From positions 1-44,557 of IMG/VR virus record IMGVR_UViG_3300037264_003055: a DNA stretch of 44,557 bases, one strand, 5' to 3'. The translations under genes and the position numbers were made by a program. Shown one piece after another: positions 1-44,557 of the stretch; within the stretch, counting starts at the first letter, position 1; each line of letters starts with the position of its first letter. The DNA is from a virus. The notes under the pieces were generated by a model. That model saw only the letters and a program-made list of their open reading frames with translations. It had not been told where the DNA came from and searched no databases.

Positions 1-279
1 CCCTGTATCCATGTCAAACATGGCGAAGTGGTTTCCTCTCGCCGAATCCACAGCGGACCCGAAGCCGAGGACGGTGCCAGGAGTCGGAATTAAGCACTTA
101 AGGTAGGTCGCCCAATCACCTGGGCGAACTTGAAAGATCGCCCGGGGGCCGTCGTAGGAATGAGGGAGGTATTCCTCAAAGGTAAACATCTTGATGTCGG
201 CCCAACCTTGGACGAACCACAAGAAGTTTCGATAGAAGGCGGGGATTCGGTCATACCAGTTTTCCTTACGCTTGGTCAC
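1..279 (-). CDS. hypothetical protein downstream of portal, 3' end cut by window
   Basis: The first 93 codons are visible; the reading frame runs off the left edge. The start is GTG at 279, three bases after the portal stop codon, with an excellent AAAAGGGGAG ribosome binding site that lies in the last portal codons. The visible part is aromatic-rich (starts VTKRKENWYDRIPAFYRNFL) with no signal peptide or membrane segment. I do not recognise a family. Its place directly after the portal gene suggests a head-assembly or virion role, which is inference only. Confidence 0.75.
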   Translation of the reverse strand, partial: MTKRKENWYDRIPAFYRNFLWFVQGWADIKMFTFEEYLPHSYDGPRAIFQVRPGDWATYLKCLIPTPGTVLGFGSAVDSARGNHFAMFDMDTG

Positions 280-281
280 GA

Positions 282-2030
282 TTACTCCCCTTTTGTTAGA
301 AGTTCCCTTGCTTGTGCTTCCAGGTGTTTGACGGACTCCCCCATAGGGGGGCCTTGTTTACGGCGAAGGATGACGTCCCCTTGGGTTTGATCGAGAACTT
401 GATCGATGTCTCGAATCAAGGCCCCATCCTTGTCCCCGTTGGGGTAGACCTCGGAAGCCAGCCGACGGATCAGCCGCTCCCGATTCAACGGCGGGTGAGA
501 AAGTTGCCGGGAGGGCCCGGAGGACTCCGGAGGAGGTTGCCCACCCCCCTCCCCCCCTCCCCCCTGGGCCGCCTGTTGTTGGGCCAACATTTGTTGAGCC
601 TGAGCTTGGGCGGCCATCTGCTGGGCCTGGGTGTTGGCCGAAGACAATATGGCGTGACCCGGACCAGGACGAGGAAGCCCGAGGACCGCCCTCACGGCGT
701 CGGCGTCAACCTGCCCCCCCATGTTGTAATAGAGGAGGGCCGACTCCATCACTTCGTCGGCGTTTGGAAGGTCCACGTCGGGGACCATCAAGGGACTGGG
801 GTTCCCGGCGTAGGTATACTTGTTGAGGATTTTCACCAAGTCGTAGCTTTCGGAATTACAAAGGTCGATGGAGTCGTACTTAACCCGTCGGGCAAAGGTC
901 CCGGCGTGAAGGTCGGCCACCCCCGACCCCAGCCCCGTGGGGGCCGTCCCGGAGGAGAGATTCTGCCCGAGGATGTATAACCGGATGTTGTCATCGAAGT
1001 ACCCGGTTATAAGGGCTTGAAGCAACTGGGCCCCGGCGTTGTTGGCCTCAATGCGGTCGATCCCAGGGCCCCCGGTGGTGTTGTCCCTATACCGAGGCAT
1101 CAACACGGTGTTGTGTCGAAACTGTTCCTCGGCCCGAGCTTTAACTTCCTTGTAAGAGGCGTCGCTACCGTGTTCGTAGTAGTAGACCGTGAACCCGCCG
1201 GCCCCGACTCGTTCCAGGTAATCCATCAGCCAAGCCAAGACATAGGTCCGGAGAAGCCAGAACCAATAGATTCGACCCCGGATGCCGGTGCCGTAGATCG
1301 ACCCCGCCATCTCGCCCTCAAAGAAGTCGGCGTCCTCTGGCTCAAACATATGGAGGGTAAGGGCTTCCCGCTCCCGTGGGGTAAAGAAATGGGCCCGACC
1401 CCTATCGGTAAGCGAGGTCGCCCCTTCCCACGTCGGGTGGACAAGGATGCCAACTTGACCCGAGAACCGGAAAACCAACTTGTCGCCGTTGACGGGGATA
1501 TGTCGGCGAACCATAAGCCGACGGTAGCCTTTAGAGAAATTCCACTCGAAGATACATTGGTTGGCATACCGGCCATACCAAAGGGCCTCAAGAAGCTGCC
1601 GCCGGTACTGTTGCCGATAGGGAATCTGGTTGATGGCCTGGGTGAGCCCGTCGGCGGCGACGGCTTGATTTGAGTCAAGGGGGTCTTCCGGCTCCAGGTG
1701 CCACGAAAGCTGACAAGCTGCCATCTGCCGGGACCGAAGGGCTTCCATGATGATCGGCTCCCGACGGGTGGCCAACGAGTTCTCGAAGCTGTTCTTGAGG
1801 GCTTCGTCGTGGGACGACCGGTAAACTCGGGTGAAGTAGTTTACCAACTGGGAGAACGAAACGTGGTGGGGGACCGTTAGCCCCCCTCCCCCCGGGGGGA
1901 ACGGGGAATCGGGGACAGAGGGGAACGGGAACCCGCTCTCTTGGGCAACCTGGTCCTCGGGGGCGACCTCGGGGTTCACGGAAGACATCGCGGCATTTGT
2001 TGAAGCCATGATGTTACTTGAGTCCGACAT
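282..2030 (-). CDS. portal protein, DUF935 / Mu gp29-like
   Basis: A 582-residue protein that should form the dodecameric portal ring at the capsid vertex. The stretch LGQNLSSGTAPTGLGSGVAD, then HAGTFARRVKYDS and a following D-rich helical part near residues 365-410, is the hallmark of the DUF935 (Mu gp29) portal family. The N-terminus is Pro/Gly-rich and the C-terminus has an Ala/Gln-rich run (AQAQQMLAQQQAA) followed by a polar tail. Length fits the family (about 500-600). The ATG at 2030 is preceded by AAGGAC. Gene order TerS-TerL-GT2-portal supports the call. Confidence 0.8.
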   Translation of the reverse strand: MSDSSNIMASTNAAMSSVNPEVAPEDQVAQESGFPFPSVPDSPFPPGGGGLTVPHHVSFSQLVNYFTRVYRSSHDEALKNSFENSLATRREPIIMEALRSRQMAACQLSWHLEPEDPLDSNQAVAADGLTQAINQIPYRQQYRRQLLEALWYGRYANQCIFEWNFSKGYRRLMVRRHIPVNGDKLVFRFSGQVGILVHPTWEGATSLTDRGRAHFFTPREREALTLHMFEPEDADFFEGEMAGSIYGTGIRGRIYWFWLLRTYVLAWLMDYLERVGAGGFTVYYYEHGSDASYKEVKARAEEQFRHNTVLMPRYRDNTTGGPGIDRIEANNAGAQLLQALITGYFDDNIRLYILGQNLSSGTAPTGLGSGVADLHAGTFARRVKYDSIDLCNSESYDLVKILNKYTYAGNPSPLMVPDVDLPNADEVMESALLYYNMGGQVDADAVRAVLGLPRPGPGHAILSSANTQAQQMAAQAQAQQMLAQQQAAQGGGGEGGGQPPPESSGPSRQLSHPPLNRERLIRRLASEVYPNGDKDGALIRDIDQVLDQTQGDVILRRKQGPPMGESVKHLEAQARELLTKGE

Positions 2031-2105
2031 AGGTAGTCCTTGTTAAAGGGAGCTAAAACTGAGGCAGTAAAACGGGACCCTTATTAAAGGCGACCAAAAG
2101 GGGAC

Positions 2106-3095
2106 TTAACTTAGGGCCCAAGAGAGCAATTCCTCCAAAGCCGTGTCGTCCCAAGCGTAGGCTTTCTTGATATATCGCGGGTCGGTGATCGACCTAGCTC
2201 GACCTATGGCGTAGATGACCCCGAGTTTGTCCCCGGCCGCCTTATAGGCCCAAGCCAGGTCTACCCAGCATTCTCGTTGAAGGGGGTCATCTATGGTGGC
2301 GGAGATACCGAATTCGACGGCGTCCGTTATCTTACCTTCCCATCGCATCAAAAGGGATATCATCCGCTTGGCTTCCGCCCGTTCGGATTTGAAGGTGGAG
2401 GTCGTCAGGTACTCCCCGAGGGTTTTGATACACCTTTCCATCATAACCAACCGGTCGAATCCCGGCGTTGAAACCTTAAAGAAATACTCCCTCCCGAGGT
2501 AGAACAACGTCCGGGGGCAGCGGTTCTCTTCGACGGCGTATTCTAACAACTCCAAGTCTTTCGAGAGATGGGGGTGAGACGTGAGACTTGGGTATTGGTT
2601 AATTTGGATGTCGGATTCCGTGAACTCTTCCACGATCCCCATTGGGTAAAGGGCTTCATGGGTTGGATGCCTCCAGAAGTATCCGTTTCGGGAGTGAATC
2701 AAGTTATTGCGAAAAGATGTATTCGGGACCGAGTCCTCGACTTTCCAATCCCAGATGTAGTTATACCACACCCTGGTAGTTTTTGGTGTCCAAACCCGTT
2801 CAAGTTCTTTCCGCCAGCCGGGTTGGAGGCGTTCATCGAAGTCGAGCTTGATACATACGTCGGCGTCATCCGGGATGAAACAGAGGGCTAAATTCCGCCC
2901 GACGTCAAATCGCCACGGTTTAACAGAAGCCGGCATACAGCGAACAGAAGGCCCGGCGACGGCCAGTAGCTCCCCCGTCCGATCAGTTGACCCGGTATCT
3001 ACCACAACTCGGTAGTCGGCATCTTCGGAACAGCCAAGCCAGTAGGGGACGTTTTCCTCTTCATTCTTGGCACAGGTGTAAACAGCGACCTTCAT
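2106..3095 (-). CDS. family 2 glycosyltransferase with helical C-terminal half
   Basis: A 329-residue protein starting MKVAVYTCAKNEEENVPYWL. The NEEENV segment and VVVDTGSTDRTGELL (residues about 33-47) are the classical GT2 nucleotide-sugar binding signature, and KLDFDERLQPGW (about 88-99) matches the DXD-like metal site. The second half is helical and repeat-like, as in TPR-bearing GT2 proteins. The ATG at 3095 overlaps the TerL stop codon (TGATG), with a GGAGG-type site just upstream, so the longer open frame to 3422 is not used. It would transfer a sugar to a protein or glycan; sitting between TerL and portal, a virion or host-surface target is possible. Confidence 0.75.
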   Translation of the reverse strand: MKVAVYTCAKNEEENVPYWLGCSEDADYRVVVDTGSTDRTGELLAVAGPSVRCMPASVKPWRFDVGRNLALCFIPDDADVCIKLDFDERLQPGWRKELERVWTPKTTRVWYNYIWDWKVEDSVPNTSFRNNLIHSRNGYFWRHPTHEALYPMGIVEEFTESDIQINQYPSLTSHPHLSKDLELLEYAVEENRCPRTLFYLGREYFFKVSTPGFDRLVMMERCIKTLGEYLTTSTFKSERAEAKRMISLLMRWEGKITDAVEFGISATIDDPLQRECWVDLAWAYKAAGDKLGVIYAIGRARSITDPRYIKKAYAWDDTALEELLSWALS

Positions 3096-4705
3096 CAAAA
3101 CCTCCACTGGGCTTTGAGCCCATAAAGTCCCCGGACGTTTACCAACCCGACCGGTTTGTTGTAAAGGGTTGAAGGGTTTACCCGTTCCAGCGGGGTCGCC
3201 GGCTTGACCACAGAGGTTCCAGGAACCCAGGCACAGGAGTAGACATCTCTGGCCAACTCCAAGGCCATCATCCCCACGGCGACAGTCCGGTCGTCGTGGC
3301 GACCGCTTTCGTGGTCGAACCGATATCCGTAAACCATCCGCTTGACAACAAGGGCCCCCATTTCGTCGTGAAGGCATTCGATGCCGCTTGGTCCCAAAAG
3401 TGAACCACAACCTGGATACCAATGAATCCGGCTGTTGACGACATAAGTACGAAGGGTTTCAGCCATCTCGTAGTTTGACTTCCCCCCTCGGGGTTCAAAC
3501 CTGGTGATAGGAAGAAGGGTTTCATACTTCTGGACCGTGCCCTCTAGTTGGTAGGTGTCGCAAACGATGGTCGGGCAGTTAAAGGCCGTGTGGACGTACT
3601 CGATCCAGGCTTCCACGTCCGCTATCGGAACAGGGGCCTCGGGGGACCCCTGCCAGACATCCATCCGGTCTATGACAATATGTCTCTCGTGGTCTTTATG
3701 TCCGATCACCAAAACCGTTCGGTCCCTTTTGGGGCCGTAGTCGATGGCCCCGACGTATTGGATACCGGGGACCCCCGCTTCCTGGTAAGTCATCTCCATG
3801 TTGACACAGGCGGCCGCTTCCCCGGGGGACACCCACTCGGTGTCTTCGGATTCGTCAATCCACTCATTTCGTAGAACCCGACGGGCTTCCCCGGGGGTCA
3901 TCGACTGGGCTAACTCCATGAAGTCGGCCTTGTCCAGCCACGAGGCCCATAGCTCCCCCGGGGGGACAGATTTCGTATACCACCAGTTGGCCCCTTGCCG
4001 CCGAAGGGAAAGCTGGTAAAGGTCCCACTGCCAGGTTAGCTTCCCGTCTCGGGCCTTCTTAACCCCGGCGTTGGTGATGATGACCAGCCCCGATCCAGGC
4101 CGTTTCTTGGTGCCCGAGTAAAGGGCGTCGAAGAGTTCTTGGTTTTTCCAGTTGGTCAACTCGTCGAAGATGTAAAAGTCGCACAACTGCCCGTAGGCCG
4201 ACGGGGCGTCGGAGGAATGGAATTTGATGTATGACCCGGTTTCGAGCCCTCGAACGTAATCTTGATGAAACCGGACCCGATCTCGACTCCAGGCGTTCAA
4301 CCCGCACTCGGAAAGCATGGATTCCCGGAGTAGCTCAATCTGTTCCTTGTCGGCCGCCGCCGCCCCGATGGCGATTTTTCTCTTGGAGGCCATCAGAAGC
4401 CATAAGGCAACCCGGGCTTCCATCGAAGTCTTGTCGTGACCACGGGGCATCACCAAGAGGAAATTTCTGGGGGCCGAGGTCGTCCTCGACAACCCGGCGA
4501 CGTATTCCAGCCGGGGGGCCATAACTTGAGCGATCTCGATTTGCCAAGGGTCGGCTACCGATAGGAACGGCCTCGGTTCCGGTCGGCAGTCGATGATCCA
4601 ATCCCGAAGAAAGGCCATGAAGGAAGTCTTGGCCGCCCGGAGTCGAAGGGCTTCGGCGATCTTAACTTGTTCGGCCAAATCGGCTTGACTACACTCCTGC
4701 TTCAT
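3095..4705 (-). CDS. terL: terminase large subunit (ATPase-nuclease)
   Basis: A 536-residue packaging motor. Walker A-like MPRGHDKTS sits at residues 86-94, Walker B LCDFYIFDEL ends with D181-E182, and TNAGVKK near 211 is the coupling motif. The RNase H-like nuclease half has acidic residues at D322 (GAIDYG), D383 (IVCDTY) and D471-D472 (HDDRTVAVG). I chose ATG 4705 (MKQECSQ) because GAGGT lies six bases upstream; an earlier TTG at 4738 has no such support. It overlaps the small-subunit gene by 17 bases, which implies coupled translation. Domain order and length are typical. Confidence 0.92.
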   Translation of the reverse strand: MKQECSQADLAEQVKIAEALRLRAAKTSFMAFLRDWIIDCRPEPRPFLSVADPWQIEIAQVMAPRLEYVAGLSRTTSAPRNFLLVMPRGHDKTSMEARVALWLLMASKRKIAIGAAAADKEQIELLRESMLSECGLNAWSRDRVRFHQDYVRGLETGSYIKFHSSDAPSAYGQLCDFYIFDELTNWKNQELFDALYSGTKKRPGSGLVIITNAGVKKARDGKLTWQWDLYQLSLRRQGANWWYTKSVPPGELWASWLDKADFMELAQSMTPGEARRVLRNEWIDESEDTEWVSPGEAAACVNMEMTYQEAGVPGIQYVGAIDYGPKRDRTVLVIGHKDHERHIVIDRMDVWQGSPEAPVPIADVEAWIEYVHTAFNCPTIVCDTYQLEGTVQKYETLLPITRFEPRGGKSNYEMAETLRTYVVNSRIHWYPGCGSLLGPSGIECLHDEMGALVVKRMVYGYRFDHESGRHDDRTVAVGMMALELARDVYSCAWVPGTSVVKPATPLERVNPSTLYNKPVGLVNVRGLYGLKAQWRF

Positions 4706-5240
4706 TTTTGACCTCGTACTCGGCGTCCACGGTGTCAACCGGCGGCGGCGGCAACAACTTCCTCGACGGCGGCCGCCCTTGAATTAGCTCCACCGGTATC
4801 TCGACCCCAACTTGTTTGGCTCGCTCAATAAGCTGCTCAATGGGCATCTGTTCGTAAGTCAGCTTGACTTCAGATTTCGTCGGCTGGTCGCTACCGAACA
4901 TCTTCGCCCGTCGCTCCATGATCCACAAACAGACTTCGACGGCTTTGACGTTTTCCTTTTCGGAGTCGAGAGCCCGGGGATACCAAACTGCCCACAATTT
5001 ATCGAGCCGTTGGTCTTCAAGGGCAACAAGTTTACCCCCGAGCTTTGACAACTCGGCTTGACGGGCTTTAAGCCCCTGGTCCAACAACTTGGCTACAGAG
5101 GTCGTAGAGACGACTCCCAACTCTGAGCTGATTTCCTTGTAGGTCAGCCCGCTTACCCGAAGAGCCATCGCCCTTTGAATCAACTCCTGTTTCCGTTGCT
5201 GGTTGTCGTTCTCCGGGGCCTTTATCACTCGTCTGGTCAT
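4689..5240 (-). CDS. terS: terminase small subunit
   Basis: A 183-residue protein with an N-terminal helix-turn-helix (residues about 26-50, ALRVSGLTYKEISSELGV) for recognition of the packaging site, a central helical oligomerisation region (WYPRALDSEKENVKAVEV, WIMERRAKMFG) and a Pro-rich C-terminus. This arrangement is typical of TerS proteins encoded immediately before TerL. The ATG at 5240 follows GGAGGCAAG. Its first 173 bases are overlapped in another frame by the C-terminus of the upstream nucleotide-hydrolase-like gene. Confidence 0.75.
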   Translation of the reverse strand: MTRRVIKAPENDNQQRKQELIQRAMALRVSGLTYKEISSELGVVSTTSVAKLLDQGLKARQAELSKLGGKLVALEDQRLDKLWAVWYPRALDSEKENVKAVEVCLWIMERRAKMFGSDQPTKSEVKLTYEQMPIEQLIERAKQVGVEIPVELIQGRPPSRKLLPPPPVDTVDAEYEVKNEAGV

Positions 5241-5640
5241 CTTGCCTCCGTAGTAACCCGATGTCGTCGAACTTGTGATCGAGGGCCCCGTCTTCTATCA
5301 TATGCCCGTGTTCCATAAGCTCGAAAGCGTTGAACACCACGGCGGCCAGGTGGTCCTCGGTGAACTCTTCCCCTATCTGACAGGCGTGACGACGAAGGGA
5401 GGACAGAGTTCGACTAAAGGGGGCCCCCTTCCTCCAGTTATTTCGATCATATTTGGCGGCCCCTCGCTCATAAAGCTGGGCCACCCGGAGGAGGGGGTAA
5501 TAGGGAAGCAGGGAGAAGTCCCCTTTATCCTTTTGCGTGTCCCTCACCATCCCGGTCTCAAACTGTTCCCGTTCCCCGCTGTCTTTGGTTACGAAGACAT
5601 CCCTGGTAGTCATCCCATCTTTACCCGTAAAGCTGGCCAT
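5068..5640 (-). CDS. dATP/dGTP diphosphohydrolase-like protein (DUF5664-like) with extended tail
   Basis: A 190-residue protein. Residues about 38-125 (LLRVAQLYERGAAKYDRNNW, then RRHACQIGEEFTEDHLAAVV and FNAFELMEHGH) match the DUF5664 family, a MazG-like four-helix NTP-pyrophosphohydrolase domain that clears host dNTPs. The domain is complete by about residue 130; the remaining 58 residues are polar and are encoded on top of the first codons of terS in a different frame. ATG 5640 overlaps the preceding stop (TGATG); GTG 5643 is an alternative start. Neighbouring genes also concern nucleotides. Confidence 0.7.
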   Translation of the reverse strand: MASFTGKDGMTTRDVFVTKDSGEREQFETGMVRDTQKDKGDFSLLPYYPLLRVAQLYERGAAKYDRNNWRKGAPFSRTLSSLRRHACQIGEEFTEDHLAAVVFNAFELMEHGHMIEDGALDHKFDDIGLLRRQDDQTSDKGPGERQPATETGVDSKGDGSSGKRADLQGNQLRVGSRLYDLCSQVVGPGA

Positions 5641-6134
5641 CACTCCGTTACCCCCGTGCTATAGGTAAATAAATCTTGAAACCTTTGCACACCGTTGGCT
5701 TGGGTGCCATCCACCCGACGAACCCAAGCCGCCGTCTTCGGGTCAACTACGTCGTCAAGGACGGGCAACTTCCCGTTGAATAACGGCTGCCGGCAAAGAA
5801 ATGCCTCCAACCCCATATATACCCGGATGTCCCACTCGGTTGCCCACCGACATTCTTCGTCCGCCCCCCTGGACGGGCCATTTAATCGGACGACCGCCCC
5901 CGCCATTTGAAGCCACTCTTTATCTACCCGGAGCCATTGGTCCCAACTTATTGGAGGGATGTCGTCGTCGGTTTCCAACCGAAGGGCCTGGTAAGCGGTC
6001 AGAGCTGGGCATAAGGGGGCGAACCCTTGATGAATTAAAATCGAAGAGGCGTCCATTGCCCGATCCACGTTTTCCCACTGAATGGGGCCGCTGCCGCCGT
6101 TGGTGATCGGGCCGGCGATGTAAACCCTTTTCAT
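5640..6134 (-). CDS. nucleoside 2-deoxyribosyltransferase-like (DUF4406-like)
   Basis: A 164-residue protein starting MKRVYIAGPITNGG, the YIAGPI signature of the nucleoside 2-deoxyribosyltransferase/DUF4406 superfamily. RLNGPSRGADEECRWA (about 83-98) supplies the SRGA..E catalytic/binding segment. Members cleave or exchange the base of deoxynucleosides. The C-terminal 50 residues are extra to the core fold. ATG 6134 overlaps the upstream stop (ATGA), with GGAGG ten bases before it. It forms a nucleotide-metabolism pair with the gene after it. Confidence 0.7.
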   Translation of the reverse strand: MKRVYIAGPITNGGSGPIQWENVDRAMDASSILIHQGFAPLCPALTAYQALRLETDDDIPPISWDQWLRVDKEWLQMAGAVVRLNGPSRGADEECRWATEWDIRVYMGLEAFLCRQPLFNGKLPVLDDVVDPKTAAWVRRVDGTQANGVQRFQDLFTYSTGVTE

Positions 6135-6604
6135 GCTACCGCCTCCATCTGTTTCAAAAACAAGTACCCGTTGTCGTCCCCGAAATACATATGAAGCCGT
6201 TTCTCCAACTTAAATCCAACGGCCCGGAATGCCTCTTGGGTGTCCAGTTGAATCGGCCGAAGGACCACACACACGCGGGTGAACCCCTTTCGTTCAACTT
6301 GGTCACAAAGTTCGGAAACCAGCCGTTCAAGGGCCGTACAGCCCCGAACTTCGGAACAAAGGTGAAGGTGGCGGATGTTCACCAAGTCGTCGTGAAGTGA
6401 GGTCACCATCGTGGCCGCCAACACCCCGCTGGGGGCAAACAACCCCAGGCCATACATGTCATCTGGGTGCTTTTCCCATCGACTTATGACGTCAGCCAAC
6501 GAATTGACGGACGGGCTCTTCCCATACAGCCCGACTTGATCCCGATAAGAGGCCGTCAGGTCTTGAAAGGTCAACTCCCGAAGAGCCAAGATGTAGTCTT
6601 CCAT
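6131..6604 (-). CDS. GNAT-fold acetyltransferase-like protein
   Basis: A 157-residue protein. The order of segments looks GNAT-like: VLAATMVTSL strand, VNIRHLHLCSEVRGCTALER (acetyl-CoA site analogue; the usual R/QxxGxG/A is only loosely kept), a helix to KGFTRVCVVLRP, then EAFRAVGFKLEKRLHMYFG as the terminal GF-plus-strand. Substrate unknown. The ATG at 6604 has AAGGGG nine bases upstream, overlapping the end of the polymerase gene. A degenerate or specialised GNAT is possible given the weak pyrophosphate loop. Confidence 0.5.
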   Translation of the reverse strand: MEDYILALRELTFQDLTASYRDQVGLYGKSPSVNSLADVISRWEKHPDDMYGLGLFAPSGVLAATMVTSLHDDLVNIRHLHLCSEVRGCTALERLVSELCDQVERKGFTRVCVVLRPIQLDTQEAFRAVGFKLEKRLHMYFGDDNGYLFLKQMEAVA

Positions 6605-6606
6605 AG

Positions 6607-8739
6607 TTACCCCTTAGCCCACTCCCGACCAATATGAGATTCCACCAAGACCGGGATGGGACAACAAAGGACGGAACTCATCGACGCCTTCATTATGTTC
6701 GATACCTCAATTTCAACCTCGGTCGCCTTATCGAGGTCGGCTTCGACCACGATTTCATCGTGGATAAAGGCCGCCACGGTGTACCCCTTTTGGGATAACT
6801 CCCAGAGGGCTACCTTGGCCCCGTCGGCGGCCAGCCCTTGAAACTGAGTGTTGCGGTATTCCCCGTATTGACACCGGCCCCTAGAACGCCCGGTCAAGGT
6901 CACACTTGGCAGCATGAACAACTTCTCGTGAAGCCAGCTTCCCGATACCCTATCTCGGATAGCTCGCCCGATCAAGCTATCTGGATGTTGTACCAAGGCC
7001 GCCAGCCCAGTCCAAACTGCTTCGACAAAAAACGGGCTAAAGGGGGTCTTGTCAACCTTTAGCGGGGCCCCTTTAACCACTTGGGCCACCGGGCCGTCTG
7101 ACGGGTCACCCCACGACGGCTTGTCGGAACCAAAAACCTTCTCGGCGTCCTCTATCGAACAGCCCAAGGACAACGAAAGCCGGCTTTGAACTGAGTCAGA
7201 CAACCACCACGAGAACTCGGGGTAAACTTCTGTAATCAGCTTGGTTCGGAATTCTCGGGCCTCTTCGATGGAGATATTTACCCCGTAGTTGGCCTGGGCA
7301 TACGCCCTTAGTTTAAGGGCCCCTAACCCGCCGGGGACCCCGAAGTTGATCGCCTTGGCGGCCTGCCGAGCTTTCTTATACTCATGGGGGTCGGAGTCCT
7401 TTAACGCCAAGAAGTCGTCGTAAGACATCCCTTTAACCAAGGCCGCTGTGTAACAATGGGGTTCCCTCCCGGCGATCATGGTTTCGGCCAGCTTTGATGT
7501 AACCCCTCTGGCCAAGAACACCGCCGCCAACGTCCGAAGCTCGATGGCCGAGTAATCGACCACCACCAATGTTTTCCCCGGCCGGGCGGTAAAAATCGCC
7601 CTAAACCACGGCTCCCGTGGCATCTGTTGGATATTTGGGGTCGCCGCCGACGTGCGACCGGAACGAACCAAAACCCGATATGACGGGTGAACTTCCGGGG
7701 TGTCCTTCAGTTTAACCAAAAACTGAAGCAACTTGGCATTTTCTTGAATTTTCCCCCATGAAGCCACCAAGGGGTCATTGGGGAGATTTGTTACCCACCA
7801 CTCCACCGACGTTTGAATCTGTTTGGTCTTTTCCGTCAGCGGCGGAATTAACCCGTGTTCTAGGGCCAGGTTACCTAAATAAGACCGGAGGTAGTCGGTC
7901 TTCATCTTCGGGAGCCCGGTTCCGGGGGTCTTTTGTATGGCCCCGGTCTTATACCTATGAAACAGATCGGGGTGAGCCGAGTTCAGGTATACCAACAGCC
8001 CGGAGACCTCGTTTTCTAAACGGACCTTGGCCTGATCGACCGTGGCTAAATCTACAGCCATCCCAGTACGGGTAGCCTGAGCCAAGGCGATGGCGGCCTT
8101 GATATGAAGCTGTTCAGACAACCGGCCGTGAACAAAGGGGGAGCCCTTCATACCTATCGGGATGTCGGCTTCCTTTTGAATTGCCGCCGCTTCGACAACT
8201 CGGAAGGCCGAATAGGTGGCGAACGAGTCGTCGGCGGAATACTGCCAGAAGTCCCCCCACTTGGGGTCGGCATAGGTTTCGACCATACTTCTTGTAAAGC
8301 CTTGTCGAACTGCGTCAACCTTCGATAGCTGTATTTCGCAACGTTCCCCCGCCACGGTTGCCAAATTTCGATTATGAATATCGGGGGACCCCTCGGCCAG
8401 CCGGACAAGCTGATCGAGGATCATAACATCCCTAAAGGCCCCACGGTCGGCCATTTGAGTCCATGTTTCGCGGTCGGCGGCCGCCAACATCTCGTTGACG
8501 ACCCACCAATCGAAGGCGACGTTGAACCCAACCCATGAGACATCTCGATGTGTCCACAAAAATGTACCCAGTTGGTCCGGGAAGACGACGACCGACCGAA
8601 CTCCATCTGACGCCGAAAGGCAAACCATCCAGGGGATTTCCCGAGAAAGGTCCACTATCTCGGTTTCGGTATCGAAGGCGATCACGTCCCCTTGAAGGGG
8701 GGTATAATCCCAAGGTAGTTCAACCGTCGGCGTCTTCAT
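6607..8739 (-). CDS. DNA polymerase, family A, with 3'-5' exonuclease
   Basis: A 710-residue replicative polymerase. The exonuclease domain shows Exo I FDTETE (D23, E25), Exo II GFNVAFDWW (D77) and Exo III YSADDSFATY (about 168-176). Polymerase motif A is VVDYSAIELR (D395), motif B is RQAAKAINFGVPGGLG (R458, K462, F466) and motif C is IHDEIV (HDE at 660-662). The residue equivalent to E. coli F762 is Phe, while Y766 is replaced by Gly, as in many phage polymerases. There is no 5' nuclease domain. ATG 8739 has GAGGAG six bases upstream; the longer frame to 8772 is rejected. Confidence 0.93.
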   Translation of the reverse strand: MKTPTVELPWDYTPLQGDVIAFDTETEIVDLSREIPWMVCLSASDGVRSVVVFPDQLGTFLWTHRDVSWVGFNVAFDWWVVNEMLAAADRETWTQMADRGAFRDVMILDQLVRLAEGSPDIHNRNLATVAGERCEIQLSKVDAVRQGFTRSMVETYADPKWGDFWQYSADDSFATYSAFRVVEAAAIQKEADIPIGMKGSPFVHGRLSEQLHIKAAIALAQATRTGMAVDLATVDQAKVRLENEVSGLLVYLNSAHPDLFHRYKTGAIQKTPGTGLPKMKTDYLRSYLGNLALEHGLIPPLTEKTKQIQTSVEWWVTNLPNDPLVASWGKIQENAKLLQFLVKLKDTPEVHPSYRVLVRSGRTSAATPNIQQMPREPWFRAIFTARPGKTLVVVDYSAIELRTLAAVFLARGVTSKLAETMIAGREPHCYTAALVKGMSYDDFLALKDSDPHEYKKARQAAKAINFGVPGGLGALKLRAYAQANYGVNISIEEAREFRTKLITEVYPEFSWWLSDSVQSRLSLSLGCSIEDAEKVFGSDKPSWGDPSDGPVAQVVKGAPLKVDKTPFSPFFVEAVWTGLAALVQHPDSLIGRAIRDRVSGSWLHEKLFMLPSVTLTGRSRGRCQYGEYRNTQFQGLAADGAKVALWELSQKGYTVAAFIHDEIVVEADLDKATEVEIEVSNIMKASMSSVLCCPIPVLVESHIGREWAKG

Positions 8740-8741
8740 GG

Positions 8742-9137
8742 TTACTCCTCTTCGGTATGACCCGGCTCGCATCGAACTGGGGCCCTATCAATGGCTTCCG
8801 AAAAATTGAACGAGTCCTTTGGTCGAAGAGATACGACGAAGCCCTTAAATACCCACCAAGGCATCACAACCAAGGGGTCCTTATTGGGCTCACATAGGAC
8901 CAACAAGTCCTTGTGTTCGATCCATTTCTTGAGCCCAGCCCACCCCCTGGCCCCGGTTCGAGACTTCACTTCAATTTGAAGGGGCCCGTAACCGGGAACT
9001 TGGGCGGCGACGTCGGCCCCCTCATGGCGGCCAGCTTGGGCGGAGAGAAGGGTCCGCCGGGCGGCCACCCCGATGTCCAAAAGGGCCGACACCGTCTTTC
9101 GCTCGTATCGGTCCCCCATGCTCTTTTCTTTACTCAT
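8742..9137 (-). CDS. PDDEXK-type nuclease, Holliday-junction-resolvase-like
   Basis: A 131-residue protein starting MSKEKSMGDRYERKTVSALL. The pattern of an N-terminal Glu (GDRYERK), then GADVAAQ (Asp) and LQIEVKSR (E-x-K) is that of small PDDEXK resolvases such as archaeal Hjc-type enzymes. It should cut branched DNA, fitting its place between primase and polymerase. The ATG at 9137 overlaps the primase stop by eight bases and has GAGGT upstream; the ORF extending to 9245 is an in-frame run-on. A general DNA-repair nuclease is the alternative. Confidence 0.6.
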   Translation of the reverse strand: MSKEKSMGDRYERKTVSALLDIGVAARRTLLSAQAGRHEGADVAAQVPGYGPLQIEVKSRTGARGWAGLKKWIEHKDLLVLCEPNKDPLVVMPWWVFKGFVVSLRPKDSFNFSEAIDRAPVRCEPGHTEEE

Positions 9138-10107
9138 GGTGTACCTCTTCGTAAATCTTGTAAGAAACACAGGCCCCGGCTTTGATGGCTTCATCGGGGC
9201 CGTTGAATTTTTCCTCCCACTCGGAAACCCAGACGTTGACCCCACGTCGGGTCAACTCTTCGCCAAGTTGCCGTTCAGCTTTCAGGACCCCGTTCTTTTG
9301 ATGCTTGTCCATATCGAAACACAAGTAAACCGTTTCGATCTTGTTGGCCTCAATAGGCCGAAGGGCTTCCCTCCAGCTAGAGGCCCCCAAGAGGCCGATA
9401 CATCCCCCAAACGTCGGGTGGAGGTTGAAACAGATGTCGGCCTTCATGGGGCCTTCGACCACCCTACAACGCCTTCGAGAGGAATGTACCAAATGGGGGG
9501 GACACCCGACAGACCCCGCCGGGCCGCCAGACAAGGTGACGTACTTGGCCCCCGCTACCCCGGTTCGGACTTGGAGGGCGTTGACCTCCCCGCCCCATCC
9601 CCGAACTGGGATAACTAACCCCTCGTCCACAATCGGGCGATACTGACCAGAAGGGGTCAACACCAACCCAGGGATTCGACTAAGGGCTTCGTCATCGAAA
9701 TCAAAGCGGGCCTTCAAATCCTCGACGGCCTTTAACCCCGTAGGAAACGTCAGCGACCGGTAATTCTTAAGGATGAACTCGGAAGACAACCCGCGACGGC
9801 ATAGGTCTTCTTGTTGCCGCTTCGTGGGCTCCGGGAGGGAAGACATCAAGTAAGTGTACGCCTTCGTCCACAACCGGTACAACTCCAAGGTCCGGGGTTC
9901 AACTCGTGGGGCAACGCCTGACATAATTTCACCGCTTCCAAACAAATCCGAGAAAGTCAGCCCGACGGCCCCCAAGACGTCTTGAGTTCGACATCCGCCG
10001 AAGCATTTGACCAATATGGCCCCGTTTTCGGGGTCTGGACGAATCGATAACGAAGCGTTGGCGTCCTTGTGAACCGGGCAAAGGGCCGCCCACCGCCCTG
10101 GCCCCAC
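9130..10107 (-). CDS. DNA primase with CHC2-type zinc finger and TOPRIM domain
   Basis: At least 325 residues. The N-terminus has a zinc site CPVHKD (Cys, His) followed by VKCFGGC (two Cys), typical of phage primases. The C-terminal TOPRIM part has VVEGPMKAD (Glu) and YLCFDMDKHQ (DxD). No helicase domain follows. The GTG at 10107 is the first ordinary start, but homologous-looking sequence continues upstream in frame (RLEVLLGKLNASP), so a non-standard start (for example CTG near 10131) is likely. Part of the replication operon with polymerase and resolvase. Confidence 0.82.
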   Translation of the reverse strand: MGPGRWAALCPVHKDANASLSIRPDPENGAILVKCFGGCRTQDVLGAVGLTFSDLFGSGEIMSGVAPRVEPRTLELYRLWTKAYTYLMSSLPEPTKRQQEDLCRRGLSSEFILKNYRSLTFPTGLKAVEDLKARFDFDDEALSRIPGLVLTPSGQYRPIVDEGLVIPVRGWGGEVNALQVRTGVAGAKYVTLSGGPAGSVGCPPHLVHSSRRRCRVVEGPMKADICFNLHPTFGGCIGLLGASSWREALRPIEANKIETVYLCFDMDKHQKNGVLKAERQLGEELTRRGVNVWVSEWEEKFNGPDEAIKAGACVSYKIYEEVHHE

Positions 10108-10151
10108 CGGGGAGGCATTTAGCTTCCCCAGCAGGACCTCTAGGCGGTCGT

Positions 10152-10670
10152 TTAGTCGGGAAAACGGGAGGAGTCCCCGTTACCCCCTTCCACCGTGGTC
10201 GATGGCTCAGAAAACAAGGAATCGAATTGAGAGAACCCCTCTCGATTCATCCCACTAAGCCGCCGGGTGACGATGGTCCACCGCTCCCGAACCTTTTCCT
10301 GATATTCGTCGTGGCCACAGTGGACCAGGAACAGGCCGCCATCTTTGACGGCCGCCTGGTTGACGAAATCGAACGAGGCGGCGTTTCCAGGGGTGAACGA
10401 CTTCCCAGAGAAGTCGCCGTCGTAGCCGATGGCCTTCAAGTCTCGTTTGACCCGATCCACCGTCTTGTCGGTGATGTATTCAAACACCGTCCGCTTAAGG
10501 GGCCCTCCCTCAAACTCTTCGATCCCTTGGTTGACGTCGTTTTCAACCACCGGGGACCCAAGGATCAGACACCGAAGGTCCAACTCGTGGGTCCCCTTTT
10601 GGTTGAGACCAAACTGCCAGCCGGTGATTCGGGCAACGTAGTCGCCCTCTGGAGTCAAGGTGACGCTCAT
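10152..10670 (-). CDS. DUF669-like / ssDNA-binding-associated protein
   Basis: A 172-residue protein beginning MSVTLTPEGDYVARITGWQF, resembling the N-terminal strand pattern of DUF669 and related recombination-accessory proteins (L.EG.Y.A.I...). Beta-rich core, then a disordered acidic C-terminus (EGGNGDSSRFPD), reminiscent of SSB-type tails. ATG 10670 overlaps the recombinase stop (ATGA) with GAGGAG upstream. The neighbouring recombinase and exonuclease suggest a single-strand annealing pathway. Family assignment is tentative. Confidence 0.45.
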   Translation of the reverse strand: MSVTLTPEGDYVARITGWQFGLNQKGTHELDLRCLILGSPVVENDVNQGIEEFEGGPLKRTVFEYITDKTVDRVKRDLKAIGYDGDFSGKSFTPGNAASFDFVNQAAVKDGGLFLVHCGHDEYQEKVRERWTIVTRRLSGMNREGFSQFDSLFSEPSTTVEGGNGDSSRFPD

Positions 10671-11386
10671 AACTTCAAACTCCTCAAAATGGAAAGGAAG
10701 TGAGTTGCCTGATCTTGATTCATGTCCGACAAAGCCAAGCAGTCGTACTGCTTTAGCTGGGCGACGGTGGGGAGGCCGCCCAACAGGGCGGTGATGGCGT
10801 CCTTGGTTTCCTCCCCTATCGGCGGGGCCTTCTTCGCCATCGGGCCAATGGACTCGATCTCGGATTCATCAGTAAACCCGAGGCCACAGATCGAAAGGGT
10901 GACCCTTCGCTTGGCTTTGGTCTCGGCCCTCATAATGGCGTTGGCGAGGAGCCCCCCCCGCAACAAGGTGTCCACCACCACTGTTTTCTTAACCCTTTTA
11001 CCGTCTCGATCTTCTTCAACTGTTTCGGTGACCTGTTTGACAACGCCAACCGAGCCACAGGCTTCGTCCCTTCGCCCATCGGGGCACTCGGCCCTCACTT
11101 TCGCGGTGACGACGCCGGCCTCTTTGTCGATGTCACACGACACCACTGAAAGGCTGATCTTCCTGAGGTTTCGTAGCTGGTCGGTGCAGTCCTTCCGGGC
11201 GTACAACACCAATTTGCCGTCCAACTCCAGGTACTCAAACGGCCGGGTAGCTGGATTCAGCCCCAAGCTGTCACAAAGCTGGACGTAGTATGAAAGCCGC
11301 TGATTCGGGGTCAACTTCTTGAGGTCCCCCCGAACCAACACGTCTTCCATCGGGACAGCCGATGTCACAGATACAATTTCCGTCAT
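10667..11386 (-). CDS. single-strand annealing recombinase-like protein
   Basis: A 239-residue protein. LTPNQRLSYYVQLCDSLGLN (about 25-44), FEYLELDGKLVLYARKDCTD and LANAIMRAETKAKRRVTLSI are the conserved blocks of a phage protein family often annotated as RecT/Bet-like or recombination protein. It would anneal single strands produced by the YqaJ exonuclease encoded upstream. ATG 11386 is preceded by GGAGGGATT. Not a confident RecT by eye; the label rests on family memory and on the adjacent exonuclease. Confidence 0.55.
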   Translation of the reverse strand: MTEIVSVTSAVPMEDVLVRGDLKKLTPNQRLSYYVQLCDSLGLNPATRPFEYLELDGKLVLYARKDCTDQLRNLRKISLSVVSCDIDKEAGVVTAKVRAECPDGRRDEACGSVGVVKQVTETVEEDRDGKRVKKTVVVDTLLRGGLLANAIMRAETKAKRRVTLSICGLGFTDESEIESIGPMAKKAPPIGEETKDAITALLGGLPTVAQLKQYDCLALSDMNQDQATHFLSILRSLKL

Positions 11387-11395
11387 AATCCCTCC

Positions 11396-11656
11396 CTACC
11401 AAGTTGGCAGAACCAAGTCAACATTAAACGCCCGACAAAAGCGACGAAGTTGAATTAACCCACAATACTTCGGGCGAGAAATCGGCAAATCGGCGGCCCG
11501 GTGGCGACGGCTTCGATCCGGCACAGGTTCCAGGTAGCCTTTGGCCTTCAATTCCTCCAACACCCGCCACTCACAATAGGTGCAATACAACTTCCCCGCC
11601 GATGCTTGAAGGTCTCCACACCGCTTACACTCGCGGTCAGTTTGGATTTTGCCCAT
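11396..11656 (-). CDS. small zinc-ribbon protein
   Basis: An 86-residue basic protein with CKRCGDLQASAGKLYCTYC (CxxC, then CxxC 10 residues later) near residues 9-27, a zinc-ribbon-like knuckle followed by a basic helical region. I place the start at ATG 11656, behind GGGAGG; the longer frame upstream overlaps another small gene that looks genuine. DNA or RNA binding is likely, the exact role unknown. It is the first gene after the small genes of this operon and precedes the recombinase. Confidence 0.55.
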   Translation of the reverse strand: MGKIQTDRECKRCGDLQASAGKLYCTYCEWRVLEELKAKGYLEPVPDRSRRHRAADLPISRPKYCGLIQLRRFCRAFNVDLVLPTW

Positions 11657-11816
11657 ATACTTCCGAGCCTCCCTTTTCGACCACGACCACCGTTCCGGGC
11701 CACTTCCGAGCCGCTTCACCGTAAGCGGTCGGGACATCGAAGGCGAAGACATACCCAAGCCACCGCCCTTTGACGTTGAACGGCCCGATGTAGGTGTACA
11801 CTTGGTAGACGTTCAA
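11637..11816 (-). CDS. small hypothetical protein, 59 residues
   Basis: Start TTG 11816, overlapping the preceding stop codon (ATTGA), ending at TGA 11637. The product starts LNVYQVYTYIGPFNVKGRWL and contains AYGEAARKWPGTVVVVEKGG. It reads as a compact folded protein with strands around an alpha helix and overlaps the zinc-ribbon gene by 20 bases. No function recognised. Its coding character is supported by overlap coupling at both ends and sensible composition. Confidence 0.5.
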   Translation of the reverse strand: MNVYQVYTYIGPFNVKGRWLGYVFAFDVPTAYGEAARKWPGTVVVVEKGGSEVYGQNPN

Positions 11817-12010
11817 TTTATCACCACCGTTCTTGTTGGAATGTCTCCAAAACTAGAGTTACCCCACCCGTACTTAACAGTTTTCGTCAACCACTCGACT
11901 TGAACCGTTAGCACGGAACGTCGTTGAAACAACTTACGACAACCGCGTATTAAGATTTCAACATCTTCGGGAAACGGCTCCAATTCCTTCAACAACTCAC
12001 GTTTTGTCAT
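11813..12010 (-). CDS. small phage protein starting MTKRELLKELEPF
   Basis: A 65-residue protein. The opening MTKRELLKELEPFPEDVEIL follows the pattern of a widespread small phage/bacterial family (M..eLi..L..lp.d.eV.v) of unknown function. I use ATG 12010, with AGGTG seven bases upstream. The frame stays open to 12169, but that region is the untranslated leader of the promoter at 12169-12197. First gene of the leftward replication operon. Confidence 0.55.
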   Translation of the reverse strand: MTKRELLKELEPFPEDVEILIRGCRKLFQRRSVLTVQVEWLTKTVKYGWGNSSFGDIPTRTVVIN

Positions 12011-12168
12011 CAAAACACCTGGGGGGTATCGAACGCCCCGTATCCGAACGACGTCGGTATTCTGCCTTTGAATTACAGGTATCCGTTGACCCGTCCAGAA
12101 ACATGCTATAACTGGAGTTACCCGGCCGTTGAACATCCCTTGGCGGCCGGTCTCGGTGTCAACACTCA

Positions 12169-12197
12169 ACCATAGTACAAAAAAATACCCTTGTCAA
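12169..12197 (-). promoter_or_regulatory. sigma70-type promoter of the replication operon
   Basis: On the minus strand TTGACA (12192-12197), a 17-base spacer and TATGGT (12169-12174), then TGAGTGTTG, the same downstream bases found at the early promoters on the right of the window. It drives the genes from 12010 leftwards. The spacer contains the T-run of the terminator that overlaps the -35 box. Confidence 0.8.
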
Positions 12198-12208
12198 CCG
12201 ACAAGGGT
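12179..12208 (-). terminator. intrinsic terminator overlapping the next promoter
   Basis: Perfect 9-bp stem ACCCTTGTC / GACAAGGGT with a 4-base loop (12187-12208), followed on the minus strand by A and seven Ts. It ends the exported-protein/exonuclease transcription unit. The second half of its stem contains the TTGACA of the promoter for the next operon. Confidence 0.85.
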
Positions 12209-12238
12209 AAAATTTTGCCCAAAAGGGGGAAATAAATG

Positions 12239-12304
12239 TCATCGGAAGGCGTTCAAAACAAGCCAGATGACGAGAACCCCCAGGATTACCTCCAAGGTCG
12301 TCAT
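12239..12304 (-). CDS. 21-residue membrane micropeptide
   Basis: Encodes MTTLEVILGVLVIWLVLNAF plus Arg: essentially one transmembrane helix with a short polar end. The ATG overlaps the exonuclease stop codon (AAATGA) and an AAGGA-type site lies upstream, so translation would be coupled. It is the last gene before the terminator. Function unknown; a small membrane effector or holin/antiholin-like helper is possible. Confidence 0.45.
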   Translation of the reverse strand: MTTLEVILGVLVIWLVLNAFR

Positions 12305-12906
12305 TTCTTCGTCCTTTCTAAAAAATCGTCCCAAAACTTCTGCTCCCCCTCCAACAGGTAGCTCATGTAGTCGGCGTCGGCTTTCACCACGACCAACGCC
12401 TTCCTGTTCTCTGAGATAAAGGTCGTGGAAGTCGAAAACGACCAGTAATGAAGCCGAGGAAGCCCCGTTACCAGCAGTTGATGTTGAACTTGGGGCCAAT
12501 ACTTCGTCGGGACCAACCCCTCGACCGCCGACCGGTGGTCATCTTTGTTGACACACTTGATCTCGACGGCAGTTTTTTCATCCCGAGAGAGGCCGTCAAG
12601 GGAAGCCCTCATCCAAGGGTACGTCTCATGGATAACACAAGCCGGGGTCACCTCGATGCCGGTGAGGTCAATATATGCCTGACGGGCTTCCGGCTCCATC
12701 CGGGTTCCCCTCAACATCGACTCCGTTTTGTTTTTATCAGAAACCCGATCTCGACAATGCCGATGACGAACCTTGTGGGCCAAAAGCTGTTCCCGGGTTT
12801 GCCAAGGGGACACCCCCAAGATGGCGGCGGCATCAGAGGCCCCGATGCCACAAGAACGCCAGATAAGCCATTCCTCCGACCCTTGTTCAAACGTTACCAG
12901 CTTCAT
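12301..12906 (-). CDS. YqaJ-type phage exonuclease (lambda Exo fold)
   Basis: A 201-residue nuclease with GIGASDAAAILGVSPWQT (about 20-37), RGTRMEPEARQAY (about 66-78), RASLDGLS and AVEIKCVN (E-x-K, about 116-123) and YWPQVQHQLLVTG, the standard order in YqaJ-domain exonucleases. It degrades one strand of duplex DNA to give 3' overhangs for the annealing protein encoded at 10667-11386. The ATG at 12906 is preceded by AAAAGGGGGAAG. Confidence 0.88.
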   Translation of the reverse strand: MKLVTFEQGSEEWLIWRSCGIGASDAAAILGVSPWQTREQLLAHKVRHRHCRDRVSDKNKTESMLRGTRMEPEARQAYIDLTGIEVTPACVIHETYPWMRASLDGLSRDEKTAVEIKCVNKDDHRSAVEGLVPTKYWPQVQHQLLVTGLPRLHYWSFSTSTTFISENRKALVVVKADADYMSYLLEGEQKFWDDFLERTKK

Positions 12907-13135
12907 CTAGCTTCCCCCTTTTGGCCGCCCGGTATCGGCGGTAGTTGACCTCTTTGTGGGATTCGAGGTCCTTGGGCAACGGGACAAAAAAAACCCCCCG
13001 GTCGAACAAGTCTTCACCGAGGGGGTCTTTGGCATCCAGTGAGCTGAAAAGCGGCAACCTGGCCTCGCGTCGTCGCTTGAATACAGCTAACTTCTCCGCA
13101 GAGCCAGGGGGGGCCGAAGTTGGTTCGCTTTCCAT
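12887..13135 (-). CDS. small basic hypothetical protein, 82 residues
   Basis: Starts MESEPTSAPPGSAEKLAVFK and is rich in Arg/Lys (RRREARLPLF, YRRYRAAKRGK). No signal peptide or membrane segment. ATG 13135 is supported by AAGGTGAG; the in-frame extension to 13330 is the antisense-looking leader over a Cys-rich gene. It overlaps the exonuclease start by 20 bases, so it is probably co-translated and could be a DNA-binding partner of the exonuclease. No family recognised. Confidence 0.5.
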   Translation of the reverse strand: MESEPTSAPPGSAEKLAVFKRRREARLPLFSSLDAKDPLGEDLFDRGVFFVPLPKDLESHKEVNYRRYRAAKRGKLDEAGNV

Positions 13136-13196
13136 TCTCACCTTACTTACGTTTACACGGGCAAGACCTGCCCGGAGCCTTTTGACAACAAGTCGG

Positions 13197-13364
13197 TCAA
13201 GTCTTACAACGACATGACGGGGAGCAGGTACAGGTCGGGGAGCAACCACAACCCGCTCCAACGGTGTTATCGGACTCACACGGGCTATCTTTGTCGCAGT
13301 CCTTGCAACAGTTGCTACAGCCGACCCCAAGGGTCAAGGCAACCAAAAGTAACAGGGCCTTCAT
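13197..13364 (-). CDS. small cysteine-rich exported protein or lipoprotein
   Basis: A 55-residue protein: signal sequence MKALLLLVALTLGVGC, then a short mature part with 11 Cys in about 40 residues, spaced as CC, CxxC, GCGC and CTC (SNCCKDCDKDSPC). GVGC is a weak lipobox. The ATG overlaps the stop of the upstream serine protease (ATGA), with GGGAG upstream. It may be disulfide-bonded or metal-binding at the cell surface; a Cys-rich envelope mimic is speculation. Confidence 0.55.
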   Translation of the reverse strand: MKALLLLVALTLGVGCSNCCKDCDKDSPCESDNTVGAGCGCSPTCTCSPSCRCKT

Positions 13365-14164
13365 TTGACACACTCCCGAAGGAAACATGAGAACAACGCC
13401 TCCAAGGCCGACGCCCCCCTGCAACCCAGGGGCGGAGCCGGGTGGCTCCCAGGGTCGGCGGCACACTGAATTATACCCGTCAACCGGAAGGCCCGCCCCG
13501 TCCAGGCGAAAACCCCGGACCCCGAGGACCCATACCACCCCCGGCCTTGGATTACCAGGCACTTCTTGCCCCATCTATGGGCGACCGGGGTATCGGGGTG
13601 GGCGACAACCGCCCGCTCTACCAGGGGCATCCCCCACGGGTACCCGGAGAAGTAGACCTCTTGCCCGGCCGTGGGGGTAACCAGGGGGTCAAAGGGGTAG
13701 AGGACGAAAGCCGACGGGACCTCTGGGATAAACAGGGCCAAATCCAGGCCGGCTTCCGAATTCGGGGAAAAGACCGCCAACCGGGCTCGTCTGGTGACCA
13801 CCCCGTGGTCGGTATCCTGGCGGACGAAGATATACGGGCCGTCGTCAAATATCGTCATCGACCCCGACTTCCTGCCGGCGTCGCAGCCGATAATTTCATC
13901 GACAACATGGGCGGCGGTGACGATAACCGGGAGGCCGTCTACCAGGCCCTCGACCCCGGCCCCGCAAGGGGACTCCTTATCCCGGGGGCAGATCAAAAGG
14001 GAGGCATTCAAGACTTGAAGTTGAAGTAGCTTCGTCTTCTGGGCCTCCATGTTTTCAAGGGCCTGGGTGGCCACCCACGGGCAGAACTTGAACGTCACCG
14101 GGGCCACCGCCAACATGGCCCCGGTGTAAAGAACCCAAAACGTGGTCAAAAACAGGGTTTTCAT
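13361..14164 (-). CDS. exported trypsin-like serine protease
   Basis: A 267-residue protein with an N-terminal hydrophobic export signal (MKTLFLTTFWVLYTGAMLAV). The catalytic triad can be read: His86 in VTAAHVVDE, Asp141 in AGLDLALF and Ser214 in YGSSGSG. The S1 fold is of HtrA-like compact length with no PDZ domain; extra Cys residues (C59, C67, C94) suggest disulfides and a periplasmic location. The start overlaps the upstream stop (TAATG). It sits in the module where lysis genes are expected. Alternatives are processing of virion or envelope proteins. Confidence 0.75.
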   Translation of the reverse strand: MKTLFLTTFWVLYTGAMLAVAPVTFKFCPWVATQALENMEAQKTKLLQLQVLNASLLICPRDKESPCGAGVEGLVDGLPVIVTAAHVVDEIIGCDAGRKSGSMTIFDDGPYIFVRQDTDHGVVTRRARLAVFSPNSEAGLDLALFIPEVPSAFVLYPFDPLVTPTAGQEVYFSGYPWGMPLVERAVVAHPDTPVAHRWGKKCLVIQGRGWYGSSGSGVFAWTGRAFRLTGIIQCAADPGSHPAPPLGCRGASALEALFSCFLRECVK

Positions 14165-14460
14165 TACTTCACCACCGGGGGAACCACCGGAGCGATGTTG
14201 CCCAACTCCGGGACCTTGAGTTCGTCCAACACCTTATCGATGGCCTCGGCTTCGGCGATGATGGCCGCCCGAGCGAGGACGTTGCCGCCAAACCGTTTCA
14301 GGGCTTCTCGCACACAGAGGTCAAGGACCGGGCGACCTTTGATGTAAACCTCGGGTTCGGCGGCGTTGGGGTCCCGGACCCCGAGACCGGGGAAGAAATA
14401 CCGGACGGCCCAACCCGCCGCCAAGGCGGCGACATAGGCAAGGATTGTTTCAAGAGACAT
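14164..14460 (-). CDS. small membrane-anchored helical protein
   Basis: A 98-residue protein. MSLETILAYVAALAAGWAVRYF forms one N-terminal transmembrane helix, followed by a mostly helical domain (LCVREALKRFGG, RAAIIAEAEAIDKVLDELK) and a Pro/Val-rich end. Start overlaps the upstream stop (TGATG). Topology recalls phage spanin or holin-accessory proteins, but no family is recognised. Neighbours on both sides are exported or membrane proteins. Confidence 0.5.
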   Translation of the reverse strand: MSLETILAYVAALAAGWAVRYFFPGLGVRDPNAAEPEVYIKGRPVLDLCVREALKRFGGNVLARAAIIAEAEAIDKVLDELKVPELGNIAPVVPPVVK

Positions 14461-15263
14461 CAGTTGCTCCGTTTCCTAAAGAACAAGAAGACACCAATCC
14501 CCCCTAGCAAGATGGCCCACCAAGGCGGCAGCCATGAGAAGTCCCGTCCCTCTGTAACCCATTTCCAGATGGCAGCGAAGTCAACCTTAGCTGGGGTACG
14601 GAGGTCCGGGACCTTATTCGGATCGAAGTTGGCGGCCAAGAGGACCATATCGGCCGGCTTGAAGTCATATTGGATATGGACCACTTTTCCGCCGGGGGCC
14701 TGAAAGATCAGGGCTTTCCCAGAGCCTTTGAACTTCTCTGAAACATCGAGTTCAAACCTCTTAATTTGCCAGTCGGTCGCCTGATACCCGGAAAGTAGGA
14801 CATTCTGGGTAAACGGCCCGGCCGGGAGGGCGGAATAGGCTTCGTAGACCTGGGCCCGGAATTGATCGGGGCCGATAAAGGTCAGCCGCCATTTCACCGA
14901 GTCATCTTCCAGCTTCCCGTCGGCGGCCGCCAGGGCCTCTTCTCGGGAAACCTCTCGGCCGTTGACGACATATCGAGGCCGCTCGACCGGGCGAAGTTTA
15001 TCGACATCGACCCCGAAGTTGTCCACCGGGCCCTCTTTCACCTTGGGGCCGTCGGCGACTTTAACGGGGACCTTAACCCACGGCGGCCGAGTTTTCACCA
15101 ACTTGTCCCCCACGACGGCGTAGAATTCCTCCGTCTTGGGGTGATACCAGGCGACCACCCCGCCGCCGTAGTATTGATCCAGCCAGTAGTACAGCCAGCC
15201 GACATGTTGGCCGCCGGCTTTATACCACCCGGTCACCTGTCCCGTCACACGGACGGGCTCCAT
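14460..15263 (-). CDS. tail-anchored protein of unknown function
   Basis: A 267-residue protein without an obvious signal peptide but with a C-terminal anchor (WWAILLGGIGVFLFFRKRSN). The body is aromatic-rich at the N-terminus (GWLYYWLDQYYGGG), has a central segment RPRYVVNGREVSREEALAAA, and a beta-rich domain before the anchor. The anchor plus Arg/Lys tail resembles surface-protein stop-transfer sequences, without a sorting motif. ATG 15263; a run of G residues about eight bases upstream can act as ribosome binding site. Confidence 0.5.
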   Translation of the reverse strand: MEPVRVTGQVTGWYKAGGQHVGWLYYWLDQYYGGGVVAWYHPKTEEFYAVVGDKLVKTRPPWVKVPVKVADGPKVKEGPVDNFGVDVDKLRPVERPRYVVNGREVSREEALAAADGKLEDDSVKWRLTFIGPDQFRAQVYEAYSALPAGPFTQNVLLSGYQATDWQIKRFELDVSEKFKGSGKALIFQAPGGKVVHIQYDFKPADMVLLAANFDPNKVPDLRTPAKVDFAAIWKWVTEGRDFSWLPPWWAILLGGIGVFLFFRKRSN

Positions 15264-15296
15264 CGGGGAAACCCCCGGTGGACAGCCACCAGGCCC

Positions 15297-15374
15297 TCAG
15301 CCGGCTTCAACTTTGTGACCGAGGGACATCAAACCGAGGGCAACCAAAAGGGGCAGACTCATAAATGTCTTCAT
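15297..15374 (-). CDS. 25-residue signal-peptide-like micropeptide
   Basis: Encodes MKTFMSLPLLVALGLMSLGH followed by KVEAG. It has the n-, h- and c-region and a VEA-G cleavage-like site of a Sec signal peptide, but almost nothing follows. AGG lies five bases before ATG 15374. It may be a membrane peptide or the remnant of a lost exported gene; no larger frame continues it. Confidence 0.35.
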   Translation of the reverse strand: MKTFMSLPLLVALGLMSLGHKVEAG

Positions 15375-15412
15375 CGACCTGACTCCAAACTTGGAGGACA
15401 CCCGCCGGGGCC

Positions 15413-15547
15413 TCAGACATCGGGCGGCTGATAACATGACGAAACGGCGGCGATCACGAAACATCCCAAAGCCGCGAGGAAGAAGACCCACCCCGTTAAT
15501 TGGTCGGCATAGGAGGGGGCCCAGGATTCAGGAGGATGACCGCCCAT
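15413..15547 (-). CDS. 44-residue single-span membrane protein
   Basis: Starts MGGHPPESWAPSYADQ, then one transmembrane helix (LTGWVFFLAALGCFVIAAV) and a short tail with Cys (SSCYQPPDV). It overlaps the end of the cysteine peptidase gene by 52 bases in another frame. GGAAGG lies about eight bases before ATG 15547. Size and topology fit small phage membrane proteins such as holin-like peptides, but identity is not established. Confidence 0.4.
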   Translation of the reverse strand: MGGHPPESWAPSYADQLTGWVFFLAALGCFVIAAVSSCYQPPDV

Positions 15548-16104
15548 CCCCCGCCCTTCCCCAGGTAGGCCCTCTTGAACTCGGTCTCGTTCATCCATTC
15601 GATGTTCTCCGGGAAGTTGTTATCCAAGATACCCCACCACTTGTTGTCAACATGAACAAGGTTGACCATATGAGCAACGGTTCCACGGTATCGACCGGTA
15701 GGGGACCAACAATAAGTAATTGAAGGCATCTTTCCAGATCGACAAGCCACCTTGAGAATCTCAACGTCGTTGCCCTGAACTTGGAGGTACTTGGGTTTGG
15801 TGGCCCTTTTCTCCTTACAGAGCCGTTCAACCATCTGGTCAACCTTTTCAGGATACCCGCCGCCGGGGTACTTCTTCATCCAATCCCGAAAATCCATGAG
15901 AAGGGGGACATCTTGGTATCGAGCCGAATGGGCGATGGACGTGAAGACACAAAGGCCGGCCCCGTCTGAGCCCCCACAATTTTTCAACCGAAGGGAAGCC
16001 GGGAGGGAACATTGAGCCGGCGTCTTATCGGGGGTTTCGTCTCCGCCGACTGAGGCCCCGACGGCGACCGCTACCAGAAGCCAAGTCCAGAAATTTGTCA
16101 TCAT
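15496..16104 (-). CDS. exported papain-like cysteine peptidase
   Basis: A 202-residue protein with a signal peptide (MMTNFWTWLLVAVAVGASVG). The catalytic Cys is probably C52 in GAGLCVFTSIAHSARYQD, the His H145 in HMVNLVHVD, and the third residue N162 or D161 in WGILDNNF, the order of papain/transglutaminase-like enzymes. Extra Cys residues suggest an extracytoplasmic enzyme. The start ATG-ATG (16104/16101) follows AAGGAA; the in-frame start at 16137 would fall before the transcription start and is rejected. First gene of the exported-protein unit. Confidence 0.65.
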   Translation of the reverse strand: MMTNFWTWLLVAVAVGASVGGDETPDKTPAQCSLPASLRLKNCGGSDGAGLCVFTSIAHSARYQDVPLLMDFRDWMKKYPGGGYPEKVDQMVERLCKEKRATKPKYLQVQGNDVEILKVACRSGKMPSITYCWSPTGRYRGTVAHMVNLVHVDNKWWGILDNNFPENIEWMNETEFKRAYLGKGGGWAVILLNPGPPPMPTN

Positions 16105-16135
16105 TTTCCTTACAAATGTAAGCCGTACCACGGAC

Positions 16136-16164
16136 ATTATAACTTGTCAAGGGAGAAATTCCAA
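16136..16164 (-). promoter_or_regulatory. promoter of the exported-protein unit
   Basis: On the minus strand TTGGAA (16159-16164), a 17-base spacer and a perfect TATAAT (16136-16141). The predicted start leaves a 5' leader of about 25 bases before the peptidase ATG. A CCAAAAGGGGG motif lies just upstream of the -35 box (about 16174-16184), immediately after the stop of the glycine-rich gene. Confidence 0.75.
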
Positions 16165-16194
16165 GTATTCAGAAAGAGTTCCCCCTTTTGGTAA

Positions 16195-17214
16195 CTAGGC
16201 ATAGGTGTAAATCCGGGCTTCCCCCCTTGCCCCTCCGCCGCCCGCCCCGCCGGTGGTAAGCCCACCGCCACCGCCACCACCCCCGCCTCCCGGGATGCCT
16301 CCGGCTCCCCCGGCTCCCCCGGTTCCGGCCGCCGTAGCTCCTCCCCCACCGCCACCCTGCCCGCTTCGGATGTTATTCCCAGCGGCCCCGGCCCCTCCGG
16401 CACCTGTGGCGGGACCCAAGGCCCCTCCTCCGCCGGTAACTCCGATGTCGTTGTCTCCCCCCGCTGAACCAATAGATTGAGCGTTTGCTACCGTGGCCCC
16501 GCCGGCCCCGCCGCCGCCGCCGCCGCCCCATTGAGAGCACCCGCCTTGACTTGATCCATTACCTCCGGCTAGTAACCCCGAATGGCCACCCGATCCTCCT
16601 CCAAATTCAGCGGGATACCCCGCTGGGAGGGTTGCCCCTGGGAGTACCGTTGTACCGCAAGCGGCCCCTCCTCCCCCTAAACCAGGGGCGTTGACGATAT
16701 TAGGGGGGCCACCTTGAGAATAGGCAGAACCCAATCCCGTTCCCTGTCCCCCTGCTCCCATAACTCCCCCGCCTCCGCCCCCCAAGTTTGTAGATATCGA
16801 AGCGCTGCCTTGCCAACCTGGTCCGCCTCCGTAGGCCCACAACTTTGGTGTCGTTCCAAATATGGTATCCCCCCCTGTATTTCCCCCAGCCCCGCTCCCC
16901 CCGCCGGCTCCAAGGGCTCCGACAACAACCAACTCTTGAGAAGCCAGGTCCTCGGCGTTGAAAACATATTTACTACGACACCCCCCGCCTCCGCCGGAAC
17001 CGCCTGTTCGGGTAGTAAGCGTGGCCCCGCCTTTGCCGCCGCCACCCCCTCCCCCTGCCCCAACCAAGTCAACAACAACCAGTTTAGCTCCAGGTGGTTT
17101 GGTCCAATAATAGGTCCCCGTGGTATCGGTAAAAATTTGGGTATTTATGAGTTTCAGCCCGTACTCTCCCACTCGGCCCGATTGTCCCCCAGCGAGCCCA
17201 TATCCGCTTTCCAT
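16195..17214 (-). CDS. glycine-rich tail fibre tip / adhesin-like protein
   Basis: A 339-residue protein. A short N-terminal region ends with TGTYYWTKPPGAKLVVVDLV, the typical opening of phage glycine-rich domains, then about 270 residues dominated by poly-Gly motifs (GGGGGGG, GAGGAGAAGNN) and a closing GEARIYTYA strand. Such domains form polyglycine-sandwich adhesins at fibre tips. Start overlaps the upstream stop (TAATG). It follows the collagen-like fibre gene by one small gene, consistent with a host-recognition cluster. Confidence 0.75.
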   Translation of the reverse strand: MESGYGLAGGQSGRVGEYGLKLINTQIFTDTTGTYYWTKPPGAKLVVVDLVGAGGGGGGGKGGATLTTRTGGSGGGGGCRSKYVFNAEDLASQELVVVGALGAGGGSGAGGNTGGDTIFGTTPKLWAYGGGPGWQGSASISTNLGGGGGGVMGAGGQGTGLGSAYSQGGPPNIVNAPGLGGGGAACGTTVLPGATLPAGYPAEFGGGSGGHSGLLAGGNGSSQGGCSQWGGGGGGGAGGATVANAQSIGSAGGDNDIGVTGGGGALGPATGAGGAGAAGNNIRSGQGGGGGGATAAGTGGAGGAGGIPGGGGGGGGGGLTTGGAGGGGARGEARIYTYA

Positions 17215-17612
17215 TAGTAATCTCCCCCGCCGTCAAGGGCAACTGAGAATGTTTCAGCGTTATGAGTGGAACACTTCACGACATCAGCGGCCCCAAAAAC
17301 TAATCCAGCGGGGGGAAACCATTCATAAGAGGCCGCTTCAATAGATGTAGATGGAGTGAGAGCAGGGATTAGAAATTCCTTAATTAACTCAAAATTTCCA
17401 GACCCCGCGACTTGATTAAACAACCGGACTACACCGACCGTAGTCGTGCCTTCGGCCTGAATTCGGATACCCTTATAAAAGGCCCCGTTGGCACCTACTA
17501 TAACCAAGGTCCCTAGTGTCCCCGTTCCGTCACGAGCGGTGTTGGCGGTAGCTATGCGAACTTGAGGTCGCTTGGGAGTAAGGACGAAAATTGGGGACGT
17601 GTTGGCAGCCAT
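17214..17612 (-). CDS. small virion protein between fibre genes
   Basis: A 132-residue protein starting [20 protein letters not shown], with a beta-rich pattern (GTLGTLVIVGANGAFYKGIR, GVVRLFNQVAG). Similar small proteins with MAANTSPIF starts accompany fibre genes in several phages, but I cannot give a function. Both ends overlap neighbours in TAATG form, so it is translated with the collagen-like fibre and the glycine-rich protein; a fibre accessory or capping role is plausible. Confidence 0.55.
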   Translation of the reverse strand: MAANTSPIFVLTPKRPQVRIATANTARDGTGTLGTLVIVGANGAFYKGIRIQAEGTTTVGVVRLFNQVAGSGNFELIKEFLIPALTPSTSIEAASYEWFPPAGLVFGAADVVKCSTHNAETFSVALDGGGDY

Positions 17613-19771
17613 TAGACAAACCTTTCAAACCAAAAAACGACATTTACGTTATTAGGTCCAGTAGGTCCAGTAGGTCCAGTTATCCCAGTCGGGCCCGTCG
17701 GTCCCGTGGGGCCAGTTGGCCCAGTTGGTCCAGTTGGCCCCGTTTCCCCAACCGATCCAATGGGACCAGTTGTCCCCGTGGGACCAGTCGGACCCTCGGG
17801 AACCGATGCCCTCAAGGGGTCGGCCACAGACCCGTCGCCAGATAGCCCGGCTCCCCTTTGAATCTTCCAGTCGCTAACAGCGGGGTCATTCCATGCCTCA
17901 ATCAAGCCCCCGACTGACCCGTCTGTGCGAAGGAAGTTAGATTCGCTACCGTCGCCTCTAAGGCCCCCTCCCCGCTGAATCTTCCAATCCGACGTAGCTG
18001 GGTTGGTCCCTGACTCAATCAAGCCCCCGACTGACCCGTCTGTGCGAAGGAAGTTGGTTTCAGAACCGTCCCCCCTCAAACCTCCGCCTCTTTGAATCTT
18101 CCAATCCGACGTAGCTGGGTTGTTCCCCGACTCGATTAAGCTGCCAGAGGACCCGTCTGTGCGAAGGGGGTTGGGAGCCGATCCGTCCCCACGAAGGCCA
18201 CCGTTAATGACCCAATTCGGCCCAGTGGGACCGGTCGGCCCCGTAGGACCAGTTGGACCAGTTGGTCCAGTTGGCCCAGTAGGACCGGTGGGACCCGTTT
18301 CCCCAGTTGGCCCAGTTGGGCCAGTACAACACGGCCCAGTTGGCCCCGTTTCCCCAGTTGGCCCGGTATATCCCGTGGGTCCTGTATATCCGGTTGGCCC
18401 GGTATATCCCGTGGGTCCTGTATATCCGGTTGGCCCGGTATATCCAGTCGGGCCAGTATATCCCGTGACCCCAGTTGGCCCGGTATATCCCGTGGGGCCG
18501 GTTGGCCCAGTCGGGCCGCCTGAGCCGGAACGATAGTCGGCGACCACGATCTCCGACGGTTGAATTCGAGTTGAGACCTCTTCCTTCCGATACAACCAGT
18601 TGACCTGCCCAGAGCCCGGCTCGATCTTCCAGTCCATCACCCCGACTACCTTGAGGTCGATATATCGGCGGCCGGACCATTGGTCGAAATCGACGGCGAA
18701 CTTGGCGGTACAATTCGTCAACGCGATGACGTTATCGGGGGCCCCGGCTCCGTCGGACCCCTCGGGGTATTCGGCGGCGACCACGGATTTGAACATCTTC
18801 GTCCCGATGTTCCCGGCCCCCGTGGTCGTTTGCTCGTACTGAAGATGCTGATGGGACGGGTCGGGGTCGGTGATCGGGGCCCAGTCATTCGGGGACGCCT
18901 GGGAGGTCTTCTTATACTTCGGGTAAAGGCATTTATAATCGGCCGGGGAACGGACGTGTGATTCATTCGCAGCGAATAGGCCGCCGCTGTGGGCCCTCCA
19001 GAGGGCACCCGCTGAAGCCGGGAGGTTGGCACACTGAGCCCGAGCTAGCTGGATTTCAAAGTCAGCTTCGGCGACATCGGGGTTGTAAAGGTGAACGGTC
19101 CCATCAAGCTGGCGGGCCACCCGCTGGCCAACCATGTAAGCGGCCACTTCCAAGATCGGGGGAACCGGCTGGTAGCTGATTTCAAAGAGGTCAAACGGCT
19201 GTAGGTAGGCGGCGTCGATGGGGTCTTGAACCCATGTCCCGGTTGGAAACGGGGACAAGGCGGCCTGGAGGACGCCGAAGATGTCCCCCCACGTCGTCAC
19301 CTTGTCAACGACGGAAACCTTGCCAAGGAACCTCGACCACCACAGAAACCGTTCGTCCACCAAGGTAATGAGCCAAAGGGCCTTCCCTTCGGAACCGGGG
19401 ACGATTCCAAGGGGACGGGCCGGCAACATGTACATCAGCGGGGCGATCTCTCCCCGGAGGTCATTTTGTTCGTCGTACCAAGTAAGCTCCAACGGCTGGG
19501 GAACCCATATACCAGAGGAGCCGTTGGTCAACGGCTCGATGCCGGCCAACATCTCAGCCGAGCAAACGTAATGGGCGGCCGCCCACGATGTCGCCCCGGC
19601 CGGCCAGTAAAGGCGACCGATCTCAACTTGTTTGTCAACCGTGAACCCGTGACCGGCCGCCCACTGACGACGGGCGAAGTCATAGGCATCCCCGACGGAA
19701 ATCCGCCGACGAATCCAGTCGGCTATCTCCGGGGTCTCAAGCCCAAGGCAAACACCTGCGTACTTTAACAT
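17612..19771 (-). CDS. tail fibre with collagen-like repeats
   Basis: A 719-residue protein in four parts: a globular N-terminal attachment-type domain (about 1-430), a Gly-Pro-Thr/Gly-Tyr-Thr collagen-like stretch, three 39-residue repeats beginning GLRGDGS and ending DWKIQRG, and a second collagen-like stretch before a short C-terminus ([10 protein letters not shown]). Collagen-like GXY repeats form trimeric rods in phage fibres. ATG 19771 has AAGGGG five bases upstream; TTG 19774 is the alternative. Receptor-binding parts are probably the following two genes. Confidence 0.8.
17849..18199 (-). repeat. three tandem 117-bp repeats inside the fibre gene
   Basis: Units run 18199-18083, 18082-17966 and 17965-17849, with a truncated fourth copy starting at 17848. 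Each encodes 39 residues from GLRGDGS through LRTDGS to [11 protein letters not shown]. Differences are concentrated in the middle of the unit (SAPNP, SETNF, SESNF). Expansion or contraction by recombination would change fibre length. Confidence 0.85.
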
Positions 19772-19807
19772 CAAAGCCCCTTAAAGCGAACAAAAGGGGA
19801 GACCCCT

Positions 19808-20329
19808 TTATTGCTTGGATTGGTCGGCCTTCCGCTCGAATGAAATCTGGAAGAACATCACCGACCCGATCCACCCGATAGGGAGGACCAAGCCGAGTTC
19901 CCGGTCGGGGGTCGATGACCCGAGGTAGTACACCGGTTGGATGGTTAAAAGGTCGCCGTCATCTTGAGCGGGGTGGAGCATCATCAGGGCTTCCCAGACC
20001 TGTTGTTCCAGGACCAAGAGGCCCCTTTCGGGGTGAAGCAAGAGGACTTCGTCGGTGTTGGCTTCGTCAAGGGCCACACGGGTACAACACCAGACCCCGA
20101 TCCGGCGGTTGACCCAACAAGAGACACGCCCGGTGGCGTCCTCTTGTTGGTCAACTTTGCCTTCTTCATAGACCTGGATGAAGACCTCGGCCTCGGCCTC
20201 AAAATGGGTCAAGGGAGAGGTCCTGGCCCAGTAATGAACCCGTTCGGGGGGGAACTTAAGGGTCTTAACCAAGGCATCTTTTATCTGGGGAAGAATCTTG
20301 GTTAGCTTCGCTCTAATCTGCCGGCCCAT
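19808..20329 (-). CDS. hypothetical tail-region protein
   Basis: A 173-residue protein starting MGRQIRAKLTKILPQIKDAL, with helix then beta segments (EAEAEVFIQVYEE, VSCWVNRRIGVWCC) and a C-terminal IGSVMFFQISFERK. ATG 20329 has an ideal AACAAAAGGGGAG site; the frame open to 20404 is rejected. Size and position between a structural protein and the fibre gene would fit a tail terminator or completion protein, which is inference. Confidence 0.55.
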   Translation of the reverse strand: MGRQIRAKLTKILPQIKDALVKTLKFPPERVHYWARTSPLTHFEAEAEVFIQVYEEGKVDQQEDATGRVSCWVNRRIGVWCCTRVALDEANTDEVLLLHPERGLLVLEQQVWEALMMLHPAQDDGDLLTIQPVYYLGSSTPDRELGLVLPIGWIGSVMFFQISFERKADQSKQ

Positions 20330-20342
20330 ATCTCCCCTTTTG

Positions 20343-21716
20343 TTAGACCACCAAGCCCTCGGCGATGGTGTTACCCGCCGCCACCGAAGGAAGCTGGACA
20401 CCAAGGGCCCTCATGCCGAAGAACCTATCGGCCAAGAATTGCCACTTCCCCAAGGTAACGTAGTCGTTGGCCATCGTGAAGGTGAAGAAGTCCCCGTCCA
20501 CGAAATTCGCCGACCCCCGGAAGATGGCCACGTAAGGGCCGCCGGCATACAACTGCTGGCCTTCCACCACACAGGCGTCGTCGAAGAAGACCGACTTCCC
20601 GTCATCGATGGCGGTCGTCAGCCGGATTCGGATACGGAGGGCCGCCGGGAGGACGGTCGGAGTTCGGAAGAACCCTTGAATCGGGGTAAAGCTGGTTGTC
20701 GAAGTCGAAAGGGTCTGGCTGATAACGTTCGGGGTCCCGGCGTTATCGTTGACGACTGTGCCGGTTCCGTCGGTCAACTCTATCTTAAGGACCCCGGCAG
20801 CAGGGACCGCCGAAACCTTGTGGAAGAGGTTGACCCCGTAAACAGTCCCGGCGGCCAACACGCCAAGGGTTCCAGTCGAGATGTCAAACTGTTGGTAAAT
20901 TTCATCGAGGACCAGGCCGGCGGTCCCCCTGAACTCAAGGGACGACCCCCCGCGATAGATATTCGAGGCCCCGGTTCCCTCAAAAATAGTTACCCCGGCT
21001 GTGCCAACCGAGATCGGCCAGTTATCGGGGGTGTCGGCGACCGTAAACTCTTCAAAGCCGCCGTTGGTCAACAGGCAGAGGTCGTCGGCGTCAAGGCTGG
21101 GGTCCGATGTGATGTATTCAACTTCGGCAGACGAGCCCTTGGGCCAATCGTAGGCCAACGGGTTCCCGTTATCAAGCTGGCCTTTAATCAGAAACAACTC
21201 TTCGCCGGCCGTCAGCCCGTCGTGGACGGCGTCTTCTGTAACCCGAGCGGTGACGACCTCTGGGACGACGTAGTCCATTTGGACGCCGTCGTGATCGAGG
21301 ACGGATACGATGGCTTTCCCGGTCCCGATGTTTCCGGAACCGGCGGCAACCGTCCCGGTCACCGTCGGCTTGAGAACCGAGTCAGCGGTGGCATCCATTT
21401 GGCGAATGAGTTCATCCATCGCCGTCGGCAAATCTTTAGGCTTGATAACTTTGTCATCCCAAGCCATCTCAATCAAGGTGTTCTTGGCGTCGGATTGGTA
21501 AATCTTCGGGAGGAAGTCCGTCAACGTCCGAAAGGCCGCCCCTTGGGTGAAGAGTTGGTCAACGACGGCCTGATCCACGGCCAAGTACTGGTCGTGGATA
21601 TCTTTCAACCGGGTAGAAAGCGTGGCCCCACGGCCGGTGTTGACGGCATCGACGCCGCCACCAAGGAGGCCGACGCGGGTAAAGAAGCCGGCTGTACCAG
21701 TCAACGGGATACTCAT
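20343..21716 (-). CDS. structural protein with carbohydrate-binding-like jelly-roll domain
   Basis: A 457-residue protein. The middle (about 215-370) reads LLTNGGFEEFTVADTPDNWP, then GGSSLEFRGTAG and YQQFDISTG, the layout of a CBM4/9-type beta-sandwich (NGGFE, W, tandem strands, L.i...dgtg). The flanking parts are probably virion-attachment regions; the C-terminus has several aromatic strands (VDGDFFTFTMANDYVTLGKW). It could bind host surface glycan. ATG 21716 overlaps the upstream stop (ATGA). Confidence 0.6.
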   Translation of the reverse strand: MSIPLTGTAGFFTRVGLLGGGVDAVNTGRGATLSTRLKDIHDQYLAVDQAVVDQLFTQGAAFRTLTDFLPKIYQSDAKNTLIEMAWDDKVIKPKDLPTAMDELIRQMDATADSVLKPTVTGTVAAGSGNIGTGKAIVSVLDHDGVQMDYVVPEVVTARVTEDAVHDGLTAGEELFLIKGQLDNGNPLAYDWPKGSSAEVEYITSDPSLDADDLCLLTNGGFEEFTVADTPDNWPISVGTAGVTIFEGTGASNIYRGGSSLEFRGTAGLVLDEIYQQFDISTGTLGVLAAGTVYGVNLFHKVSAVPAAGVLKIELTDGTGTVVNDNAGTPNVISQTLSTSTTSFTPIQGFFRTPTVLPAALRIRIRLTTAIDDGKSVFFDDACVVEGQQLYAGGPYVAIFRGSANFVDGDFFTFTMANDYVTLGKWQFLADRFFGMRALGVQLPSVAAGNTIAEGLVV

Positions 21717-22273
21717 GGAGCTATGTCCTTATCAAAGGATTCCAAGATAACCGGCGTATTCAGGAAAATAGTCGGTCGTGGGAAGAGGATTTCGACGTCT
21801 TCTGGCTTGAGGGGTTGTAAAAGTGAGTAGTTGTACTCCCCCTCAACTTGATAAACCAGGGTAACCGAATCGGGGCATATCATCGGGTTGTGGGCAGTTA
21901 TGACAGCCGGCAACGTCATAAATCGGTTGTCGTCCTCAATTAAAGTCGGCAAAACTGGGGGACAAAAGGCCCGAGATATATCGAAGATAACTTTGACCGT
22001 CCCAAAAGGGGAATGGACCTGAAGGACCTCGCAAGGGGTTCGTTTCGTTCGATCTGTCCCAAAGACGGCCTCACAGGCCACCGGCATCTGGAGTCGGCCT
22101 GGGTCAAAGTTGACGATAGTTTTCACGTCGTACTTGATATAGGTCCCGACCGCGACCTCTGGCTTCCACCGGGAGCCGTATGTCCCCGAAGTGGAAACAG
22201 AGCCGTCCCCCTTTGGGGCGTTGGCCAACATCTCTTGAAGTTCTTCATCAGAGGGAAACGGAGAGCAACTCAT
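21713..22273 (-). CDS. hypothetical tail-region protein, 186 residues
   Basis: Starts MSCSPFPSDEELQEMLANAP: a short helical, polar N-terminus followed by a beta-rich body with Cys and Pro (FDISRAFCPPVLPTL, AHNPMICPDSVTLVYQ). No recognised family. Overlaps neighbours by ATGA at both ends, so it belongs to the structural operon. Confidence 0.5.
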   Translation of the reverse strand: MSCSPFPSDEELQEMLANAPKGDGSVSTSGTYGSRWKPEVAVGTYIKYDVKTIVNFDPGRLQMPVACEAVFGTDRTKRTPCEVLQVHSPFGTVKVIFDISRAFCPPVLPTLIEDDNRFMTLPAVITAHNPMICPDSVTLVYQVEGEYNYSLLQPLKPEDVEILFPRPTIFLNTPVILESFDKDIAP

Positions 22274-23730
22274 TTCTTACCCTCTGAGTTTAAGTTTCCG
22301 ACAAACTGTTTATCTAGCGAAAGAGATAGAACGCCCTCCGCTTGCGGGGGATCGAGGACCAATTGGGCAAACAAGGTAGCCAGCGACGCCCGTCCGGTTC
22401 CACGGCTTTCGTTCGCCTCCTTGCTAACTCCGGCGTTGGCCGCCCCGACTGCCCCGCTTGCTTTACGCAGGACGGCATCGGGATAGTTTTCTTCCATGTA
22501 AGGGGCCCCCGCCCGCAAGTTGGCATACTTGGGGATAACTCCTGCCGCCGCCACCGCCGCCCCCGCCGCCCCTACGACAAAAATAGCGTTAGCCTCCCCA
22601 AGGGCTCCCCCCGCTAAAAATGGAGCAAATGCAACAAGTTCTATCGGGTTGACTTGGTAGGTGGCCGTATATGCCACAATTCGAGCCACGGGGTCTTGAG
22701 TTAGCTCCAAACCTGTCCCGGCGACAAATACCGGCCAGTTGGATGAATAAGCCAACGCGATGTCGATGGCTTGATTCATTAACGGGCCCATCGGGGCGTC
22801 GGGGGTTCCAAATACAGCTATGCTGGCGTTAAAGGTCGCTTGGGGGAGAAATTTGCTCAATGCGTCAAACAGGGTTCCGGGGACGTTGGTAAGATTTCCC
22901 GCCATAACAGGGACGGCGATGGCCCCGGCGACCGTGGCGGCGGCGGAGGCAAGTTGTGCCACCCCTTGAACTACCCCGGCGGCCCCCCCAAAAGCTGTCC
23001 TTACCGTGGTCTTAATGGCCACGTCCGCAATAATGGGGGAAAGGATGTCAACCGACATTTGACGATCAAAAAATTCATATTCAATCGCCAACGAATCCTG
23101 GGACAAGACACAAGACAAGACATCTCGTTTGAACCCCTTCCTGGGGGACATCACGATAGCCTTACGAAACTGATCAGCCATCACCCTCGGCTTGCTCACG
23201 AGGACATCTGCTCGAAACACCGCCCGCCCTTGGACTGCGACCGTTAAGCGAAAATATCTATCTATCGTATGGGTCATCACCCAGCGATTAGACAGCAGGG
23301 CAAAACTTGCCGCGTTTCCAGGGGCCTCAATTACGCTACACCACTTGAGGCCAAATTCAACAAACAGGGTCCCTTGTCCGATAACCTCGACGATGTTCGC
23401 ATAAAGGGGCTCCGGTCCCCAATTTGGATTTTTTGAAGGCTCCGCCGTCATCCAAACTGTCCGCCCATCGGGGGCCTTTACCGTCAGGCTTTTCCGAGGA
23501 AGGGTCAACAGCCGTTTGTATTCGGTATCCTTTTCCAAGACCGATATACGGCCACCTTTGGGGTCGCCGAAAACGGTGTCGTCGTTAATAACCCCGACAC
23601 AATGAAGTTCGTTCTCCGTATAAAGGTAATCGGGGCCGTTTCGGATTTCTGTTTGATCGTAGGATCGAAACAAAACCCGATCAATCGTGACCTTGTTGTA
23701 TTCAACGGTGTACCCAACCGGGGTAGGCAT
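22270..23730 (-). CDS. probable tail structural protein with hydrophobic central segments
   Basis: A 486-residue protein. The first 240 residues are beta-rich (starts MPTPVGYTVEYNKVTIDRVL). The middle and C-terminal half contain Ala/Val/Gly-rich hydrophobic stretches (AQLASAAATVAGAIAVPVMA; FVVGAAGAAVAAAGVIP) like those of tape-measure or membrane-inserting virion proteins. It sits where the tape measure would be expected after the frameshifted pair but is short for that role. ATG 23730 has AGAGGT six bases upstream. Function unresolved. Confidence 0.5.
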   Translation of the reverse strand: MPTPVGYTVEYNKVTIDRVLFRSYDQTEIRNGPDYLYTENELHCVGVINDDTVFGDPKGGRISVLEKDTEYKRLLTLPRKSLTVKAPDGRTVWMTAEPSKNPNWGPEPLYANIVEVIGQGTLFVEFGLKWCSVIEAPGNAASFALLSNRWVMTHTIDRYFRLTVAVQGRAVFRADVLVSKPRVMADQFRKAIVMSPRKGFKRDVLSCVLSQDSLAIEYEFFDRQMSVDILSPIIADVAIKTTVRTAFGGAAGVVQGVAQLASAAATVAGAIAVPVMAGNLTNVPGTLFDALSKFLPQATFNASIAVFGTPDAPMGPLMNQAIDIALAYSSNWPVFVAGTGLELTQDPVARIVAYTATYQVNPIELVAFAPFLAGGALGEANAIFVVGAAGAAVAAAGVIPKYANLRAGAPYMEENYPDAVLRKASGAVGAANAGVSKEANESRGTGRASLATLFAQLVLDPPQAEGVLSLSLDKQFVGNLNSEGKK

Positions 23731-23732
23731 GT

Positions 23733-24179
23733 TTACCTCTGAAACGACCTGTTGACATCAAACTGTTCCGACGTCCTTTTATGGGGACGATCCGGCGTCA
23801 TCGGTGTCGCGGCCGGGGGCTCCGGTCCTTGCCGCTGGGTCTCAAATGGGGTAGATGGCGACATCATCCCCCGGTAGCTTTGATCTGGCCCCCCGGCTTC
23901 CATCGGAAAACTTGGTAAAGCTGGGGAGGGGAAATCTTGAGGGCCACCAAAAGAGGGAAGCCCCCCGACGGCAGACATCTCCGAAGGGGATTCCCCCAAC
24001 GTCGGCAACGACCCCGCTCCGCTGAATAGTGCCGGCGGGGGGGCCACAGACATCGACCCCGGCATCTCCCCCACCGAGGGAAGATTTCCGGCGGCCGCCA
24101 TCGGAGCCGGCTCGGGGCCGGGGGGAACCATAGGGGCCCCTACCGACGGGGGAGCGGGCCGACCTTGTTCATCAGGCAT
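23733..24179 (-). CDS. proline-rich low-complexity protein
   Basis: A 148-residue Pro/Gly/Ser/Met-rich protein (starts MPDEQGRPAPPSVGAPMVPP) with internal near-repeats built on NLPSVGEMP, SLPTLGESP and GLPSFGGP, and a polar C-terminus. It is probably disordered. The start has AACAAAAGGGCAG upstream and overlaps the preceding frame by 40 bases. It could be a structural linker or scaffold. No family. Confidence 0.45.
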   Translation of the reverse strand: MPDEQGRPAPPSVGAPMVPPGPEPAPMAAAGNLPSVGEMPGSMSVAPPPALFSGAGSLPTLGESPSEMSAVGGLPSFGGPQDFPSPALPSFPMEAGGPDQSYRGMMSPSTPFETQRQGPEPPAATPMTPDRPHKRTSEQFDVNRSFQR

Positions 24180-24430
24180 TGGTCTGCCCTTTTGTTGTTG
24201 GTCTCGTAACAGAGGTAGTCGGCGTAGAATTCATTGGGGCTGATGGAGTTAAAGAACTCGGGAGGAATCCCGCCTTTGTTCGCGGCCAACTCCGTCCCCG
24301 TCTTGGTTTCCCAAGCTGACCTATCCATCTGACGGCTAACACACGTCCACAGGCCAACGAAATCGAGATAGGTCGGCTTAAACCAAAGGCCGAAAACGGC
24401 CGCCACGTCGGCTATTTCTTTATACTCTCT
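24140..24430 (-). CDS. -1 frame extension of the tail assembly chaperone-like gene
   Basis: An open frame without its own convincing ribosome binding site. It continues the upstream gene after a -1 slip on nine As: the fused product would read SKKK then REYKEIADVAAVFGLWFKP and on to NKVGPLPRR, about 211 residues in total. The only ordinary start is GTG 24406, which would lose the first conserved-looking residues. The arrangement matches the G/GT-type tail assembly chaperones of long-tailed phages, where a -1 shift makes a minor fusion protein. Confidence 0.6.
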   Translation of the reverse strand, partial: REYKEIADVAAVFGLWFKPTYLDFVGLWTCVSRQMDRSAWETKTGTELAANKGGIPPEFFNSISPNEFYADYLCYETNNKRADQCLMNKVGPLPRR

Positions 24431-24774
24431 TTTTTTTTAGACAGCCAATCCAAAAACGCCTTCAACAACAGCAAAGATTGGTCTTCCTTCAACCCGATTC
24501 CCGTTCCGACATCAAAGGCGGAACAACGAAAGGCCGCGATCACCGCCGGATATAGCTTCCCGATGGCCGTACACCGTTCCAACGGGTCGGCTCCCCACGC
24601 CTGTCTCACCCACAAGTCAGCCTCCCCCGCTGTTTCTTGATACAGCCGACGATGGATCGCCAAGGGGTCGCCGTAGATGAAATCTACACCGGTGTAATAT
24701 GGGCCGAAGACGTTCTTATCTTCGACCGGCCATTTGTTGTTTGCCGGTTCTACAGCAGCTTGTACAACGTCCAC
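24412..24774 (-). CDS. tail assembly chaperone-like protein
   Basis: A 120-residue helical protein. After a short lead it has FIYGDPLAIHRRLYQETAGE and ends LLLLKAFLDWLSKKK just before the stop. Size, helical nature and the A-run at the 3' end fit G-type tail assembly chaperones. Start is GTG 24774 with GGAGGGGAAGAC directly upstream; it overlaps the preceding tube-like gene by 25 bases. The two preceding genes look like tail tube proteins, the usual neighbours. Confidence 0.6.
   Translation of the reverse strand: MDVVQAAVEPANNKWPVEDKNVFGPYYTGVDFIYGDPLAIHRRLYQETAGEADLWVRQAWGADPLERCTAIGKLYPAVIAAFRCSAFDVGTGIGLKEDQSLLLLKAFLDWLSKKKESIKK
24427..24441 (-). promoter_or_regulatory. probable -1 ribosomal frameshift slippery site
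   Basis: On the minus strand TCT is followed by AAA AAA AAA GAG in the zero frame, ten codons before... the stop at 24412 lies only five codons further. Slipping back one base joins the two reading frames. Nine As could also cause transcriptional slippage. Confidence 0.55.
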
Positions 24775-25328
24775 GTCTTCCCCTCCAATTTTGGTAAAGC
24801 ATGGAAGGCGACATGGGTTTTCCGAGGATTTACCCCAAGGGAAAACAAGTCGTCCGGCCCCATGCTTTCAACGTGAGGAAATAAGTAACCCCTGGGCATC
24901 CCTGCATATGCCGGCTTGTCGGCGTATGGAAACAACACCATGAGTTGTAGGGCAGGCTGTGAGTTCGTCAACACCCCGACTTCGGTGACATCCCACTGCC
25001 CGGGTTTGCTGCCTTCGGAATGAGAAGGCCGGGAGGCAGCCAACTGGTAGACGTCTTCATTCCACCGAGTCAGGTCAGCGAAGATGAAACCTTCTTCCCC
25101 CGCGAAAGCTGAATCAGATGGGACAACTCGACTAAGGGCCGATATAAAGATCGGGATGAACTTCCCGGCGACAACAATCCTCGGGGTGTGTTCGGCCGTC
25201 CCCAGGTAATGTTCCGAGGCATCCACGGCCCCTGCGGCAGGATCAGCCATCGAAACCGGGATTTCCGCGTCCAAGGCACCGGTCGCCAACAACAGATGAG
25301 CCGGCCCGGTAACATATGGCTGAGCCAT
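24750..25328 (-). CDS. tail tube-like protein, second paralogue
   Basis: A 192-residue protein starting MAQPYVTGPAHLLLATGALD. It is paralogous to the gene immediately upstream: shared MAQP.VTGPAH start, AGEEGFIFADLTRWNE, VLFPYADKPAYAGMPRGY and GPDDLFSLGVNPRKTHVAFH. It carries a unique insertion near residues 20-45. Two adjacent beta-rich paralogues of about 190 residues before a frameshifted chaperone suggest tail tube subunits, though a capsid or other sheath-less structural role cannot be excluded. Start overlaps the upstream stop (TAATG). Confidence 0.55.
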   Translation of the reverse strand: MAQPYVTGPAHLLLATGALDAEIPVSMADPAAGAVDASEHYLGTAEHTPRIVVAGKFIPIFISALSRVVPSDSAFAGEEGFIFADLTRWNEDVYQLAASRPSHSEGSKPGQWDVTEVGVLTNSQPALQLMVLFPYADKPAYAGMPRGYLFPHVESMGPDDLFSLGVNPRKTHVAFHALPKLEGKTWTLYKLL

Positions 25329-25870
25329 TACGGGACCCCTTCCATAAAGGTCAGCGAGTCCTCCGCCGTCAGATACCGATACAACAAGAAGGAGCTACCG
25401 GTAAACGGCCTCATGGCGTAGAAAACCAGGTGAACCTTCTTCGGGTTAATTCCCAAGCTGTTGTGGTCATCGGGGCCGTAAGCCACGGTAACAGGGAACT
25501 CGATCCCCCCCGGCATGGAGGAATATCCGGCTTTGTTGGCGTAGGGGAACAACAACTTAAGGGAGTGCCCTTTACCTTCGTGGATAATTAGGGTCCCCAA
25601 CTCCGTCATCTCATTTAACCCAAGGGTGGCCCCTGCCGGTCGCTGGACCGCTCGTTGGATGACGGCTTCGTCCCATCGGGTGAAGTTCCCGATGATGAAG
25701 GCTTCCTCGCCGGCATACAACAGGTCAAGCGGGATCACCGGGCCAGACAAGTCGTTGAAAACCGGAACCCAAGCCGGGCGAACCAAAAACTGAGGAGTTC
25801 GTTCGGTTGTCCCGAGGTAACTCCCGTCCACCATGAAGTGGGCGGGGCCGGTAACAAATGGCTGAGCCAT
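25328..25870 (-). CDS. tail tube-like protein, first paralogue
   Basis: A 180-residue protein starting MAQPFVTGPAHFMVDGSYLG. Shared blocks with the next gene: YAGEEAFIIGNFTRWDEAVI, LLFPYANKAGYSSMPGGIEF and GPDDHNSLGINPKKVHLVFY. The conserved YGPDD...GINPKK segment precedes a C-terminal strand. Start ATG 25870 has AAGGAAC about eight bases upstream. Probably abundant in the virion; one paralogue may build the tube and the other cap or modify it. Confidence 0.55.
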   Translation of the reverse strand: MAQPFVTGPAHFMVDGSYLGTTERTPQFLVRPAWVPVFNDLSGPVIPLDLLYAGEEAFIIGNFTRWDEAVIQRAVQRPAGATLGLNEMTELGTLIIHEGKGHSLKLLFPYANKAGYSSMPGGIEFPVTVAYGPDDHNSLGINPKKVHLVFYAMRPFTGSSFLLYRYLTAEDSLTFMEGVP

Positions 25871-25881
25871 GACATCGTTCC

Positions 25882-26826
25882 TTATTCAAAGCAATACGAC
25901 CCGTCACCACGGCGAGAGAACTTAGCTCGGCTCATATGGGTGACATCAACCGGGCGACCGGGGGCATCCAACCCCGGGGCCGACCCCGGTTTCTGCATAC
26001 TGTCGGCTACCCGATTAGAAGTAGGGGCCTCTTTCTTGACCCGAGACATCGGCAGGCGAACTCTGCCCTGTTGGGCCCCGGGTCCCATTTTTGGACCTTG
26101 ACCGGAGCCCCCTGCCTCCCCAGTCAACCCACGAGGAGCGGCCGCCTTTGCCTTCATCCCTTCGGCAACCGGACCCCGCCCGGTTGGAGAAGGGCGGTTA
26201 GCCAAGGGACCCGTCGGTCGTTGACCCCCCACGGCCCTACCGGCGGCGATCTCTCCCGCCCGCCCCGTCAAACCAGGCGGAGGGGCGGCCAACTTGGCGT
26301 TGGCGGCGGCCGCCTGTTTAAATCCCGCCGGACGAAGTTCAGACCCGCCTCCCGTTGTGACACCAGAATTTTGGTTAGCGGGGGCAGTACCCGCCACCCG
26401 GGCTTCCGCCCGACCAGAGGCCATGCGAGCTATCTCCGTGGCCCCCTTTTCAGGAGTTGACGTTTGGACGGCCGACGGGTTGGAGCTAACAGCAGGAAGC
26501 CCCATCCGTTCTCGGTTGCCGGCGTTGACCGCCCTCTTCTCGGAAGCCGTCCAAGCGGGCGTGGCGTTACCAGATGCGGCCCCCTCGGTCTTACCCGAAG
26601 CAGGGGCGACGGGGTTGCCCCGAATGGCGGCAACGGTGGGGTCGGCATCGGCGGCGGCGTCGGAACGGGCGACGGCGGGGGCGTTGACGGGGGCGGCAAC
26701 AGGGGGTGCCCCAACAGTCTTGACATCCGGGCGACTATTTTCGACGGCGTTCTGATTCGCGTTGATCTTATCGTAGTCAATTTCGCCCGCCCCAAACTTC
26801 AACTTCCGCCCAATCTTGGGTGCCAT
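25882..26826 (-). CDS. Ala/Pro/Gly-rich disordered protein
   Basis: A 314-residue protein with a short ordered-looking N-terminus (MAPKIGRKLKFGAGEIDYDK) and a basic C-terminus (MSRAKFSRRGDGSYCFE); the rest is low complexity, rich in Ala, Pro, Gly and Asn. No enzymatic motif. GGAGGG lies eight bases before ATG 26826. It is the first gene after the regulatory region at 26869-26956. It may be a scaffold, an internal virion protein or a structural linker. Confidence 0.5.
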   Translation of the reverse strand: MAPKIGRKLKFGAGEIDYDKINANQNAVENSRPDVKTVGAPPVAAPVNAPAVARSDAAADADPTVAAIRGNPVAPASGKTEGAASGNATPAWTASEKRAVNAGNRERMGLPAVSSNPSAVQTSTPEKGATEIARMASGRAEARVAGTAPANQNSGVTTGGGSELRPAGFKQAAAANAKLAAPPPGLTGRAGEIAAGRAVGGQRPTGPLANRPSPTGRGPVAEGMKAKAAAPRGLTGEAGGSGQGPKMGPGAQQGRVRLPMSRVKKEAPTSNRVADSMQKPGSAPGLDAPGRPVDVTHMSRAKFSRRGDGSYCFE

Positions 26827-26868
26827 AATGGCAGCCCTCCTGTCATGTTGGCAGCCGGGAAGATATGT

Positions 26869-26956
26869 CTCCCCTTTTGTTGGAAATCTCTTGACAAAGT
26901 AGTTGACATCTTGTATGTATAATACAAGGGAGTTGGTAGTACGAACAAAAGGGGAG
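26869..26956. promoter_or_regulatory. inverted CTCCCCTTTTGTT / AACAAAAGGGGAG pair flanking promoter-like boxes
   Basis: A perfect 13-bp inverted repeat (26869-26881 and 26944-26956) encloses 62 bases. Inside is a second inverted repeat CTTGTAT / ATACAAG (26910-26928) covering a TATAAT on the plus strand. On the minus strand TTGTTC (26943-26948), 18 bases and TATTAT (26919-26924) form a candidate promoter for the genes at 26826 and beyond; its -35 box lies in the repeat arm. Plus-strand TTGACA at 26891 is 21 bases from TATAAT, too far for a standard promoter. Confidence 0.5.
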
Positions 26957-26978
26957 TATGGGATATACCTATACAGAA

Positions 26979-27461
26979 CTAGCTCAAGGGCCCGAAGTAC
27001 CGGCTGGCTTTATCTGTGAGCAACGTGGGGGGGTTGGAAACCTTCTCCAGCTTCATCCCGGCTTGGTAGGCTTCGTCAAACCCCAGGACGTTGACTCCCT
27101 CAGACAGAGCTTGAAGGTCGGCTATCGCTTGTTGGGCCGTTATCGGCAGCGACTGTAGAAGGGTCGGCCGCCGCTCCAGGATCGTCAGGAAGGCGAGCCC
27201 GCATTCGATGTTCTTGGCGTGTTCAAGGGAGGCCCCGGTGAGGGTGTCCAGGACCGCTGGGAGGTATCTCTTCCCCCGAGCTAGGGCGGCCTCCATCTTC
27301 CCACGGGCGGCCAACAACAGCTTGACGACGACTTGGTTTGAGTCCGTGACCCCAACCCGTCGCCCTATGTCGGAAATCAGGTCGCCCAAGGACCGGACGT
27401 CGTATCTGAGTCCAAAGTCGGCGGCATCTGATAGGGAAGTTGTCGCGGAATTAGGGGTCAT
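26979..27461 (-). CDS. head-tail connector, Gp36/DUF1320-like
   Basis: A 160-residue helical protein. DAADFGLRYDVRSLGDLISD (about 12-31), LLLAARGKMEAALARGKRYL and HAKNIECGLAFLTILERRPT match the conserved blocks of the Mu Gp36-like DUF1320 connector family (tyrosine-aspartate start, basic Gly-Arg-Tyr, Cys-Leu-Ala...RRP). It lies after the major capsid gene, the expected place. No clear Shine-Dalgarno precedes ATG 27461. The last residues (SRYFGPLS) reach into the regulatory region. Confidence 0.6.
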   Translation of the reverse strand: MTPNSATTSLSDAADFGLRYDVRSLGDLISDIGRRVGVTDSNQVVVKLLLAARGKMEAALARGKRYLPAVLDTLTGASLEHAKNIECGLAFLTILERRPTLLQSLPITAQQAIADLQALSEGVNVLGFDEAYQAGMKLEKVSNPPTLLTDKASRYFGPLS

Positions 27462-27493
27462 ATAAAATCGGTGGTAGTTGTAAAGAAAGGTGA

Positions 27494-27531
27494 CCCCGGC
27501 CGCCGTAAGGGGGGGAAATCGACGGCCGGGG
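27494..27531 (-). terminator. GC-rich hairpin after the major capsid gene
   Basis: CCCCGGCCGCCG and CGACGGCCGGGG pair at 11 of 12 positions around a 14-base loop. It begins 14 bases after the capsid stop. On the minus strand it is followed by TCACCTTTCTTT rather than a pure T-run, so termination may be partial, setting a high capsid-to-connector ratio. Confidence 0.6.
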
Positions 27532-27544
27532 TGGGGGCGAACGT

Positions 27545-28594
27545 TTAGCTGAAAAGGTTGGTAACCAAGAGGCCCGACACCGGGCTCACGATTTCAACCC
27601 CGAAGTCGTCGGTAACCCGACCTTGATGCCGGCGGTTGTCGGGGTCGTCCTTGGATTCGACCGTCATCTCTTCGTAAGAGAAGACGTGAACGGTCGAGAA
27701 CGACGGCGAACCTTCGACACCCATTAAGCCGCCCGGTCGCCCGAGCAACAGAGCTGAGTTGGAAGGCATCGCGTAAGCGGGGGCCGCCGCCAACCCGCCG
27801 ACGTTCTTCTGGCTGGTGATGTAGACGGTGTCATCTACCACGATGTTGTAACCGTAAAGCTGATCCGGTAGACCCCAGATGCCATTTTGGCCGGCGTCGT
27901 CTCCACGAACCTGAGCCAAGGCATATGGGGATTCCTTGAGGTAGGTATGGACTTCTTGTGTCCGACCAAACTTATCGGCCGTTTCCGGGGAAATGACCAG
28001 AACGAGGTCCTTCGGGCGAACGATACCCAAGGTTCCCTTGTTGATGACGAAGGCCCCGGCGTTGAGACCTTTCTTCAGGACCGGGCTGGTGGCCGTACCG
28101 GTGTCCCAAAAGCCCCCGCCCAGGGTGGTGGCGGTCTTAACTTGAGAGGCCGGCCAGTTGCCGGAAGTCGTGGCCTTGGTGATGGCGACCACTTCACGGG
28201 CCGTCATCGCCTGTTGGGCATGGAAGGCCGCCTCGACGGCGAGAATTCGCCAGGCCGCCTGTTCAACCGCCTTGTAACCAACACGGAAGCTGTAGCTGTA
28301 CCGCTTGGTCAAGAAGGGCTCGAACTCGAAGGATTCCATGTTCCAGACGCCGGTTGGGGCGTCGTTGCCATCGGGCCAAACATAGTTCGCCAGCGTGGTA
28401 TCCAAGATACGGGCGGCGTTTTCCGGGGTAATACGGAGGTAGTAACCCGTGCCCTTGGTGACCTTGGTAAGCGTGGTCCACTTATTGATAGCGAAGTCCT
28501 TCGGGTTGCGGGAGTACCCCACAACGAGTTTGCCGGAGGCTTCAAAACTCGGGATATAGCCGTTACCGGGGTTGCCGGAGAGAAAACCAGGCAT
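27545..28594 (-). CDS. major capsid protein (HK97-type fold expected)
   Basis: A 349-residue protein starting MPGFLSGNPGNGYIPSFEAS. Position after the decoration protein and protease/scaffold, its size, and the pattern FVINKGTLGIVRPKDLVLVI, LPDQLYGYNIVVDDTVYITS and GVEGSPSFSTVHVFSYEEMT (spine-helix/P-loop-like blocks toward the C-terminus) support a capsid call. It is bracketed by hairpins on both sides, consistent with separate high-level expression. AGAGGA lies about ten bases upstream of the ATG. Fold not provable by eye. Confidence 0.75.
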   Translation of the reverse strand: MPGFLSGNPGNGYIPSFEASGKLVVGYSRNPKDFAINKWTTLTKVTKGTGYYLRITPENAARILDTTLANYVWPDGNDAPTGVWNMESFEFEPFLTKRYSYSFRVGYKAVEQAAWRILAVEAAFHAQQAMTAREVVAITKATTSGNWPASQVKTATTLGGGFWDTGTATSPVLKKGLNAGAFVINKGTLGIVRPKDLVLVISPETADKFGRTQEVHTYLKESPYALAQVRGDDAGQNGIWGLPDQLYGYNIVVDDTVYITSQKNVGGLAAAPAYAMPSNSALLLGRPGGLMGVEGSPSFSTVHVFSYEEMTVESKDDPDNRRHQGRVTDDFGVEIVSPVSGLLVTNLFS

Positions 28595-28633
28595 AGTAAA
28601 GCGTCCTCTTTCTGAGTAGGGGGGTGGAAGAAT

Positions 28634-28664
28634 CCGGGATACAAGGCGAGCCCTTGTATCCCGG
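28634..28664. terminator. perfect 13-bp hairpin between decoration and capsid genes
   Basis: CCGGGATACAAGG and CCTTGTATCCCGG are separated by five bases. It lies 15 bases after the decoration-protein stop and 40 bases before the capsid start. There is no long T-run on the minus strand (ATTCTTCC follows), so it may act as a partial terminator or as an mRNA-stabilising 5' element for capsid mRNA. Confidence 0.65.
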
Positions 28665-28678
28665 TATTTCTACAAAAA

Positions 28679-29188
28679 TTACGGGCCAGTCGGACCAGTC
28701 GGGCCAGTCTCACCAGTCGGACCAGTCGGACCAGTCGGACCAGTCGGCCCGGTTCCGCCAGTCGGGCCGGTGGCCCCAAGATTTCGGAAGTCGATCACGA
28801 CAACTCGAATCTTATCTTTATCGATCCCGCCTTGGAGGGCGTAGGCCCCGGCGAAGTAGTCGCCGCCGCCAAGGATTTCGCCCATGCCGGAGTCGTCGGC
28901 CGCCGGGGTCAACTTATCGCCAGGGGCAACGGTTTCGTTGATTTCCAACAGACATTGGGCCCCGAGGCCGAACACCTGAATGGGGTCATACTGTTCGGCG
29001 GCAACGGTCGAAGTTACCCCGGACAACCCCGGTGGAAACTTCTGGCCTTCTTGGGAGATACCGACCGGGTTGGTGTCCGCCGGGCAGGTCTTCACCATGA
29101 GCCCGGTTGTCACCGAGGTATCAAGGCAGACGAATCGGCACGGCTCGATGTCGGCGTTCGCCATGTAGGCAGGATTTTCAAGTCCCAT
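28679..29188 (-). CDS. head decoration protein with collagen-like tail
   Basis: A 169-residue protein. The first 135 residues resemble small decoration/stabilisation proteins ([40 protein letters not shown]; a [15 protein letters not shown] segment as in DUF2190-type proteins). The last 30 residues are Gly-Pro-Thr repeats ending at the stop. It lies directly before the major capsid gene, as decoration proteins do. Collagen-like capsid decorations are known (SPP1 gp12). AGGAG lies nine bases before ATG 29188. Confidence 0.65.
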
Positions 29189-29202
29189 TACTGGAGGCTC
29201 CT

Positions 29203-29295
29203 ATGTCAGAGTTCTTGATGATTTTTCTAATCATGTTTGTGATCGTTCACGGTATCGTGTGGCGGCTCATTATCAGAGACATCGACGACGATTAG
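29203..29295 (+). CDS. 30-residue membrane micropeptide on the opposite strand
   Basis: Plus-strand frame MSEFLMIFLIMFVIVHGIVW plus RLIIRDIDDD: one transmembrane helix with an acidic tail. GGAGG lies six bases upstream of ATG 29203, part of a near-palindrome that also gives the minus-strand decoration gene its AGGAG. It fills the whole 103-base gap between two minus-strand genes and overlaps the end of the protease gene by four bases. No plus-strand promoter is visible, so expression is uncertain. Confidence 0.4.
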   Translation: MSEFLMIFLIMFVIVHGIVWRLIIRDIDDD

Positions 29296-30587
29296 TACGT
29301 CTTCTCTCCGCCGCCGTCAAGGAAGCGGTCGTAGTCGGCCGGGTTGCCGGAAGCGGTCGCGGCGTCGATGGCCTTGGTGATGTTGGCCCGGCGATCCATT
29401 TCACCCGGACCCATCGTCGGGATGGCCCCGTGGCCGTTGGGGCCGTTCAGCGGAACCCGGGAATATCGCTTCCTAATTCGGTCGATGTGGTTGGCATATC
29501 GGTCATCCGGGAGGGCGGCCACGAATTCGAGTTCCTCTTCCCGGTCGAAGTCGAAGCCTTCGGCTTCAAGTTGAATCAGGTCCGACTCGCGGACGGCTCG
29601 GGCCAGCTTGAGGCGAAGGTTTCGGTTGTCGTCGGTCAAGGTATTCAGCTGCCGTTCAACCCGGCTCAGCTTGATTCGGAGGGAATCATGGGAGGCAGAT
29701 CGATGGGACATCTTCTGAGTCGGAATCGACGTGTTGGTGGCGGAATGCTGCTTCTTCACAGGGTTCTCCAAATCGGGTTCTGAGTCCGGGTCAAGCTCTT
29801 GAGCCCCGCCCGGAGAAAAGGAATCTTCGGGCTCTTCGTCGCCCATTTCAAAGTCGTCCCCTTCCGGGCTAACTTCGTCGTCTACATCTTCGTCGAAGCT
29901 GGAAGGGTCCTCAGCTTCGCCTTCCTCGGGCGGAAGCTCGCCTTCGTCAGCTTGGCCGCCGAACTCTTCACCGCCGCCGCCGGCCTGACCTTGGCCCAAC
30001 ATCTGTTGGAGGGCCGGCATGGCCTGTTCCATAAACTTCCAGACTTCAGACTGTTGAAGCAAGGCGACAACTTCTTGAGCGGTGTCACTCGAATCGTTCA
30101 TTAGGTCTCCCGACATTTCACAAGTAAGGTGGTTCCCTTCTGCGGCCATCTTGACCAGCCCGAGGCGGCGGTCGGGGGTGGTCGCCCCTAAAAGGGAAAT
30201 GGGGTCTACTTCCCACCGATCCAACCAAAGTTCAACAGATCGGCGGGGAAACTTCCGAAGAAGGTGGAGTTTGTCTTTGTAAATCTTCCAGGTACAGTAG
30301 AGGGCCTTCTTCTTGGTGTTGAAGAACTTCTTGACCTGGAACTTTGAGGCGAAGCCGACGACTTCCGGCTGTTCTTTCTCCGGGGAGTCGTCGTCGGTGT
30401 GACCGATGACAAGGGGGATTTCATCCCCGGTTTCGTCAAACAACCGGTTGTGGTTGTCGGCGATCCGTTGTAGGCAGCTAGCGGACAGGTATCCGAGTAC
30501 CTTACCCCGGTCGTCTTTCAACTCGTGTTCGTCGAGGATGGCAACCGGGGACCCCAGGGTTACCATCGGCGGGGCCTTGGTGGGCAT
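29292..30587 (-). CDS. prohead protease/scaffold, Mu I-like
   Basis: A 431-residue protein. The N-terminal 150 residues carry IPLVIGHTDDDSPEKEQPEV, LYCTWKIY and FPRRSVELWLDRWEVDPISL, resembling Mu I-type maturation proteases (a conserved His, then R-R-S-V-E and P..ALLG..P). The middle is strongly acidic (EEFGGQADEGELPPEEGEAE) and the C-terminal half is coiled coil, as for a scaffold fused to its protease. ATG 30587 has AAAAGGGGGAAC upstream. Position before decoration and capsid genes is standard. Confidence 0.72.
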   Translation of the reverse strand: MPTKAPPMVTLGSPVAILDEHELKDDRGKVLGYLSASCLQRIADNHNRLFDETGDEIPLVIGHTDDDSPEKEQPEVVGFASKFQVKKFFNTKKKALYCTWKIYKDKLHLLRKFPRRSVELWLDRWEVDPISLLGATTPDRRLGLVKMAAEGNHLTCEMSGDLMNDSSDTAQEVVALLQQSEVWKFMEQAMPALQQMLGQGQAGGGGEEFGGQADEGELPPEEGEAEDPSSFDEDVDDEVSPEGDDFEMGDEEPEDSFSPGGAQELDPDSEPDLENPVKKQHSATNTSIPTQKMSHRSASHDSLRIKLSRVERQLNTLTDDNRNLRLKLARAVRESDLIQLEAEGFDFDREEELEFVAALPDDRYANHIDRIRKRYSRVPLNGPNGHGAIPTMGPGEMDRRANITKAIDAATASGNPADYDRFLDGGGEKTY

Positions 30588-30589
30588 CT

Positions 30590-33586
30590 TTAGTTCCCCC
30601 TTTTGGCCGCCCTGGCGGCGACGGCAGCAGGGGAAGGTTTGGCGTCGGGGTCCTTTAGGTAGCCCCGAATCTTCGACAGCGCCGACCGCTTTCGTTCCCC
30701 TTGGTTTTCCACCCCGATGCCGTGGGCCGACAGGCGATCTTTGATCTTTTGAATTTCCGACTTGTCGTCAAGTTGGACCATCTGGCTTCGATCTCGGCTC
30801 TTGTCGGTATCAAGCTGAGCCCGGGCCTTTTGGTGGGGTTCGCGGTCTCGGGGGGTCTGCCCCTTTTCGGAGCCAAGGCTTCGGTTTCCCTTAGCCCGGC
30901 CCGATGGGGTCCCTTTGCCTTCGTTCTCTGCCAGAATTCGTTGCCGCTTGATGGCTTCCTCCCGTTCGGCGTTAAATTTGGCGAACCCTTCGGGGTCGTG
31001 GGACATTTGAAGGAAGCGGGCCATCTGAACCGGGCCGGTGTCCATGATTTCCTCAGACTTCGACGACGGGTAGCCGGCGGACCCCGAAGAGTTCACCTTC
31101 GGTCGCCCGGGGAGGGTTTTCGAGGGGATGCCTTTATGCCAATTTTTCGAGGAAAGTTCGGCGGGCTCCATCTTGTCGGCCTGGGGGTCCTGTCCCCTGT
31201 CCTTCTTTACCCGAGATTGGTCGGCTCGGCCTGAACCGGGGGTCCCGTGGATGTTTCCCTGGGTGTACATCGTCCGGACCTTTTCGTGTCGGGTGGTTTC
31301 ATCGAAGTGGCGGTGGCCAACTTCGGGGAGATGGCTGCCAGAAGTTGGGGAAATCTTAACGGCCCCCTTCTTCCCGGTTGTCCCCTTCCCGGTGTTATAA
31401 AGGGCGGTGTGGGACTTCTGAACCGGGGTCACCTGGACCACCTTCGTCTTATTGGGGTCCTCGGTTGAGTTCTCTCGCCGGCCTTCGTGGCCAGCCAGCG
31501 GCAACTTGTCGGCTTCCCGATAGGAGCCGACGTGACGGGCGGCGGCCTCGCGGTTGACGGCCCGTTCTTTGTCACCTTCTCGGATCATCTTCCAGTCTTC
31601 GGGTTTAACCCCGCCGGCGACCCGGCCGCCGATAACTAGGGAGCCCTTGGGCTTTGTACCGGAGGCGGAGAACAAAAGGGGTGACCCCTTTCGCCGAAGC
31701 TGCCTGGGACCTTCTGGCATAGGGGCCTCTTGAGTTGGAATGGGTTGGGTTTTGGCTTTCTCGGTCCTTCGTCGGGCGATAATTCGATCCACGACCTTGT
31801 GGCTGTGGGACGGGATTTTGTTGGCGATGTTTAACACCCCGGGGTGGCCGACAGCTTTATCGGCATCGGGGTCGGCGTAGTAGTCGCCGACTTTCTGAAT
31901 GTTTTCGTGGATTGCCGAATGAGTTCCGCCTTCTTCTGCGGCGGTGTCCAGCCGGGCTTTGATCGAGGGAGATTGATAAAGGGGAACCGACCCCGAGAGG
32001 TTGTACATCTCTTTGCCGTTCATTAGCTGGACGGCTTCCTCTGGGGGGACCTTCCGTGCGATCTTGTCTCGCAGGAACCTCATGGCGAACCATCGGGCAG
32101 CTTGGGCCCCAGCTTGGGTCCAGGTCCCGGCCCCGAATCGGGGGTGACGGGGTTCGGGGTTGTTCTCCTCTTTGTTTAACTCCTCGACGGTTTGCCCGCT
32201 TCGGCCTTCCAGGTGGTGATAGGTGGCCCCCTTGGGTGGGGCGTTCTCGGGCAGCCCGTGGGCTCGGGCCTCGTGGCGGTCAGCCGTGAGGTAGCCCGTG
32301 TGGCCGAGGATGTTCATTAGGAAGGAATGAGCTTTCCACAACCCCGGGGTCTTGGTCAGCTTTTCGGTGGTAAAGGGGTCCGTCCAGGCTTCGGGGTTCG
32401 ACAACACCTTGGTGGCCAGGCTGATATGGGCCCCGGGGTAGACAATCGGGGCCTTGGTCCAACCAGATCGAAGGTGGATGAATTTTTGATCCCCTTCGGC
32501 TTTCATCAGCCTTTGACCCCGGAGTTCCGCCACCGGGTAATCCTGGGGGTAAGTCATCCCAGGGTCCGCTTTGGCGTAAGCCATCAACATGGCCCCGATT
32601 TTCTTGGGGTCCCTTGTCTTGGGCTCGATCTTTTCCCCGTCCAATTCCACCCCCATGCGATGAAGGCGGTCGATGTCTTCGGCAGCTTGGACGTTGGGGA
32701 GGATTCCGTTATTTGGAGAGAACGAGGCCACCAAGCCGGCTTTCCGGTAGAAAGCCATCGGATCGGGGTCGTGGGAAACCGAAGACCGGAGGATGTCCCG
32801 GAGTTCGTCGTACCAATGTCGCCCGTGACGGCCGGCCCAAGTCAGGGCCATCATATCTTTGATCTTGTTGAGACCTTTCGCGGCCTTCTGGATCGCCCGA
32901 CCCCGGCTGTGAGTTACCTGGGCTTCCGGAGTTAGGTGGCGGTCGATCCACTTCTCGTGGTTTTCGACTTCGTTCTCAGGGGCCACGTTGAAGTTGAACG
33001 ATGGGTGGGTTTCCCCCGGTTCCCGGGCCATCGTCTGAGAGGGGGCCTTGCTCCCCTTTTGTTGAAGGGCCGTCGTCATCGCTTCAGCGATCTCAGAGGC
33101 CGCCTTCTTGATTCGATGTCGCCGGCGGTTGCCCCGAGATAGCTTCCGAGCGGTTTCTTTCTCAAAGGGAACCCAAGCCAAGGCATGGGTGGCCCCGTTG
33201 GCTGCCAGGGCATCCAGGCGGTGGTGGCCGTCGTGAACTGTCATCTTGTTGTCGCCGGGTTTGTTGAAGACAGACAACGGCTGGACCCCACGTTCTGGGG
33301 CGACCCCCGAGCCTTGGGCTTTCCGGACCTGTTGGGAATATCGTTGGACTATTTCGGGATTCCGAAAGCGTTGGTTGGAGGGATCGAGGTCAGACAACTG
33401 GAATCGATTTAACTCCATCGGGCCGTCCATCGACGTCAAGTAGGTTTTCCCTTTGACTTGTCGCTTCGAGCCCACCGGTAGCTTGGAGATGAATTCATGG
33501 AGGCCGACGGTTCCGGCATGGAAGCCAACTTCGGCCTCCCTGGCCTCCCGGGTCTCTGGTGTCTCCCTCTTACTCGGGGTAGCCAT
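30590..33586 (-). CDS. very large ParB/Srx-like multidomain protein, candidate virion-delivered protein
   Basis: A 998-residue basic protein. Residues about 50-150 form a ParB/sulfiredoxin-like domain (LDPSNQRFRNPEIVQRYSQQ, then VHDGHHRLDALAANGATHAL with the GHHRL signature). A second block around 260-300 (AGRHGRHWYDELRDIL, KAGLVASFSPNNGILPNVQA) resembles a phage domain of unknown function (DUF7178-like). The last 400 residues are polar, Lys/Arg/Gly-rich and probably disordered. Length, basic charge and the place in the head module suit a polyvalent-type protein packaged with DNA and injected. AGAGGGGA lies upstream of ATG 33586. Confidence 0.55.
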   Translation of the reverse strand: MATPSKRETPETREAREAEVGFHAGTVGLHEFISKLPVGSKRQVKGKTYLTSMDGPMELNRFQLSDLDPSNQRFRNPEIVQRYSQQVRKAQGSGVAPERGVQPLSVFNKPGDNKMTVHDGHHRLDALAANGATHALAWVPFEKETARKLSRGNRRRHRIKKAASEIAEAMTTALQQKGSKAPSQTMAREPGETHPSFNFNVAPENEVENHEKWIDRHLTPEAQVTHSRGRAIQKAAKGLNKIKDMMALTWAGRHGRHWYDELRDILRSSVSHDPDPMAFYRKAGLVASFSPNNGILPNVQAAEDIDRLHRMGVELDGEKIEPKTRDPKKIGAMLMAYAKADPGMTYPQDYPVAELRGQRLMKAEGDQKFIHLRSGWTKAPIVYPGAHISLATKVLSNPEAWTDPFTTEKLTKTPGLWKAHSFLMNILGHTGYLTADRHEARAHGLPENAPPKGATYHHLEGRSGQTVEELNKEENNPEPRHPRFGAGTWTQAGAQAARWFAMRFLRDKIARKVPPEEAVQLMNGKEMYNLSGSVPLYQSPSIKARLDTAAEEGGTHSAIHENIQKVGDYYADPDADKAVGHPGVLNIANKIPSHSHKVVDRIIARRRTEKAKTQPIPTQEAPMPEGPRQLRRKGSPLLFSASGTKPKGSLVIGGRVAGGVKPEDWKMIREGDKERAVNREAAARHVGSYREADKLPLAGHEGRRENSTEDPNKTKVVQVTPVQKSHTALYNTGKGTTGKKGAVKISPTSGSHLPEVGHRHFDETTRHEKVRTMYTQGNIHGTPGSGRADQSRVKKDRGQDPQADKMEPAELSSKNWHKGIPSKTLPGRPKVNSSGSAGYPSSKSEEIMDTGPVQMARFLQMSHDPEGFAKFNAEREEAIKRQRILAENEGKGTPSGRAKGNRSLGSEKGQTPRDREPHQKARAQLDTDKSRDRSQMVQLDDKSEIQKIKDRLSAHGIGVENQGERKRSALSKIRGYLKDPDAKPSPAAVAARAAKRGN

Positions 33587-33837
33587 TACTTCCCCTCTTT
33601 ACCGGGATAAGTCTGACCGATGACGGCGGCGTCGAAAGCGAGCTTGTCTACCTCTGTCCACCGAGTCAGCCCGATCACGGGCTTTAGCTGGAGGTAGTGG
33701 CGGTTTAACACCGTTCGCTTGCCGACGACGACGAAACCGAGTTTGACGTTGATGGTGGAATCGACGTCAACCTTCGACTGCCCCATGCAACCAGACAGCC
33801 CGAAGACGACAGCCAAACAAGGGACAAACTTCAACAT
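33586..33837 (-). CDS. small lipoprotein
   Basis: An 83-residue protein with a lipoprotein signal (MLKFVPCLAVVFGLSGC; lipobox LSGC, lipidated Cys at 17) and a 65-residue mature part with alternating hydrophobic residues (INVKLGFVVVGKRTVL). AAGGA lies seven bases before ATG 33837 and its stop overlaps the next start (TAATG). An outer-membrane lipoprotein could serve superinfection exclusion or spanin-like roles; neither is shown. Confidence 0.6.
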   Translation of the reverse strand: MLKFVPCLAVVFGLSGCMGQSKVDVDSTINVKLGFVVVGKRTVLNRHYLQLKPVIGLTRWTEVDKLAFDAAVIGQTYPGKEGK

Positions 33838-33851
33838 GGTGTTTCCTTAAA

Positions 33852-33919
33852 ACCTACCGGGCCATCTATCGCTTCTTTAGAGATGGCAGTAATGTGCCGC
33901 AGCGGGAGGCCAGGTAGGT
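33852..33919 (-). other. structured leader upstream of the lipoprotein gene
   Basis: On the minus strand ACCTACC-T-GGCC and GGCC-C-GGTAGGT pair over 11 bp with one mismatch, enclosing 44 bases with a further GCCATCT / AGATGGC pair. The structure ends 15 bases before the lipoprotein ATG, with TATATT (33920-33925) immediately upstream as a possible -10 box. It may be a leader RNA, attenuator or operator. Confidence 0.4.
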
Positions 33920-33962
33920 AATATAGACGTATCACAAGTACGGGAGTTTTCCAAACATTTTC

Positions 33963-34943
33963 TCAAATTGGTTTCATGGAGGACAAAATTTGATCTATGT
34001 CCAAGAAAGCCAACTGAGGCCAACACTCGTTGGTGGTGAAGCTGACGACGGCTCGCCCGGAGGCTTCGTCCAGGGTTAGCCCGCCGGCGAATTCGAGCCC
34101 CTTGTGTCGGAAGCGAAAAGAGGGGCCAATTCGGGTATTGGAGAAATCTTTGTTCAAAAGGACGAAGTAGTGAATATACTGCCGCCCTGTATATCCGTCA
34201 AGATATAGGACTTCATGGACCAAATAGAGCCAAAATGGCCCCAGATCGAGAACAGGTGTCGATCCCCTTGGTCCCGTGGGAGCAAGTTGATTGTCTCCAA
34301 TGAGCTGGCTAACTAGCCCGTTATGGGGATTTAGACGAAGGACAACCAGGGGGTTGGTATTATAGATGAAAAACGGATCATCCCCCCAAACCCCGGGTAA
34401 CCAGTTCTTTTGATGACAGTCTGGGCGGACATCCAAAAGGTGAGCCTTCTTGATGTCAAAGTTGTCGTCGAAGGATAAAAGGGTCTCTTTACAAATTCCC
34501 CCGGGGTGTAAGAAGTTGCTTGTAGCTGACCCCCAAAACTGCCCCCGACAGCGGAATAACCGACAGTCTTCATATCCAAGGACCCAACTTGGATATGTCG
34601 GCGAATTTGAGTGATCTTCAACCTTGTGCCAGGCGACCGGTATGTAGGATGAGTTTAGCTCAAAAGCATAATTTTGGGTACGAAATATGCCATCCGAGCT
34701 TAGGGAACAAAACAGCCCGTCGCGGATGACGTAGTTGAGCCGGCGGATGATTCCAAATTTTCGTCCCCGTCCGGTCCAAATTGAAGGAAGGCTGAATCGC
34801 CACTCTTCATTTGAAGCCGGAGGGGGAACTAGGATGTCTTGAAAAGTTACAGAAGGGTAGCGAACTTGAATAGGAAGGGGGGCTTCTAGCCCGTTCCACT
34901 CCCGTGTTGACGAAATCCAATCAATGGTGGTAGGAGTGAACAT
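33963..34943 (-). CDS. beta-propeller glycosidase/phosphorylase-like protein
   Basis: A 326-residue protein with repeated aromatic strands and the motif WVLGYEDCRLFRCRG (about 119-133), close to the ED(P)R segment of GH130/GH43-like five-bladed propellers, followed by NWLPGVWGDDPFFIYNTNPL and VLYLDGYTGRQYIHYFVLLN. No signal peptide. It should bind or process a sugar; catalytic residues cannot be fixed by eye. It overlaps the preceding glycosyltransferase by 23 bases. Codon use is more AT-rich than in the head genes. Confidence 0.5.
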   Translation of the reverse strand: MFTPTTIDWISSTREWNGLEAPLPIQVRYPSVTFQDILVPPPASNEEWRFSLPSIWTGRGRKFGIIRRLNYVIRDGLFCSLSSDGIFRTQNYAFELNSSYIPVAWHKVEDHSNSPTYPSWVLGYEDCRLFRCRGQFWGSATSNFLHPGGICKETLLSFDDNFDIKKAHLLDVRPDCHQKNWLPGVWGDDPFFIYNTNPLVVLRLNPHNGLVSQLIGDNQLAPTGPRGSTPVLDLGPFWLYLVHEVLYLDGYTGRQYIHYFVLLNKDFSNTRIGPSFRFRHKGLEFAGGLTLDEASGRAVVSFTTNECWPQLAFLDIDQILSSMKPI

Positions 34944-35574
34944 ATTTCCACGGAGTTAGATTTGTACCAACTGGAAGATATGAGGAACGAATAGAAGGGA
35001 CCGCAATACACACCTTCTTGGCGGCATGAGTTAAAGCTGTCCGACAAATATCGGCCCCCCAGTTAGGAAATTCTTGTGGATATGGGGATTGACGACAAAG
35101 TTCGGGGCGAAATCCCATAATGCCCCCATGTATGTAAGGGGAAGCATAATAGGGAGTATGTTTCATATTTGCCCAAACCCAAGACCCCGGTCCCACTCCA
35201 TCGGTACGCCAATCTCCCGTTAGCCCTACTTCATCCGAGTCCTGAAGAGGCTTCAAGAGGTCAACAACCCATGTTGGGTTAAGCATACGCCCATGCCGGG
35301 TACACAAATAAACCCCCAAGTCCCCGTGACATAGTTGAATCGCCCGGTTAGCTCCCGGGGCGTTCAACAAGTTGTTTCCTTGTTGCCATTCATAAGTTGT
35401 CGGAATGGGCAGATTTTGAAGAAATCGATAAACTTCCAGCATCGGACGTAAGGAGTTGTCAACAAATATCAACTCCGAAGACTCGGGGTAACAATCTAAG
35501 GACGCGGACACCCCCGCTAATACGTCCAAGACGTGTTCTTCCTGTTCAAATCCGACCATTATGGTAGAAATCAT
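34921..35574 (-). CDS. GT-A fold glycosyltransferase (family 2-like)
   Basis: A 217-residue protein. MISTIMVGFEQEEHVLDVLA opens the first strand and helix, SSELIFVDNSLRP is the D-N-S sugar-nucleotide motif, and NLLNAPGANRAIQLCHGDLG followed by YLCTRHGRMLNPTW is the conserved GANRA and metal-site region (Cys-Thr-Arg-His in place of DXD). A C-terminal GGIMGFRPEL matches the acceptor side. ATG 35574 overlaps the aminotransferase stop (ATGA). The missing classical DXD could indicate metal-independent or altered activity. Confidence 0.65.
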   Translation of the reverse strand: MISTIMVGFEQEEHVLDVLAGVSASLDCYPESSELIFVDNSLRPMLEVYRFLQNLPIPTTYEWQQGNNLLNAPGANRAIQLCHGDLGVYLCTRHGRMLNPTWVVDLLKPLQDSDEVGLTGDWRTDGVGPGSWVWANMKHTPYYASPYIHGGIMGFRPELCRQSPYPQEFPNWGADICRTALTHAAKKVCIAVPSIRSSYLPVGTNLTPWKYVHSYHH

Positions 35575-36635
35575 TGCCAACGCTCCAATAAGGTGACGAT
35601 ATTGTCCAACTCGTTTAATGAAACCCACCACCCAATTGGAATGGATAAGTTTGAACTAGCAAACTCATCCACCCCTGGTAGGGAATAGATACGTTTGGCG
35701 GCCTTTGCAAAAGCCGGTTGGGTATCATTTCGTCGATGGACTGGAGATGAAGCAACGCCGTGGGTAGCAAGATACCGACGCAAGCGATCACGTTCGTCAA
35801 CAATCAGGGTATATAACCAATAACTAGAATACCCCGTGGGCGAGTTAGTCGAAATTTTAGCATTTGTCGTCAAGACACGGGAGAGATGGTAGGCATTACG
35901 TTGGTGAATATGAACGGCATTTCTTGCCCCAGCAAGATTTGTAAGGCCAATTGTAGCCGCGATATCATTCATATGATATTTGAAGCCCGCTTCTTCAATT
36001 GACTGCGAGCAGCGAAAAGCTGTCTCTTTCGTTCTGTCAAGCCCAAACCACCGTAATTTTCTTGCCCTGTCCTCTTCTCCCGCTGGGACTAATAGGGTCC
36101 CCCCGTCCCCAGTAGTCAGAAATTTGATAGCTTGAAAGCTAAAACATACATAATCGCCGCCAGTTTTGGGTAAAAAACAATGAGCCGCGTCTTCTATAAC
36201 CGGCAGGCCCAAGGCCCCAAGGCGTTGATAATCACACGGTTCTCCCCCCCAATTCACCGCCAGGATAGCTTTTGTTTTTTTTGTCCGCTTCCGGGCAACA
36301 TCTAACGGGTCCAAGTTTCCGGTCCTTGGGTCCACATCCGCCCAAACTGGCGTGATCCCACGATGAATTAACGGAACAATTGTGGCCGCACATGTCATCG
36401 GGGTTACAATGATTTCATCCCCATTCCTCGCCCCAATAAGCTGAATGGCTAAATCAATAGCCGATGTACCAGAATTAGTTGTAACCACTCGTTCTTGAGG
36501 AATTTGAAACATTTGAGCTAAACTTGCTTCAAATTTCTCAACTTGTGCCCCTTGTCCGATGTATCCGCTATTCAAAACCTCCGTGATCGCTGGCCCGATT
36601 TCAGGAGACATCAAGACCTTAAATAATGAGATCAT
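35571..36635 (-). CDS. DegT/DnrJ/EryC1-type sugar aminotransferase
   Basis: A 354-residue PLP enzyme. GYIGQGAQVEKFE near residue 24, TTNSGTSAIDLAIQL (cofactor phosphate binding), VIEDAAHCFLPK (D149) and the PLP-lysine segment FSFQAIKFLTTGDGG (K171) are textbook DegT motifs. Such enzymes make amino sugars on nucleotide carriers (keto sugar plus glutamate). ATG 36635 has GGAGA five bases upstream; the frame to 36692 is a run-on. With the GNAT encoded before it, it could produce an N-acylated amino sugar. Confidence 0.88.
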   Translation of the reverse strand: MISLFKVLMSPEIGPAITEVLNSGYIGQGAQVEKFEASLAQMFQIPQERVVTTNSGTSAIDLAIQLIGARNGDEIIVTPMTCAATIVPLIHRGITPVWADVDPRTGNLDPLDVARKRTKKTKAILAVNWGGEPCDYQRLGALGLPVIEDAAHCFLPKTGGDYVCFSFQAIKFLTTGDGGTLLVPAGEEDRARKLRWFGLDRTKETAFRCSQSIEEAGFKYHMNDIAATIGLTNLAGARNAVHIHQRNAYHLSRVLTTNAKISTNSPTGYSSYWLYTLIVDERDRLRRYLATHGVASSPVHRRNDTQPAFAKAAKRIYSLPGVDEFASSNLSIPIGWWVSLNELDNIVTLLERWQ

Positions 36636-37059
36636 GTTTCTCCAAAATAGAACACTCGCCGAAGGCAGAAAAACGAGACCGACAAACCTCAATAAATCCC
36701 AAACTCAGGGCATTTTTCTTTGCCGGCGTATTGATATGCAATATCTCGGCTTTCCACGGGGGGGTAGACGCCTTCAACACTTGCCTAAGAATTTCCTTCC
36801 CATACCCCTTTCCTCGGGCCTCAAGAGCTAACCCGTGTGTTGTCCAATTAAACCCATCTCTTGGGGTAACATATCCAAATCCAACGACGGGGTCACCGAA
36901 AAGATAAATTTTTACGCTTGGGTCCCGGGTCTTCCACCACCTGGATTGGGCCTCGGGGGTGATATACGCTTGCGACCCGGTTAGGAAATTACTACACGAA
37001 TTACGAAGCTCTCGCAAGGTTTCAACGTCGTCTTCGGACTGAACGAGTGTCATCTTCAT
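36619..37059 (-). CDS. GNAT N-acetyltransferase
   Basis: A 146-residue protein. HGLALEARGKGYGKEILRQV is the acetyl-CoA binding R-G-x-G-x-G/A motif A of GNAT enzymes, followed by ILHINTPAKKNALSLGFIEV, the typical N-x-x-A-x-x-L-G-F end. Placed immediately before the sugar aminotransferase, it is a likely sugar N-acetyl(acyl)transferase. ATG 37059 has GGGAGG seven bases upstream; the first frame residues from 37098 belong to another gene's region. Confidence 0.8.
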   Translation of the reverse strand: MKMTLVQSEDDVETLRELRNSCSNFLTGSQAYITPEAQSRWWKTRDPSVKIYLFGDPVVGFGYVTPRDGFNWTTHGLALEARGKGYGKEILRQVLKASTPPWKAEILHINTPAKKNALSLGFIEVCRSRFSAFGECSILEKHDLII

Positions 37060-37232
37060 GGGGTTTCCTCCCTTTTGGTCGAAATAACTTGGAAACACTT
37101 CTCACACCGCTCCCCCGAGTCCGGGTCCGTTTTCGGGCAACATCTTGGGCAATATGCCTCAAACAGATGGGTCCCGAACCAAACGTGGGCGGCCCCGGAT
37201 GGAATTTCCGTCGAACAGGCTTGACAAGTCAT
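37056..37232 (-). CDS. small double zinc-ribbon protein, 58 residues
   Basis: Starts MTCQACSTEIPSGAAHVWFG and contains CQAC, YCPRCC and RCEKC pairs, so one or two zinc ribbons are likely. Its TGA overlaps the GNAT start (ATGA). The upstream region is shared with the plus-strand early promoter at 37221-37249, which lies partly inside this gene's first codons. Probably a nucleic-acid-binding or regulatory protein. Too short for a simple ORF cut-off but convincing by Cys spacing. Confidence 0.6.
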   Translation of the reverse strand: MTCQACSTEIPSGAAHVWFGTHLFEAYCPRCCPKTDPDSGERCEKCFQVISTKREETP

Positions 37233-37249
37233 CGTCTGCGTCCTACAGT
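37221..37249 (+). promoter_or_regulatory. plus-strand sigma70-type promoter
   Basis: TTGACA (37221-37226), 17 bases, TACAGT (37244-37249), then TGAGTAAAGGGG leading to the ATG at 37268. It belongs to the same family as the early minus-strand promoters (TTGACA, 17 bp, TAYNGT, TGAGT). It overlaps the first codons of the divergent zinc-ribbon gene. Confidence 0.75.
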
Positions 37250-37267
37250 TGAGTAAAGGGGTGTCCT

Positions 37268-37483
37268 ATGAAGATGGCCGCGAAAACTTGCCCCAACTGT
37301 GACCGGGTAGCCCACGTCCGGACGAAATCTTGCCCGTGTGGGTTCGACTTCCTGTTGGCGGTCCCTCAGCCGGAACTTGAGGCCAGGGTCGCCGCCGGCC
37401 GACGGGCGAAAGAACGGGCTCACGGGGGCGACATAAATTGGTCGATATTTGACCAAAATCTTTTGACATCGGGGTCTTTATGA
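37268..37483 (+). CDS. zinc-ribbon protein, paralogue A
   Basis: A 71-residue protein: MKMAAKTCPNCDRVAHVRTK then SCPCGFDFLL, a CxxC...CxCGF ribbon like those in UPF0547-type or archaeal-style zinc knuckles, followed by a short helix (LEARVAAGRRAKERA). The following plus-strand gene has the same ribbon (VHVRVRVCSCGFHF), so they are paralogues. Ribosome binding site AAAGGGG. Probably an early DNA- or RNA-binding regulator. Confidence 0.65.
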   Translation: MKMAAKTCPNCDRVAHVRTKSCPCGFDFLLAVPQPELEARVAAGRRAKERAHGGDINWSIFDQNLLTSGSL

Positions 37484-37491
37484 GGTAGGGT
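37463..37491 (+). promoter_or_regulatory. plus-strand promoter before paralogue B
   Basis: TTGACA (37463-37468), 17 bases, TAGGGT (37486-37491), TAAG, then AAAGGGGG before ATG 37515. The -35 box lies inside the 3' end of the preceding gene. The -10 box is weak, so activity may be lower or regulated. Confidence 0.6.
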
Positions 37492-37514
37492 TAAGTATAG
37501 AAAGGGGGTGTCCA

Positions 37515-37907
37515 ATGCCGGCACCACAGAAAAGTTGCCCTCAGTGTTCCACCAAAGTTCACGTCCGGGTCCGCGTTTGTTCTTGCGGGTTTCATTTCCC
37601 AATCAAGGGGAAAGAGCCCCCGAAAGTCCAAGCCCTCCGTCGGGCGGTGGCCCGGATCGATTCCCCCGCTGGCCCCAGCCTTACCACACCGGTGGAGAAT
37701 TCGGAAACAACTTCGGAAGATAACCGCCCGGAGTTGATCGCCCCCACTGGATTCTGCCCAGTTGACCTCCCGGTTCCCGATTTGTTGCCGTGGGTCCGAG
37801 ACCTTCAAGCCGCGACCCCCCAACTCCGGGTCGGGATGTCGGCCATCCGGTTCTACGCCCGGCAGGAGTTGGACCGGGCCCTTTACCGTCTAAGGGGCCT
37901 GGTATAG
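37515..37907 (+). CDS. zinc-ribbon protein, paralogue B with helical domain
   Basis: A 130-residue protein: MPAPQKSCPQCSTKVHVRVR then VCSCGFHFPIKG (CxxC...CxCGF ribbon), a flexible middle, and a helical C-terminal domain (LPWVRDLQAATPQLRVGMSA, ARQELDRALYRL). The ribbon duplicates that of the preceding gene; the C-terminal domain is unique. AAAGGGGG precedes the ATG. An early regulator or nucleic-acid-binding protein is likely. No family beyond the ribbon is recognised. Confidence 0.65.
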   Translation: MPAPQKSCPQCSTKVHVRVRVCSCGFHFPIKGKEPPKVQALRRAVARIDSPAGPSLTTPVENSETTSEDNRPELIAPTGFCPVDLPVPDLLPWVRDLQAATPQLRVGMSAIRFYARQELDRALYRLRGLV

Positions 37908-38014
37908 CTCAGGTTTAACCCGAGGGCCATCGGGTGGCCGGAGGGTCAAGAAATAAAGGGCAACCAAAAGGGGTGTCGTCCTTTCTACCGTACTCGCTAT
38001 CACGAAGGGAACCC

Positions 38015-38419
38015 ATGAAGCCGACTGAACAAGAAACCAAGGAATCGGACATGTTGTTGGAATTTTGCCGCTGGTGGGAAGAATTCGAGGGACAGCCCCC
38101 GGAGACGAGGCTGGTTCAAGGGCTTGAGGCCTTCATCAAGTGGGTGAACGACTTCGGGCCCCTGTACCTCCGACAGCTTTCGGAAGCCTCGTTGTCGTCC
38201 GAAGTCGTCGCCCGAGACGAAAAAATCTACGACCTCACGCGGCAACTTCAGGTTTCCCGTAGCTGGGCCAGCCACCTGGCCGGCCAGTTACTTACCTTGG
38301 AGGTAGACGCCCGGCGTAAGGAAAAGAAGGTGACCCATCTAACGGAGTTGCTGGGGGAGATTCAAACTGAGTTTCAACAGTTGGCCGACGGGATGAAAAC
38401 CTGGGGGTCCATCCGTTGA
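38015..38419 (+). CDS. coiled-coil hypothetical protein
   Basis: A 134-residue protein starting MKPTEQETKESDMLLEFCRW, helical throughout, with a long coiled coil toward the C-terminus (EKIYDLTRQLQVSRSWASHL, RRKEKKVTHLTELLGEIQTE). ATG 38015 follows AAGGGAAC; upstream at 37966-37975 lies a CCAAAAGGGG motif too far to serve it. No function recognised. Confidence 0.55.
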   Translation: MKPTEQETKESDMLLEFCRWWEEFEGQPPETRLVQGLEAFIKWVNDFGPLYLRQLSEASLSSEVVARDEKIYDLTRQLQVSRSWASHLAGQLLTLEVDARRKEKKVTHLTELLGEIQTEFQQLADGMKTWGSIR

Positions 38420-38480
38420 TTTATACCCACTTATATACGGTTATACAAGAGTTGAGCAATAACTTGCTATAAATCACCAT

Positions 38481-38551
38481 TCCCCCGTCGTCCAACGGCA
38501 GGACCTCGATCTTATACGTCGATGACTCGGGTTCGACTCCCGGCGGGGGTA
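38481..38551 (+). tRNA. tRNA-Ile (anticodon UAU)
   Basis: Folds as a cloverleaf: D stem GTCC/GGAC with loop AACGGCA, anticodon stem TCGAT/GTCGA with loop CTTATAC (anticodon TAT), T stem TCGGG/CCCGG with loop TTCGACT, and acceptor CCCCCG/CGGGGG. The first acceptor pair would be U-U. No CCA is encoded. A TATAAA at 38468-38473 could be its -10 box. It would read the rare AUA codon. Confidence 0.8.
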
Positions 38552-38588
38552 TCGAAGACGTCGTCATCTCGGCCCGGTCCCCCACCCA

Positions 38589-38659
38589 GCCCCGGTAGCT
38601 CAACGGCAGAGCCCCTGTTTTGTAAACAGGAGACCCCGGCTCGACACCGGGCCGGGGCT
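38589..38659 (+). tRNA. tRNA-Thr (anticodon UGU)
   Basis: A complete cloverleaf: acceptor GCCCCGG/CCGGGGC, D stem GCTC/GAGC with loop AACGGCA, anticodon stem CCTGT/ACAGG with loop TTTGTAA (anticodon TGT), T stem CCCGG/CCGGG with loop CTCGACA. The T loop starts with C instead of T at position 54, an oddity. No encoded CCA. It reads ACA and neighbouring Thr codons. Confidence 0.88.
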
Positions 38660-38734
38660 TGCCTTCAACAGGTTATCGACGCCAGCGGTTGTGGATCGCC
38701 GGGGAACGAAGGTGACACACAAAAGAGGAAACTC

Positions 38735-38947
38735 ATGTTTATTGACAAAGAGTGGTTTCTGATAGATTACCAGGCCCTTTGTGAGAAATACAAACTCGTC
38801 GTCGGCCCCCGGGGAATCGAGCGGGCTTCCGACATCGACGACCTCCAGGCCCACTTTGATGTCTTGATCCGAAGGCTGGGCAAGGACCCGGAATTCTTGG
38901 CGGCCCTTCGGGAAGGTCGGGGTGACAAGGGGTACGCGGAGGCTTGA
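38735..38947 (+). CDS. small hypothetical protein after the tRNAs
   Basis: A 70-residue protein, MFIDKEWFLIDYQALCEKYK at the start and HFDVLIRRLGKDPEFLAALR near the end; acidic-helical. AGAGGAAAC precedes ATG 38735. It ends the plus-strand island, just before a hairpin facing the minus-strand genes. Function unknown. Confidence 0.5.
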   Translation: MFIDKEWFLIDYQALCEKYKLVVGPRGIERASDIDDLQAHFDVLIRRLGKDPEFLAALREGRGDKGYAEA

Positions 38948-38973
38948 CTGCCCCCCATGGCCTTCGTCCAAGG

Positions 38974-39004
38974 AAAAGGGGGACCCAAAGTTTTAGGGCC
39001 CCCT
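38974..39004 (-). terminator. hairpin between convergent transcription units
   Basis: AGGGGGACCC and GGGCCCCCT pair with one bulged base around a 9-base loop. On the minus strand TTTT follows, so it can end transcription of the minus-strand early genes before they meet the plus-strand island; it also lies 27 bases after the last plus-strand stop. Confidence 0.55.
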
Positions 39005-39138
39005 CCCCCCGCCCCCCATATGCTGAATTCATATGAGGCCGTCGTCATATGGCCCAGCCGCCCCGCCCCCCGGAGGGCCGAGGGGCCTCCGCCGAGGGGC
39101 CGAGCCGGTCACAGGGGTCGTGGGTCCAGACACAAGGC
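39005..39138. other. GC-rich non-coding gap
   Basis: About 130 bases without a credible gene. It contains C-runs, two CATATG boxes seven bases apart plus a third, and a tandem GCCGAGGGGCC with three bases between copies. I see no promoter or RNA gene. Confidence 0.5.
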
Positions 39139-39381
39139 TCACCGTCGCCGCCCCTCCGCCTTGGCGATGGCCGACGTGGCCAGGTAGTAAAACGTCTCCC
39201 CGGTCACCTGGTCGGTGTCGAAGAACCGCCCGTCACACCGGGCCACGATTGCCTTGAGGGTCGCCAGCAGGTCCGGGGCGGCCGCCGTCAGCCGCTGGTC
39301 CGCCGCCGTCTTCGTTTTCATCACCGGCAGGAACTGGTGAACGTTTCCATCCGGTGCCGCGTAGGGATTCGTTTGACTCAT
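39139..39381 (-). CDS. small early protein, 80 residues
   Basis: Starts MSQTNPYAAPDGNVHQFLPV and has LTAAAPDLLATLKAIVARCD, a pattern common to small early phage proteins (A-P-D-L-L...L..l). Last gene of the right-hand minus-strand block. AAGGGGGAAGGAA precedes ATG 39381. Function unknown. Confidence 0.55.
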   Translation of the reverse strand: MSQTNPYAAPDGNVHQFLPVMKTKTAADQRLTAAAPDLLATLKAIVARCDGRFFDTDQVTGETFYYLATSAIAKAEGRRR

Positions 39382-39411
39382 TTCCTTCCCCCTTCAAGTT
39401 AGCTCTTTACC

Positions 39412-39456
39412 ACCAAAAGGGGAGAGTTCTCATACATTATATACTCCCCTTTTGGT
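39412..39456. promoter_or_regulatory. perfect 13-bp inverted repeat ACCAAAAGGGGAG / CTCCCCTTTTGGT
   Basis: Arms at 39412-39424 and 39444-39456 flank 19 bases that include TATAAT on the minus strand. It lies in the leader between the promoter at 39501-39530 and the gene at 39381. It may act as an operator, a leader hairpin or a processing site. Confidence 0.5.
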
Positions 39457-39500
39457 AGCCCTTACTATTACTAGTACTACTACTACAATACCCTGAATTG

Positions 39501-39530
39501 ATTATACCCAGGGCCCGGAAAGTTTTCCAA
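39501..39530 (-). promoter_or_regulatory. TTGGAA-18-TATAAT promoter
   Basis: On the minus strand TTGGAA (39525-39530), 18 bases, TATAAT (39501-39506). It resembles the promoter at 16136-16164 (TTGGAA-17-TATAAT) rather than the early TTGACA family. It would drive the gene at 39381 with a leader of about 110 bases. Confidence 0.55.
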
Positions 39531-39582
39531 ATGGATTTTTCGGAATTTTCTTGACTTCGGCTGTAACCCGGTGTCTGGTCAA

Positions 39583-39608
39583 GGGAAAAAACTTCGAGAA
39601 AAGTTCCC
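39583..39608 (-). terminator. weak hairpin with T-run
   Basis: AACTT and AAGTT pair around CGAGAA, followed by TTTTCCC on the minus strand. It lies about 55 bases after the stop of the gene ending at 39662. Confidence 0.35.
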
Positions 39609-39661
39609 GGCCCACCACGGCCGAGCGGTCAAGTCGCCGGGCGGGTCCGGGAACGGGGGAG

Positions 39662-40033
39662 TCAGACGGTTCGATGAAGCTCGATGTCGGGGGTGATCTC
39701 GCGGATATCGACGCCCTCGGTATAGTACCCGTTGGATGTCCCAATCCACTTGAGGGTCACCCGGCCTTTATCGGACCCGAAGGTGAACGTGGTCACGGTG
39801 CCGCTGACGTCGGCTTCGGGGTACGGTTCCGTGGCCTGGGCGGCCGAGCGGATCGGTGTCCCTTCGAGGGCGGTCAGGTCGCCGGATACCTCCGCGAGGT
39901 ACACGTTTTCGCAGCAGTTTTGCTCGTGATACAGGACCGCCCCGCCCATGTCGCCGGCTCCGCGAAACCACACTGAGTCGCCGAGCACTTCGACCAACCG
40001 AAAAACTTGCCCGACCAGGTCGTTGACTTCCAT
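39662..40033 (-). CDS. DUF7448-like small phage protein
   Basis: A 123-residue beta-rich protein: MEVNDLVGQVFRLVEVLGDS, a HEQNCCENVYLAEVSGDLTA block (paired Cys followed by V-Y-L-x-x-V-x-G-D-L), and GRVTLKWIGTSNGYYTEGVD, the hallmark W-G-x-S-N-G-Y-Y end of the DUF7448 family. AAGGGG lies before ATG 40033. The family is common in phages and of unknown function. Confidence 0.65.
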   Translation of the reverse strand: MEVNDLVGQVFRLVEVLGDSVWFRGAGDMGGAVLYHEQNCCENVYLAEVSGDLTALEGTPIRSAAQATEPYPEADVSGTVTTFTFGSDKGRVTLKWIGTSNGYYTEGVDIREITPDIELHRTV

Positions 40034-40098
40034 GTGTACCCCTTGATGTTTGAAGCGACCTTGACGTCCAATCGAAAACGCCACCGGTTCCGGCCCGG

Positions 40099-40416
40099 TC
40101 AGCCGGCGGTGTCCCCTTTTGCTTCCAGCACGGCATCATAAAGGCCCGCGTTGTACCCATCCCACCACGCGGCGTCTAACTCCCCGCAGTCCCCAGGGAA
40201 CGTAACCGGCCGCCCCCGCTTGAGTTGACTCGGTTCCGAATCGGCGTCAAAGAACCCCCGTTTCCCCGGCTTGCCCCCGTCATCGAGGGAGCCTTCCGTT
40301 TGAACCCAGTCCGCAAACGTCGTCAACGGCGGAGTCGAGTCATGCCGGACCGATTCCAGGTAGTCGAGATATCGACCCCGCAGCACCTCATCGGCCGTCC
40401 CCTGAGCTTCCTTCAT
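40099..40416 (-). CDS. hypothetical early protein, 105 residues
   Basis: Starts MKEAQGTADEVLRGRYLDYL and ends with DAAWWDGYNAGLYDAVLEAK. Soluble, acidic. AAAGGGGGA precedes ATG 40416 and the shared promoter-leader lies 40 bases upstream. The TTG at 40455 giving an in-frame extension overlaps the -10 box and cannot be used. No family recognised. Confidence 0.55.
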   Translation of the reverse strand: MKEAQGTADEVLRGRYLDYLESVRHDSTPPLTTFADWVQTEGSLDDGGKPGKRGFFDADSEPSQLKRGRPVTFPGDCGELDAAWWDGYNAGLYDAVLEAKGDTAG

Positions 40417-40454
40417 CGTATCCCCCTTTGAAGATGTTTCGTTCCCAACACTCA

Positions 40455-40483
40455 ACTATAGGTCGCCGCCGGCCCGAAGTCAA
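40455..40483 (-). promoter_or_regulatory. early promoter, copy 1
   Basis: On the minus strand TTGACT, 17 bases, TATAGT (40455-40460), then the shared leader TTGAGTGTTGGGAACGAAAC. The spacer differs from the other copies (GC-rich). Confidence 0.8.
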
Positions 40484-40497
40484 GTAAATTCGAGGGC

Positions 40498-40734
40498 CTA
40501 CCCCAAGAAAACTTGACCCATTTCCAAAGCCGTCAGCAGGGCCGTCACCCCTTGAATCGTGCAACCGAGCCCCCCGACGACGATCACGACGACGGCGGCC
40601 ATCCACCCGTCGCCGTAGCGGGAATAGTCGTCCTCTTCCAAGAGGAACTCGGCGACAAGGTATCCGGCGACCGCGAACAACACCCCGGCCATACCGCCCC
40701 AGATCACCATCGTCACGACGTAGTAGGTAAACAT
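40498..40734 (-). CDS. two-span membrane protein
   Basis: A 78-residue protein with two transmembrane helices (YYVVTMVIWGGMAGVLFAVA and WMAAVVVIVVGGLGCTIQGV) linked by an acidic loop (EEDDYSRYGD). AAAGGGAAG precedes ATG 40734. Small two-span early membrane proteins can serve superinfection exclusion; here that is speculation. Its promoter is inside the end of the next upstream gene. Confidence 0.6.
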   Translation of the reverse strand: MFTYYVVTMVIWGGMAGVLFAVAGYLVAEFLLEEDDYSRYGDGWMAAVVVIVVGGLGCTIQGVTALLTALEMGQVFLG

Positions 40735-40773
40735 TGCTTCCCTTTCATCAAGTTCGTGTTTCGTTCCCAACAC

Positions 40774-40953
40774 TCAAGGATAGGTCACGGTTTCCCTGTT
40801 GTCAAACATTTCCGAAGGAATTCCGCGAAAAAAGGCGGCCTTCTCAGCTTTCTCAAGACGTTGTTCAAGTTCCCGGATGTAGTCCTTTTGATCTTCCACC
40901 TGGGCACAGAGCCTATCTACCGCCAGTTCATCCGCTTTTTCGTTTTCCGTCAC
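40774..40953 (-). CDS. small coiled-coil protein
   Basis: A 59-residue protein read from GTG 40953 (VTENEKADELAVDRL), then a coiled coil (QVEDQKDYIRELEQRLEKAE). AAGGGGAACC lies upstream. Its last codons (ETVTYP) contain the spacer and -10 box of the next promoter, so coding and promoter sequence overlap. Confidence 0.5.
   Translation of the reverse strand: MTENEKADELAVDRLCAQVEDQKDYIRELEQRLEKAEKAAFFRGIPSEMFDNRETVTYP
40777..40805 (-). promoter_or_regulatory. early promoter, copy 2, inside a coding end
   Basis: On the minus strand TTGACA (40800-40805), 17 bases ACAGGGAAACCGTGACC, TATCCT (40777-40782), then the shared TGAGTGTTGGGAACGAAAC leader. The whole element except the leader is in the 3' end of the coiled-coil gene. 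Confidence 0.75.
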
Positions 40954-41026
40954 CTTGGTTCCCCTTTCCCACCGCCGCCCAGACCGGGCCAACGGGGCCG
41001 ATGAAACCCCGCCCGCCCGGTCGATG

Positions 41027-41179
41027 TCACCCCTCGCCGCCGTCATCTTGCCAGAGGGATTCCCACCCCTCATGGGCCTCTAGCGGGTCATCGACCTGGG
41101 TGACGTCGGCTTCGTTTTCGTAAACCGCACAAGCCCACGTCCCCAGCCCGTTCGTCATCAAGTCCACGTGGCCAAACAT
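41027..41179 (-). CDS. small acidic protein, 50 residues
   Basis: Starts MFGHVDLMTNGLGTWACAVY and ends WQDDGGEG. AAAGGGGAG precedes ATG 41179. It overlaps nothing and lies between the phosphoribosyltransferase and coiled-coil genes. Function unknown. Confidence 0.5.
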   Translation of the reverse strand: MFGHVDLMTNGLGTWACAVYENEADVTQVDDPLEAHEGWESLWQDDGGEG

Positions 41180-41199
41180 CGTTCGCTCCCCTTTCGTCA

Positions 41200-41661
41200 T
41201 CAAATCTTCCACCCCCACCGCCCCATTTTCCCTGAGATTGTTTCGGCGGAATGAAACACAACCTCCTCCGCGTTATGGCCCGAGCCCGAGTTGTGATAGA
41301 GGACAACCCCGATAAAGGTTTCGCTTCCGAATCCGACGCCCGCTGACGTGGAAATCCTCCTCCTGACTCGACGAAGGGTTTTCCCGGTCGCAATTAAGTC
41401 ATCCAAGAAAATCCATCTACCGGGGTTGGGGCCCTCTACCCAATACGAGGAATGAGTATTACGGCAACTGATGGTCCTCCGGACTACGACCAGCCGCTTA
41501 TCCATCCAAACTGACACCAAGGGGCCAACCAATAACCCCGATACCCCGGTGACGACGATGGTCTCAAACTCCAATCCCTGCAACGCCCGACTTACTTCGA
41601 CGGCTTTCCGTTCCAGCCCCCCGACTTGATCCAATAGCGGAGCCAGGTAGTCAACAGACAT
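41200..41661 (-). CDS. phosphoribosyltransferase-like protein
   Basis: A 153-residue protein with a type I PRTase core: VVTGVSGLLVGPLVSVWM (early strand and loop), then WIFLDDLIATGKTLRRV (87-100), the PRPP-binding DD-x-I-A-T-G-x-T loop. Substrate unknown; salvage of a base or NAD-related chemistry are options. GGGGGGAA precedes ATG 41661. The untranslated leader contains a remnant encoding SSSGWIDG, the N-terminus of the gene at 42457-42720. Confidence 0.7.
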   Translation of the reverse strand: MSVDYLAPLLDQVGGLERKAVEVSRALQGLEFETIVVTGVSGLLVGPLVSVWMDKRLVVVRRTISCRNTHSSYWVEGPNPGRWIFLDDLIATGKTLRRVRRRISTSAGVGFGSETFIGVVLYHNSGSGHNAEEVVFHSAETISGKMGRWGWKI

Positions 41662-41726
41662 AAGTTCCCCCCTATCGAACGCCCCGTCGATCCACCCGCT
41701 TGAGCTGGTTTCGTTCCCAACACTCA

Positions 41727-41755
41727 AACATAGGTCGCGGTTTCCCCGTTGTCAA
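41727..41755 (-). promoter_or_regulatory. early promoter, copy 3
   Basis: On the minus strand TTGACA (41750-41755), ACGGGGAAACCGCGACC, TATGTT (41727-41732), then the shared leader. Directly upstream is a remnant coding VFLEKVDE and a stop, matching the end of the gene at 42795-43013, so promoter and gene end were duplicated together. Confidence 0.82.
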
Positions 41756-41818
41756 GTTATTCGTCAACCTTTTCAAGGAACACCGCCCTGTTCATCGAAA
41801 GGAAACACGGTCCCCCAC

Positions 41819-42250
41819 TTAGTTGACGCTCGCCACCGGCTGAAAATGGGTGGCGGAACCCGGGCTCGATTCCCCATCCAACCCCATCCTTTCCGCCGCC
41901 TCAATTTCCGCCGTCATCGTCAGAAGAATCCCCGCTTGGATATGTTCCGGCTCGAAAAGGCTACGGAAAAGTTCCATATCCGACATTTCGCGTTCAACCC
42001 ATGCGGCGAACTGCCCCGCTTCCTCGGGGGTACACTGCCCCGAAGCGAGAACCCACCGCCCGGCAAACTGCCCGCCAACGACCCGGAAGAATGGAAACGG
42101 TATCCCAGCGTCCACCGCCCTCAAATAGAAAGCGTCGTCCCAATCCCGATAAAGCTCTTGCAAGACGGTTTCCATGAGCGGCCTTGAGGTGTCCAAACAC
42201 CGGAAAGCTCCGGCGACGGCCACGGCCACGTCTTTCAACTGGTTGCCCAC
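41819..42250 (-). CDS. hypothetical early protein, 143 residues
   Basis: Read from GTG 42250 with GGAGGGGG upstream: GNQLKDVAVAVAGAFRCLD, then helical segments (LMETVLQELYRDWDDAFYLR; AGQFAAWVEREMSDMELFRS). Ends ATHFQPVASVN. The longer frame to 42343 would run into the tRNA-like sequence and is not adopted. No family recognised. Confidence 0.55.
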   Translation of the reverse strand: MGNQLKDVAVAVAGAFRCLDTSRPLMETVLQELYRDWDDAFYLRAVDAGIPFPFFRVVGGQFAGRWVLASGQCTPEEAGQFAAWVEREMSDMELFRSLFEPEHIQAGILLTMTAEIEAAERMGLDGESSPGSATHFQPVASVN

Positions 42251-42308
42251 GATTTCCCCCTCCACCTTGGTGAACGTAACTTGGAAAGGAAACGACCCCT
42301 TCCGATAG

Positions 42309-42381
42309 AGTCCGCCCAGGGAGTCGAACCCCGGTTGACGCAAGACAACGTTGCCCGTCTTGCGTTAGATACCCGTCCGAC
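42309..42381 (-). other. degenerate tRNA-like sequence
   Basis: On the minus strand a T arm (CGGGG, loop TTCGACT, CCCTG) is followed by GGCGGAC and preceded by GTCGGAC (5 of 7 acceptor pairs). A D-arm-like ATCT-AACGCA-AGAC resembles the AACGGCA loops of the two real tRNAs. The anticodon arm is poor (GGCAA/TTGCG with no U33). Spacing from end to end is that of a tRNA (73 bases). Likely a decayed tRNA or tRNA mimic. Confidence 0.4.
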
Positions 42382-42413
42382 ATGTTTGCCGTCGTATCAC
42401 GGACATGTAACCC

Positions 42414-42436
42414 AGAGGGGGCAATCGGCCCCCTCT
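42414..42436 (-). terminator. perfect 9-bp GC-rich hairpin
   Basis: AGAGGGGGC and GCCCCCTCT around a 5-base loop, 20 bases after the stop of the gene ending at 42457. No T-run follows on the minus strand. A TTGACA-17-TAGAGG pattern overlaps the stop codon and the hairpin base, but the -10 is poor. Confidence 0.5.
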
Positions 42437-42456
42437 AGGTAGGCGGACATTGTGTG

Positions 42457-42720
42457 TCAACCCGCCACATTCTTGAGCCCATCGTGGGCAAGGTGTCCGG
42501 CGACCGCGAGCTCTTCGTGATACTGCCGACCGGGGCTATTACCCCAGTGGCCGAGATTGGCGAGCTCGTCGGTAACCACAATCCGGACAACCGCCGGCCC
42601 GTCCAGCCGTTCGTCCACGAATTCGTGCCCGCTTTTCGTCCGGATGATCGCCCCTTGACCGGCATCCGACTGGGTGAAGGCCACCCCGTCAATCCACCCG
42701 CTTGAACTGATCTTAAACAT
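42457..42720 (-). CDS. hypothetical early protein, 87 residues
   Basis: Starts MFKISSSGWIDGVAFTQSDA and has VVRIVVTDELANLGHWGNSP; mixed alpha/beta. AAAAGGGGGGAACC precedes ATG 42720. Its first residues are repeated as a remnant in the leader of the phosphoribosyltransferase gene. Function unknown. Confidence 0.55.
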   Translation of the reverse strand: MFKISSSGWIDGVAFTQSDAGQGAIIRTKSGHEFVDERLDGPAVVRIVVTDELANLGHWGNSPGRQYHEELAVAGHLAHDGLKNVAG

Positions 42721-42764
42721 GGTTCCCCCCTTTTCGTCAACACTTGTTTCGTTCCCAACACTCA

Positions 42765-42793
42765 ACTATAGGTCACGGTTTCCCCGTTGTCAA
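42765..42793 (-). promoter_or_regulatory. early promoter, copy 4
   Basis: On the minus strand TTGACA (42788-42793), ACGGGGAAACCGTGACC, TATAGT (42765-42770), then the shared leader. The stop codon of the upstream gene lies one base before the -35 box. Confidence 0.85.
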
Positions 42794-42794
42794 G

Positions 42795-43013
42795 TTATTC
42801 GTCAACTTTTTCAAGGAACATCGGGTAAAGTTCGGCGTAGAACTTGTTTGAGTCAAACCGAGGGTTTCCCTCTTCAAAAAATTCCTTCGCCGCCAGCGCG
42901 GCCCACACGGGAATTTCCGAGGAAACCAGCCCCGCTCTTACCGCCGGGATTTCCCCCCACCGCTTCCGTAAGACGGCCGCCAGCCGTCGGAAGTCCTTCT
43001 TACCCGCCTTCAT
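42795..43013 (-). CDS. hypothetical early protein, 72 residues
   Basis: Starts MKAGKKDFRRLAAVLRKRWG, helical and basic at first, then acidic, ending MFLEKVDE. ATG overlaps the upstream stop (ATGA). The last eight codons are duplicated at 41757-41780 beside promoter copy 3. Function unknown. Confidence 0.55.
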   Translation of the reverse strand: MKAGKKDFRRLAAVLRKRWGEIPAVRAGLVSSEIPVWAALAAKEFFEEGNPRFDSNKFYAELYPMFLEKVDE

Positions 43014-43261
43014 GCCGTCACCCCTTCATTTTGCCCTTGGGGGCCGGGCATATGCCAGCCGAACACCTTGCTACCGTGTTTGCCGTAGCGGACCCGGGCC
43101 ATCTTCACCCCCAGGGCTTCCAGGTCGGCCAAGTTGACGTAGCCCCCGAACATGCCACGGGCTAAATCCGTCCCCTTGAAGTCCTTCCCGGCCAAAAGGT
43201 CCAGCATCGCCGCCGCCTTGCTCTTGTAGGTCCGCCCGTAAGCGGGTTCAAGCGTCACCAT
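43010..43261 (-). CDS. hypothetical early protein, 83 residues
   Basis: Starts MVTLEPAYGRTYKSKAAAML; contains GKDFKGTDLARGMFGGYVNL and ends with polar residues. It looks like a small basic DNA-associated protein. AAAGGGGGAACC precedes ATG 43261; it overlaps both neighbours. No function recognised. Confidence 0.55.
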   Translation of the reverse strand: MVTLEPAYGRTYKSKAAAMLDLLAGKDFKGTDLARGMFGGYVNLADLEALGVKMARVRYGKHGSKVFGWHMPGPQGQNEGVTA

Positions 43262-43445
43262 CGGTTCCCCCTTTCATCGGGTACGAAACCCGGCCGGCCG
43301 TAATGAGGGCAGAGGCCGTCCTTCCGTACTTCCCTTGTAACTTCCACGCCAGCCCGGAGTTGACCAGTTCCTGGAAAAGCTCCACGGTTTCCTCTTCGTC
43401 GAGAGCTCCGTCTTCATACAGTAAAATTTTATTCAACGTCGTCAT
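43248..43445 (-). CDS. DUF7417-like small phage protein
   Basis: A 65-residue protein, MTTLNKILLYEDGALDEEET then VELFQELVNSGLAWKLQGKY and GRTASALITAGRVS. The L-F-Q-x-L-x-x-(S/T)-G-L-A-W-x-L-Q-G-x-Y-G-R block is a widespread small phage family (DUF7417) of unknown function. GGAGGA lies seven bases before ATG 43445. Confidence 0.65.
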   Translation of the reverse strand: MTTLNKILLYEDGALDEEETVELFQELVNSGLAWKLQGKYGRTASALITAGRVSYPMKGGTDGDA

Positions 43446-43495
43446 CGAACGTCCTCCGTTAAGGGAACCCACTGGGCGGCGGGTTCCCCAAGCGG

Positions 43496-43675
43496 TTACT
43501 TGACCGGTGGCAGGTTTTCAACCGCCTTGACCGCCGCCACAAAGGCCCGTTCCATCTTGTTGGCGATCTTTTCAACCGACGCAATCGGTAGGTCGGTGCC
43601 GCCACCGAGCAACTTCTCCACGTCCCCCCACAGTTGGGCCCCCATGACTTTCAAGGCACCATTTGGCGTCCTCAT
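43496..43675 (-). CDS. hypothetical early protein, 59 residues
   Basis: Starts MRTPNGALKVMGAQLWGDVE; helical, ending VKAVENLPPVK. AAAGGGGG precedes ATG 43675; promoter copy 5 lies 39 bases upstream. Function unknown. Confidence 0.5.
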   Translation of the reverse strand: MRTPNGALKVMGAQLWGDVEKLLGGGTDLPIASVEKIANKMERAFVAAVKAVENLPPVK

Positions 43676-43713
43676 GTTTTCCCCCTTTGAAGATGTTTCG
43701 TTCCCAACACTCA

Positions 43714-43742
43714 AACATAGGTCACAGTTTCATCGTTGTCAA
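43714..43742 (-). promoter_or_regulatory. early promoter, copy 5
   Basis: On the minus strand TTGACA (43737-43742), 17 bases ACGATGAAACTGTGACC, TATGTT (43714-43719), then the shared leader. The -35 box overlaps the final codons of the upstream gene. Confidence 0.82.
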
Positions 43743-44086
43743 CTAAATTCTGAAAAAAATCTCATTTCCCCGTTGACGACCGCTGCCACGGAGTCTTGAT
43801 TCAAAGTCTTCGCCAAGCTCACGGATTCCAGCCGGGCGAGCTCCCAAAGGGAAGATACAGCCCAGTCGGTATATGACCCGATGACTTTGATGTCGTCAAC
43901 CACCATGCGACCGTGGGCGTCTTGCCAGTATCCGACCGCGTTGACAACGGTTGCCCCACCAAATGCCGCGACCATCTTTCCGACGACCTTGTGGGCCGCT
44001 TGAAGCACTTCGCGCGGCGGGACTTCGCCCCTCGGAACGTTGCCCATCGGAACGTAGAGCTCAATTTTGTTTCCCAAGGCCTTCAT
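43739..44086 (-). CDS. hypothetical early protein, 115 residues
   Basis: Starts MKALGNKIELYVPMGNVPRG and contains FGGATVVNAVGYWQDAHGRM then VVDDIKVIGSYTDWAVSSLW. Looks like a small alpha/beta enzyme-like domain (G-G-x-T...G-x-W...G). AAAAGGGAAAC precedes ATG 44086. The family is probably shared with other phages; I do not name it. Confidence 0.6.
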   Translation of the reverse strand: MKALGNKIELYVPMGNVPRGEVPPREVLQAAHKVVGKMVAAFGGATVVNAVGYWQDAHGRMVVDDIKVIGSYTDWAVSSLWELARLESVSLAKTLNQDSVAAVVNGEMRFFSEFS

Positions 44087-44127
44087 AAGTTTCCCTTTTC
44101 GTTTAAGTGGTTCCCTTCCCTATTCAA

Positions 44128-44155
44128 AGCATAGGTCAGATTTCCCCGGAGTCAA
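44128..44155 (-). promoter_or_regulatory. early promoter, copy 6 (diverged)
   Basis: On the minus strand TTGACT (44150-44155), 16 bases, TATGCT (44128-44133), without the conserved GTTGGGAACG leader. It directly follows the terminator at 44166-44201. Confidence 0.6.
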
Positions 44156-44165
44156 ATAAAATTCC

Positions 44166-44201
44166 AAAAAAAATCCCCCTCGGTCGGTTGACCGAGGGGG
44201 A
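44166..44201 (-). terminator. strong intrinsic terminator
   Basis: A 12-bp perfect stem TCCCCCTCGGTC / GACCGAGGGGGA with loop GGTT (plus-strand order), followed on the minus strand by eight Ts. It ends the gene that stops at 44228. Confidence 0.9.
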
Positions 44202-44227
44202 ACCTGGAAATAGGCGACCGAGGTCGC

Positions 44228-44557
44228 CTAGCGAAGGGTGGCCCGAAGTCGGGGGACCATCGGCTTGTCGGGGTTGGCGGTCATCCGAAGTGTCCCATAT
44301 TGCCGCCGCTTGGTCCACGCTACGAAAGCCGGGTCCGTCCCCTTCACCCGATCCAACAGCCGGGAATAGCTCCCCCAGTCTGTAAGCTGGCCCCCACAGA
44401 GGACGTGTACAGCCGGCACATGGGTGACGGGCCTGGGTGTCCCCCGCAGGTATCCGTCAGACGACTGGATGACGTAAACCGGTCGGAGGGCCCGGAGGAC
44501 CGGGAGAACGTTTAGGGGCGGGCGGGGGGGGGGGGGGGGCGGGGGGGGGCCGCGGGC
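44228..44557 (-). CDS. hypothetical protein, 5' end beyond the window
   Basis: The frame is open from the right edge to the stop at 44228. Readable sequence includes VYVIQSSDGYLRG, AVHVLCGGQLTDWGSYSRLL and FVAWTKRRQYGTLRMTANPD. The last 40 bases of the window are suspect, so only about 95 codons are trustworthy. The strong terminator follows. No family recognised. Confidence 0.5.
   Translation of the reverse strand, partial: ARGPPPPPPPPRPPLNVLPVLRALRPVYVIQSSDGYLRGTPRPVTHVPAVHVLCGGQLTDWGSYSRLLDRVKGTDPAFVAWTKRRQYGTLRMTANPDKPMVPRLRATLR
44521..44557. other. G-homopolymer contig end, likely sequencing artefact
   Basis: Almost pure G with a few C. Unlike anything else in the window; typical of low-quality read ends. 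It should not be interpreted biologically. Confidence 0.7.

Follow-up and report, generated by a model that had tools for sequence, protein, structure and literature searches.

Papain-type folds of the C39, CHAP and Pei classes also cleave the peptides of peptidoglycan or pseudomurein, and the papain fold serves acyltransferases as well. A viral representative is PeiR, the lytic enzyme of the methanogen provirus phi-mru, which has a C39 peptidase domain (PMC6189367). For phages of Planctomycetes, we found no description of lysis in the literature that we searched. The Planctomycetota possess a Cys-rich protein wall in addition to peptidoglycan (PMC8567305, PMC4432640, PMC10632474). Their peptidoglycan contains DAP and is sensitive to lysozyme (PMC4432640); most genes for its synthesis are dispensable in Planctopirus limnophila, and among the proteins of a wall preparation Cys-rich YTV proteins have the top scores (PMC10632474, PMC8567305). 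It has long been asked whether the planctomycete cell owes its cohesion to peptidoglycan or to the protein wall. Since the lytic enzyme of a phage reveals the polymer that has to be cut for the cell to burst, the substrate of such an enzyme would test this question directly.

Here we analyzed a 44,557-nucleotide stretch of viral DNA (IMG/VR record IMGVR_UViG_3300037264_003055; hereafter the window), a linear record that may be incomplete. An original prediction had placed in it an exported two-protease module in the position of a lysis cassette. On balance, and with moderate confidence, we read this region as the lysis cassette of a Planctomycetota phage in which a C39-like cysteine peptidase serves as the endolysin. 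Its conserved unit is the papain-like enzyme together with a thioredoxin-fold, membrane-anchored partner, not two proteases.

Organization of the locus

All of the genes originally named are present on the minus strand at 13197-16104 (Table 1). They do occupy the position proposed for a lysis cassette, between tail-fiber genes and a YqaJ exonuclease gene, and the order of tail fibers, cassette and YqaJ is common to the window, G001, G007 and the circular relative G446. The unit had also been thought to be promoter-led; however, the site at 16164-16136 is at chance level, with one match found versus 1.0 expected, and we rejected it as a promoter upstream of the cassette.

The small single-span proteins were confirmed as membrane ORFs in the window, one of them overlapping the 3' end of the peptidase gene. 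The N-anchored helical protein was likewise found, in the same slot as a small hydrophobic ORF of G007 (14787-15071; 25% identity, a weak similarity). Small single-TM ORFs usually adjoin the cassette in relatives. No holin was recognized among the cassette genes, and the adjacent small TM ORFs F3 and F8 had no Pfam family above the cut-off and no match in GenBank phages. No spanin pair was recognized; the membrane-anchored partner could stand in for one.

Table 1 Features of the cassette region in the window.
Feature	Coordinates	Strand	Basis or remark
Putative exported C39-like papain-fold cysteine peptidase	15496..16104	-	ORF open to 16137, 213 aa
Small single-span ORF, hydrophobic segment LTGWVFFLAALGCFVIAAVSS	15413..15598	-	ORF and sequence
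Signal peptide MKTFMSLPLLVALGLMSLGHKVEAG ending in TGA	15297..15374	-	In frame with the 14460..15263 ORF
Predicted thioredoxin-fold partner of the peptidase, with C-terminal membrane anchor	14460..15263	-	Similarity to G001 and family model
N-anchored helical protein, 98 aa, possibly holin-like	14164..14460	-	Hydrophobic N-terminus
Exported trypsin-like (Trypsin_2) serine protease, accessory	13361..14164	-	PF13365 and His86/Asp141/Ser214
Cys-rich exported peptide (MKALLLLVALTLGVGCSNCCKDCDKDSPC...)	13197..13364	-	Begins at Met 13364
Sigma-70-like promoter match TTGGAA-17-TATAAT	16136..16164	-	Chance-level

A putative papain-fold peptidase

The signal-peptide, papain-like peptidase of the original prediction lies in the ORF 15496-16137, and the Met at 16104 from which it had been started is immediately preceded by AAGGAA. 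The catalytic residues first proposed (Cys52, His145 and Asn162) correspond to Cys63, His156 and Asn173 of the 213-aa ORF. In an alignment of 36 representatives, Cys63, His156, Asp172 and Asn174 are identical in all members and Asn173 is kept in 35. The Cys and His of the proposed triad thus stand, whereas Asp172 is a likelier candidate for the third catalytic position than the Asn originally chosen.

The AlphaFold2 model of the peptidase (pLDDT 90.8, pTM 0.85) places Cys63 at the beginning of a helix (63-74), and the order of Cys, then His, then Asp/Asn is that of clan CA. VIA-align returned 302 chains at Z ≥8, headed by papain-superfamily enzymes; the pseudomurein endoisopeptidase PeiR and CDI toxins of the papain-like kind were matched at Z of 12.8-13.5. 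The closest folds include C39 peptidases. None of the top VIA-align matches listed is a CHAP or NlpC/P60 chain, and such a kinship may nonetheless exist. By its modeled papain/C39-like fold, the protein is predicted to belong to the papain superfamily (clan CA). The family matches no Pfam or PHROG family, none of its 36 members matches the Pfam C39, C1, CHAP, NlpC/P60 or C71 profiles, and no wall-binding domain was recognized in the papain-like protein.

The thioredoxin-fold partner

The protein described as tail-anchored does have a C-terminal anchor, but its ORF is severed from an upstream signal peptide. A single TGA (15297-15299) separates this signal peptide, MKTFMSLPLLVALGLMSLGHKVEAG, from the in-frame partner ORF; in the complete relative G007 the partner is a single uninterrupted gene with a signal peptide. 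Recoding of the TGA was considered and rejected, with the downstream RNA folding no better than shuffled sequences (z -0.45) and TGA being an ordinary stop in the window, where it ends 11 of 34 genes. The TGA may be a sequencing error, a real mutation or a leaky stop; as it stands, the in-frame stop in the window's partner gene speaks against the lysis reading.

In G001 peptidase and partner form one fused protein, whose C-terminal half matches the window's partner (31% identity, E 1e-14). The family model has a thioredoxin fold at residues 208-302 (Z up to 9.9 over residues 210-303), and its C-terminus forms a TM helix. Where the first helix begins, the aligned members have no CxxC active site, and the partner is best modeled as a thioredoxin fold that lacks the redox CxxC site. 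In essentially all loci it is either fused to the peptidase in one ORF or directly adjacent to it, the two being one polypeptide in about half of the representatives. The fused and split states require five changes on the tree, at least three of which are forced by supported branches. Fusion or fission of peptidase and partner has occurred several times independently.

Trypsin-like protease and Cys-rich peptides

The trypsin-like protease was also correctly identified (E 2.8e-9 to its Pfam family), with the proposed triad in place. It is present in just 3 of 52 records, within the cassette in the window and in G424 and elsewhere in G428. The protease is accessory, and we therefore rejected the two-protease module as the conserved unit.

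The Cys-rich exported peptide is present as described. Cys-rich segments are fused into the papain-like or thioredoxin-fold proteins of several relatives, and are more frequent in cassette genes (7 of ~55) than in background ORFs (5 of 259; p = 0.0014). Small Cys-rich exported ORFs occur near several cassettes.

Distribution and probable hosts

Single-sequence searches with the window proteins gave no match in viral contigs or GenBank phages. The papain-like family was revealed solely by an alignment-based search, which found it in at least 91 other IMG/VR contigs; given homologous cassettes in so many other viral contigs, the cassette is not a chance find. The collection of GenBank phages that we searched has no member with this family. 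Homologous phages keep part of the predicted cluster, namely the peptidase-partner pair and its position, usually with small membrane proteins, but seldom the trypsin-like protease.

The papain-like family was matched in 4 of 392 Planctomycetota genomes versus none of 398 Pseudomonadota genomes. At three of the Planctomycetota loci, the two genes keep their order within a prophage-like region and the product of the second is exported or anchored, and one prophage-like locus has a lambda-type portal, the mark of a different phage lineage. The hosts of phages with this cassette are probably Planctomycetota, and the family would be a marker for recognizing planctomycete phages in metagenomes.

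Two capsid-related phages, G003 and G006, lack the papain-like family; both encode papain-family C1 peptidases, next to genes for membrane proteins. We considered these peptidases and their neighbors as homologs of the family; hhalign detected no such relationship, and the C1 peptidases appear to have the superfamily alone in common with it. By eye, the neighbors of the C1 peptidases resemble thioredoxin.

Search for conventional lytic enzymes

The original observation that the window encodes no classical endolysin holds by Pfam, for a linear record that may be incomplete. No Pfam peptidoglycan hydrolase was found in the fully scanned, complete relative G007 (38.6 kb, 97-bp terminal repeat), nor in the scanned proteins of the circular G446 (49.7 kb, 127-bp terminal repeat; ORFs of at least 90 aa, minus two large ones), and Amidase_2 is present in none of 28 cassette records; this absence of endolysins depends on the sensitivity of Pfam. 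Matches in G007, G446 and the window to PHROG 2252 ("endolysin; inhibits RNA polymerase") are an artefact of the label, since the matched ORF (5068-5643 in the window) belongs to the dATP/dGTP diphosphohydrolase family PF18909 and Amidase_2 was not found. Judging from these scans, the peptidase appears to be the sole recognizable candidate lytic enzyme in G007 and in the scanned G446 proteins.

Proposed function and alternative explanations

The enzymatic activity, substrate, holin function and lysis role that follow are those that we infer for the cassette. The papain-fold cysteine peptidase would be exported by its own signal peptide and anchored at the periplasmic face by the thioredoxin-fold partner, itself held in the inner membrane by its C-terminal helix. 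Late in infection, the peptidase would cleave peptide bonds of the load-bearing envelope, either in peptidoglycan peptides or in the Cys-rich protein wall, while small membrane proteins, possibly holins, would permeabilize or depolarize the membrane. In the window phage, the trypsin-like protease and the Cys-rich peptide may contribute extra envelope activities. In favor of this reading are the breadth of the family with its invariant active-site residues and papain-fold model, fold neighbors that include lysins of phages, the constant partner, the genomic position, the lack of Pfam peptidoglycan hydrolases in G007 and the scanned G446 proteins, the association with Planctomycetota, and the C1 peptidases next to membrane-protein genes in capsid-related phages.

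The best-surviving alternative is a sub-case of the lysis-cassette reading that differs in substrate alone. Here the papain-like protein would cut peptidoglycan as an ordinary endopeptidase, the trypsin-like gene would be an unrelated moron, and there would be nothing special about a protein wall. This has a reasonable chance of being correct, somewhat below that of the lysis reading as a whole: endolysins with domains of papain fold (CHAP, NlpC/P60, C39, Pei) are familiar (PMC10318531) and planctomycete peptidoglycan is of the lysozyme-sensitive, DAP-containing kind (PMC4432640), but no member has a CHAP or NlpC/P60 Pfam match, no wall-binding domain was recognized, and the window and G424 encode additional exported proteases. 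More tentatively, planctomycete phages may bring about lysis through proteolytic attack on a disulfide-rich protein wall, instead of or besides cutting peptidoglycan, using the anchored papain-like enzyme and its thioredoxin-fold partner, sometimes helped by the trypsin-like protease and Cys-rich peptides.

The anchored peptidase could instead act in superinfection exclusion or envelope remodeling, destroying a surface receptor or the injection apparatus of another phage, and would then play no part in lysis. The fused forms, with their signal peptide and C-terminal membrane anchor, would suit such a role, and the pair is kept both in prophage-like regions and in phages without a recognized integrase. 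We nonetheless regard this as unlikely, as the cassette sits among late genes, no other lysis enzyme was recognized in complete relatives, and exclusion genes tend to be accessories that vary, whereas different phage lineages have all kept this pair.

Less probable still is a peptidase that, like a C39 leader peptidase in a bacteriocin transporter, processes the phage's own Cys-rich exported peptides, which would be the effectors. The proximity of C39 folds, the enrichment of Cys-rich segments in cassette genes and the small exported Cys-rich ORFs close to several cassettes are in its favor, yet most cassettes had no Cys-rich peptide in our scan, no ABC transporter was noticed in them, and in several cases the Cys-rich segment lies within the enzyme polypeptide itself. 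Finally, the location directly downstream of tail-fiber genes might suggest an enzyme of the virion, either a maturation protease or an entry enzyme carried on the tail, which is very improbable given that signal peptides, C-terminal membrane anchors and a thioredoxin-fold membrane protein as partner ill fit virion proteins.

Comparison with known systems

Beyond PeiR, the lysis-cassette reading invites comparison with several systems. The Gordonia phage OneUp endolysin (BFVD E 4e-4) and a Mycobacterium phage LysA (BFVD E 2e-3) are of the same fold class; C39 peptidases and these actinobacteriophage endolysins have no sequence family in common with the papain-like family, in which Pfam C39 is unmatched. 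We know of no membrane-anchored thioredoxin-fold partner among the papain-like lysins of actinobacteriophages. The top Foldseek match was the phytochelatin synthase Alr0975 (E 4e-5), with CtaG also matched (E 2e-4); both are papain-superfamily acyltransferases or ligases that catalyze other reactions in other contexts, at 8-14% identity. Endolysins exported by Sec, through a signal peptide or a SAR domain, and acting with holins likewise pair an exported enzyme with small membrane proteins, but here the enzyme family is undescribed and the partner is a predicted thioredoxin-fold membrane anchor.

PeiR shares with the window's enzyme the papain fold (Z 13.5/12.8, rmsd 2.8-3.2 over 143-146 residues) and is a viral cysteine peptidase serving as a lytic enzyme (PMC6189367), a role that we infer here. 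It differs in its sequence (~12% identity), its pseudomurein-binding repeats and its archaeal host, while the papain-like family has a signal peptide instead, as well as a partner with a thioredoxin fold and a membrane anchor.

Cassette layout and active site

The cassette lies between the tail-fibre genes and the YqaJ exonuclease of a linear virus record of 44,557 bases, whose structural and replication genes are on the minus strand and include a Mu-type portal, TerL, DNA polymerase A, YqaJ exonuclease, capsid and tail genes. All genes named in the original prediction of an exported two-protease module were found, and the trypsin-like protease has His86, Asp141 and Ser214 in place (PF13365 match, 2.8e-9). 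The papain-like protein, which carries an export signal, matched no family in Pfam or PHROG. Its structure model is confident (pLDDT 90.8), with the closest solved folds in the papain superfamily (PeiR, papain-like CDI toxins, phytochelatin synthase, CtaG and C39 peptidases) and annotated actinobacteriophage endolysins among its neighbours in viral structure models. All 36 representatives share Cys63, His156, Asp172 and Asn174; the Asn162 originally placed in the active site (Asn173 here) is conserved in 35 of 36. The partner, predicted as a tail-anchored protein, has a thioredoxin fold at residues 208-302 (Z up to 9.9), in which alignments revealed no CxxC, and a C-terminal membrane helix. 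A single in-frame TGA splits its gene from the signal peptide in the window, whereas the copy in the related phage G007 is unbroken; the TGA may be a sequencing error, a mutation or a leaky stop.

Features of the window and of related loci
Feature	Location	Strand	Remark
Tail-fibre genes	16.2-19.8 kb	-	one flank of cassette
YqaJ exonuclease	12,301-12,906	-	other flank of cassette
In-frame TGA	15297-15299		
PHROG 2252 match	5068-5643		
Tail-fibre protein	17612-19774		collagen-like Gly-Pro-Thr repeats
Capsid-decoration-like protein	28679-29188		collagen-like Gly-Pro-Thr repeats at its end
Lipoprotein-like ORF	33586-33837		small; MLKFVPCLAVVFGLSGCMGQ...; head gene region
Low-GC stretch	33963-36692		
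DegT-family aminotransferase gene	35571-36692		inside low-GC stretch
Two tRNA genes	38482-38660	+	Ile (anticodon TAT), Thr (TGT)
81-nt repeat, five copies	40433-43772		spacing ~0.3-1 kb, among small ORFs
Cys-rich lipoprotein-like ORF	G001, L002 1229-1495		across TerS-TerL junction
C1 peptidase and membrane proteins	G003:C13 8643-11242 (L144)		
C1 peptidase and membrane proteins	G006:C15 99420-101217 (L148)		

Elsewhere in the window, the DegT gene has two glycosyltransferase-like or sugar-related neighbours, perhaps for surface-sugar modification. The 81-nt repeats (core GTTTCGTTCCCAACACTCAA, then TATAGGTC or a close variant) are possibly repeated early promoters. The lipoprotein-like ORF of the head gene region could be an outer-membrane lysis component, but its location is distant from the cassette.

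Relatives and probable hosts

Single-sequence searches gave no matches to either window protease. Two relatives were reached via the capsid protein, G001 (29 kb, 55% identity) and G007 (38.6 kb, 61%); both carry the papain-like gene at the same location as in the window, and neither has the trypsin-like gene. In G001, the peptidase and a homologue of the window's partner form one fused ORF (31% identity, E 1e-14). A search from a three-sequence alignment found the papain-like family in at least 91 IMG/VR contigs, and among 37 representatives virtually every locus has peptidase and second domain either joined in one ORF or side by side, with five fusion/fission changes needed on the tree, at least three of them forced by supported branches. 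This linkage and its repeated rearrangement are strong evidence that peptidase and partner work jointly. Of the proposed two-protease module, the papain-like gene is kept in relatives, whereas the trypsin-like gene, present in 3/52 records (inside the cassette in the window and G424), is accessory.

Genome assemblies contain five capsid relatives, four of them in MAGs of Planctomycetota and one in a MAG labelled Gammaproteobacteria. The papain-like family itself was found in 4/392 genomes of Planctomycetota versus 0/398 of Pseudomonadota. G396 has the gene on a 7.7-Mb contig that also encodes a lambda-type portal and a GpA-type terminase, and after it comes an exported partner with a membrane anchor (second-domain profile match, E 4e-7); G388 and G340 have the same two-gene order, with the partner under the profile threshold. 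The cassette is therefore found in more than one lineage of phages within a single host phylum.

Small membrane ORFs beside the pair fall into families found in seven (F3; LNGYKTYLAAAGLIGLALYQFSQG...) and five (F8; GWKTTEFWQTLILQ...) representative loci, and none of them matched a known holin. Cys-rich segments are enriched in papain/thioredoxin-fold genes (7/~55 vs 5/259 other large ORFs, p = 0.0014) and small exported Cys-rich ORFs lie close to several cassettes; hence the window's Cys-rich peptide probably belongs to the system.

Search for other candidate lytic enzymes

Exact terminal repeats (97 bases in G007, 127 bases in G446) indicate that these two genomes are probably complete. Pfam recognised no peptidoglycan hydrolase among G007 proteins (all but the capsid protein and a handful of ORFs that are very short or on the opposite strand) or G446 ORFs of at least 90 aa (two large ORFs excepted), and Amidase_2 was found in 0/28 records, evidence from absence that is limited by Pfam's reach. 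A PHROG 2252 match, labelled "endolysin; inhibits RNA polymerase", was rejected as a label artefact, the ORF that it hits in many of these phages being a dATP/dGTP diphosphohydrolase. It recurs in 11/17 other records searched, and automated phage annotation may call a false endolysin from this label.

The papain-like family is missing from the capsid-related phages G003 and G006. Each encodes a papain-family C1 peptidase with no visible signal peptide beside small membrane-protein genes, in a slot comparable to the cassette. Both matched cysteine proteases in a PDB sequence search (G006, E 2e-7; G003, E 4e-4). The G006 enzyme, which hhalign did not relate to the papain-like family, has a relative in the 595-kb uncultured phage LR756511 (31.5%, E 4e-27). 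Differing papain-type enzymes in a comparable slot, seen in these two cases only, are the pattern that lytic-enzyme exchange would be expected to leave.

Discussion

Most likely, the cysteine peptidase is exported, tethered to the inner membrane by the thioredoxin-fold partner, and late in infection cuts the periplasmic wall. The analysis establishes which genes are present, the export signal and membrane anchor, the fold, the invariant active site, the co-conservation and position of the pair, the host association and the lack of an endolysin recognised by Pfam; we infer the catalysis, the substrate, the holin function and the role in lysis. Planctomycetes have peptidoglycan (PMC4432640), but P. 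limnophila can do without most of the genes for its synthesis (PMC10632474), and wall preparations contain Cys-rich YTV proteins (PMC8567305). It is also possible, as a stronger and unproven claim, that the host is lysed by proteolytic attack on a protein wall.

The peptidase belongs to no described family (by Pfam it is not a member of C39, C1, CHAP, NlpC/P60 or C71), within what would be a known kind of system, the phage lysis cassette. Its fold is like that of C39-type lysins and of PeiR, a pseudomurein endoisopeptidase of the C39 type that serves a methanogen provirus as its lytic enzyme (PMC6189367), and it would work in the manner of an exported endolysin.
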